Assembly: GCA_947040945.1 (NCBI GenBank)
Contig: CAMRCO010000009.1
Coordinates: 1 to 38,264 of the forward strand
Reading direction: 5' to 3'
Length of the DNA: 38,264 bases
Source: an uncultured Spirochaetia bacterium
GTDB lineage: Bacteria > Spirochaetota > Brachyspiria > Brachyspirales > Brachyspiraceae
Below the pieces are notes generated by a model. It was not told the DNA's origin, did not search any database, and saw only the letters and a list, made by a program, of their open reading frames with translations. Shown piece by piece: positions 1 through 38,264 of the stretch. Positions within the stretch are counted from its first letter, which is position 1, and every line of letters starts with the position of its first letter. Made by a program: the position numbers and the translations under genes.

Positions 1-1459
1 CTATTTCATCATTTACTATTTTTTCATCTACGTCATCTACTTCCACTTCATCTATTATGTTGTCATCCACTTTTGTATAATATTTATCTAAATATTTAAC
101 TATATCTTTTCTATTGCTTTGATAAGCAAGATGCCAAGCTGTTCTGTCGAGGCTGTCTTTTATATTAACATCAGCATTGCAATTTTGAATTAGCACTTTA
201 ACAGTATCTATGTTCCCATAAAAAGAAGCCCACATTAATGCTGTAAATCCATTATTACTTTTATCATTTACATTAGCTCCACTTTTATAAAGAGATCTAA
301 CAACAGAATCATTTTTGTAAATAGATGCATTAATCAAAGCTGTGAATCCATTAACATCTTTAATATTTGGATCAGCTCCTTTTTGTAATAACAAGTTTAC
401 AACTACGAGGTCTCCTTTAAATGATGCTACCATCAAAGAACTTAAACCTTTATCATTTTGAGCATTAACATTAACGTCCCACTTAGAAAGTAAATATTTA
501 ATTATATCGTTCTTTCCATTTTGAGTAGCAATTAATAAAACACTTGATGAGTCTGATGTAGTTGTTGACACATCAGCCTTTGCAGTTTCTAGTAAAAATT
601 TTACAATTTGAAAGCGTCCATTAAAAGCTGCAAGTGTAAGTGCTGTGTTGCCATTTGAAGACTTAATATCAACTTCAGCTCCATTCTTAAATAAGTATTT
701 TACAATATCAACATGACCATTTCTTGAAGCTTCCATTAAAGCTGTTACTCCATAATTATTTCCTATGTTAATGGTCTCTTTAGATTTTTCTACAATATAC
801 TCTACGGCATCAATATAACCATAAGTTGAAGCTAAAATTAAAGCAGTAATTCCTTTCTTAGTCTTCTCATCAATATTTCCACCAATACTATTTAAATATT
901 CTATTATATCTATTTTACCATATCGAGTAGCTATCATCAAAGCTGTGTATCCATTATTATTTTTTAAGTTAACATCAATACCATAATCTATTAAATATTT
1001 TATAATCTTAATATGTCCATTTTTAGAAGACTCCATTAAAACATTATAGCCATTATTATTTTGTATAGTACTTGAAGCTCCACGACTTAATAAGTATATT
1101 AAAATATCTAGATAACCTTCTTCTGAGGATTTTAATAAAGCAGTATTACCTTCTCTATTTTTAGCATCAACCTGAGCACCATTCTCAACTAACATATATA
1201 CAATATCTATATGTCCAGCATAAGCTGCTGAAATTAATGCTGTATCTCCATTTTCATCAGCCACATTAAGCTCTTCGCCAATATCTATAAAATACCTTAC
1301 TGTATCAATTTTTCCATATCTAGATGCTTCTATGATATCGTAATTATCATCGTAATTATCATCATTACTTGAAGTTTTATAATCATATAAAGAATAAGCA
1401 CTTAGACAAGTGATATTAATTAGAAACAGTATAAAGCAATAAATTTTCATTCTAGCCAT
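1..1459 (-). CDS. Exported ankyrin-repeat protein (3' end beyond window)
   Basis: The reading frame starts at ATG 1459 (a second ATG lies at 1450) and stays open to the window edge, about 486 codons. The N-terminus has a short basic start and a hydrophobic stretch (FILFLINITCLSA), which fits a signal peptide. An acidic DDNY-rich linker follows, then at least 13 consecutive ankyrin repeats of about 33 residues with the typical NGxTAL and hydrophobic-helix pattern (for example NGYTALMIATRYGKIDIIEYL). Ankyrin arrays bind other proteins, so the expected location is the periplasm or outer surface, partner unknown. The visible C-terminal end is very acidic (DEVEVDDVDEK). The gene is divergent from the chemoreceptor gene. 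The repeats are diverged from one another, so this is an old array and not a recent DNA duplication. The family is clear; the role is not. Confidence 0.88.
   Translation of the reverse strand, partial: MARMKIYCFILFLINITCLSAYSLYDYKTSSNDDNYDDNYDIIEASRYGKIDTVRYFIDIGEELNVADENGDTALISAAYAGHIDIVYMLVENGAQVDAKNREGNTALLKSSEEGYLDILIYLLSRGASSTIQNNNGYNVLMESSKNGHIKIIKYLIDYGIDVNLKNNNGYTALMIATRYGKIDIIEYLNSIGGNIDEKTKKGITALILASTYGYIDAVEYIVEKSKETINIGNNYGVTALMEASRNGHVDIVKYLFKNGAEVDIKSSNGNTALTLAAFNGRFQIVKFLLETAKADVSTTTSDSSSVLLIATQNGKNDIIKYLLSKWDVNVNAQNDKGLSSLMVASFKGDLVVVNLLLQKGADPNIKDVNGFTALINASIYKNDSVVRSLYKSGANVNDKSNNGFTALMWASFYGNIDTVKVLIQNCNADVNIKDSLDRTAWHLAYQSNRKDIVKYLDKYYTKVDDNIIDEVEVDDVDEKIVNDEI
1337..1360. 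repeat. 12-bp tandem direct repeat inside the ankyrin gene
   Basis: The unit ATCGTAATTATC occurs twice in tandem (1337-1348 and 1349-1360). On the minus strand it encodes a repeated DDNY tetrapeptide in the linker between the signal peptide and the first ankyrin repeat. Because the unit is a multiple of three, copy-number change would keep the frame. Confidence 0.8.
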
Positions 1460-1542
1460 TATATTATAAATATTCAAAATAACAAACTACACAATAATCA
1501 AAAAATTATAACATATTAATCCTATTTGGTTTAAATATGTTA

Positions 1543-1571
1543 TTGTAACATTATCGAAATAGTATTATAAT
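1543..1571 (+). promoter_or_regulatory. Sigma70-type promoter of the chemoreceptor gene
   Basis: A perfect -10 box TATAAT lies at 1566-1571, with TTGTAA (4 of 6 matches to TTGACA) at 1543-1548 and a 17-bp spacer. It lies 27 bp before the start codon of the downstream gene. This is sequence pattern only; in DNA this AT-rich, chance -10 boxes are common, but the spacing and position fit well. Confidence 0.5.
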
Positions 1572-1598
1572 ACATAAGAAAAAGTTATAGGAGCTTTA

Positions 1599-4385
1599 TT
1601 GAAAATGAGTATAAAATATCGTCTAATATTTGTTATTATTCTAGCTATGTTTATTACAACATTTAGTGCTAATATTATTCTTAACAAAATTAAAAATAAT
1701 ACTTCTATCAATAACAAAGATACTGAAATAACTATACTTTTTGATAGCATTAAAAATAAACTTGAATATAATATAATACTTTCAAAAAATTCTTCTACAT
1801 TAATGTCTAAAACTATTTCTAGTTACTACAACCTTCTAGATAGCGAAACGTATGTAAAATCAGAAAACACATTTTCAAATATACTTAAAGATACCACATC
1901 AGGAATTGATCTTGACTATAACGCTATTTATGCTATTTTCATAAAAAATAATATTTTTAACAATTTCGAGAATACAGAAGGTATATTCTATACTTACTCT
2001 ACAAATACAAATAATGTATTAAGTATTAAAGGAAATAATATATTTACAAATTCTACTTATAAAAATGATTATAATACCCCTTTAATAACAACATCTTCAA
2101 ATAAGTCTATTCACTTATCTTCTCCAATATACAACAGTCCAGATACTAATATAATTGGTGTCGCATCAGTTAGTCTAACTATAGACAAAAAAGAACTAGC
2201 AGCTAATTTACCTAAAGAGTTAAGTTTATTTTTAGTGGACAATAAAACAAAAGTAATAATTGAAAGTTCTGATACAAACACTATAGGAGAAAAAATTTAT
2301 TCCTTGATACCATATTTGAATAATTTTGATTTTAATAAAGATATAGATAAAAAAACTAAATTAAAAACAGAAGTTGTTTACAAAGATATTCCCCATATAA
2401 GTTATGTGTCATCTATTGATGGACTTATTACATTAGTTTTAAGTGTTCCTAAAGACTATTATTTAACTAAAACTCTAAATGATAATATTAAATTAGATTA
2501 TACAATATTTATTTTTATGTTTATAAGTATTACAATAACAATACTTATTATCAATATAGTATTAAGCCCTATTAATAAAATATCTAATAAAATTGAGACT
2601 CTAATTGATACTAGAAATTTATCTATAGATAGTCCCATATTATCTGGTAGAGGCGAGCTTACCGAGATTAGTAAATGGATTAATATATTAAGATTATATT
2701 TTAATTCTACACTAGACAATGTCAAAAAAACTATATATGTATCACGAAAACAAAGTGACACATTAGATGAAAAAATGAAAGAAAACTCACAAACAATAGA
2801 TAACATGAATAATGCAATAGGAATTATAGAAGGAAATATTTCATCAGAAATAAAACAAATAGAACTTGTTGAAAAGAGTAATTTAGAAATCAAAGGTTAT
2901 GTTCACTCTAATACATATTCAATTGAAGAGATAGAAGTAGAAACCTATGAGCTTCAAAGTAAGTTATTTGAACAAAAAGGACAAATAGAAGAAATTTTGG
3001 CTACAGTTGAAGAAATGAATAAAATGATTGGAAATGTTGACAGCATTATAACTGATGCCTCAACTAAATCAAAATACCTTTTTCAAGTATCTTCTAAATG
3101 TAAAGAGAAAATGCATAACACAACACTTGCGACTACTGAACTTGTTGATGCAATTAATTTTATATCAGAATTCGTAAGCTCAATTAGGTCAATTGCACAA
3201 CAGACTAATTTACTTGCAATGAATGCTGCTATTGAAGCTGTACATGCTGGAAAATATAGTTATGGATTTGCTGTTGTAGCAGAAGAAATTAGAAAATTAT
3301 CTGAAGTATCAAATGAGGAAGCGGACAATGCTGATAAAGTTTTACAAAAAATTGAATCCAAAATAAATATAGCATCTAAAGACTTAATAGACACTTCAGA
3401 AGAGTTTAAAGACTTGCTACTAGCATCACAAAATGTAACCGACATAATGGAAGATGTTCATTTATCATCAATTGAACAAATATCTTCTATTACGGGGATG
3501 CTTACATCAGCAGGTTATTTATCTTCAACAAGTGATAATATTAAAACTCAATATGCTTCTATTGTAGATAGATTACTTATAGTTAAAGATGGTTTTTCTA
3601 TGCTAGACTCTATCTCTGAGGTTTCTTCAGAATATATGATTAGCTTACGTGTTACAGCAGATGAAATAGACAATAATATAAAAACACTTTCTATAGGAGC
3701 TAATAATTTATCTAACACATCAAAAATAATAAATAATTTTTCACGAAACATATCTAGTATGATAACTAAACTTGAATTAGATATTTCAAGATATAAAACT
3801 ATAAATTCAACTTTAACTAAAAAAACCACACAGCTTATTAGAGGTGGATTTATCAGAAGAATACCTAATTTTATTAAAACAATATTTGGTGAAGATGAAT
3901 ATGATAGATGGCTTACACTTCTACAGCCTCAATCTGCACTTATATATAAAAATGATGTTCTATCTAGAGAATGGTACCCACTCTCATCATCACATACTGA
4001 ACCTATTACAACTATTTGTGAAACATTCTATGATAATTCATTAAGTGGATTAAGTAACTTATATAATTATTACTATGTAAGCACATTCCCATTATATTTA
4101 AGACTTTTATGTAAAGTCATGCCAAAAAGCATTTCTTTTGCTATCTTAGTTAAAAAAATTACTAGCTACCTAAATCCTATTAAATTTGATATTATAAAAC
4201 TAAGATCAAGAATGGCAGTTCTACAGTTAAATGAACTTACAGAGTCACCAGAAACTCTAGAACATGCTATATTTTATTTTATAACAGCATTTGTAAAAAA
4301 TACTATTGGAACTAGAACTTCTATTGAAATTACAAAGTCAGTTGCTAAAGGTGATATTTATACAGAATATGTTATAAGATGGTAA
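1599..4385 (+). CDS. Methyl-accepting chemotaxis protein with extra C-terminal domain
   Basis: A 928-residue membrane chemoreceptor. TM1 is at about residues 8-28, a sensor region of about 270 residues (Cache-like by size and position) follows, TM2 is at about 301-322, then a HAMP-like segment and a long helical signalling region. The conserved hairpin tip is at about 525-575 (IAQQTNLLAMNAAIEA and GFAVVAEEIRKLS). It should signal through CheW/CheA to the flagella. The start is TTG 1599, 5 nt after AGGAG (1589-1593); ATG 1605 is the alternative. Oddly the protein does not end after the signalling helices: residues about 745-928 form a separate globular-looking domain (GEDEYDRWL, REWYPLSS). Its size and WYPL motif recall the DUF2378 / haem-NO-binding-like group, from memory and at low certainty. 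The chemoreceptor call is firm. Confidence 0.93.
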   Translation: MKMSIKYRLIFVIILAMFITTFSANIILNKIKNNTSINNKDTEITILFDSIKNKLEYNIILSKNSSTLMSKTISSYYNLLDSETYVKSENTFSNILKDTTSGIDLDYNAIYAIFIKNNIFNNFENTEGIFYTYSTNTNNVLSIKGNNIFTNSTYKNDYNTPLITTSSNKSIHLSSPIYNSPDTNIIGVASVSLTIDKKELAANLPKELSLFLVDNKTKVIIESSDTNTIGEKIYSLIPYLNNFDFNKDIDKKTKLKTEVVYKDIPHISYVSSIDGLITLVLSVPKDYYLTKTLNDNIKLDYTIFIFMFISITITILIINIVLSPINKISNKIETLIDTRNLSIDSPILSGRGELTEISKWINILRLYFNSTLDNVKKTIYVSRKQSDTLDEKMKENSQTIDNMNNAIGIIEGNISSEIKQIELVEKSNLEIKGYVHSNTYSIEEIEVETYELQSKLFEQKGQIEEILATVEEMNKMIGNVDSIITDASTKSKYLFQVSSKCKEKMHNTTLATTELVDAINFISEFVSSIRSIAQQTNLLAMNAAIEAVHAGKYSYGFAVVAEEIRKLSEVSNEEADNADKVLQKIESKINIASKDLIDTSEEFKDLLLASQNVTDIMEDVHLSSIEQISSITGMLTSAGYLSSTSDNIKTQYASIVDRLLIVKDGFSMLDSISEVSSEYMISLRVTADEIDNNIKTLSIGANNLSNTSKIINNFSRNISSMITKLELDISRYKTINSTLTKKTTQLIRGGFIRRIPNFIKTIFGEDEYDRWLTLLQPQSALIYKNDVLSREWYPLSSSHTEPITTICETFYDNSLSGLSNLYNYYYVSTFPLYLRLLCKVMPKSISFAILVKKITSYLNPIKFDIIKLRSRMAVLQLNELTESPETLEHAIFYFITAFVKNTIGTRTSIEITKSVAKGDIYTEYVIRW

Positions 4386-4434
4386 TTTAAATATTTATCT
4401 TGTTATAATACTAAATTATATGGCTTTAAAATAA

Positions 4435-5517
4435 ATGATAAAATCTTTACTTACAAAATGCGAAAAAAATCCAAAGGACTTAAACAAAGAAGAGTTGTCT
4501 TATATTATTTCAAATATAGATGATGACGAATTAATTTTATTAACTTCTCTTGCGGATAAAGAAAGGCAAAAACATTTTCAAAAAAGAGTTTATAGACGAG
4601 CAATAGTGGAGTTTACTTCATATTGCAATCAAAACTGTTTTTACTGTGGAATAAGAAAAGGCAACAAAAATGCAGAACGCTACCGCCTTACACAAGAGCA
4701 AATTCTTGATTCTTGCACCACTGCATATAAACTCGGATATCGTACCTTTGTGCTACAGTCTGGCGAAGACAAAGCTTATGACACTAATAAAATGTGTAAT
4801 GTTGTTTATACTATTAAAAAAAAGTTTCCTGATTCAGCAATAACATTATCAGTTGGCGAAAAAACTTATGAAGAATATGAGGAATATTTTAAGGCAGGGG
4901 CAAACCGTTTTTTATTAAGGCATGAAGCGGCATCAAAAAAACTTTATGAGCATATTCATCCAAGCACTATGAGTTATGATAACAGAGTAAAATGTTTATA
5001 TAACTTAAAAAAAATTGGATTTCAAACAGGTGGCGGTTTTATGGTTGGGCTACCAACTCAAACAAGTGAATGCCTAGCAGAAGATATTTTATTTCTAAAA
5101 AAATTACAGCCTCACATGATAGGTATCGGTCCATTCCTTGCACAACATGACACACCTTTCAAAAATGAGCCATCTGGAACTTTAAGGCAGACAATAATTA
5201 TGCTTGCCCTCACACGCCTTAGTTTACCAAAATCGCTTCTACCCGCAACCACAGCATTAGCTGCCCTACATCCTGATGGAGCAAATGAAGGACTTAAGGC
5301 TGGGGCAAATGTTATAATGAGTAATATGTCGCCACCTGATGTTAGAAATAAATATTTACTATATGACAAAAAAGCTGACTTCGAAAAAGATATTTTTAAG
5401 AATCATTTCAGTACAGAGGAATTAATTTCAAAATATGGATTTTGTTCTGACATGGGCATAGGGCATCATCCTGATTCTAATAGTTTTACGTTATTAGAGA
5501 ATAAAGAATTTATTTAA
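4435..5517 (+). CDS. hydE: [FeFe]-hydrogenase maturase HydE, radical SAM enzyme
   Basis: A 360-residue radical SAM protein with the cluster motif CxxxCxxC at C64, C68 and C71 (YCNQNCFYCG), followed by the GYRTFVLQSGE strand typical of HydE/BioB-type enzymes. HydE acts with HydF and HydG to build the diiron subcluster of the H-cluster; adjacency to hydF and hydG makes HydE far likelier than biotin synthase or PylB. The length is normal. The second, non-essential cysteine cluster found in some HydE proteins appears absent, as the C-terminal region holds a single Cys (GFCSDMG). The start is ATG 4435; no convincing Shine-Dalgarno precedes it. hydF follows after 14 nt, so the two are probably one operon. 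Confidence 0.93.
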   Translation: MIKSLLTKCEKNPKDLNKEELSYIISNIDDDELILLTSLADKERQKHFQKRVYRRAIVEFTSYCNQNCFYCGIRKGNKNAERYRLTQEQILDSCTTAYKLGYRTFVLQSGEDKAYDTNKMCNVVYTIKKKFPDSAITLSVGEKTYEEYEEYFKAGANRFLLRHEAASKKLYEHIHPSTMSYDNRVKCLYNLKKIGFQTGGGFMVGLPTQTSECLAEDILFLKKLQPHMIGIGPFLAQHDTPFKNEPSGTLRQTIIMLALTRLSLPKSLLPATTALAALHPDGANEGLKAGANVIMSNMSPPDVRNKYLLYDKKADFEKDIFKNHFSTEELISKYGFCSDMGIGHHPDSNSFTLLENKEFI

Positions 5518-5531
5518 TAAAAGAGAATATT

Positions 5532-6728
5532 ATGATAAAAAAAACTCCTAAAGGCGAGCGATTTCATATAGGATTATTTGGTAAAACAAACTCTGGAAAA
5601 TCATCATTACTAAACGCATTAACCAGTCAAGAGGTTTCAATTGTAAGCGAAACTCACGGCACCACCACTGACCCTGTCGAAAAAAGATTTGAATTATTAG
5701 ACACAGCTCCAGTTGTTTTTATTGACACTGCAGGATTTAGCGACTCGAGTATTCTTGGAGCTCAAAGAATTGAGAAAACAGAGAAAGCTTTACAAAAAAC
5801 AGACTTAGCTTTAATTTTACTTTCTTCTAAAGATATTGATTATGACTGGTTTAAGAGTATGGCAAGAGAATGCAAAAAACTTTCTATTCCATATTTAATG
5901 ATAATTACCAAGTCAGACCTTTTAAGTAAAGAAGAGTTTGTATTAGTTAAAAAAACTTACCCCGATTCTCACAGCTGTTCTATATTTGACAACATAAGTA
6001 TTGATAACATTTTAAGCATACTTAGCAATCACATCGCTTCAAATAAAGAAACTCAAACACTACTTGGAGACAAGCTTGTCCGTGGACTTAAAGTTTTGCT
6101 AGTTATACCAATTGACAGCGAGGCTCCTGCTGGACGCATTATTCATCCACAAGTACAAGTTATCAGGGAATGCTTAGACAATGGTGTTGAGGTTGCTATG
6201 GTGCGTGATACAGAGCTTAAAGATAGTCTTATTCGTTCGAACTATGACGTAGACCTAATTATAACTGACTCACAAATTTTTAAGTTTGTAAGTGAAGTTG
6301 TTCCTGAAAATATATTACTTACTAGCTTCTCTATTATTTTTTCTCGCTATAAAGGAGACTTGGATTATTTCTTAGAAGGAATAAACGCTCTAAAAAATAT
6401 TAAGCATAATGACTTTGTTGCCATTTTAGAAAGTTGTTCTCACAATATTTCTTGTGAAGACATAGGACGATTTAAGATTCCAAAGGCACTCGAAAAACAT
6501 TTAGGTTTTGCTCCGAACATCGACTTTTATATGGGAGATGATTTTCCTACCGATTTAAATAAATATAAACTTCTTATTCACTGTGGAGCTTGCATGACAA
6601 ATAGACAAGCCATACTTTCACGTATTAAAAAATCGAAAGACGCTGAAGTGCCTATCACAAATTATGGAATATTTCTTGCATTTATGACAGGCATTCTTCC
6701 AAGGGCTGTAAAAATATTTAAGGACTAA
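5532..6728 (+). CDS. hydF: [FeFe]-hydrogenase maturation GTPase HydF
   Basis: A 398-residue scaffold GTPase that assembles the 2Fe subcluster and delivers it to apo-hydrogenase. The G-domain shows the P-loop GKTNSGKS (17-24), a G2 region HGTTTDPV, G3 DTAG (65-68) and G4 TKSD (126-129). The C-terminal iron-sulfur site follows the HydF pattern CxH...HCxxC: C302, H304, then HCGAC with C351 and C354. All expected motifs are intact and the length is normal. It lies 14 nt after hydE on the same strand and ends only 4 nt before the converging stop of hydG, leaving no room for a separate terminator. Confidence 0.95.
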   Translation: MIKKTPKGERFHIGLFGKTNSGKSSLLNALTSQEVSIVSETHGTTTDPVEKRFELLDTAPVVFIDTAGFSDSSILGAQRIEKTEKALQKTDLALILLSSKDIDYDWFKSMARECKKLSIPYLMIITKSDLLSKEEFVLVKKTYPDSHSCSIFDNISIDNILSILSNHIASNKETQTLLGDKLVRGLKVLLVIPIDSEAPAGRIIHPQVQVIRECLDNGVEVAMVRDTELKDSLIRSNYDVDLIITDSQIFKFVSEVVPENILLTSFSIIFSRYKGDLDYFLEGINALKNIKHNDFVAILESCSHNISCEDIGRFKIPKALEKHLGFAPNIDFYMGDDFPTDLNKYKLLIHCGACMTNRQAILSRIKKSKDAEVPITNYGIFLAFMTGILPRAVKIFKD

Positions 6729-6732
6729 AAAC

Positions 6733-8112
6733 CTAAAGACATAAATCTCTTTCACCATTTCTAATGCGATCAAGATATTTAATTGTAGTGTCTTTAACTT
6801 TATCACTTGGCATCAATTTTAATTCTCTATCAATTTTCTCTTGAGCTAATTCCTTAAACTCATCATCTCCATAATCTAAAGAATATTCTAATAAAGTTAT
6901 TAAACTATTTGGATGACAAAAAGTTTGAATATCTCCACTGTGAGCAAGATGCATAAAGTCCTCACCTGTGCGTCCACTCCTATAACAAGCCGTACAATAG
7001 CTTGGCAATTGATTATCTTTAAGCAGCCATTTATTAATTTCTAAAGAGCTTCTGTCATCATGCACCAAAAATTGTGATGGAGACAACTCCTCTTCAGACT
7101 CATCTTTATAAGCACCGACACCTGTGCAAGAACCTGAACTAATTTGTGATACCCCATAACGAATTACCTCAGCACGCATTTCCATACTCTCTCTTGTTGA
7201 AAGTATAAGACCCGCGAAAGGAACAGCTATACGGATAACCGCAACTATTTTCTTAAAAGTTTCATCATCTATAATATTGGGAAAATCACTGAGATTCATT
7301 CCTTCAGCTTTTTTTAGCCTTGGAACAGACACTGTATGAAATCCTGTATTATATGTTTTTTCTAAATATTCATTATGCATCATAATAGCAAGTATTTCAA
7401 ATCTATAATCAGAAAGCCCAAATAATATTCCACCACCAACATCATCAATTCCTGCCTCCATTGCACGATCCATAGCATTTAGGTGAAAATCATAATTAGC
7501 TTTAGGCCCTTTAAGATGAACTTTTTCATAAGCAACTTTATCATATACCTCTTGAAAAAGAATATAAGTTCCTATGCCCGCCTTACTAAGTTTTTTATAC
7601 TCTTCTACAGTTGTTGCTGCAATATTAACATTAACACGGCGAATACTTCCATTATCAACTTTTGTATTGTAAATTGTGTCTAGGCATTCTAAAATATAAT
7701 CTAGATTACAATTTTGAGGATCCTCTCCCGCTTCTAATGCAACTCGTTTATGACCCATTTTTTGAAGATGCTTAACTTGTGTAGCCACCTCATTTTGTGT
7801 AAGACGGCGACGATTAAAATCATTGTCAATTTTATAACCGCAATAAGAACATTTATTAACACAATAATCGCTAACATATAGCGGAGCAAAAATTACTATT
7901 CTCTTTCCATAAATATCTTGTTTAATACGTTCTGCTATACTAAACATTTTTTTTATATGTTCAGGCTTTTTAATTGCGAGTAGCACAGCAACTTCTTTAT
8001 GAGTAAGCCCTTTTTGTTTACTTGCTTTTTCTAGTACAGAATTAATTTCAGAGTCTGTTATATTAGAAATACTACTCACTAAGTTTATTATATAATCTCT
8101 ATCTATTTTCAT
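6733..8112 (-). CDS. hydG: [FeFe]-hydrogenase maturase HydG, tyrosine lyase
   Basis: A 459-residue radical SAM enzyme that cleaves tyrosine to give the CO and CN ligands of the H-cluster. The SAM cluster CxxxCxxC is at C84, C88 and C91 (YCVNKCSYCG). The C-terminal auxiliary cluster motif CxxCx22C, diagnostic of HydG versus ThiH, is complete: C373, C376, C399. Start ATG 8112 has GGAG about 9 nt upstream. The gene is transcribed towards hydF and is therefore expressed separately from hydE-hydF. No hydrogenase structural gene is in the window, so the maturases act on an enzyme encoded elsewhere. Confidence 0.95.
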   Translation of the reverse strand: MKIDRDYIINLVSSISNITDSEINSVLEKASKQKGLTHKEVAVLLAIKKPEHIKKMFSIAERIKQDIYGKRIVIFAPLYVSDYCVNKCSYCGYKIDNDFNRRRLTQNEVATQVKHLQKMGHKRVALEAGEDPQNCNLDYILECLDTIYNTKVDNGSIRRVNVNIAATTVEEYKKLSKAGIGTYILFQEVYDKVAYEKVHLKGPKANYDFHLNAMDRAMEAGIDDVGGGILFGLSDYRFEILAIMMHNEYLEKTYNTGFHTVSVPRLKKAEGMNLSDFPNIIDDETFKKIVAVIRIAVPFAGLILSTRESMEMRAEVIRYGVSQISSGSCTGVGAYKDESEEELSPSQFLVHDDRSSLEINKWLLKDNQLPSYCTACYRSGRTGEDFMHLAHSGDIQTFCHPNSLITLLEYSLDYGDDEFKELAQEKIDRELKLMPSDKVKDTTIKYLDRIRNGERDLCL

Positions 8113-8236
8113 GTTATAAACTCCAATTTATATTTATTAAAATGCATTCCAAATTGTATGATAAACCACTTCTAAAATCAATAGTTTATTATATATTAAA
8201 ATAAATAATAAATGCTATAATTATTACAAAACTTAC

Positions 8237-8258
8237 TACTAATTCAATTAATAGTAGA
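8237..8258. promoter_or_regulatory. Short inverted repeat between hydG and the phosphatase gene
   Basis: CTACTA (8237-8242) and TAGTAG (8253-8258) are inverted around a 10-nt AT-rich spacer, in the divergent intergenic region. A TATAAT box lies at 8269-8274, ahead of the phosphatase start at 8309, so the repeat would overlap the -35 position and could be an operator. No clear -35 box is present. Weak evidence in such AT-rich DNA. Confidence 0.25.
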
Positions 8259-8308
8259 TATATTTAATATAATAATATAAAGTTATAAAAAATTATTAAG
8301 GCTAGAAA

Positions 8309-8788
8309 ATGAAAGAAGTTTATAAAAATTTATTTATTGGAAGCAAATATGATTGTGATAAATTTATTGATGACGATGACTACGCAATTTTACATGCTTG
8401 CCGAACATGCCATATAGAAATTTTAGAAGATATAAATGAAAATGACGAAAAATATTTAATTTATAAAAAAGACAGCGATAATATTTATTTAAACATAGTA
8501 GACATGAGTGAATACCTTTCCAAAATATACACTGAAAGCATTATAAAAGATGTTATGAACTTTATAAGCTTAAACATAAAAAATAAAAAAGTATTAGTTC
8601 ATTGTGATTTAGGGGTCTCTCGCTCAGCATCAATTGTATTAATTTATTTAGCAAAAGAAGGCATTATAAACAATAAAAATTTTAGGACTGCCCTACACGA
8701 CTTTGAAGCTATTTACAAATCGTATAGCCCTAGTTATAATTTTTGCTCTTACCTCGAAAATAACTGGGATATTTTAATGCAAATTTAA
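8309..8788 (+). CDS. Dual-specificity-type protein phosphatase
   Basis: A 159-residue cysteine-based phosphatase. The signature HCx5R is complete: VHCDLGVSRSAS, with C99 as nucleophile and R105 binding phosphate, followed by the usual SASIVLIYL helix. The general acid is probably D65 in NIVDMSEYL. Size and motif spacing fit small DSP / atypical tyrosine phosphatases; whether the substrate is a protein, a lipid or a nucleotide cannot be told. No signal peptide, so cytoplasmic. Start ATG 8309 has AAGG about 7 nt upstream. It stands alone between hydG and the methyltransferase at the edge of the phage cluster, and could be either a host gene or cargo. Confidence 0.82.
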   Translation: MKEVYKNLFIGSKYDCDKFIDDDDYAILHACRTCHIEILEDINENDEKYLIYKKDSDNIYLNIVDMSEYLSKIYTESIIKDVMNFISLNIKNKKVLVHCDLGVSRSASIVLIYLAKEGIINNKNFRTALHDFEAIYKSYSPSYNFCSYLENNWDILMQI

Positions 8789-8792
8789 TTTT

Positions 8793-9740
8793 TTATTTCT
8801 GCTTATCTTTTTTACTAGAGTTTAGAGAATTCCTTTGCCAAAAAACTCCATCACTATAACCTTGTATTCTGTCCCCTAAATTAGCATCGAGTATTCTTTT
8901 CATCGAAACAGAGGCATATATTTTATCAATTTCAATACCAATATATTGTCTGCCAAGTTTCTTCGCAACAACACAGCTAGTGCCTGAACCTAAAAAAGGA
9001 TCAAAAATAATATCATTTTCATTACTGCTAGCCAAAATTAATTTCGCCATAAGTTTTTCTGGCTTTTGTGTTGGATGCTCTGTATTTTCAGACATAGACC
9101 AATAAGGCACCGACATTTCATCCCAAAAATTAGATGGGTATGTGTCTCTAAAGTTTCCATCTTCTGTTTCTTTCCAATCTTTAGGTTTTCCATTTTCCTT
9201 ATATGGAGCGATAACACTTTTTCTTGTTTTAACTTTATCAACATTGAAAGTATATTCATTTGACATTGTAGCAAAATAAATATCTTCATGGGCATTCTTC
9301 CAATTTTTTTTTGCCCCACGCCCCTTCTCTCTTTGCCATGTAATTCTATTTCGTACATTAAAGTGTTTTGACAAAACAGATTGCAGTGAACTTGAATTAT
9401 ACCAATCGCCACAAACATAAATTGATGCATTTGCTTTAAGTGTGTGTTTAAGTTTAATTATTATATCTTCAAAATAATCTCTATATTTATCATCACTCAT
9501 ACGCTTAAATGAAACTTCGCCAAAATCTTTATTTAAATTATAAGGAGGATCAAGTATTAGTAAATCTACAAATGAGTCAGGTAAATATTTATACACATCA
9601 AACATACTACCTAAAATAACTTTATTGACTATGTTATTTATTTCAATATTTTCTTTCACGTCTTTTATAAGAGAGAGAGATAAATATTTAATTTCATCTT
9701 GATTTAATGTTATTGTTTTATTTCTTTTACTTTTCTGCAT
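8793..9740 (-). CDS. Orphan DNA methyltransferase, beta class (probably N6-adenine)
   Basis: A 315-residue methyltransferase if it starts at ATG 9740; a TTG at 9788 would add 16 residues, and neither start has a clear Shine-Dalgarno. The catalytic motif IV DPPY is at residues 64-67 and the SAM-binding motif I (FDPFLGSGTS) at about 246-255. This order, with the target recognition region between, defines the beta class; DPPY allows N6-adenine or N4-cytosine. The central part (REKGRGAKKNWKN, HPTQKPEKL) recalls the M.RsrI-like group, from memory. No restriction enzyme gene is adjacent, so it is an orphan. It sits head-to-head with the terminase gene at the phage-cluster boundary and is probably part of that element or a remnant of a larger prophage. 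Confidence 0.88.
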   Translation of the reverse strand: MQKSKRNKTITLNQDEIKYLSLSLIKDVKENIEINNIVNKVILGSMFDVYKYLPDSFVDLLILDPPYNLNKDFGEVSFKRMSDDKYRDYFEDIIIKLKHTLKANASIYVCGDWYNSSSLQSVLSKHFNVRNRITWQREKGRGAKKNWKNAHEDIYFATMSNEYTFNVDKVKTRKSVIAPYKENGKPKDWKETEDGNFRDTYPSNFWDEMSVPYWSMSENTEHPTQKPEKLMAKLILASSNENDIIFDPFLGSGTSCVVAKKLGRQYIGIEIDKIYASVSMKRILDANLGDRIQGYSDGVFWQRNSLNSSKKDKQK

Positions 9741-9892
9741 ATTTTTAATTCGATATTTAAAAGTAGCATATAACTTCTTAAAAGTCAAACTAAAACATAA
9801 TATTTACTTATAACTTTTGTATAAGATTGCAACAAAATTATTTTATTAAAAGTTAAAAATAAATCAAAAATATAATCTATGGATATAAATAA

Positions 9893-11323
9893 ATGGTAGT
9901 ACATATTGACATTATAAAGCCATTTGAAACATGGCTCAATGAGGACAAACGTATTAAAGTAGCATTTGGTGGACGTGGCGGTGGAAAAAGTGAATCTATT
10001 TTACGCATGCTTTTAGTTTTAAGTTTCACTAATAATGAGTGTACTTTTTTATTTGCACGTGAAACAGAAGCGTCTATTAAATACTCAACCTACTCTCTTA
10101 TTACTCATCTAATTAAAAATAATCAATTAACAGAATATTTTCATGTCACAAAAAAAGTGATAACAAACAAAATCACCAATGTAAAATTTATATTTACTGG
10201 TTTACGAGAATACTCAATCGATAAAGTTAAAAGTATACATAATATTAAATACTGTTTTATTGAAGAAGGACAAACTATAACTCAGGGAAGTTGGGAAGTT
10301 CTTGAACCATCAATACGTGCCTCAAAATCTGAAATATGGTGGGCATTTAATCCTAGAAAACTGCTTGATCCAATTTATCAAACTGTAAGCAAATATACTC
10401 TCAAAGATAAAATATATACTAAAGACAATGAAAAAGATTATAAGTATTCTGAATACATAGATAAAAATACTCTTATAACAAAAGTAAATTATGACGGCAA
10501 TCATTTTTTTAGTGAAATACTTGAAACCAGCAGAAGTATGAGTCTTCAAAACACTCCTAATTTATATGGCTATATTTGGCTTGGAGAATTAAAACAAGAA
10601 CAAGGCAGAATATTCTTAAAAAGTAAATTAAAATTTTTTAATGTTCATAAGTATAAAAAAAATATGAGTCCAGAACATGTAGCTCGAGCCATAATTGATC
10701 CTGCATTTGGTGGCAAAAACTGTTTTACAAGTTGTATAATTTATGTAAAAGTTCAAGATAAATACTACATATTAGACTCAGGTCTTATGCGTAATCAGGA
10801 TGACAAAACCACTGATGAGAGCATCACCAAGTTCCTAGAAGAAAGAAATATAAAAGAGATAATGTGTGAAGCTAATTTTCAGCAAGGTGAGTTAATTAAA
10901 AAATTGAGACAAAATAAATTTATTGTAACTCCTTTTTATGTGCGTACTAGTAAAATTGAGAGAATAATAAACGCCTCTATTCCAATACGTGAAAATTGCT
11001 ACTTCGATGACAGGTCATTAGTAACTCCAGATGAAAATGAAATGCCTTACTGGACGAAGTCATCACATGGCAGAAATTTTATAGCAATGATGCAACTACT
11101 CGGCTTTAGTGATAATCAAAATGAAAACTGTATTAAGGGCGACGACTTTAGTTTTATTGATTTTCCAGATGCTTTGGCTAGCTTAATACTTTATAGCAAA
11201 AATTATTTAAATACGTTAGACAAAAGTACTAATAAAAACTACTACATACTCTTTAATAGTGAAGATGAAAAAAATCCACGAGAGAAAAAAAATAATAAGG
11301 GGTTTAATTTTGGAATTAAATAA
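9893..11323 (+). CDS. Phage terminase large subunit
   Basis: A 476-residue packaging motor. The ATPase domain has Walker A GGRGGGKS (26-33) and Walker B CFIEEGQ (121-127, with the catalytic Glu following). The C-terminal half holds an RNase-H-like nuclease with acidic IDPAFGG near residue 268 and FIDFPDAL near 420. It belongs to the PBSX/Terminase_3 type. It translocates DNA into the prohead through the portal and cuts it. ATG 9893 is the only sensible start; the Shine-Dalgarno is weak (GGAT), and a TATAAT at 9871-9876 is the only promoter-like element. This is the first gene of the head-tail run; no recognisable small terminase subunit lies upstream, where one would normally be. Confidence 0.92.
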   Translation: MVVHIDIIKPFETWLNEDKRIKVAFGGRGGGKSESILRMLLVLSFTNNECTFLFARETEASIKYSTYSLITHLIKNNQLTEYFHVTKKVITNKITNVKFIFTGLREYSIDKVKSIHNIKYCFIEEGQTITQGSWEVLEPSIRASKSEIWWAFNPRKLLDPIYQTVSKYTLKDKIYTKDNEKDYKYSEYIDKNTLITKVNYDGNHFFSEILETSRSMSLQNTPNLYGYIWLGELKQEQGRIFLKSKLKFFNVHKYKKNMSPEHVARAIIDPAFGGKNCFTSCIIYVKVQDKYYILDSGLMRNQDDKTTDESITKFLEERNIKEIMCEANFQQGELIKKLRQNKFIVTPFYVRTSKIERIINASIPIRENCYFDDRSLVTPDENEMPYWTKSSHGRNFIAMMQLLGFSDNQNENCIKGDDFSFIDFPDALASLILYSKNYLNTLDKSTNKNYYILFNSEDEKNPREKKNNKGFNFGIK

Positions 11324-12617
11324 TAATGATGAAAAAAATGATCTTGATAAAAAAATATTAGACTATTATGAAAAAAAAATTGACATCGTATTAAAGCAAA
11401 ATAATGACCTTAAAAAGTATGCTTTAGATACAAGTGCCAATAGCGGAATAATAGATACATATCTTACAAGAGGCACATTCAGAAGCTCATTCTCAAATCC
11501 ACGTGAACAAACTATAATGGCAGAAGAGATGGCAAATGAAGGATATTTTAGCTTAGCATTAAAACAATTTACTAGCCTTTGCAAAAGTGTTAATGTAAAA
11601 CTCGGGTATAAATCTAAACATTTAGAAGACTGCCCTAAACATAAAAAAGTTCTTGAGTTTGTAGAAAGGCAAATTAATAGAGTTGGTGGATACGAAATAT
11701 TATTTGATAAAATTGTCACCCCTTCTTTAAGATGGGGTGTAGGTATTGCTATACCTGAACTTACCCTTACTGGAAAAAATAAAGATATGGTAGGTTTTAA
11801 TAGACTTAAAACTATAAATCTTCAAAATGTAAAAGGTTTTTATTTTGACCCTAATGACACAAGTCGAGTTAAAGTATTAAAATATATTACATTTCCTAAA
11901 GCAATTGAAATTGATGATATTGATAATCCTTATAGCAATATTAACGAAGACACACCTGTCTCTTTAATATCCATCGACATAGAAAAAAATTGCATAGCAT
12001 ATCATGCACATAATGCACTTGACGGCAATCCATTTGGTACATTTTATCTCTACTATTTATACTCATATTATAAGCAACATAAAAAACTTTCAGAAAGTTT
12101 ATACAATGCCCTACATAGTTTTGGAACATATCCTATGGGAGTTAGACGCACGTCAAGAGATAGCGGAGCTGATAACACACAATGGGAAATGGAGGCAACG
12201 GCAAGATTACTTAATCTCATGTCTGAAGGTGGAGGGCTTTATGTTGATGGCGAAGGTGAGCTTTATACACTAGATGCTCCTGATACAGAAAAAATGGTAT
12301 CGTCTATGGAAATGCTTTTTGATACTGTTATGCGTACAAGTTCACTTGGACAAATTACAACTGGAATAAAAGGTGGTGGTAGTCGGGACTTAATGCGTTC
12401 ACTTGATATTTTTACAGACAGCTTTGTGCTTGCTACAGTAAAAAAAGCATATCTTGATATATCTGAAACTATGATTAGAAATTTATGTGAATTAAACTTT
12501 TCACATAATTACAAAACAGAAAAACTTTTAGAGTATCCATATTTAATTGTAGAAGATCATTTTAATTCTATAACTGACAAATTAGATAAAAAAGTAGAAA
12601 AAGAAAATAAAAAATAA
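11310..12617 (+). CDS. Phage portal protein
   Basis: About 435 residues starting at TTG 11310, chosen because AAGGGG (11297-11302) lies 7 nt upstream; the frame is open further 5' but has no other good ribosome site. The start overlaps the terminase stop by 14 nt, suggesting translational coupling. The segment with HNALDGNPFGTFYLYYLYSYY-like sequence, and the later GGGSRDLMRSLD, match the pattern of Mu gp29 / DUF935-type portals. The portal forms the dodecameric DNA entry ring at one capsid vertex and docks the terminase. Position directly after the large terminase and before the protease supports the call. Overall similarity to well-known portals is low. Confidence 0.72.
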   Translation: MELNNNDEKNDLDKKILDYYEKKIDIVLKQNNDLKKYALDTSANSGIIDTYLTRGTFRSSFSNPREQTIMAEEMANEGYFSLALKQFTSLCKSVNVKLGYKSKHLEDCPKHKKVLEFVERQINRVGGYEILFDKIVTPSLRWGVGIAIPELTLTGKNKDMVGFNRLKTINLQNVKGFYFDPNDTSRVKVLKYITFPKAIEIDDIDNPYSNINEDTPVSLISIDIEKNCIAYHAHNALDGNPFGTFYLYYLYSYYKQHKKLSESLYNALHSFGTYPMGVRRTSRDSGADNTQWEMEATARLLNLMSEGGGLYVDGEGELYTLDAPDTEKMVSSMEMLFDTVMRTSSLGQITTGIKGGGSRDLMRSLDIFTDSFVLATVKKAYLDISETMIRNLCELNFSHNYKTEKLLEYPYLIVEDHFNSITDKLDKKVEKENKK

Positions 12618-12633
12618 TTAGGAGCAAACAAAA

Positions 12634-13590
12634 ATGATTAAAAAAACTTTTAGAATACTTAAGCATAAGCTTAGGTGGTATAAACGTGATTTAGATTCTG
12701 ACAACATTTTTACACAAATTAGAGAAGAGTTTATAGGAAAAGACATTTGGGATAAGGCTGTGAAAAGATTTAAAGATGAAGGATTACCTTTATCTATTTA
12801 TGAAAATCATGATCACAGTAGTATTATAGGAAATGTTTTGGACATAGAGGCAAAAGATGATGGGCTTTATGTTACAAAGCATAGCTTATTTGAAAAAGGT
12901 AAAAATATTATAAGAAGCGGTAAATATACCTTGCCATCAATTGATGCTGTAATTTACAAAGATGCTGATAATAAAATTTGTGATTTAGAGTTATTTGGAA
13001 TTAGCTTAGTAAGTAGTGCGGGAGCAAAAAATGTTGAGCTTGTAACTATGGGTAAGTATGGTGAAAAAATAGCTTTATCAAAAATAAAAGAAAAAACAAA
13101 AAAGGAGGATTTTATTATGGATAAAAATCTAGTTTGGCAAATGTTTGAGGATGATGACTTTATTAAAGATATACCAGAGGGTATTATTGATAAAGTTATA
13201 GAAAATCATAAAGACTATATTACAGAAAAACTTAAAAATATGTCTTTAGAAGATGAAGCCGCAATAACAGAACTTGATGACGACACCGAAGAGGAAAAAA
13301 TCAAAAACACTAAAGAGACAAAAGAAGCAGAAGTACTTGCTATGTCTAAGTTTGATGACCAAATTTCATTTTATGAAGTCGAAAATAATTGCAAAGCGAT
13401 ACCTTCAAGTATTAAAAGAGCTAAAACATTTATAAAAAGAAATCATAAAAATATGGGAGATAAGTCTATTGGAATTGCTTTATCTGAACTTGAATTTTAT
13501 GGTCATAAAAGTGAAGAGAAAATTTTAATGGGAAAACTTTATAAAGAAAAAACATTAAAAGACATTACAACATCAATATTAAAATATTAG
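12634..13590 (+). CDS. Prohead protease-scaffold protein
   Basis: 318 residues. Residues 50-130 carry the prohead protease pattern: a His-containing segment (ENHDHSSIIGNVLDIEA, H59/H61), then DGLYV, then a Ser-containing strand (SGKYTLPSIDAV, S102) and the LFGISLVSSAG strand. These are the likely catalytic His and Ser; the third residue is not assigned. Residues 162-318 are helical and strongly charged, as expected of an internal scaffold. This domain order is that of the Mu I/Z and lambda C/Nu3 pairs. The protease would mature the capsid and destroy the scaffold. ATG 12634 has AGGAG upstream. The gene lies between portal and decoration protein, exactly where this function is expected. Confidence 0.72.
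   Translation: MIKKTFRILKHKLRWYKRDLDSDNIFTQIREEFIGKDIWDKAVKRFKDEGLPLSIYENHDHSSIIGNVLDIEAKDDGLYVTKHSLFEKGKNIIRSGKYTLPSIDAVIYKDADNKICDLELFGISLVSSAGAKNVELVTMGKYGEKIALSKIKEKTKKEDFIMDKNLVWQMFEDDDFIKDIPEGIIDKVIENHKDYITEKLKNMSLEDEAAITELDDDTEEEKIKNTKETKEAEVLAMSKFDDQISFYEVENNCKAIPSSIKRAKTFIKRNHKNMGDKSIGIALSELEFYGHKSEEKILMGKLYKEKTLKDITTSILKY
13117..13590 (+). CDS. Nested capsid scaffold protein from internal start
   Basis: Inside the protease gene and in the same frame (codon 162), an ATG at 13117 is preceded by AAGGAGG (13102-13108) with an 8-nt spacer, stronger than the site of the parent gene. Initiation here yields a 157-residue protein equal to the C-terminal scaffold region: acidic, charged and helical (LDDDTEEEKIKNTKETKEAE). 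Phages Mu (I/Z) and lambda (C/Nu3) make their scaffold in this way, as an in-frame nested product of the protease gene. The ribosome site and frame are seen directly; production of the protein is inferred. Confidence 0.7.
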   Translation: MDKNLVWQMFEDDDFIKDIPEGIIDKVIENHKDYITEKLKNMSLEDEAAITELDDDTEEEKIKNTKETKEAEVLAMSKFDDQISFYEVENNCKAIPSSIKRAKTFIKRNHKNMGDKSIGIALSELEFYGHKSEEKILMGKLYKEKTLKDITTSILKY

Positions 13591-13604
13591 GAGATTATAA
13601 AACA

Positions 13605-14027
13605 ATGAGTAATAAGTTAAACTTTATGGAAGGTAAAAGACTTATAGTGAATGGAGACAATGAACTTAATATTGACTTCAGTGTCAATTGGAATGAAGTT
13701 GAGCTAGCAAGCCCAATTTCAGTAGACAATAAAAATCAAGTTCATCCATTTATTGATGGAGAGACATTTCTAGGATTATTATCATATAAAAGTGGAATAA
13801 AAAATAGTAATGTACAAATAGATGGTGTAAACATAATAGAAATATGTTACTTGAAAGCAGGAAGTTTTTTTCATGTGAGAGCAGGAGAAGACGTAAAAAC
13901 TGGAGATGGACTTAAACCAGCAAGTAATGGATTTGTTAAAGCCACAGATGCATCTAGCATAAAATGTTTTGCTATCACAAACGCTTTAAAAGGAAATGTA
14001 TTAACAGTTAGAGGAGGAAATTATTAA
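13605..14027 (+). CDS. Head decoration/stabilising protein
   Basis: 140 residues directly before the capsid gene. The C-terminal half (AGEDVKTGDGLKPASNGFVKA) has the small beta-barrel pattern of DUF2190-type or lambda gpD-like capsid cement proteins, in which a value is held 'in the range of the capsid surface' by short turns; the N-terminal half is also strand-rich. It probably binds the outside of the expanded capsid. ATG 13605 has AGGAG about 10 nt upstream. Its stop overlaps the capsid start in TAATG. The assignment rests on position and pattern, not on a diagnostic motif. Confidence 0.62.
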   Translation: MSNKLNFMEGKRLIVNGDNELNIDFSVNWNEVELASPISVDNKNQVHPFIDGETFLGLLSYKSGIKNSNVQIDGVNIIEICYLKAGSFFHVRAGEDVKTGDGLKPASNGFVKATDASSIKCFAITNALKGNVLTVRGGNY

Positions 14028-14983
14028 TGACAAATTATAATGCAAAAGATATAGCACAACTAGAAGTGGCTGTCTCAAGTAAACTTTCAGCATATTCACA
14101 AGAATCACAACTCATAAGTAAAATGCTACCTAGTATAAGAATTAATTCAACTAATCAGCGTTTCCCAATATTTGAGGGAATGAATGCTTATAATCCTTCA
14201 GCTAATGGCTCAAGTGTAGAAATACTAGAACCAAGTACTGAATATAAGGACGCTGCTATTTTTTATACAAATAAAAAAATAGAAATACCACTTGCGACTA
14301 AGCGTTCAATGACAGCAATTGATGACCCTGATGGTAGCCAACTTATATCGCTAATAGCAAAGGCAGTTGCTGAAAGTAAATTTGTAACATTGGAATATAA
14401 TATACATAAAGCAATAGCCGCTCAAAAATATGAAGCAGGCAAAAATATATTTACAGCAGGAAATATTAATCAAGATAATTCAGGACTAGGATTTAGAGAA
14501 GCCGTAAACAATGCGATATCTTACCTAAAAACCACTCTAAATGGAATGAGTCATTCAAGACGAATAATTATGGCAATACCTGAAAAAAGCTGGTACAAAC
14601 TTACAGCAAGTCAAAAGCTATCTAATTTCTTTAACGGGTATGGCATGGCAAATACTAACTTCAACATACAGACTATAGAATCAATTTTTACTGAAAACTC
14701 TGGCACAAATGTTCAGGCAGCTGTTGGCGGTATGCGTTTTCTTGATAGTAAATTTGCTTCAGGAGAATCTGAACTTATATGGAATGAAGACCTTGAGTTC
14801 TATATTTTCACAAGCACAGATGATGTGTTTGCTGACAGAGCCTCAATTAAAAAACTTGAAGGAATTGAAAGACTTAGTGTAGTTGAGGATGGAAACAATA
14901 CAAGAATCGATTTCTATACAGACTATGGATACTATATTGACAAAGCTGAAGCATTTACTAAAGTAACTTTTTCTATAGTATAG
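14027..14983 (+). CDS. Major capsid protein (HK97-fold type)
   Basis: 318 residues, about 35 kDa, of the Mu gpT/gpE-like capsid type. Features include an N-terminal helical arm, a central LATKRSMTAIDDPDGSQ segment, conserved AESKFVTLEYNIHKAI helix, and near the C-terminus ADRASIKKLEGIERLSV and a final strand-rich stretch. No separate N-terminal delta domain of the HK97 kind is visible, consistent with a separate scaffold encoded by the previous gene. ATG 14027 overlaps the upstream stop (TAATG) and has GAGGAGG at 14011-14017, the strongest ribosome site in the cluster, fitting the most abundant product. Confidence 0.82.
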   Translation: MTNYNAKDIAQLEVAVSSKLSAYSQESQLISKMLPSIRINSTNQRFPIFEGMNAYNPSANGSSVEILEPSTEYKDAAIFYTNKKIEIPLATKRSMTAIDDPDGSQLISLIAKAVAESKFVTLEYNIHKAIAAQKYEAGKNIFTAGNINQDNSGLGFREAVNNAISYLKTTLNGMSHSRRIIMAIPEKSWYKLTASQKLSNFFNGYGMANTNFNIQTIESIFTENSGTNVQAAVGGMRFLDSKFASGESELIWNEDLEFYIFTSTDDVFADRASIKKLEGIERLSVVEDGNNTRIDFYTDYGYYIDKAEAFTKVTFSIV

Positions 14984-15004
14984 AAAAATTATAAAGGAAA
15001 TAAT

Positions 15005-15304
15005 ATGTACATAGGAAAAGTTGTTAATATAGACCTTGATAATTTACAGATTTTTGAAAAGGTATACACACTTAAAAAAGGCACTATATTTTTAGCCCGT
15101 GATGGAGTTCTTCATAATCAAATTAAAGCTGATTTTGTAAAAATATTAAAGCATGTTAAATCTAGGAAAGATACTGATTTACGAGAATATGTAGAAGTTC
15201 AAAATTATGAGAATAAAAACTTCATAAAAAAAGAATTAGATAAAGAAGAAAGTAATATAGAGACTGCAAAAAAAGAGATACCAAAAAATACAAACAGAAA
15301 GTAA
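15005..15304 (+). CDS. Small phage protein of unknown function, head-tail region
   Basis: 99 residues. The N-terminal 50 residues alternate strands (IGKVVNIDLDNLQIFEKVY) and the C-terminal 40 are highly charged and lysine/glutamate-rich. I do not recognise a family. Position between the capsid and the first connector suggests a small virion or head-completion role. AAAGGA precedes ATG 15005 at good spacing. Confidence 0.6.
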   Translation: MYIGKVVNIDLDNLQIFEKVYTLKKGTIFLARDGVLHNQIKADFVKILKHVKSRKDTDLREYVEVQNYENKNFIKKELDKEESNIETAKKEIPKNTNRK

Positions 15305-15318
15305 TAGAGAGGGACAAA

Positions 15319-15711
15319 ATGAAAGTAAATGTAACTATAGATGATATTAAAAGAAGCGCTAAACTTCTTGATTATGGAAACAATGAGTATAGCAAACAAA
15401 TCACTGATGATGAGATTAGTTTTTATTTAATTGATATTAAAAGCCAAATTGAAAGTTGGATATCAAAGTTAAAATTATCTTTTAAAGAAAATGATATATC
15501 TTACTACTATATTAAAAGATATATCATACTTGAAACTATAGTTGCATTAGCTTTTAGTAATTATACAGAAAATAATAAAGGCTATATAGAAAGTCTTAAA
15601 CTCGAAAGAGATAAATATCAAAACTTAATTGAAAAAAATACTAAACGCTTTGTAGGTCAACTTAAATCTCAAGAAGTCCCAAAACTTAGAAATGGATTTT
15701 TATTTAAATAA
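15319..15711 (+). CDS. Head-tail connector protein (adaptor type)
   Basis: 130 residues, mostly helical, with an N-terminal DDIKRSAKLLDYG segment, a DDEISFYLIDIKSQIESWI helix and a central IKRYIILETIVALAF helix. This resembles the helical-bundle adaptor proteins (Mu gp36 / DUF1320 or HK97 gp6-like) that bind beneath the portal. The call is based on size, helix pattern and position after the capsid; no catalytic motif is expected. GAGGG lies before ATG 15319. Confidence 0.52.
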   Translation: MKVNVTIDDIKRSAKLLDYGNNEYSKQITDDEISFYLIDIKSQIESWISKLKLSFKENDISYYYIKRYIILETIVALAFSNYTENNKGYIESLKLERDKYQNLIEKNTKRFVGQLKSQEVPKLRNGFLFK

Positions 15712-15729
15712 TTATTTTAAGGATAAAAA

Positions 15730-16263
15730 ATGATAATAAAAGAAATAAAAGAAGATTTACTTTTGTTTTTAGCTGATGAGTATTTTGATACTAATTGGAA
15801 TATAAAAAATGGAAAAGGAATGTTCAATAAAGGCTTAGAGCATAAATATAAAATAAATAATTTTAGTTTAGGAAATTTTAGAGAACTAGCCAAAAATTTT
15901 TTACTTGTTCAAGTTAAAAGTATAGAAGCTACAAAAAGTGATTCACTTGGTCAAATAGGACTTATAAATTTTGGTAGCAAAATAAATATGCTGATTAGCA
16001 TAGAGCAAAATACTATACCTACAAACTCAAGTTTTATAAGTGATCTATATATAGACACTTTATATAAAAGACTTCAGCAATTTATTTACTTATATAGAAA
16101 TAGAATAACACCAATAAATCCTGAAATAAATATTAGTAGGTATTATGACAAAATCGAAAACACATCAAATGATATAAATAAAATTACTATAAATGCTAAT
16201 TTAATATTTCATTATAAATTACAAGATTTAAGTTTAGAGGAGGAAGTAGACAATGATAGATGA
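15730..16263 (+). CDS. Putative tail completion/terminator protein
   Basis: 177 residues. A helical N-terminus (IKEIKEDLLLFLADEYF) is followed by strands and a later helix (YIDTLYKRLQQFIYLYRNR), then a final strand pair ending in NANLIFHYKL. This layout and the position just before the tail tube gene fit the tail-terminator or neck group (Mu gp37-like). Not recognised by a specific motif, so tentative. AAGGA precedes ATG 15730. The 3' end overlaps the next small gene by 11 nt. Confidence 0.48.
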   Translation: MIIKEIKEDLLLFLADEYFDTNWNIKNGKGMFNKGLEHKYKINNFSLGNFRELAKNFLLVQVKSIEATKSDSLGQIGLINFGSKINMLISIEQNTIPTNSSFISDLYIDTLYKRLQQFIYLYRNRITPINPEINISRYYDKIENTSNDINKITINANLIFHYKLQDLSLEEEVDNDR

Positions 16264-16399
16264 GTCTTGGGTAAATTTTTTAAAAGTCCATAAAGAAAAT
16301 ATTACTAAAAAAAATAAAAGTAATAAGATAGAAAAAAAATATGATATTAAAAATAAGCCAAAAAAATATAAAGAGGATATTAAAAATGACAGACCATAA
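16253..16399 (+). CDS. Small basic 48-residue phage protein
   Basis: An ATG at 16253 with a perfect AGGAGG (16238-16243, 9 nt away) opens a 48-codon frame ending at TAA 16397-16399. The product starts MIDESWVNFLKVHKENI and is then lysine-rich, with 16 or so Lys. It overlaps the gene before (11 nt) and the tail tube start after (14 nt), a coupling pattern used throughout this cluster, which supports it being real despite its size. Function unknown; the position is that of a minor neck or tail protein, or a translational coupler. Confidence 0.6.
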   Translation: MIDESWVNFLKVHKENITKKNKSNKIEKKYDIKNKPKKYKEDIKNDRP

Positions 16400-17765
16400 A
16401 GGATTAAAAGCATTTGTTGGAAGTGAATATAATATAAGAGTTGCGAAGTCTTCAAACAGTAAAGAGTTTATAGATTTTACACAAAAAGGAAATACAAAAC
16501 TTATTTTTCCAACATCATTTACAGTAAAAAAGAATGTTGAAGTTATTGATCAAGCAAGAATAGGTCTTCCTACTAATATTAAAATATTAGGCAAAAGCCA
16601 AATAACAGGCGATATGGGAGATATTATAACACCTAATGGGATAGCTTTTTATACAGCTATGAGCCTTGGTGGAATTACAAAATCATTAGAAAATAATAAA
16701 GCTTTTATAAGTATTGAGTATGATGGAAACTTTATACTTGACATAACAAAAGATATTAACGGCAAAACTACACAAGTTGATTTAGTTTTAGATGAAATTA
16801 CAAAAAGAGGTATTCCTATAACTGAGAATATGACTGTAAATGACTTTATTCAATTAGTTAATTCTTTTAAAACCCTAAGTGATGAAAATGAATTTTTGGC
16901 AACTATGCATATAGGACTTGGATCTGAAATATTAAATTTTGAAGAAGGCAAAAATGACTCAGTAACGTCTATTAATTCATCTATTAGAAACTTTTTTAGA
17001 GTGGGAGATTTGAGTGAAGAATACAAAGCGACTATTGCTCCATATATCAATTTTATAATCCCTAAAAGAGGAAACCCAGAATACTTTAATATCTTAGTTT
17101 CAAGTAGAAATGCTCTCCTAAATACTCAGTATGCAGGATGCAGAATGCTTACACTTAATATGGCTTATCAAAATAATAACCTTACAAATATTACAACAAA
17201 TATATGGGCAGGATATGACAAAAATTTTGATGGAGAGGCTTCACAAGCAGAAGTTGATGATGTATCAAATGCATACTCTCAAACCAATGGTCGCACTAAA
17301 GTATTTTATTCAGGTAAAACTGCTATGGCATTATCAAGTATAACAAATAATTTTGAATGGATAATTGAGCCTAATTGGAATATATCAAATGCCCCTTATG
17401 AAGTGCCAATATCGAAGTATGCTGACAGTTATGATATAGAAGCTATGTTTAATGAAGAAACTAAAGATATTTTTCAGGACAGAGTAAACAATAATAAAAA
17501 TATATCTTTAATGATCGAAACAAGCACAATGAAAAATGGTAAAGAATATAAAATAATAAAATCAACAAAAACACTACTTGGACAACCACAGTATCCGTCA
17601 ATTGCTGATGGCGTTATAAGTTTACAGGCATCAGGATTCACGTCAAAGGCAAGCGTATATGACCCTTACACAACTCTTATGATTATAACTAGTGATATAA
17701 ATATAGGAGTTAATTATACAGAAGAGGAAATATCAAAAGATTTTTCTGGATATACAAATATATAA
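16386..17765 (+). CDS. Major tail tube protein (siphophage type)
   Basis: 459 residues from ATG 16386, chosen because AGAGG (16372-16376) lies 9 nt upstream. The N-terminal part has an early ARIGLPTNIKILGKSQITGD strand and the GIAFYTAMSLG segment. The C-terminal half shows the typical tube strands: MLTLNMAYQNNNLTNITTNIW, then KVFYSGKTAMAL, then EWIIEPNWNI and ISLQASGFTS. Tube proteins stack as hexameric rings around the tape measure and form the DNA channel. At 459 residues it is larger than the usual 150-350; a helical stretch at about 130-200 (TVNDFIQLVNSFKTLSDEN) looks like an insertion. I see no tail-sheath pattern, so the tail should be non-contractile. Confidence 0.65.
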   Translation: MTDHKGLKAFVGSEYNIRVAKSSNSKEFIDFTQKGNTKLIFPTSFTVKKNVEVIDQARIGLPTNIKILGKSQITGDMGDIITPNGIAFYTAMSLGGITKSLENNKAFISIEYDGNFILDITKDINGKTTQVDLVLDEITKRGIPITENMTVNDFIQLVNSFKTLSDENEFLATMHIGLGSEILNFEEGKNDSVTSINSSIRNFFRVGDLSEEYKATIAPYINFIIPKRGNPEYFNILVSSRNALLNTQYAGCRMLTLNMAYQNNNLTNITTNIWAGYDKNFDGEASQAEVDDVSNAYSQTNGRTKVFYSGKTAMALSSITNNFEWIIEPNWNISNAPYEVPISKYADSYDIEAMFNEETKDIFQDRVNNNKNISLMIETSTMKNGKEYKIIKSTKTLLGQPQYPSIADGVISLQASGFTSKASVYDPYTTLMIITSDINIGVNYTEEEISKDFSGYTNI

Positions 17766-17788
17766 ATTTAATTTTTTAAGGAAATAAA

Positions 17789-18109
17789 ATGTACAAAAAT
17801 GATATTATCGATTTTTCAAAAGATCAAATTATTACAATACCGGTTAAAGATATAAATGTTAAAGACAAAGTTGAGCGTAGATATGGGGACTTATCAAAAT
17901 GGTTTAAGTCAGGAGACCGCATAGAGTTTGATGACAGTGCTGCTACTTTTATATCTATAAAAAATTCTGCCACTATTTTAGAATGTTTCAAAACTATAAA
18001 GCTTAGTGTAGTAAGAGATAGTGTAGAAGTTAACTTAAATAAAGAACCTTTTCACTGTGTATCAATGATAAATAAGTGCATAATGAGTTTTTTTGTCCTT
18101 GGGGCTTAG
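17789..18109 (+). CDS. Tail assembly chaperone, short form (gpG-like)
   Basis: 106 residues; the N-terminal half is strand-rich (DQIITIPVKDINVKDKVERRYGD), like the small G-type chaperones that lie between the tail tube and tape measure genes in siphophages. AAGGA precedes ATG 17789. Near the 3' end the run T TTT TTT (18088-18094), aligned on the codons of this frame, allows a -1 slip into the next frame, giving a 197-residue G-T fusion (102 residues from this frame and 95 from the next). Normal termination at TAG 18107-18109 gives the short form. Chaperones coat the tape measure before tube assembly and are absent from the finished particle. Confidence 0.78.
   Translation: MYKNDIIDFSKDQIITIPVKDINVKDKVERRYGDLSKWFKSGDRIEFDDSAATFISIKNSATILECFKTIKLSVVRDSVEVNLNKEPFHCVSMINKCIMSFFVLGA
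18088..18094 (+). other. -1 programmed ribosomal frameshift site T TTT TTT
   Basis: Seven T residues fit the slippery pattern X XXY YYZ exactly with respect to the codons of the upstream frame (AGT TTT TTT GTC). After slippage, reading continues TGT CCT TGG in the -1 frame. The -1 frame is bounded upstream by TAA 18073-18075, so the switch must fall between there and TAG 18107; this heptamer is the only candidate. A T-run could also act by transcriptional slippage. Confidence 0.78.
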
Positions 18110-18381
18110 ATCTTAAAGTAAAAGAACTTAGTTTAATAGCCCCCTACTATTATAAAGGAACATCTGAAAGTATTTTAGATTTATATTTCAAGATAACTGA
18201 AAAAACAGTTTCAAAAGGTCGTGATATACTTATAAGGCATAGTCAAGTTTTAAGAGAAGCATTAGCTTTTACATTAAGTGGATTAAGTTACCAATATGAT
18301 GATTATGAAAAAAGAGTACTACTAAATTATGCTATAGGTTTTTTTAAGATAGAAGAAAAAAAATTATTAAACAAAAGTTAA
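18094..18381 (+). CDS. Tail assembly chaperone, frameshift-encoded T part
   Basis: The -1 frame continues for 95 codons after the slippery site to TAA 18379-18381. The encoded part is helical (IAPYYYKGTSESILDLYFKI and IRHSQVLREALAFTLSGL). No ATG, TTG or Shine-Dalgarno gives it an independent start; a GTG at 18076 lies in the overlap with no ribosome site. It is therefore annotated as the 3' portion of the G-T fusion. In lambda and many other siphophages the T part binds the tail tube protein, while G binds the tape measure. Confidence 0.72.
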   Translation, partial: CPWGLDLKVKELSLIAPYYYKGTSESILDLYFKITEKTVSKGRDILIRHSQVLREALAFTLSGLSYQYDDYEKRVLLNYAIGFFKIEEKKLLNKS

Positions 18382-18395
18382 ATGTGGAGAACATA

Positions 18396-19808
18396 ATGTC
18401 TGATTATTATAATAAACATCTTAAAGAAATATCAACAGATATTGCTTTAACAAAAAAATCATTTAATGATATTCAAAAAGAATTTAGAAGCCTAAACTCT
18501 GAAACAGACAAACTTATAAAATCTATAAGCAATATAAAATCGGCTTCAAGTTCCAAAGTCAAAGATAGTAATGATAGTGAAAATGAAGGTATAGAAGAGG
18601 TATCAAATACTGATAATATAGAGTACATAAATAATGAAATTAAATTATTAGATGAAACTTTACTTAAAGATAGACTTGCTATGCAAGATACTCTTTCTAA
18701 GTCAATTACAAGTAGCAATGATGAAATATCAAAATCATCAAATAACAGTTTAGGTAATTTAAGTTCATCACTAAAACTGGTAGAAACTGAAATAACTAAT
18801 TTAGAAGTAGCAACAGATAGTTCTAACACTAAAATAAACTCAATGTTTGATGCTTTAGATAAAAATGCTCGCAACTTATCTGGAGCATTTGGATCAATAT
18901 CAAACAGCATTATGAGTATAGTAAAAGATAATTGGAGTGCTAATATAACAGATTTATCAGAATATGATAATGCAATTGAAGAATCAAAAAACAAACAAAT
19001 TGAGGCACTTAAAGAACTTGAAGAAAAATATAAAGAAAACAATGACATTGAAAAAGAATTGTATATTGAAAAACTTAATGAAGAATATGAAAGGTCTATT
19101 GAGGCAAATGATATGCTCAGTGCTAATGCAATTGAAAATCGTCTTAAAGAACTTACAGAAGGAACTGAAATTGATAATAAAGAAACTGCTTTAAAAAAGA
19201 AACAAGAAGAAGAAAAGAAGAAAATTTTAGCACAAACAAATTATGATATATCAGTAGCTGAATATAATAAAGCAAAAGCAGAACATGATAATGAAATAGC
19301 ATTAGCTGAAGTGAAAAAAAATAAAGCTATAGCTGATGCTACTTTGGGGTTGGCAAATGCGACTATACAAGCAGCTGTTATGCCACTTACGGCAGGTGCT
19401 AGCGGTGGTATTATAGGTTTTACAACAGGAGCAATAATGGCAGGAACCGCATTGACTGCTGTTGCCTCTGCTGTAAGTGGTATTAGTAATGCTACACAAA
19501 ACCTTGACTCTATAAAAGCAAATGCTCCTACCCCTCCTGCTTCTCCAAAATTTGCTTATGGAACTTCTGGGTACACTCTTAGGGAAGGCGAAAGTGCTAT
19601 TGTTGGAGAAATGGGACATGAGATTGTAAGAAATAAAGGTGGAGATTTGGAAGTTATTTCAACAGAAAGAACTAAAGAGATTTCTAGCCCTAATGGTATT
19701 AATATCAATAATTTTATAGTTGAAGTTAAAGAGCTTGTAAATGCTGACCAAGTAATAGATATATTAAATGAATTAAAAAGTAGGAATTTCAAATATGCCT
19801 TACAATAG
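18396..19808 (+). CDS. Tail tape measure protein
   Basis: 470 residues from ATG 18396 (GGAG 7 nt upstream; the frame is open from GTG 18384). Residues 1-330 are mainly coiled coil and rich in Ser, Lys and Glu, with long heptad stretches (IEALKELEEKYKE-like). Residues about 305-365 are a hydrophobic Gly/Ala-rich segment (TAGASGGIIGFTTGAIMAGTA). The end carries the common tape-measure signature SGYTLREGESAIVGEMGHEIV. It sets tail length; at about 0.15 nm per residue, as known from other phages, the tail would be about 70 nm, short for a siphovirus. No peptidoglycan hydrolase domain is seen. Confidence 0.85.
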   Translation: MSDYYNKHLKEISTDIALTKKSFNDIQKEFRSLNSETDKLIKSISNIKSASSSKVKDSNDSENEGIEEVSNTDNIEYINNEIKLLDETLLKDRLAMQDTLSKSITSSNDEISKSSNNSLGNLSSSLKLVETEITNLEVATDSSNTKINSMFDALDKNARNLSGAFGSISNSIMSIVKDNWSANITDLSEYDNAIEESKNKQIEALKELEEKYKENNDIEKELYIEKLNEEYERSIEANDMLSANAIENRLKELTEGTEIDNKETALKKKQEEEKKKILAQTNYDISVAEYNKAKAEHDNEIALAEVKKNKAIADATLGLANATIQAAVMPLTAGASGGIIGFTTGAIMAGTALTAVASAVSGISNATQNLDSIKANAPTPPASPKFAYGTSGYTLREGESAIVGEMGHEIVRNKGGDLEVISTERTKEISSPNGININNFIVEVKELVNADQVIDILNELKSRNFKYALQ

Positions 19809-20604
19809 TAGACTAAAAATAGTTAAAGATAAAGATATAAAATATTTTAACCTAATAGATATTTCAAGCAGTGTTTCTGTTGATACTATAAAAAATGATT
19901 ATAAAGTTATTGATGGAAATAGAAATGAAGGTATTCTTCAAGGTATAGGTTTAGTATCGGCAGGAAGAAAATTAAGTTATGCTATTCCAATATATGAAAT
20001 AAATAATACTGATAAAAACAGTTTATATAAAAACATAGCTGAATATACTTCTCTTTTAATGAATAGCTACTCCTATAGTTTTTATATAGAGCATTATATA
20101 AATAATTTTTGGTATTCCGCACGTGTAAATATTATAGAAACATCAGGCTATACATTAAAATTGACTAACCATATTGAAGGCTTTAGTTTTAAATGCCAAA
20201 TGATAGATAATTTTTTTACTGGTGACACGATAGAAGAAGATATAGGATTTAAAGGTATAGGAATTAAAGATATTGAATATTTTAGTAAATCTCTAGTTCC
20301 AAGTAATATTTCTTTTGAATGGGAAATAACAGGAAAAGCTGGAAATTTAAACGCACACTTAATTCATAGCAGAAATTATGGAATGCGTATTCAAACAAAT
20401 TTACCATCTGGTACTCATAAATTAAAATATAAAAATGATACACTAACGCTTTATGATGAAAACAGCAATAATTATAATGGCATTTTAATAGAGTATAGTG
20501 GCGTACAACCATTTTTAGATATAGGTAGAAACATATTAAATATAAAAAGTAATTATAATACAATCAGTTTTATAATTAAATATAGCAAAGGTATAGCATT
20601 ATGA
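19795..20604 (+). CDS. Distal tail protein (Dit-like)
   Basis: 269 residues, strand-rich throughout, starting at ATG 19795 within the end of the tape measure gene (14-nt overlap). Position after the tape measure and before the hub protein is that of the distal tail protein, which forms the ring joining tube to tail tip. The N-terminal half (NRNEGILQGIGLVSAGRK, followed by IPIYEIN) resembles the tube-like Dit core, and the C-terminal part (ISFEWEITGKAGNLNAHLI) a galectin-like extension. Assignment is by size, fold pattern and order. The stop overlaps the next start as ATGA. Confidence 0.6.
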   Translation: MPYNSRLKIVKDKDIKYFNLIDISSSVSVDTIKNDYKVIDGNRNEGILQGIGLVSAGRKLSYAIPIYEINNTDKNSLYKNIAEYTSLLMNSYSYSFYIEHYINNFWYSARVNIIETSGYTLKLTNHIEGFSFKCQMIDNFFTGDTIEEDIGFKGIGIKDIEYFSKSLVPSNISFEWEITGKAGNLNAHLIHSRNYGMRIQTNLPSGTHKLKYKNDTLTLYDENSNNYNGILIEYSGVQPFLDIGRNILNIKSNYNTISFIIKYSKGIAL

Positions 20605-22151
20605 ATTATACTGGATTTATACTCAATTATTTTTTGTCAAACTCTACTAGCATATCTGAAAAAAAACCTGATATAGATACATATATAAAAATAGCAACTG
20701 ACATATTCTATTTATCAGTAGGAGCAAATTTTGAAAGTTTTGAGTTTAAAAAAAATAAACGTGGTGGAGAAAGTGGAAAAATAAAATTTCCTAAAGTATT
20801 TGGTCGTTACACTATAAATGATACAGTGGAGTTTATACTTAAAGGCGAGAAAGTATTTAAAGGTGTAATTGAAAAAATAACAGACTATGGACTTACACTT
20901 GAAATTATTCCTCTATGGGGTTTACTTGATTATGTTTTTATTACAAATACTTTAGAACTTGAAGAAAGCTCAAAAGTATACGACTTAGTTTTGTCCCTCA
21001 AAGATAAAATAGAAAGTATAGGTATTAAATTTAATAAAGAAAATATTTTAATTCCAAAAGATGATAACACATTAATCACAACTACCTTAGCAGGACGTAG
21101 CATAAGAGACATACTCGATGAACTTGAAAAAGAGCTTCCTAACAATTATGTTTATGGAGTCGATAGTAATAGCGAGTTTTACTTCAAAAGTTTTTCTGAA
21201 GAGGCTACTCTAAAATTAAGCTGGCATAGAAATAATTTTTCTGATACTGAATATGAAGAAGATTACTCAGAGCTTTATAGTCAGTATGTTGTAAAAATTA
21301 AAGATAATAGCATGAACGCTTTTAACGTTTTAAAACCAATTTTAGGAGAAGACCCCAAATATCCTAAAACATATATAACTGATTTAGTAGGAAAAAAAAC
21401 ACGCATTTTTGAATATAACTTTGAAGCAAATGAAACTGAAGCTCTAGAATATGCTTACAATCATTTAAAAGCACAAGTGGCTATTCAAAAACTTAAAGTA
21501 AAAAATATAAACTATAAAAACATATCCCTTCAGCAAAATAAAGCTTATAAAGTTATACTTAAATCTCAAAATAGTTTTTTTGAAGATTTCAATATAGATT
21601 TCTCAACATCGATTACAGTTGGCACTGATAGAAATTCTGGTGAGATTATAAAAATAGGATACCCAATTGGATATGCTAGAAGAACTAGATACACTAATGG
21701 AGTACTGTATCTTAGTAAACAAATTAATTATTTATCTTTATGTAACAGAGCTTTAGATATATATGAAATTATTGTCTACTATATTAGTAATAATAAAACT
21801 AACTTATTTAGTATAACAGATGGAGTGAATACTATAAATAAATTTGGTAAAAATGGAATCCTTAAATGTGATATAAAAGGATTTGATAAAAGAAATTTAA
21901 TTATAAAAAATGAAAAAAATGATGCCTTAAACTATAGTGGAATTATCTTTAAGAAAGTGCGTGCTTTCTTTACACAAGGAAGTAGAGAAATTGATTTAAA
22001 TATCAGAAGTATGGATTATAAATATAGTAAAGGCATACTAAAACTAGATATAAATATGGCAAAACTTAATTCAGTACTTACAGGATATTTTTATGAAAAA
22101 GAAAAGAAACTTGAAAAATTAGAAACTTTACTTACGAATAGTAAGAATTAA
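20601..22151 (+). CDS. Tail hub / tail-associated protein (Tal-like)
   Basis: 516 residues, about 60 kDa, starting at ATG 20601 in an ATGA overlap with the distal tail gene. The first 350 residues fit the gp27/gp44-like hub fold: VEFILKGEKVFKGVIEKI strand pair, LAGRSIRDILDELEKELP, and WHRNNFSDTEYEEDYSELYSQYVVKI. In siphophages this protein closes the tail tip and touches the cell. The C-terminal 150 residues are of unknown fold. No lytic domain is evident. Confidence 0.62.
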   Translation: MNYTGFILNYFLSNSTSISEKKPDIDTYIKIATDIFYLSVGANFESFEFKKNKRGGESGKIKFPKVFGRYTINDTVEFILKGEKVFKGVIEKITDYGLTLEIIPLWGLLDYVFITNTLELEESSKVYDLVLSLKDKIESIGIKFNKENILIPKDDNTLITTTLAGRSIRDILDELEKELPNNYVYGVDSNSEFYFKSFSEEATLKLSWHRNNFSDTEYEEDYSELYSQYVVKIKDNSMNAFNVLKPILGEDPKYPKTYITDLVGKKTRIFEYNFEANETEALEYAYNHLKAQVAIQKLKVKNINYKNISLQQNKAYKVILKSQNSFFEDFNIDFSTSITVGTDRNSGEIIKIGYPIGYARRTRYTNGVLYLSKQINYLSLCNRALDIYEIIVYYISNNKTNLFSITDGVNTINKFGKNGILKCDIKGFDKRNLIIKNEKNDALNYSGIIFKKVRAFFTQGSREIDLNIRSMDYKYSKGILKLDINMAKLNSVLTGYFYEKEKKLEKLETLLTNSKN

Positions 22152-22172
22152 AAAATTATTTAAGGACATACA

Positions 22173-23105
22173 ATGAAAAAAATATTTAGTATCAGTTCAA
22201 CATACAACCCATTTAGAAATAATATAGACTTAAAAAATGTAAGCGAAAACTTTTTTATAGGGAGTAGTAATTTTATTAATGACTCTATAATAAGTGTTGA
22301 AACAGGTCTTATTCCAACACCAGAAAGTTTTCTGACTGAAACTTTTGTTGCAAATATATTAGACACTAATGGTGTTATTTTGAAAAAACTTAAACAGAGA
22401 ATAGGCGAAAAAGGAAATAATAATTATCCTAAAGAAGATGAAGTTATTTGGTTTGATATAGAAGGAATGCAAGGAGATTATTGGGTTAATGATATTTGGG
22501 AGAATAAAATACTTAGTTTATCAGGATACTTTGAAATGACTGCCATAACAAGTAAAACATCAGCATTAAACCTTATAGGTTGCATTATGGCTTTCTCTTG
22601 CAATGATTTAAATAAATTACCACCTAATAGTATGCATTGCGATGGAGCAGAAGTATCAAGAACTATTTATAATAATTTATTTAATGTTATAGGTAATTCG
22701 TGGGGACATGGTGATGGAGAAACTACATTCAATTTACCTGATGGACGCAGTGGAACACTTAAAGGAATTGGAAATGGAGTGCTAATAGATGATGACATAG
22801 AAAGCCGTTTTCAAGCTAAAACAGGTGGTAATGCTGGCAGTCTAGTTGGTAGCTATCAAAAACATGGTATCGAAAGTAAAAGTTTTAATCACAATCATAC
22901 TATAGAATTTATTTTAGATGGCAATAAAGCTTCTGGGTCAGGGGATTATGGAAATTTAGAAGGAATAGATATGTCTAATAATAATAAGAGTGTCCGTACA
23001 AAATATAATGGACTAATAAAGAGTCAAAATACAGAGCTTACAGTAGGCGATGCTAATTCTACTCGTGACAATAATTTAGGTGTGCATTGGATAATTTTTT
23101 ACTAA
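22173..23105 (+). CDS. Tail fibre with phage tail-collar domain
   Basis: 310 residues. Residues about 125-205 are a clear tail-collar domain: IGCIMAFSCNDLNKLPPNSM, CDGAEVSRTIYNNLFNVIG, WGHGDGETTFNLPDGRSG. The last 100 residues are Gly/Asn/His-rich and include SFNHNHT, a His-rich element as in metal-binding fibre tips. Such proteins bind the host surface at the tail tip. AAGGA precedes ATG 22173. The N-terminal region should attach to the hub. It is the last clear virion gene, followed by the lysis-type membrane proteins. Confidence 0.85.
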   Translation: MKKIFSISSTYNPFRNNIDLKNVSENFFIGSSNFINDSIISVETGLIPTPESFLTETFVANILDTNGVILKKLKQRIGEKGNNNYPKEDEVIWFDIEGMQGDYWVNDIWENKILSLSGYFEMTAITSKTSALNLIGCIMAFSCNDLNKLPPNSMHCDGAEVSRTIYNNLFNVIGNSWGHGDGETTFNLPDGRSGTLKGIGNGVLIDDDIESRFQAKTGGNAGSLVGSYQKHGIESKSFNHNHTIEFILDGNKASGSGDYGNLEGIDMSNNNKSVRTKYNGLIKSQNTELTVGDANSTRDNNLGVHWIIFY

Positions 23106-23116
23106 GGATTTGAAAT

Positions 23117-23428
23117 TTGGAAAATATATTTATAAAAATAATAAACGAGGTTATAAAAATTTTAATACCTGCTACATTCACTTTTTTCATAGGATATATT
23201 TTAGCTTATAAGAAAACATTAAAGGCTGTTATAGAAATACAAAAAATAATAGCGAAAAAAGAAATTATATTTATTTTTAATAAGTATAAAAAAGTTAAAA
23301 AAATACCATTAGAAGAAAAACTAGACTTAAGTAATTTATATAGTGCTTATAAATTACTTAAAGGAAATGGACAAGTAGATACTATAATAGAACATATAAA
23401 AAACTGGAAGGAGAAAGACATCACATGA
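23117..23428 (+). CDS. Holin-like membrane protein
   Basis: 103 residues starting at TTG 23117 with AAGGA (23104-23108) 8 nt upstream. One hydrophobic segment at about 14-32 (ILIPATFTFFIGYILAY) is followed by a basic, helical cytoplasmic part. Size, single membrane segment and position after the tail genes suggest a holin or a similar membrane accessory protein. Not diagnostic. It overlaps the next gene as ATGA. Confidence 0.5.
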   Translation: MENIFIKIINEVIKILIPATFTFFIGYILAYKKTLKAVIEIQKIIAKKEIIFIFNKYKKVKKIPLEEKLDLSNLYSAYKLLKGNGQVDTIIEHIKNWKEKDIT

Positions 23429-23640
23429 ATACTAATAATGGCAAAGGAAAAATAATATCATTAATTGTAAAAGTATATGCTATATTATTTGGAGGAATAA
23501 GTTTTTTTATATTAAGTATTATATTTAAAAGATTCCCAAGTCTTGATGAGTCTTTAGGTATTCTTTGTTTAATGCTCGGGTTTGAATGTGTAATAGCGTC
23601 AATCGATATATCTATGATTATAAAAAATATTAGAAAATAA
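23425..23640 (+). CDS. Small membrane protein, second holin-like
   Basis: 71 residues with two membrane segments (about 10-32, KVYAILFGGISFFILSIIF; about 43-63, LGILCLMLGFECVIASIDI) and basic ends. The ATG overlaps the stop of the preceding gene (ATGA), so the two are coupled, like holin pairs or holin/antiholin. It ends 5 nt before the converging prfB stop and closes the phage cluster. No endolysin gene accompanies the pair. Confidence 0.5.
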   Translation: MNTNNGKGKIISLIVKVYAILFGGISFFILSIIFKRFPSLDESLGILCLMLGFECVIASIDISMIIKNIRK

Positions 23641-23645
23641 ACTAT

Positions 23646-24759
23646 TTAATTATGTTTATTTGCCATTTGTAGCTTAAGATACGCAAGTATAAAACCATCA
23701 ATTGCCCCATCCATAACAGCACTAATATTTCCAGTTTCATGCCCTGTTCGTAAATCTTTTATCATTTGATATGGATGAAAAACATAACTACGTATTTGAT
23801 TGCCCCAAGCAATATCAGTTTTTTCGCCTGCTATTTTTTCTTTCTCTTTATCTAACTTTTCTTTTTCAAGTTGATAAAGCTTCGACTTCATAATTTTCAT
23901 AGCCATTTCTTTATTACTATGTTGGCTTCTTTCTGCCTGACACTGAACCACTGTATTTGTTGGAGTATGAGTTATTCTTATAGCAGAAGAAGTTTTATTA
24001 ACATGCTGTCCTCCAGCACCTGATGCTCTAAACGTATCAATTCTAAAATCAGACATATTAAGATCAATTTCTATATCTTCATCAATTTCTGGCATAAGGC
24101 TTACAGCAGCAAAAGATGTATGCCTTTTAGCGTTCGAGTCAAAAGGTGATATTCTAACAAGTCTATGCACTCCTATCTCTGAACGCAAATAGCCATAAGC
24201 ATAAAGTCCTTCAATATAAAAATTTATCTGCTTAATGCCTATCTCATCACCATAAATCTCATCAACTATCTCTATCTTAAATCCACGATTCTCACAAAAA
24301 CGTATATACATTCTTGACAACATAGAAGCCCAATCACAACTTTCAGTACCACCTGCTCCCGCATTAAGTGTAAGATAAGCATTTTTAGTATCAAACTCAC
24401 CTGAAAAAAAGTTCTTAGTTTCTATTTCATCAAAATGCATTTTTATAGTAATATATTCACTTTCAATATCCGCTAACATAGATAAATCATTATCATCCAT
24501 AGCAAGCACTGTAAGATCATAAAGGTTAGAAATATCATTTATAAGTTTATCTAAAGGTTCAATTTTATCAATTAAAAACATACGTTTTTTCATAATATTT
24601 TGTGCTTTTATATTGTCAATCCAAAAATCATCTTTACCAGAAAGCAAATTAATATCTTCTATTTCTTTATAAATTGCATCAGGGTCAAAGATACCCCCTT
24701 AATGTAATTAAAGTCTCTTTTAAATCTACTAATAAATTTTTAATTTCAGAAAGTGTCAT
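23646..24759 (-). CDS. prfB: Peptide chain release factor 2, with programmed +1 frameshift
   Basis: The gene starts at ATG 24759 with a 24-codon frame ending in TGA (24687-24685), then continues in the +1 frame to TAA at 23646, for a 370-residue product. RF2 ends translation at UGA and UAA. The codon-recognition SPF motif is at 204-206 and the catalytic GGQ at 249-251, within one residue of the E. coli numbering. The mid-gene stop is not a mutation but the known RF2 autoregulation device. The start lies 21 nt after galK on the same strand, so the two are probably cotranscribed. The 3' end converges on the phage cluster with a 5-nt gap. Confidence 0.96.
24684..24699 (-). promoter_or_regulatory. 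prfB: RF2 +1 frameshift signal
   Basis: On the minus strand the sequence reads AGGGGGTATCTTTGAC. It has a Shine-Dalgarno-like AGGGGG, a 3-nt spacer, the CTT slip codon, then the TGA stop followed by C, the same core as E. coli prfB. When RF2 is scarce the ribosome skips one base and continues in GAC. This couples RF2 synthesis to its own level. Confidence 0.95.
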
Positions 24760-24780
24760 TATATTAAAATCCAAAATGTA

Positions 24781-25962
24781 TTAGTCAATTTCAAATATTA
24801 CCGCCCCATTCGAAGGTTTAATTATATATATATCAGCATCATGCTTTGTAGATTCTTTATACTTTAAGTAAAGCTCTTCTACAATATTTTCAACTTCAGA
24901 GTTTTTGAAAAACATAAGAACACCACCACCAAAACCATTGCCAGCCATTCTTGCACCAATAACGCCTTCTATCTTCATAGCCTCTTCAACTAACACATCA
25001 ACTTCAAGTATGCTTACTTCATAAAGTGTACTTAAGTCTTTATGCGTTTTAAGTAAAATGCTTGACAAGTCTTTAACAGAAGATTTTTTTATAGCCTTAA
25101 AACTTGATGATACTCTCTCACATTCCTCTACAACATACTTCACTCTTCTTAATTCCTTGCTAGTAAGAAAACTCTCAAAACTTGGAATATCTTTAGATTT
25201 TATGGAAGCAAGATTTTTAATCTTAAACCCATGTTCTATAATCTTCTTAAACGCACTCTCACATTCTCTTTTTCTTGAATTATATTCATTATCACTCGAC
25301 ATTCTTTTCTTATTACTATTTACAAGCGCTATAGAACAATCTTTTATATCAAAATCAATGTGTTCATATTCCATAGATGAAAGATCAAAAACATTTAACT
25401 TATTCTTTTTTGAAATAATCATAGTCGCATGATCGGTTATAGAAGTCTTTTGTGAAGAAAACTTAGTTTCCCCTTTATAAGACATCGTAGCTAAGTCTTG
25501 CCAAGCAATATCTTTATAATTATTTTCTCCAAGAAAAGCATTTGTCAAGCAAAGAGAAAGTGCAGTCGATGATGCTAAAGATGCATGAAAAGGAATCTCA
25601 GTATGTATAAACATATCCATACCAGTAATATTATAACCCGATTCTTTTAATACTAAAGCAACCCCTTTAGCATATAATGCCCACTCATCACCTGTCTCTT
25701 TTTTTATATTATCTAATAAAAAGTTCTTTTTAGTCTTAAATGTTTGTGAATATAAATTAATTTTATTATCATTTCTCTTTCTAGCAACAATATATACACC
25801 ACGATCAATAGCAGCTGTTATAGTTTTTCCACCTGAATAATCGATATGCTCCCCAGATATCGTAATACGCCCCGGAGCATAATAAAGTTTTATATCTCCT
25901 CGATATCCAAATATTTCTCTAAAACGAGAAGCAATTTTTATGTGTAAGCGTGGTGTGTCCAT
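24781..25962 (-). CDS. galK: Galactokinase
   Basis: 393 residues of the GHMP kinase family. The galactokinase signature is at about 30-45 (PGRITISGEHIDYSGG), the ATP-binding motif 2 at about 125-145 (IPFHASLASSTALS) and motif 3 near the C-terminus (GARMAGNGFGGGVL). It phosphorylates galactose at O1 using ATP, the entry step of the Leloir pathway. Motif 1 has Thr where the usual signature has Asn (GRxN), and motif 2 has ASLASS in place of GLSSS, so it is a divergent member; another sugar kinase of this family is possible. It is followed by prfB. No other gal gene is in the window. Confidence 0.82.
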   Translation of the reverse strand: MDTPRLHIKIASRFREIFGYRGDIKLYYAPGRITISGEHIDYSGGKTITAAIDRGVYIVARKRNDNKINLYSQTFKTKKNFLLDNIKKETGDEWALYAKGVALVLKESGYNITGMDMFIHTEIPFHASLASSTALSLCLTNAFLGENNYKDIAWQDLATMSYKGETKFSSQKTSITDHATMIISKKNKLNVFDLSSMEYEHIDFDIKDCSIALVNSNKKRMSSDNEYNSRKRECESAFKKIIEHGFKIKNLASIKSKDIPSFESFLTSKELRRVKYVVEECERVSSSFKAIKKSSVKDLSSILLKTHKDLSTLYEVSILEVDVLVEEAMKIEGVIGARMAGNGFGGGVLMFFKNSEVENIVEELYLKYKESTKHDADIYIIKPSNGAVIFEID

Positions 25963-26003
25963 AATTCCCCTATTTTTAATAATATATAAAATCTAATCAA
26001 ACA

Positions 26004-26891
26004 TTACAAAAATATACTAATTTCAGAACCTATAAAAGACTGATTTTGAAAATAAGTGGTAGCCCCACGTCCCCTCTGATAAGAATACTTTATACTTACC
26101 ACATATCTATAAAACTCAACACCTAAAGCTATATTAAGTGCAGGATGCCATCTATCTTCCATAAGTCCATAATCATCTTTTTCATCATAAATAGCTGCTA
26201 TATTTATACCTGCTATCAAATTAATATCATATTTTGAATATAGAGAATATCTATAATCAAGTCCAACATGACCTTTAAACAAAGGTACTCCATTACCTAT
26301 AGCATTAAATGTTCCTTCAAATCCGCCATATACTGTGAAGTTTTTAATATAATAATATAATAAAACTGATCCAAACTCATAGCTAGCAGCTTTAAGAACT
26401 TGTCCTTTATAGCCATCTACAAAATGTGTCGACTGATGATAAAAAGGATATACCCTAATTTTCAAATCTAAACCTGATATAAATCCATCCATCCATAAAT
26501 CTAAATATGGAGTAAATTGACCATTAAAATCATAAACATTAAATATAGCATCTTTAGTTCCAAACATTAATATTTCCATAGCCCCAGCAACACCAACTGT
26601 AACATATTTATTTCTATAAAATATTATTTCAGTTGCAATTTTGACGTCTGTTGACAATGCAACGTCATCAAAACTCCAACCACCAGTACCGGGCATTTTG
26701 GAAAGTGTAGATTCTAAATCAAGGTTTTTATTCAAGTAAAGCCTACTTATAAATGCCCTAGAATCTTGCCAGCCTGTATAGAATCTATCAGTATCATATA
26801 TTCTAAATATATGCATATCATTTTTATCTTCTACATCTTGAGCAAATAAAAAGCTATTAAAAATAAAAAATAAAACAATAAAATACTTCAT
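26004..26891 (-). CDS. Outer-membrane beta-barrel protein (DUF1207-like)
   Basis: 295 residues from ATG 26891; the frame extends 21 codons further but that part lacks sense as a signal. The N-terminus MKYFIVLFFIFNSFLFAQ is a typical signal peptide with cleavage after AQ. The rest is made of alternating amphipathic strands rich in Tyr and Phe, and it ends in ...ISIFL, as barrel proteins do. The IRVYPFYHQSTHFVDGY segment recalls DUF1207 proteins (YHQSSHLGDE), from memory. Likely an outer-membrane protein of unknown substrate. It lies between the NagA fusion and galK on the same strand. Confidence 0.65.
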   Translation of the reverse strand: MKYFIVLFFIFNSFLFAQDVEDKNDMHIFRIYDTDRFYTGWQDSRAFISRLYLNKNLDLESTLSKMPGTGGWSFDDVALSTDVKIATEIIFYRNKYVTVGVAGAMEILMFGTKDAIFNVYDFNGQFTPYLDLWMDGFISGLDLKIRVYPFYHQSTHFVDGYKGQVLKAASYEFGSVLLYYYIKNFTVYGGFEGTFNAIGNGVPLFKGHVGLDYRYSLYSKYDINLIAGINIAAIYDEKDDYGLMEDRWHPALNIALGVEFYRYVVSIKYSYQRGRGATTYFQNQSFIGSEISIFL

Positions 26892-26963
26892 AATATTAAA
26901 CTCACAAAAAAATAAATGAATATAATATATATAGCGAATTATACAAAAAAGCAAGAAAAATAA

Positions 26964-28919
26964 TTAATGAAAATCCACTTTATCATAATTCATTTCTTTA
27001 TATGCCCCTTTAACTACAATACCTTTAACTACTAACTTATCATCTAAAATAACTAGGTCAGCAATATACCCAGCCTCTAAACGACCATATTTATCATCTA
27101 TACCCATAGCTTCAGCAGGATAAAGAGATGCCATCCTAAGTGCTTCCTCTACACTTGCACCTATCATGTTTACAACATTTCTTACAGATTGGCTCATAAC
27201 TATGGAAGACCCAGCTAATGTACCAGTCTCATCCACATATCTGTCGCCATCTCTATATATTTCTTTTCCAGCCCACATAAACTTATCTACATCAGTTCCA
27301 GCGGCAACTATAGCATCTGTTACAACACAAAGTTTCCCTGTTTTAAGTTTATAAGCAAGCTCAAGTGAAGCAAAATCACAATGTAGCCCATCTGCTATAA
27401 TACCTGCATATACATCTTTGCTCTCGAGAACAGCACCAACCGCACCGGGCTCTCTTGGTCCCCAAGGACGCATGGTATTAAACAAGTGAGTTGCAAAAGT
27501 AAGCCCATACGGAATTTTCTCTTTAACTTGAGCATAAGTACCATTGGTATGCCCCATTGATACCACAATATTATTTTGAGACAATTCTTTTATAATGTCT
27601 CCATCAACCTCTTCAGGTGCTACAGTAACCATTACGCATTTTGATGCTATAATTCTATCAATCATTTCTTTAGAAGGTTTTCTTATATATTTTTTCTCAT
27701 GTATACCATTTCTTTCTAATGATATGTATGGGCCTTCAAAGTGAATACCTAAAGCCCCCACTATAGACAAATCCTCTATATGATTAAATAAATCTATTAC
27801 TTTAAGCATATTCTCATCAGTTGTTGTAATAATGGTAGGTAAATATGAAGTACACCCATATTTATGATTGGTCTCATTCATTCCTTGAAGTGTTTCAAGT
27901 GTAGTATCACTATTTATATTAAAACATCCGCAACCATTAAGTTGTAGGTCAATATAACCCGGTGCTACTGTTTTCCCACCCAAGTCTATTATGCTTATAA
28001 CAGCATCAACATCAATTTCTTTTTCAATACTTTTAATCTTATTATTTTCTATTATTATAGAATGCCCTAAAATAAACTTTTCACCATCAAATATTCTACA
28101 ATTTGTAATCGCATAATAAGACTTATATAATCCCTTAATAAGCTCTTTTGGATGAAGACTTTTATTTTCAAGCATTTTAGAGTATTTGTATGTTTTAACT
28201 TTAAGTTCAGACACAGCATCCTCATCTGCCACAATAATAAGTCTTTTATGCGCTTGTAAAGCAGATGTTGGATAAAAATGCGAAATAGGATTTTCAACTA
28301 CTTGTGACAAAGCATGTGAAACCTCATACCCTTTAGCCATAACAAGAAGATACTTAGCATTGTAAGCCTCTTTTAATCCTAAAGTATAACCCTCTTCAGG
28401 AAAATCACTTAATGGAATATCAAGCTTATTGCTCTCAAAAGATGCTATAATATTGCTAACTCTTTTATCACGAACCCCAGACTCTAAAGAAGAAAGAGGC
28501 GTATTTAATATAAAAGTTCCATCCTCACCAAGAGTGTCTATAAGTAAAGTTATGCCACCAAGAGTTTCTATTACTTCAGCCATTCGCCTAGATTCTAATT
28601 TTCTATTGCGTGCTTTACTATCAAAAAGATGTATATTTTCTTTTGGTATTTTAATTCTTGATAAAAACACATCTTCTAAATAACTTTGAGAATAAGTTTT
28701 CCCAATATATTCACCAGATGACACTATATGAACATTTTCAAATGAAAGTATATCATCATCATGGAATGAAACTATTTTATCATAAAATGTTTTATCAACA
28801 TGCCTGAAAGGCAAAGCAATTACAAATGGATTTTTATTTTTATTTTGGTCAAGAATACACTTAGCAACATAATATGCAGCCCATTCATTTACAGCATTTT
28901 CAGTTATAATTATTCTCAT
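26964..28919 (-). CDS. nagA: Fusion of degenerate NagB-like domain and NagA deacetylase
   Basis: 651 residues. Residues 1-250 are a glucosamine-6-phosphate deaminase (NagB)-like domain: GEYIGKTYSQSY matches the DEYVGL loop, and GEDGTFILNTPLSSL the VDGHIAFNEPGSSL loop. Three catalytic positions are changed (E. coli D72 to G69, H143 to T135, E148 to T140; D141 remains as D133), so deaminase activity is unlikely. Residues 270-651 are N-acetylglucosamine-6-phosphate deacetylase with all key residues: E395 (HFEGPYIS), H457 (SMGHTNG), H478 (FATHLFNTM) and D535 (VVTDAI). NagA removes acetate from GlcNAc-6-P. The start ATG 28919 has AAGGAG upstream. It follows a second NagB-like gene after 20 nt. Confidence 0.9.
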   Translation of the reverse strand: MRIIITENAVNEWAAYYVAKCILDQNKNKNPFVIALPFRHVDKTFYDKIVSFHDDDILSFENVHIVSSGEYIGKTYSQSYLEDVFLSRIKIPKENIHLFDSKARNRKLESRRMAEVIETLGGITLLIDTLGEDGTFILNTPLSSLESGVRDKRVSNIIASFESNKLDIPLSDFPEEGYTLGLKEAYNAKYLLVMAKGYEVSHALSQVVENPISHFYPTSALQAHKRLIIVADEDAVSELKVKTYKYSKMLENKSLHPKELIKGLYKSYYAITNCRIFDGEKFILGHSIIIENNKIKSIEKEIDVDAVISIIDLGGKTVAPGYIDLQLNGCGCFNINSDTTLETLQGMNETNHKYGCTSYLPTIITTTDENMLKVIDLFNHIEDLSIVGALGIHFEGPYISLERNGIHEKKYIRKPSKEMIDRIIASKCVMVTVAPEEVDGDIIKELSQNNIVVSMGHTNGTYAQVKEKIPYGLTFATHLFNTMRPWGPREPGAVGAVLESKDVYAGIIADGLHCDFASLELAYKLKTGKLCVVTDAIVAAGTDVDKFMWAGKEIYRDGDRYVDETGTLAGSSIVMSQSVRNVVNMIGASVEEALRMASLYPAEAMGIDDKYGRLEAGYIADLVILDDKLVVKGIVVKGAYKEMNYDKVDFH

Positions 28920-28939
28920 AAATTAACAAACTCCTTATT

Positions 28940-29704
28940 TTAATGCATAGAAGCTGACAAACTAGAAGAAGAAAGCCTCATGGATGCACACTTATCTATT
29001 ACAAAGCTTACATTTTCATGCTTTTGAATCATACTTAAAGCATTACTATCATTTATACCTAATTCTACTAAATTTTGAACATTAATAGAACTCTCTACCC
29101 CAGAAGATGTTATCAATATATTTGACGCACTAAAAACAAGCGACATGCCCATACTAAATGTACGTGTTGGCACAAACCTTATTTTATTATCAAACAAATA
29201 AAGCAAATTATTTCGAAGCTCTCTAGTTAGAGTTTTAGGTCTAAATGATGCTGTAAGTGAAGAATGTATGTCATTGCCAGCAAATATACCTGTGCTAGAC
29301 ATAGAAGCCCATACAAAATCAAAGAAACCAAATTTATTTATTAGTATCTCATTTTTAGTCATCTGACTTTCACTTGATGAGCCATCAAGCAAAAATATAT
29401 TCTCAGATGGCACTGGTATATGCTGAAGTATATTATCATTTAATAAATATGCTCTACTTCGTAAATGTGTTAAAGGAAGCCCCACATACTCAAATTGTTG
29501 AAAAATAAATATTTTACTAAAGTCTATATCAAAATTAGAATGCTTTGCTACTATACACTTATATATATCTTTATCCTTCTCTTCAGATGGTAATGATATA
29601 ACAAGCCTATCTTTTACTTTAGTACTCTCTTCTAAATACTTCAAAATATAATCAGATGTAAAATCTAGATAGTTTTCATAGGAGTCTTTTATACAAAATT
29701 TCAT
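28940..29704 (-). CDS. NagB-like protein with lost catalytic residues
   Basis: 254 residues aligning along their length with glucosamine-6-phosphate deaminase. FEYVGLP matches DEYVGLP, and SSTGIFAGNDIHSSL matches GVDGHIAFNEPGSSL without gaps. All four usual catalytic positions are altered: D72 to F71, D141 to T138, H143 to I140 and E148 to D145. The phosphate-binding SSL and the RPKTL stretch remain. It therefore probably binds a sugar phosphate or pairs with the NagB-like half of the next gene, without deaminase activity. ATG 29704 has a full AAGGAGGT about 11 nt upstream. The gene lies between the heparinase-like lipoprotein and the NagA fusion. Confidence 0.82.
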   Translation of the reverse strand: MKFCIKDSYENYLDFTSDYILKYLEESTKVKDRLVISLPSEEKDKDIYKCIVAKHSNFDIDFSKIFIFQQFEYVGLPLTHLRSRAYLLNDNILQHIPVPSENIFLLDGSSSESQMTKNEILINKFGFFDFVWASMSSTGIFAGNDIHSSLTASFRPKTLTRELRNNLLYLFDNKIRFVPTRTFSMGMSLVFSASNILITSSGVESSINVQNLVELGINDSNALSMIQKHENVSFVIDKCASMRLSSSSLSASMH

Positions 29705-29721
29705 ATTAAACTTATACCTCC

Positions 29722-32469
29722 TTAGTCTGATAATATTGTAACACTTTGTCTATTTTCTGTATAGTCTACTATATTAGTGAAAACATTTGTAGAAATATTG
29801 GTAGAAACATTTGTATATCCCGCATTAATAAAGTATTTTCTGCCCCTCGCATTAAACTCTATAGTGTCTTTATTAAAACTTAAAACCTCTACATCAGTTA
29901 TAGGCCTATTATTCTCCTTAGTCAGTATCACTACCCACGGAGAAAATATTTCTTTTTTACTTTTAGGTACAACACTCACAACATATAAAGGAGAGCTTTC
30001 ACCAATATCCATAGATGTTATTTCATGATTATACTCATCATCAAGAAGTATATTAACATCAGTGATAGAATTGCTTCCTACTATATTAAACATCTTTGTA
30101 ATTTGATTATACGAAACAGGAAGTCTAGATGTAAAACGCCAAGTATATTTTTTATTGCTATCAATATTATCTGTTATATTATTTAAGACTTCTATATTGT
30201 CTTTTATAACAATCATATTAGGCTTAAAATAATAAAATCTTCTACTATAATCTTTAATATTAAAGTTATAGGAATGAATAGGATTAGCTTCAGCATGAGT
30301 ATATAGTAAATTATTATTATTCACACTACTTTTAATATACGTATAAGTTCCCGGATAATCCCTTACATCTAAGTCATCTATAGTCATTATACTATGAGCA
30401 TACTGAGAATATGCCTCAATGTTTGCCACCATACTAAAACCAGCTTCATCAATAATTTTGTCCCCATAATTATAATACACAAAACTAAGCCTATCTTTAT
30501 GATTCATATTATATGACTTATTTTGATAATTACCCTTTGCATATAAAGCAAAATATGCATATCTTTTATTAAAAAAGTTTTGATTATAAATTACAGTTTC
30601 AATATTCTTAAAATAACCATACTGATAGGCAAAAAAAGTTCTCGCAGGTATTGCACCATAATTTCTGTAATTATGCCACATAAGAGAATATGGCAAATAT
30701 GAAGTTTCAATAGTTTCCGCATAGCCATAATTTGCATAATTTTTATATAATGCATTATTATACTCTCGACTAAGCAATTCCATAACCACATTTCTAGCAC
30801 CATTGTCATAACGTATATCTGTTCTATAATCTATAATATTATCTCCAAATGGCATTGTGTAACCACTTGGATAGCCTACTACAGATAAAAAATATCCTAA
30901 CTTAGAAAATGATTCTGTATCAAAATAATTAAATATATTAGCATTTTTTAATGTTGTGGCAAGGCTCACTATAGGCATTAAATATTCGAAACTTTCACTT
31001 ATAGGCACTTTTAAACTACCATCATCATGTATAGAAACTGCTATAAGGCTAGTAACATAATTCATTGAGAATTCATACCATTTTCTTACATCGTTTTCTC
31101 TCAAATTTTCATTAAGCATATTAAGACTAATTAAAGCAAGAGTTGATGCATATTTCAAAGAATCTTTTTCGTAAAATGAAACTTTATTAGAAATTAAATA
31201 ATTATATAATATATCCCCACTTCTTAAAATACCAGTTTTTACTCTTAAAAGCTCATCAGCATTAAATGAATCATAAAGCAAATCAAATGGTAAAAGTAAA
31301 GACATAGCCAAAATATAGCTCGCCTCTATTTCAGAATAATCAGTAATTGTAGTAATATCAATATCAGAAACATCTTTAACTGTTTGTATTACATTAGTCA
31401 TCGCTTTAAGATTATCAAGATTTAAATATCCATATAAAGACATAATCATAGTGTGAGATGGGAGACTATTAAACCCAATAGAATTATCAGGTATATCTGT
31501 GTTGCCATAATATATTTTATTTTTATTCCAATTATATAAATTATTTTCACTATATTCTTTAAATGACAAAATATTTTTTGACAAAACATTGTCTCTAGGG
31601 ATTCTATTAAGGTCATAATAATATTTTAATGCACTTAAATTATTCGTATTAATAAATATAAAAGGTCTTTGAATATCTACTATTGGAATAGATAAATTAT
31701 ACATATCAGACATTTTAGTTTGTTCATCAGAAATGAAAAAACTATAAATACTACTTTCTTCATCCTCAATTTTTATAAACCATTTACCACTGTCTAAAAC
31801 ATTAGTCATCTGTAAAAACTCTTTACCATTAATAATATACTGATATGTGCTTTCATCATCAAAGTTTATATTTTTAGATATTTTAATAGTAGATTTATTC
31901 AGAGCCTCATCAAGCACAATGAATGGTGGATTACTGCTCGCATAATTACCGCTTCTTGGTAATATTAATTTTGCATTTTCTCTAAAAGAATATTTATTTT
32001 TTTCTTTCTCTTTAAGTATTTTTTTAGACCCTTTAACTGAAACTTTGAGAACATCACTCGTATCAATATCCCCTTCTGTTTTTAGTTTAATTAATGCTTT
32101 TTCTATTTTTTTACTTGGGTCTATATTTGGCTCGAAATCTGTAAGATTTAGTTCTTTTGATACTCTATCTCCAACATAAGGATATTCTAGACTATATAAA
32201 TGCTCAATATTATCTTGAATTAAAGAAACCTCAATAGCAAGAGGTAAATTATCTGTTTCTAAATTATATGTAAACAAAATAGTGTCTTCAAATGAATTAT
32301 TCTTAAAAAAATCAACTGGAACACTTCTAGGATTAACTTTATTATATGGAGGATATATTATTGTATACTCATCCATTTTTCTATTATAATCTATTTTTAT
32401 CTCATAAACTGTTTTACTATTTGAACAACTTAAAGATATTAAAGTTAAAGCAACTAAAATTAATTTCAT
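29722..32469 (-). CDS. Heparinase II/III-like lipoprotein
   Basis: 915 residues from ATG 32469 (GGGGTG upstream). The N-terminus is a lipoprotein signal peptide with lipobox LSLSC (MKLILVALTLISLSCSNS), so the protein is anchored in a membrane. The first 300 residues are beta-rich, as in sugar-binding domains. The middle is helical (about 350-650), as the alpha/alpha toroid of polysaccharide lyases. The C-terminal 250 residues include YYFKPNMIVIKDNI and KYTWRFTSRLP, matching the beta-sandwich of heparinase II/III proteins. It would cleave acidic glycosaminoglycans or alginate-like polymers; the catalytic His and Tyr are not assigned. Neighbouring NagA and galK fit glycan use. Confidence 0.5.
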   Translation of the reverse strand: MKLILVALTLISLSCSNSKTVYEIKIDYNRKMDEYTIIYPPYNKVNPRSVPVDFFKNNSFEDTILFTYNLETDNLPLAIEVSLIQDNIEHLYSLEYPYVGDRVSKELNLTDFEPNIDPSKKIEKALIKLKTEGDIDTSDVLKVSVKGSKKILKEKEKNKYSFRENAKLILPRSGNYASSNPPFIVLDEALNKSTIKISKNINFDDESTYQYIINGKEFLQMTNVLDSGKWFIKIEDEESSIYSFFISDEQTKMSDMYNLSIPIVDIQRPFIFINTNNLSALKYYYDLNRIPRDNVLSKNILSFKEYSENNLYNWNKNKIYYGNTDIPDNSIGFNSLPSHTMIMSLYGYLNLDNLKAMTNVIQTVKDVSDIDITTITDYSEIEASYILAMSLLLPFDLLYDSFNADELLRVKTGILRSGDILYNYLISNKVSFYEKDSLKYASTLALISLNMLNENLRENDVRKWYEFSMNYVTSLIAVSIHDDGSLKVPISESFEYLMPIVSLATTLKNANIFNYFDTESFSKLGYFLSVVGYPSGYTMPFGDNIIDYRTDIRYDNGARNVVMELLSREYNNALYKNYANYGYAETIETSYLPYSLMWHNYRNYGAIPARTFFAYQYGYFKNIETVIYNQNFFNKRYAYFALYAKGNYQNKSYNMNHKDRLSFVYYNYGDKIIDEAGFSMVANIEAYSQYAHSIMTIDDLDVRDYPGTYTYIKSSVNNNNLLYTHAEANPIHSYNFNIKDYSRRFYYFKPNMIVIKDNIEVLNNITDNIDSNKKYTWRFTSRLPVSYNQITKMFNIVGSNSITDVNILLDDEYNHEITSMDIGESSPLYVVSVVPKSKKEIFSPWVVILTKENNRPITDVEVLSFNKDTIEFNARGRKYFINAGYTNVSTNISTNVFTNIVDYTENRQSVTILSD

Positions 32470-32509
32470 TTTATACACCCCAATTTTATAAAGTCCCAAT
32501 TTAAATACA

Positions 32510-33583
32510 CTACTGTTCCAGTCTCACTCTGTGTATCCCACGTAGATAATAAGTAATATCTTGTATATTCTTGTCAATCATATCTTTATATTCTTTTGGA
32601 AGATTTTGATCTTTAACGACATTAAACATTTCAAGACCTTCTTTTAAATTACCTAAAAGCGAAATCTGTACAGCATTCCTAAGTATCTTTTTATATTTAG
32701 AATAATACAGGTTTTCTGGCATATTGTCAAAGCTATATGTTATAATAAGTTTCTTCTCATACTCATCATAATCACCTAACAACTTCATTCTCATAACAGG
32801 TAATTTACTCGCAGGCTTTAATTCTTCCTCAGGTTTATTAAGCTTTGATGTGTTAATAGTCTCCTTAACTTCAGGCTCTTGAACCTTATTGTCCACAACT
32901 TCATCTACAATTTCTTTCACAGGCTCTTTTGCCGTTTTATCTAAACCATCATCTAATTTATCTTTCAATGCTAAGCTAAGTTTATCTTCCAAAAGTTTAT
33001 CTATTTTTTCTTCAATTGTCGAGTTCATATCACTTTGAAAAACATCATCATCTTTATTATTTAGCTTTTTTTGAGTTTCACTTCTTTTTTTATTTTTTGC
33101 TAAAATCTCTTTAAGTTTCAATGAATTTTCTTCTCTTTCAATTTCAGAGTCAGTTAAGGCTCGTTTAAGATTTGATATTGTTTCATTACTTTTAGAAAGT
33201 TCTTTTTTTACTTTAGATGCCTCATTAAGATCAATTTTTAATGATTCTTTTTCAAGCTTTGCTTTTTTAATATCTGACTTAAGCTTTTCTATTTCTTTTA
33301 CATCTTTTGAAGTTGCTTTTTTTATAGTTTCATATTCTTTACGCAAATATTCATATTCTTGTTTATTTTTTTTATTTTTAGCATCTGCATCTTTTTTATA
33401 TTTAGACTCAAGCATTTCAACTTTTTTATCACTAGATTCAAGCGTTTTTTTTAAGTTTTTAACTGTAGCTTCTAATTTGCTTAGTTCATTATTTTTACTT
33501 TTTAATGCTTTAATCTCTTCATTTGCTGAACCTAATTTCTTTTTAAGATTCAAACTATCATCTTTTTCTTTTTTTACTGCCAT
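32510..33583 (-). CDS. Coiled-coil protein of unknown function
   Basis: 357 residues from ATG 33583, chosen because AGGGTG lies upstream; the frame extends to GTG 33595. Residues 1-200 form a long Lys/Glu-rich coiled coil (SNEEIKALKSKNNELSKLE). An acidic linker (KEPVKEIVDEVVDNKVQEPE) follows, then a compact C-terminal part of about 100 residues (KLPVMRMKLLGDYDEYEKK, YYLRGIHRVRLEQ). No signal peptide, so cytoplasmic. It is the first gene of a same-strand run down to prfB, 40 nt before the lipoprotein gene. No family recognised. Confidence 0.72.
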   Translation of the reverse strand: MAVKKEKDDSLNLKKKLGSANEEIKALKSKNNELSKLEATVKNLKKTLESSDKKVEMLESKYKKDADAKNKKNKQEYEYLRKEYETIKKATSKDVKEIEKLKSDIKKAKLEKESLKIDLNEASKVKKELSKSNETISNLKRALTDSEIEREENSLKLKEILAKNKKRSETQKKLNNKDDDVFQSDMNSTIEEKIDKLLEDKLSLALKDKLDDGLDKTAKEPVKEIVDEVVDNKVQEPEVKETINTSKLNKPEEELKPASKLPVMRMKLLGDYDEYEKKLIITYSFDNMPENLYYSKYKKILRNAVQISLLGNLKEGLEMFNVVKDQNLPKEYKDMIDKNIQDITYYLRGIHRVRLEQ

Positions 33584-33633
33584 AAAAGTATACACCCTAA
33601 TATTAAATATCTATTATTACGTTAACGGAAATA

Positions 33634-33662
33634 TTGAGTTTTTATTAAAAACATTATATATT
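33634..33662 (+). promoter_or_regulatory. Sigma70-type promoter for the amidotransferase gene
   Basis: TTGAGT (33634-33639) and TATATT (33657-33662) are separated by 17 bp, 39 nt before ATG 33702. The palindrome CGTTAACG lies just upstream (about 33619-33626), between the two divergent genes, and could be an operator. Pattern only. Confidence 0.45.
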
Positions 33663-33701
33663 GCATTTGTCTTATTACGACTAATTTAAAGGAGACATTT
33701 A

Positions 33702-34421
33702 ATGAATAAATTAATAGGAATATCAGGATCAATCAACTATGAATGTGAAGGAATATACCCACAGAATTTTATAAGCACAGCATATACAGACTCAGTATTG
33801 ACAGCAGGTGCTGCTCCTATTATTATACCAATATGCCATGATGACAATGCTATAAAAAAAATTGTGTCCTCTTTAGATGGAATAATACTTTCAGGTGGGC
33901 CAGATATACATCCATCTCTATTTGATGAAGAACCACATAAAAATATAGGCTCTATTGTAAATGCCCGTGACATACTAGACTTTAAGATCATTAAATATGC
34001 ATTCGAAATGAAAAAGCCTATTTTAGGAATATGCAGAGGGCTACAAGTTATTAATGTATTTTTTGGAGGAAATCTATACCAAGACATACATAGCCAAACA
34101 AAATCAGAAATACAACACCAACAAAAAGCAAGAGGTGACCTCGCAACCCACAGTATAAACATTAAAGCAGACTCATTTTTACATAATATTTTTGGTGATA
34201 AAACATTAATAAACTCTTTTCATCATCAATCAATAAAAGATATCGCTAATAGTTTTGAGGCAATAGCTACTTCCATTAATGACAATATTGTAGAGGCGAT
34301 AGAATATAAAGAAAATCATTTTATTGTAGGGCTACAGTGGCATCCTGAAATGTTAGCCGAAAAAAATAGCCAAATGCAAGAAATATTTAACTCTTTTGTA
34401 AAAGTTGTAGAAAACAACTAG
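33702..34421 (+). CDS. Class I glutamine-amidotransferase-like hydrolase (peptidase C26)
   Basis: 239 residues of the gamma-glutamyl-gamma-aminobutyrate hydrolase (PuuD-like) family. The nucleophile is C111 in ILGICRGLQVINV, and the catalytic pair H214/E216 lies in GLQWHPEM. SGGPDIHPSLF and GGNLYQDIHSQ are also family motifs. It would hydrolyse gamma-glutamyl amides in the cytoplasm; no polyamine or GABA gene is near, so the substrate is open. GGAG precedes ATG 33702. Its TAG overlaps the converging stop of the next gene in the palindrome CTAG (34418-34421). Confidence 0.88.
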   Translation: MNKLIGISGSINYECEGIYPQNFISTAYTDSVLTAGAAPIIIPICHDDNAIKKIVSSLDGIILSGGPDIHPSLFDEEPHKNIGSIVNARDILDFKIIKYAFEMKKPILGICRGLQVINVFFGGNLYQDIHSQTKSEIQHQQKARGDLATHSINIKADSFLHNIFGDKTLINSFHHQSIKDIANSFEAIATSINDNIVEAIEYKENHFIVGLQWHPEMLAEKNSQMQEIFNSFVKVVENN

Positions 34422-35257
34422 TCTATTACAACAATAACTTTACCTTCTTTTAAGGCACTTTTAAGAGACTTGCTACTCATTACGATGCTCGCATCTTCAT
34501 TATCTATAACTATGTCCCCTTTAGTGCTACCTCTAACGCCCCAAGCAACAGCATAATAAGGATTTTTAGCAATATCCCCAAAGTCTCTTTCAATAGCATT
34601 AACATTTGTTGTATATGTTATAAAGCCAATATCAGATACAGGGTTTCTATTTACAAATGAAATATTGTGTATTATATTGCCGTCTTCATCAGAAACAGTT
34701 GGAAAAATAGACGGTTCAAACCCAAGCCCACGAGCATCAATTACTAAGCTGTCATAATCTTTACCCGCATTGAAGTATGTGAGAATAGGAAATGGTTCTA
34801 CAGGAGCTATATCTTTAATAAACGTATTTATAATATTATATTTCTTATTAACTAAATCTAATGCCATAACAACTTCAATACTATTTTTAGTAGGATAACT
34901 TATGCTAACTAAACGAGCATTTTCAGAAGCAGAAAAAACAAATTTTTCTAATATAACATTGTCTGATAAAATATCATAAACACTTTTTTGTCCATCAAAA
35001 GACATATCAGCTAAAGTTGTGTAAATAGATTTTGAGTTTGCCTTTTCAGCCATATTTTGAAGCATAAGATAAACTTCTGATGACATCGTCCCATTAGAGT
35101 TATATTTTGCCAAAACTGATGAATACACTGTATATGTACTAAAATCAACTTCAGAATTGACCTCTGATATAGAGATATAATTTTGTATGTCCGACCTTGT
35201 TTGAGAAAATAAAGTCATGCCTACAAAAAAAAGTAATATAAAAGTAAAAGTTCTCAT
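34418..35257 (-). CDS. Exported protein, flagellar-neighbourhood
   Basis: 279 residues with a signal peptide (MRTFTFILLFFVGMTLFSQ) and a mixed alpha/beta mature part. The region YDSLVIDARGLGFEPSIFPTVSDEDGNIIH is a conserved pattern I associate with LPP20 / FlgO-like exported proteins of Gram-negative and spirochaete flagellar regions, from memory. It lies downstream of flgG and a small exported protein on the same strand, so a link to the flagellum or envelope is plausible. Function unproven. Confidence 0.6.
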   Translation of the reverse strand: MRTFTFILLFFVGMTLFSQTRSDIQNYISISEVNSEVDFSTYTVYSSVLAKYNSNGTMSSEVYLMLQNMAEKANSKSIYTTLADMSFDGQKSVYDILSDNVILEKFVFSASENARLVSISYPTKNSIEVVMALDLVNKKYNIINTFIKDIAPVEPFPILTYFNAGKDYDSLVIDARGLGFEPSIFPTVSDEDGNIIHNISFVNRNPVSDIGFITYTTNVNAIERDFGDIAKNPYYAVAWGVRGSTKGDIVIDNEDASIVMSSKSLKSALKEGKVIVVID

Positions 35258-35303
35258 TTAATATAATATCGAATTCTTTGCATAAAACAATAGCAAAAAA
35301 TAT

Positions 35304-35687
35304 TTATTTATTCATTAAATGATGCATTTTAATTTTTCTATTTAGATACATATTTACTTTAGGTAAATTTGGATAAGGGCTATTAATCTCTGAGTTTATA
35401 ATAGCATCATAAGTTTGCATTTTAATAGCATAAGGATAATGCCAATCATTATAATCATATATACTTGAATTATTAAAATTGTTATAATAATTATTTCTTG
35501 TTCGTCTATAAAGAATCTTTTTTTCATAATCTATATATGATTCTCTTAATGCATCATAAGGGGCAGGGTTTTTGTATCGATTATAATTGTTAAAGTTATT
35601 ATAAGACTTTGCTTTATACATGTCATAACTTTGTGAAAAAAGACAAGCATTAAAAATAAGTAATAAGGCTGTAATAAAAAAACTCAT
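35304..35687 (-). CDS. Small exported Asn/Tyr-rich protein
   Basis: 127 residues from ATG 35687, with GGGGGT upstream; an ATG at 35699 lies inside that ribosome site and is less likely. The signal peptide is MSFFITALLLIFNACLFSQ; the Cys suggests a lipobox, but the LFSQ ending matches the cleavage of neighbouring exported proteins. The mature part is rich in Tyr, Asn and basic residues (NNFNNYNRYKN, RRTRNNYYNN). No family recognised. It lies between flgG and the previous exported protein, probably in the same operon. Confidence 0.65.
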   Translation of the reverse strand: MSFFITALLLIFNACLFSQSYDMYKAKSYNNFNNYNRYKNPAPYDALRESYIDYEKKILYRRTRNNYYNNFNNSSIYDYNDWHYPYAIKMQTYDAIINSEINSPYPNLPKVNMYLNRKIKMHHLMNK

Positions 35688-35756
35688 AATTACCCCCATA
35701 AAGTATAACTAAACATACATAAGTAAAACCATTTGAAGGTAAATGAGTAAAATTAT

Positions 35757-36551
35757 TTATCTTTTAAGATTAACAACTGTTGCAAGCAAATTATCACTTG
35801 TTTGAACAGCTTTAGAATTCATCTCATAAGCCCTTTGAGCTACTATCATATCAACCATTTCATCAACAACCTTGACATTACTCATCTCAAGAAAACCTTG
35901 ATGTATTCTAGCATGCCCATCCAGTCCAGCTTGTCCATCTATAGCAGGTCCACTTGCCACAGTTTCCTTAAACACATTTGAACCTATTGATAAAAGTCCT
36001 GCTGGATTAATGAATCTAGTTAAAACCATTTCTCCAATAGGAGTCGAGTCATCATCTCCTGCCACTGTAACTTCAACTACTCCCTCATTTGTAATTAAAA
36101 TCTTTTCAGCCAAAAAGTTTTCAGGCAAAGTCATTTCTGGAAGTAATTTAAATCCTTGTGATGTAACAATTTGTCTGTTAGCATCAACTTTGAATGATCC
36201 ATCTCTGCTATAAGAAACTGTTCCATCAGGCATAAGAACTCTAAAAAATCCTTCGCCTTCTAAAGCAAGGTCAAGTTTATTACCAGTTGCCTGAAGAGAC
36301 CCTTGATCAAACATTTTTTGACTAGCAGCCGACTTAACACCAAGCCCCACTTGTATACCTGTAGGAGACACAATATCTTCTGTTGATGTTGTTCCGGGCA
36401 TTTTAAGAGTTTGATACATTAAGTCCTCAAAATCAGCTCTAACCTTTTTATAACCAGTAGTATTAACATTCGATAAATTATTCGAAATAGTATCTGTCTT
36501 AAATTGCATAGCATTCATGCCGCTAGCAGCAGTCCAAAGAGAACGTAACAT
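35757..36551 (-). CDS. flgG: Flagellar distal rod protein FlgG
   Basis: 264 residues from ATG 36551 (GGAG 9 nt upstream; the frame extends to 36566). The N-terminal rod signature LWTAASGMNAMQFKTDTISN, then NLSNVNTTGYKKVRADFEDL, and the C-terminal VDEMVDMIVAQRAYEMNSKA with NLLATVVNLKR are as in FlgG and not FlgF. The middle GEGFFRVLMPDGTVSYSRDG is the conserved core. It forms the distal rod of the periplasmic flagellum. Usually flgF lies next to it; here only FlgG is seen, followed by two exported proteins. Confidence 0.96.
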   Translation of the reverse strand: MLRSLWTAASGMNAMQFKTDTISNNLSNVNTTGYKKVRADFEDLMYQTLKMPGTTSTEDIVSPTGIQVGLGVKSAASQKMFDQGSLQATGNKLDLALEGEGFFRVLMPDGTVSYSRDGSFKVDANRQIVTSQGFKLLPEMTLPENFLAEKILITNEGVVEVTVAGDDDSTPIGEMVLTRFINPAGLLSIGSNVFKETVASGPAIDGQAGLDGHARIHQGFLEMSNVKVVDEMVDMIVAQRAYEMNSKAVQTSDNLLATVVNLKR

Positions 36552-36628
36552 AATAAATGACTCCATAAGTTAGTTGTAATACAATAATCGGTATATATCA
36601 ATATTGCTTTATTTAAATAAAGTCACAC

Positions 36629-36678
36629 AATATATATATTAATAATTAAAGAAAATATTTTATATTAATATATATATT
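36629..36678. repeat. 16-bp inverted repeat upstream of the regulator gene
   Basis: AATATATATATTAATA (36629-36644) and its exact reverse complement (36663-36678) flank an 18-nt spacer. It ends 5 bp before the -35 box at 36684, in the divergent region between flgG and the regulator gene. It may be an operator or a cruciform-forming element. The composition is pure A/T, so chance is a real alternative. Confidence 0.45.
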
Positions 36679-36683
36679 TATTA

Positions 36684-36712
36684 TTGACATGTAAACATAA
36701 CTGTATTATACT
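36684..36712 (+). promoter_or_regulatory. Near-consensus sigma70 promoter of the regulator gene
   Basis: TTGACA (36684-36689) is a perfect -35 box, followed after 17 bp by TATACT (36707-36712), 35 nt before ATG 36748. This is the best promoter match in the window and implies strong, sigma70-driven expression. Confidence 0.75.
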
Positions 36713-36747
36713 AGAAAAATAGGTTTAATTTAAATAATGGATTTAAA

Positions 36748-37488
36748 ATGAGATTACTAGTTTATGATAAATCATCGTTTGTTAGAGATAGTTTTATTAT
36801 CTCACTTCTCCCAAAAGGATTTGAAGTAATAACTGTAAAAGAAAAAAAAGATATTCTAACTACTTGTGCTAAGTTGCCGTTTAATGTAGCTGTTATAGAA
36901 GTTTCTCCTGATGATGAAGAAACAATGTTTATAATAAAAACTTTTAATACTGATGAAGCATACTCTAATATTAGCGTCATTGTTAATGTGCTTGACCCTA
37001 CAAAAGAGTTCATGCTTGAACTTCTTAAAATAGGTGTTGCAGGATATTTGATTAAACCTTTTAATGATAAAGATTTATATGAAAGGCTTTCTAATATTCT
37101 TACTAATGCAAAAATAGACATAAGCAAACTAAAAATGGTAAATATAATGCCAGAAGATAATGATAATGTAGATATAAAATTTAGATCAAGTATAACAAAT
37201 AAAGTTGTTAAAGTAACAATACTTGAGTTATCAGCTGTTTCTGTCAAATTTAAATTTCAAGAAAGTGTAAGCTCAGAAATACAATTAAAACAACTTATAG
37301 ATAATGTTCAAATTCAAATAGGTTCATCTCGTGTTGTAACTCCCGCTTTTGTAACATGTAAAAAAGATGATATTGCTACAGTAACATTTCATAACATAAC
37401 ACCATTTGACTTAAACAAAGTATGCAAATATGTTTATGATGCTAATTTAAGAAAGTACTTTGGCAAAGATACAGAAATAGCTAAATAA
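36748..37488 (+). CDS. Atypical response regulator with PilZ-like C-terminus
   Basis: 246 residues. Residues 1-115 are a receiver domain: LLVYDKSSFVRDSF, then VAVIEVSPDDEE, then GVAGYLIKPF with the conserved Lys at K103. The position of the phospho-accepting Asp (CheY D57) is E51, and T87 is V81, so normal phosphorylation is unlikely; Glu can mimic the phosphorylated state. Residues 120-246 are strand-rich (VDIKFRSS, VTILELSAVSVKFKF) and resemble a divergent PilZ domain, which binds cyclic-di-GMP and often acts on flagella. No complete RxxxR motif is seen, so this is tentative. It lies divergent from flgG. Confidence 0.7.
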   Translation: MRLLVYDKSSFVRDSFIISLLPKGFEVITVKEKKDILTTCAKLPFNVAVIEVSPDDEETMFIIKTFNTDEAYSNISVIVNVLDPTKEFMLELLKIGVAGYLIKPFNDKDLYERLSNILTNAKIDISKLKMVNIMPEDNDNVDIKFRSSITNKVVKVTILELSAVSVKFKFQESVSSEIQLKQLIDNVQIQIGSSRVVTPAFVTCKKDDIATVTFHNITPFDLNKVCKYVYDANLRKYFGKDTEIAK

Positions 37489-37586
37489 ATATGATTTGAA
37501 GTATGCTAAAAAATAGATTAAGTATAGTCCATTCTACTAAATTTGATAAATATTTTTGCTATAGATAATTTTAAGGATAACAACTT

Positions 37587-38264
37587 ATGCTAAACAAAGC
37601 AGTATTATTTTTGGTCTTTAATAGACCTGACACAACTAAAAAAGTATTCGAAGCTATAAGAGAGGCTCGTCCTCCACGCTTATATATTGCCTCTGATGGT
37701 GCTAGAGAAAACAAAATTGGCGAAAAAGAAAAATGTGATGAAGTCAAAAAAATTGTAGAAAATATTGACTGGGAATGCGAAGTGAAAACTTTGTTCCGTA
37801 ATAAAAACTTAGGATGTGGCGTTGCTGTAAGCGAGGCTATAAACTGGTTTTTTGAAAATGAGGAAGACGGAATTATTCTTGAAGATGATTGCCTTCCAGA
37901 TCAAACATTTTTTTCTTACTGCGAAACTATGCTCGACTATTATAAAGACAATGAAAGTGTTATGCATATAAGTGCATCTCATTATCTTGATTTCAAATAT
38001 GGTAACTCTAGCTATTATTTTACTAGCATTGAAGACTGTTGGGGCTGGGCAAGTTGGCGAAGTGCTTGGGAACACTTTGACTTTACACTTGAAAAATATC
38101 CACTACAAATGATTGAAGAAAAACTATTTTATATGTATAGTAACTATGAAATGAGAGACTATTGGAAAAATATTTGTGTTTCAATGAAAGAAAATAACAA
38201 AACAGATATTTGGGATTATCAATGGACTTTATCTATAATCGCAAATGATGGTATTTGTATTAAT
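37587..38264 (+). CDS. Glycosyltransferase, family 2 type (3' end beyond window)
   Basis: 226 codons from ATG 37587 (AAGGA upstream) to the window edge. The N-terminus AVLFLVFNRPDTTKKVFEAI is a GT-A nucleotide-sugar start, and GIILEDDCLPDQTFF contains the metal-binding acidic motif. SIEDCWGWASWRSAWEHFDF follows as in the family 2 subgroup annotated as sugar or hemolysin-activation type transferases. It would add a sugar to a lipopolysaccharide, lipooligosaccharide or protein (for example flagellin). No signal peptide is seen. Confidence 0.85.
   Translation, partial: MLNKAVLFLVFNRPDTTKKVFEAIREARPPRLYIASDGARENKIGEKEKCDEVKKIVENIDWECEVKTLFRNKNLGCGVAVSEAINWFFENEEDGIILEDDCLPDQTFFSYCETMLDYYKDNESVMHISASHYLDFKYGNSSYYFTSIEDCWGWASWRSAWEHFDFTLEKYPLQMIEEKLFYMYSNYEMRDYWKNICVSMKENNKTDIWDYQWTLSIIANDGICIN

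Follow-up and report, generated by a model that had tools for sequence, protein, structure and literature searches.

The window analyzed here is the entire 38,264 bp contig of a 2.17 Mb genome (G000, 98.7% complete). ORF calling yielded a cluster of 17 genes between positions 9893 and 23640, all on the plus strand, beginning with the large terminase, continuing with head and tail genes and ending in holin-like genes (Table 1). All 17 frames are intact, and coding sequence makes up 98.7% of the span. Neighbouring genes overlap by up to 14 nt or lie up to 23 nt apart, apart from a single gap of 77 nt; a 34-nt overlap is added if the 101-aa gene starts at the GTG at 18076. The portal gene probably starts at the TTG at 11310, which is preceded by AAGGGG and gives a 14-nt overlap with terL, and a purine-rich ribosome site lies ahead of most cluster genes. 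The initial annotation had described a one-strand terminase-to-holin run of about 13.7 kb with intact frames, a 14-nt overlap, ribosome sites and prfB within 5 nt, all of which were recovered: the last cluster gene stops at 23640 and the convergent prfB ends at 23646.

Both flanks are chromosomal. The left one harbors HydE/F/G-like genes and a chemotaxis receptor, the right one prfB, galK, nagA and a flagellar rod gene. A phosphatase gene and hydG had been placed about 1 kb from the cluster; this holds for the phosphatase gene, which ends 1.1 kb upstream, whereas the radical-SAM HydG-like gene is 1.8 kb away. A DNA methyltransferase gene at the cluster border, 105 nt upstream of terL, is an addition to the earlier gene list; it is not found beside terL in Brachyspira.

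The Brachyspiraceae genome set comprised three genera, g1 (G000 and G001), g2 (26 genomes) and g3. By its named loci (B. hampsonii, B. pilosicoli, B. alvinipulli, B. innocens and others) g2 is Brachyspira, and since the window genome falls in g1, its sequence places the host in a sister genus of the same family and not in Brachyspira, which corrects the initial annotation. The codon use of the cluster resembles that of the flanking genes (r = 0.97) and the adjacent galK is closest to that of the congener G001 (66%, compared with 52-57% to Brachyspira), so the contig belongs to the G000 genome.

No integrase, repressor, replication, small terminase or lysin gene was found within the cluster, and no integrase, repressor or replication gene was recognized on the whole contig. 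The longest att-like direct repeat across the cluster borders was 15 nt, a length that shuffled sequences also reached. Neither an integration module with att sites nor gene decay, which had been named as signs against a gene transfer agent (GTA), was found at the locus. An ordinary prophage was rejected, as no integration or replication gene was recognized on the contig. Promoter and terminator scans gave nothing above chance, and an Rfam search gave no match.

The assignments of TerL (PF04466) and the collar fibre (PF07484) are certain at the level of sequence profiles, and TerL shares a Walker A motif (GGRGGGKS) and acidic nuclease positions with Brachyspira TerL. Apart from these two and a weak portal match, most cluster proteins matched no Pfam or PHROG family, and a set of scans of viral and genome collections, each queried with an individual window protein, gave nothing. 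Profile searches of solved structures with tube and major capsid protein (MCP) alignments returned nothing credible, and AlphaFold2 without alignment gave unusable models (pLDDT 31 for the MCP, 33 for the portal). The Brachyspira relative of the tail tube gene has a weak match to PF18906 (tail tube), and for the 103-aa gene no Brachyspira counterpart was detected in these comparisons. The 474-aa tape measure predicts a tail length of about 70 nm if each residue accounts for 0.15 nm.

Table 1. Coordinates of the cluster genes and upstream genes in the window, with supporting evidence
Feature	Position	Strand	Evidence
Radical-SAM HydG-like gene	6733..8112		
DNA methyltransferase, divergent	8793..9788	-	PF01555 8.4e-45; phrog_67 7e-54; element membership uncertain
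terL, large terminase	9893..11323	+	PF04466 7.8e-29; 50-54% to Brachyspira orphan terL
Portal	11310..12617 (mechanical ORF start 11259)	+	PF06074 3.3e-4, sub-threshold; one ~410-aa Brachyspira head-site gene, hhalign 98
Head maturation/protease slot, 318 aa	12634..13590	+	Same Brachyspira slot; blastp 7.6e-5; 0/1000 shuffles reach score
Head decoration slot, 140 aa	13605..14027	+	blastp 4e-6 to same-slot gene; 0/1000 shuffles; weak head fibre match
MCP by position and size, 318 aa	14027..14983	+	Slot of 343-349-aa Brachyspira MCP; similarity marginal (shuffle p 0.008-0.075; hhalign 1.1)
99-aa gene, head-tail connector slot	15005..15304	+	Position only; no similarity
130-aa gene, head-tail connector slot	15319..15711	+	Same-slot gene, marginal similarity, shuffle p 0.003
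177-aa head-tail joining slot	15730..16263	+	hhalign 96; blastp 1.4e-8
Tail tube, 474 aa (Hvp53 slot)	16341..17765	+	26-28% to 457-490-aa Brachyspira gene; hhalign 99.6
106-aa gene, tube/tape-measure interval	17789..18109	+	Position; shuffle p 0.05
101-aa gene, tube/tape-measure interval	18076..18381	+	Same-slot gene, 0/1000 shuffles reach score
Tape measure, 474 aa	18384..19808	+	35-40% to Brachyspira tape measure; hhalign 100
Distal tail (Dit-like) protein	19795..20604	+	29-33% to Brachyspira gene ahead of hub; blastp to 4e-35
Tail hub/baseplate, 516 aa	20601..22151	+	37-40% to Brachyspira gene, 24/26 genomes
Tail fibre with collar domain	22173..23105	+	PF07484 1.7e-13; N-terminal 127 aa match same-slot Brachyspira protein
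103-aa membrane protein, holin-like	23117..23428	+	phrog_4105 1.5e-10 (family without assigned function)
71-aa membrane protein, holin-like	23425..23640	+	35% to 82-95-aa gene near Brachyspira endolysin

Collinearity with the VSH-1/BhGTA genes of Brachyspira

A comparison with VSH-1 and Brachyspira genomes had been suggested in the initial annotation and was carried out. The cluster proved collinear, gene by gene, with the Brachyspira VSH-1/BhGTA genes, which are spread there over two or three sites. A counterpart was detectable for 14 of the 17 genes, those of the MCP and the 130-aa gene being marginal, and gene order was kept within each site. In the Brachyspira head site portal, maturation, decoration and MCP come first, then three small genes and a 90-aa gene that is absent from the window cluster, then tube and two small genes and, in some genomes, the tape measure. 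At the tail-lysis site Dit, hub and fibre precede a ~785-aa tail protein and a ~199-aa gene, after which come the endolysin, one small gene and the holin. At the TerL site the tape measure comes after terL in some of the genomes (G012, G015, G021).

Homologues of the window TerL occur in 23 of the 26 Brachyspira genomes, usually at 50-54% identity, broken copies aside, and in well-assembled genomes some 30 to 330 kb separate terL from the head site. The window portal corresponds to a single ~410-aa gene (22-25%) at a site other than that of terL, and the hub homologue is encoded at a further separate place. When single window proteins were aligned with Brachyspira families, hhalign values were lower for maturation (38), decoration (33) and the 101-aa gene (27), with off-diagonal cells of at most 2.4, but these three are backed by BLAST or shuffles. 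Dit, hub, the fibre N-terminus and the 71-aa holin-like gene were matched by BLAST.

The Brachyspira sites were identified as VSH-1/BhGTA, at the level of sequence, by gene order, size, chemotaxis-receptor neighbours and a transport-gene insertion, and not from the VSH-1 accession itself; in the phage collection searched with the Brachyspira MCP as query, no match to VSH-1 was obtained. It was described that mcpB and mcpC flank VSH-1 (PMC4955376). At one Brachyspira locus (L035) transport genes are inserted after the tube gene, resembling the insertion between OrfE and Hvp53 of B. pilosicoli (PMC3532143).

Packaging genes and a second chromosomal site

In B. hyodysenteriae one terL is identifiable, which lies outside the 16.3-kb BhGTA cluster and whose role is unvalidated (PMC9662315). 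In the window terL is directly upstream of the portal gene in one operon, and in several Brachyspira genomes it adjoins the tape measure gene. Since terL heads the same operon in a relative, the window locus provides gene-neighbourhood evidence that supports the orphan Brachyspira terL as a putative VSH-1 packaging motor. Upstream of Brachyspira terL, on the same strand, a ~150-aa protein is encoded at 12 of the 15 terL loci examined (truncated in two of the 12), at distances of 12 nt (G020), 20 nt (G021) and up to ~5 kb elsewhere. It matches two small terminase (TerS) families, phrog_309 (1.1e-5) and phrog_23444 (1.5e-4), and its N-terminus has weak HTH matches, which makes it a candidate TerS of Brachyspira terL. 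No mention of it was found in the cited VSH-1/BhGTA literature, and it was found neither in the window nor on contig 47 of G000.

Contig 47 carried the only G000 match to the ~785-aa Brachyspira tail protein (2.5e-26), a 359-aa protein that has ~150 N-terminal residues in common with it and is probably an adhesin. About 3.6 kb away, with host genes between, lie genes for an M15 endolysin (PF08291 8e-18; phrog_894 4e-34) and a 159-aa protein, with those for ribosomal protein L31 and CheX nearby. The earlier statement that integrase, repressor, replication, small terminase and endolysin genes are missing thus stands for the cluster, but for the endolysin it does not hold genome-wide, as a phage-type one is encoded on another contig. 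The endolysin type varies within Brachyspira (GH108 in G021, GH19 in G011 and G015), and no GH19 or GH108 endolysin gene was found in G000. We infer that the M15 endolysin serves the particle of the cluster. With a tail protein and an endolysin at a second site, the window element is also divided, in a way unlike the division in Brachyspira.

Distribution, divergence and the nature of the cluster

Among 393 Spirochaetota genomes, TerL of this clade was found in Brachyspiraceae only. Phage and viral collections contained no close TerL relatives (the best phage TerL reached 25-32% over part of the protein) and no relatives of hub and tube. In 24 genomes that were ≥90% complete and ≤5% contaminated, terL, portal and hub were all present in 21 and all absent in three (G001, G002, G028), cases that are not fully independent given shared descent. 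G002 lacks all three genes, though they are unlinked in its relatives. The cluster is also absent from genus g3. In an empty-site comparison with G001, prfB and galK were neighbours in that genome too, but on its opposite side prfB adjoined an arrangement unrelated to the left-flank order of the window.

Among the Brachyspira genomes, the terL, portal, MCP, tube and maturation genes diverge in step with galK (Mantel r 0.87-0.94) and dN/dS medians are 0.035-0.10, in line with the reported co-diversification of BhGTA with its host (PMC9662315). For the window, maximum-likelihood distances to Brachyspira were expressed relative to that of the deepest Brachyspira genome, G021. The ratio was 2.45 for galK, 2.35 for the tape measure, 2.90 for TerL and 3.46 for Dit; hub and the 177-aa gene both reached 4.30, and maturation, tube and portal lay at 5.0-6.5. 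TerL and the tape measure, with ratios near galK, thus fit common descent with the host, and portal, tube and maturation show roughly double the divergence expected from galK. The MCP is barely recognizable between window and Brachyspira, yet ~90-98% conserved inside Brachyspira. By these distances the head genes, the MCP above all, are too divergent for simple descent with the host, and mainly because of this the reading of vertical descent is not rated higher. Either the head module would be fast-evolving or exchanged in one lineage, or related phages would have been captured separately.

We consider it likely that the cluster represents a Brachyspira-type (VSH-1/BhGTA-like) GTA in the sister genus, with packaging, head and tail genes in one operon and a tail protein and endolysin at a second chromosomal site. 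This reading is favored because the cluster is collinear with the VSH-1 sites, its TerL clade is confined to the family and has no close phage relative, terL, portal and hub co-occur though unlinked in Brachyspira, where terL precedes the tape measure in some genomes, and integration and replication modules and att repeats are lacking. The second site, host-like codon use and the fit of TerL and tape measure divergence to host descent argue for it as well. Against it stand the excess divergence of the head genes and the MCP, the absence of the cluster from G001 and g3, and the lack of a small terminase in the window and on contig 47. The candidate GTA of the initial annotation is thereby supported by homology to the VSH-1 sites, with the congener G001 lacking the cluster.

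For such an agent we infer induction, particle formation, packaging of host DNA and transfer. Stress would switch on the operon in part of the cells, a prohead would be assembled from the portal, capsid and maturation proteins, and TerL would load this prohead with host DNA to capacity. A tail, short and non-contractile and made of tube, tape measure, Dit, hub and collar fibre, would then attach, the cluster holin and the second-site endolysin would lyse the cell, and the particles would inject their DNA into kin.

The nearly unrelated MCP, head genes beyond simple host descent and absence from G001 would also suit a prophage remnant from the phage lineage at the origin of VSH-1, acquired independently in this genus, stripped of its integration and replication modules and now decaying or recently stranded; the adjoining methyltransferase points the same way, as methyltransferases occur in Brachyspira prophages. 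We regard this as unlikely, though the most serious of the alternatives, since all 17 frames are intact and tightly packed, codon use is host-like, a matching tail protein and a nearby phage-type endolysin are kept elsewhere in the chromosome, TerL and the tape measure fit host divergence, and no free phage relative was found in the phage and viral collections. That the complete late-gene set, fibre and holins included, belongs to an active, unrecognized phage or satellite with integration and replication genes elsewhere or supplied by a helper is very improbable given host genes on both sides, no att repeat, and close relatives that are single chromosomal Brachyspira genes rather than free phages. 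Tailocins lack packaging and head genes. A headless phage-tail bacteriocin of this kind, which tail genes with fibre and holins among host genes might suggest, was rejected as scarcely credible because the locus has a terminase, a portal and, between the portal and the tail genes, genes in capsid slots.

Relation to known gene transfer agents and significance

VSH-1 is a long-known GTA that moves resistance genes in an animal pathogen. The window locus has the order of head genes and of tail genes in common with VSH-1/BhGTA (Brachyspigtaviriform, Brachygtaviriformidae; PMC9662315), as well as homologous TerL, portal, tube, tape measure, Dit, hub, fibre N-terminus and holin; both are without integration and replication genes and both have parts dispersed in the chromosome. 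They differ in that the Brachyspira genes occupy two or three sites whereas terL, head and tail genes form one operon in the window, and in endolysin type (GH19 or GH108 versus M15 in G000). The window locus has neither the 90-aa gene of the head site nor the TerS candidate, and its MCP hardly resembles the Brachyspira counterpart. The VSH-1 particle carries 7.5 kb (PMC9662315), less than the 13.7-kb window locus. BhGTA homologues were reported to show no gene synteny between Brachyspira species, and BhGTA genes except the endolysin to have no viral relatives (PMC9662315). The window locus would work most like a VSH-1-type GTA. We place it, from its sequence, as a variant related to Brachygtaviriformidae and not as a full member, because TerL clade and structural homology fit but the endolysin type differs, MCP similarity is marginal and galK is followed by TerL and the tape measure but not by the head genes.

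Likeness to RcGTA (Rhodogtaviriformidae), with a structural cluster of similar size, terL first, no integrase or replication genes and accessory loci elsewhere (PMC6854486, PMC9662315), rests on gene layout and not on established homology; RcGTA has its own TerS, the window locus none. TerLs of the recognized GTA groups share only 14-20% identity (PMC9662315). Some Brachyspira prophages such as pphBhCH20 have tail and lysin genes in common with VSH-1 (PMC8845278), but an integrase, a recombination gene and direct repeats at the flanks are features of pphBhCH20 that the window locus lacks.

One further proposal appears to us evenly balanced, namely that the ancestor of the family carried terL, head and tail genes as one operon that was scattered in Brachyspira. 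With an undivided, ancestral-like operon, the orphan Brachyspira terL would therefore be the VSH-1 packaging motor and the ~150-aa TerS-like protein its small subunit, which may carry an HTH-like domain reportedly missing in the small terminases of other GTAs.

The terL question raised for BhGTA (PMC9662315) is partly answered by the window, in which a relative keeps terL in the structural operon. For the putative VSH-1 packaging enzyme, a relative with terL in the operon and a TerS candidate beside the Brachyspira terL provide a testable part list. The GTA group of VSH-1 would be extended beyond the genus Brachyspira, and the locus may serve as an outgroup for how a phage operon scatters after domestication. 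The organism is likely the carrier of a VSH-1 relative in which particle genes that are scattered in Brachyspira have been kept in a single operon.

Genes flanking terL and the second chromosomal site

Phosphatase and methyltransferase genes were located just upstream of terL in the window, the latter being a candidate member of the element (see table). In Brachyspira, a conserved TerS-like protein of ~150 aa was observed at 12 of 15 orphan terL loci; its N-terminal part shows a weak HTH.

On contig 47 of the same genome (L147), host genes intervene between the tail protein gene and the other two genes, an M15 phage-type endolysin and a 159-aa protein. The tail protein encoded there is homologous to the ~785-aa protein that Brachyspira carries at its tail site. 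A hydrophobic stretch was observed at the N-terminus of the 159-aa protein.

Feature coordinates (window unless a locus or genome is given)
Feature	Location	Strand	Position or note
Small dual-specificity-type phosphatase gene	8309-8788		just upstream of terL
Orphan-like DNA methyltransferase	8793-9788		just upstream of terL
M15 phage-type endolysin, 159-aa protein, tail protein	L147:1138-2086 and 5186-6265	minus	
Classical release-factor-2 frameshift site AGGGGGTATCTTTGAC	24685-24699	minus	in prfB
TerS-like protein	L089:9531-9980; L084:9518-9973; L047:8437-8907; others		upstream of orphan terL
Broken terL	G012:C1:1656713-1658072		
Broken terL	G009:C119:48420-49818		
Broken portal	G003:C10:21140-22287		

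Frameshifting in prfB

The true start of prfB in the window really lies near ATG 24759. In the congener G001, prfB is a single uninterrupted frame (L058:6875-7981), as if its frameshift had been lost.

Variation and decay within Brachyspira

At the tail-lysis site the endolysin type differs between species (L064:13669-14208 versus L063:1968-2546), with GH108 found in G021 and GH19 in G015 and G011. The portal genes of G014 and G019 carry single stops. Some Brachyspira genomes carry broken copies of GTA genes, so the GTA decays repeatedly.

Follow-up and report, generated by a model that had tools for sequence, protein, structure and literature searches.

Do the two overlapping frames in front of the tape-measure gene of this locus encode a short tail assembly chaperone and, by a -1 ribosomal frameshift, a longer fusion of the two? 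The window, i.e., the whole stretch of 38,264 nt that was analysed, is contig 9 of a 2.17 Mb Brachyspiraceae draft genome (130 contigs), and its GC content is 29%. Judged from the sequence and its relatives, it is very probable that the two frames, here called G and T, form a gpG/gpGT-type tail assembly chaperone pair that is expressed by a -1 frameshift on the heptamer T TTT TTT.

Two overlapping frames and an in-register heptamer

The junction of the two frames contains a run of seven T residues (18088-18094) with a G on each side. When the zero frame is set by the ATG at 17789, the run is read as AG(T TTT TTT) GTC, which corresponds to the X XXY YYZ register. The features of the pair are:

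17789-18109, + strand: G frame, predicted short tail assembly chaperone of 106 aa with the Shine-Dalgarno (SD) sequence AAGGA; frame read from the sequence
18088-18094, + strand: slippery heptamer T TTT TTT, in register; T TTT TTR counterpart in 21/21 Brachyspira G/T junctions
18094-18381, + strand: T frame (-1), 95 codons after the frameshift; C-terminal similarity to Brachyspira T

The G frame stops at TAG 18107-18109 and the -1 frame at 18379-18381, and translation across the junction gives a predicted G-T fusion of 197 aa. An earlier note on this DNA had described a perfect T TTT TTT in register between a 106-residue frame and a 95-codon -1 frame, with a predicted fusion of 197 residues. 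The frame set from ATG 17789 confirms the register, and all of these numbers were reproduced from the sequence. The accompanying statement that the -1 frame has no start of its own holds in part. This frame is open from 18076 and its first codon is a GTG; however, no SD is found in the 20 nt preceding this GTG (TGTGTATCAATGATAAATAA), whereas most other starts in the cluster have one, and no start is conserved in the relatives.

The surrounding gene cluster and its relatives

The pair is part of a gene cluster on the + strand, which is composed as follows:

9893-11323, + strand: terminase large subunit (TerL), first gene of the cluster; Pfam Terminase_3, E 7.8e-29
11259-16263, + strand: head and connector genes (portal-like, 12634, 13605, major-capsid-like 14027, 15005, 15319, 15730); order matches Brachyspira block A
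16386-17765, + strand: putative tail tube protein, the gene ahead of the frameshift pair; ATG 16386 with SD AGAGGA, the ORF call beginning at 16341
18396-19808, + strand: tape-measure-like protein; ATG 18396 with SD GGAGA, the ORF call beginning at GTG 18384
19795-23640, + strand: distal tail genes 19795 and 20601, collar-fibre-like 22173, small genes 23117 and 23425; similarity to Brachyspira block B

Relatives were found by searching whole related genomes with TerL and the 20601 protein. When the 106-aa protein, the fusion and the 14027 protein were used as queries against relatives, phages and genome contigs, and TerL against viral contigs, nothing beyond the window was returned. TerL shares 51-54% identity with the TerL of most genomes of Brachyspira, a different genus of the Brachyspiraceae, and about 31% or less with more distant TerLs; the genome of the window has one Terminase_3 match. 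Among the head genes, the portal-like protein matches weakly (22-25% identity to Brachyspira) and 15730 shows 37-42% identity over 60 residues, and for the major-capsid-like 14027 protein no Brachyspira match is detectable by sequence. The putative tube protein is 27-31% identical to its Brachyspira counterpart ahead of the G/T pair, and the tape-measure-like protein is 35-43% identical, in the aligned part, to the protein after T in one Brachyspira genome (G017). Thus the placement of the pair ahead of the tape measure, as given in the earlier note, is borne out, the tape measure being identified solely from its homology and its place in the cluster. Identities to block B amount to 28-33% for 19795, 36-40% for 20601 and 34-39% (partial) for 22173, which also matches Pfam Collar (E 1.7e-13), and 23425 resembles a Brachyspira gene near the endolysin. 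By these sequence comparisons, VSH-1/BhGTA, the gene transfer agent of Brachyspira, is a relative of the window cluster.

The layout of the two differs. In Brachyspira, one block runs from portal to tube-G-T, a second block holds the homologues of 19795 and 20601, and terL usually stands on its own; the position of the tape measure gene varies, as it comes after T in one genome, next to the 20601 homologue in the majority and next to terL in still others. In the window, all these genes are contiguous and in the usual phage order with terL first. The window cluster has no recognisable integrase or replication gene, consistent with either a gene transfer agent or a defective prophage. Queries with TerL, 14027, 20601, portal and G all failed to match in the one other genome of the same genus that was searched. 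A domesticated element would be expected to be conserved across related hosts, and because the cluster is absent there, we do not class the window cluster as a BhGTA member. No endolysin was recognised in 9893-23640, whereas Brachyspira has a GH19 enzyme near the 23425 homologue; a search of the window's genome for a homologue of this enzyme, run without a positive control, found none.

Several further observations concern the neighbourhood and the relatives. A gene for an N6/N4 DNA methyltransferase (8793-9788, - strand) closely precedes terL and is encoded on the other strand. Beyond the cluster, prfB (RF2; 24759-23646, - strand) carries a classical +1 frameshift with its site at 24690-24685 (AGGGGG TAT CTT TGA C). 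Its ATG is at 24759, and the ORF call begins at an internal TTG, so that this frameshift is hidden. TerL is split or interrupted by in-frame stops in two Brachyspira genomes (L045 and L046; G021 and G012); these may be cases of gene transfer agents in decay, or the assemblies may contain errors.

Sequence similarity of G and T

In a six-frame search of the window with a profile of Brachyspira T, the best match was the -1 ORF (E 0.033); the reach of this profile is limited because its source sequences are close relatives of one another. Comparison of window T and Brachyspira T by hhalign gave P 2.5e-4 with 45% identity over 40 residues; the similarity is weak and confined to the C-terminus. Between the G proteins, hhalign found no statistically supported alignment (E 0.11), and the homology of G therefore rests on its position and on T. 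The link between the window and Brachyspira clusters is independent of the T similarity, because it was found separately via TerL and the tail genes. Neither window frame matched a chaperone family in Pfam or PHROGs, and the Brachyspira pair had no match in Pfam. Tail chaperone ORFs are known for their low similarity between phages (PMC5009743). AlphaFold2 models had a mean pLDDT of 39 for G and 57 for T, too poor for a fold search.

The junction in Brachyspira

The Brachyspira G protein is present in 21 of 26 genomes, and in the same number the frame pair follows the tube gene. At all 21 junctions the second frame is the -1 frame, with an overlap of 46 nt (28 nt in one). The earlier note had proposed a comparison of the heptamer in related clusters, and this comparison revealed an in-register T TTT TTG or T TTT TTA in every homologue, read as AGT TTT TTG in 20/21 and as AGT TTT TTA in 1/21. 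The pattern recurs in 11 records of a named-genome collection. The 21 sites share ancestry and hence do not represent independent events.

Codon choice at the site is unusual. Where the two main Brachyspira clades encode the same residue, AGT and TTT are invariant between them and TTG nearly so, whereas the Leu codon after the site varies (CTA, CTG, TTA or CTC) and almost never agrees between the clades. TTG makes up 12% of Leu codons in the sampled loci vs 20/21 at the site; the corresponding values are 8% of Val codons vs 16/21 for GTG and 38% of Gln codons vs 20/21 for CAG.

Homologues with a conserved start in the second frame had been named in the earlier note as evidence against its reading. 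They were looked for, and no such start is conserved among the 21. The earliest possible -1 start falls at codon 54-58 of the ORF in several genomes and at codon 96/103 in L096. Since these first starts are scattered and often deep, Brachyspira T could hardly be made except by frameshifting. Without a start of its own, it could also escape gene callers.

A paralogous second cluster in two genomes, with G at 29% identity, retains the -1 pair. It has T TCT TTA at the heptamer position and, nine to ten nucleotides further on, A AAT TTC in register, which may be the slip site used in this cluster. In L106 and L107 (G020 and G027), the second, divergent cluster, with a tube gene and a -1 G/T pair, is distinct from the VSH-1 type copy, and its tape measure is longer (stop-to-stop ORFs of 887 and 805 codons). 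A different feature was seen in L066 of G017, where several near-identical tandem repeats lie upstream of G (16680-16970), each with AATTAAGGAGTATATAAA, the last of which supplies the G start.

Potential stimulators near the slip site

Downstream of the window heptamer, a stem is predicted from two complementary arms:

18101-18106, + strand: 5' arm GGGGCT, after a 6-nt spacer behind the heptamer; pairing prediction
18138-18143, + strand: 3' arm AGCCCC; pairing prediction

Pair probabilities are 0.99-1.0 for the five G-C pairs and 0.8 for the closing T-A pair. The local minimum free energy belongs to the lowest 1.2% among 50-nt segments of the cluster (lowest 1.2-4% for lengths of 50-90), and compared with its own shuffles the stem is not significant (z -0.87). 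A conserved downstream RNA structure was looked for at the Brachyspira sites and not found. There, the codons CAG GTG ATA create AGGTGAT, with AGG 10 nt ahead of the heptamer. Pairing of AGGTGAT to the anti-SD, whose sequence was assumed to be standard, amounts to -9.8 kcal/mol in 15/21 sites. An element of this type is absent from the window (-2.1 kcal/mol under the same assumption). Apparently, the stimulator differs between the branches, i.e., an upstream SD-like element in Brachyspira vs a downstream stem in the window.

Alternative explanations

The overlap and its heptamer could have arisen by chance, with T being a frame that has decayed or does not code. In-register X XXY YYZ sequences occur at 72/4381 codon positions (1.6%) of the cluster genes and in-register T7 at 0.14%, so that the probability of finding some heptamer by chance in a 10-codon overlap is about 15%, and that of finding T7 about 1.4%. 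The heptamer by itself is therefore modest to weak evidence, and it is its conservation that raises its weight. Against chance also speak the similarity to Brachyspira T and the -1 frame, which stays open for 91 codons beyond the G stop (P ~4e-4 from base composition). This openness is regarded as supporting only, because several other cluster genes also continue in the -1 frame, with the next gene there. Taken with the conserved site, this makes a chance origin extremely improbable. We give the same minimal weight to a homopolymer error in the assembly that would hide a single in-frame ORF: the source is a draft of 130 contigs and the site is a T run, but the two-frame arrangement is found at the corresponding place in 21/21 Brachyspira relatives.

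A fusion could also arise from RNA polymerase slippage on the T run, yielding mixed mRNAs, rather than from ribosomes, and a T7 in AT-rich DNA would favour this. Polymerase slippage normally needs longer runs, however, and the relatives have T6 only, followed by G or A. The use of TTG in 20/21 sites, although TTA is the common Leu codon, keeps the run short, and the SD-like element about 10 nt from the heptamer points to ribosomes. We consider this explanation highly improbable, if marginally less so than the preceding two. Slightly ahead of it, and still very unlikely, is a separate synthesis of T: ribosomes could initiate at a start within the T frame, which in the window would be GTG 18076, or they could terminate at the G stop and reinitiate there. 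The -1 ORF of the window indeed begins with this GTG, and an ATG or GTG overlaps the G stop in three Brachyspira genomes (L080, L081 and L083). The GTG has no SD, however, and the scattered, often deep first starts of the relatives argue against separate synthesis.

Proposed mechanism and its meaning

With -1 frameshifting as the preferred reading, most ribosomes would terminate at 18107 and release the 106-aa G protein, and a minority would slip one base back on T TTT TTT to produce the 197-aa G-T fusion, with probable help from the stem at 18101-18143. On the lambda model, the tape measure protein would be coated by G, tail tube subunits would be brought in via the T part, and assembly would be sensitive to the G:GT ratio. 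That slippage takes place, how efficient it is, what the stem does and that the pair acts as a chaperone we infer from sequence data.

Frameshifting of tail chaperones is of an already known kind. What appears to be new is that a gene transfer agent lineage has conserved it, apparently with a switch of stimulator; a limited literature search found no earlier report of a VSH-1 chaperone frameshift. With somewhat better than even confidence, we propose that an obligate -1 frameshift persisted in the Brachyspira gene transfer agent family while the agent was domesticated and its genes were scattered, and that the lineages came to differ in their stimulators: Brachyspira would use an internal Shine-Dalgarno, the window a stem downstream, and the paralogous cluster another heptamer. 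If so, a gene transfer agent lineage would not have lost its dependence on phage-style recoding. Such a dependence in turn suggests that control of the G:GT ratio is under selection, though the particle is thought not to be self-propagating.

Comparison with known systems

Lambda gpG associates with the tape measure protein, gpGT contacts the tube subunit through its T part, the proportion of the two proteins is critical, and neither is present in mature virions (PMC5009743). Lambda gpG/gpGT and the counterparts in other long-tailed phages (PMC5009743) share with the window the overlapping frames before the tape measure, the second of them in -1, and the slippery sequence close to the end of the first gene. 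However, the window heptamer is T TTT TTT and not that of lambda, the window fusion is a predicted one, and no sequence similarity to the phage chaperone families of Pfam and PHROGs is detectable.

In the -1 frameshift of E. coli dnaX, an SD-like element lies upstream of the heptamer, and the Brachyspira sites resemble dnaX in this element and its spacing, their AGG being 10 nt upstream of the heptamer. In contrast, the window has no such element, and the Brachyspira sites differ from dnaX in having no conserved downstream stem. The dnaX heptamer is A AAA AAG (PMC5009743).

Another close counterpart is VSH-1/BhGTA (Brachygtaviriformidae; PMC9662315), which has homologues of the TerL, portal-like, tube, tape-measure-like and distal tail proteins of the window and a G/T pair with T TTT TTR. 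Its genes, unlike the contiguous ones of the window, lie in separate blocks with terL apart (PMC9662315). The single-copy Brachyspira TerL outside the structural cluster was proposed to serve VSH-1/BhGTA (PMC9662315). The window represents a contiguous, terL-linked version of the cluster that is scattered in Brachyspira and therefore supports the proposed role of the detached TerL.
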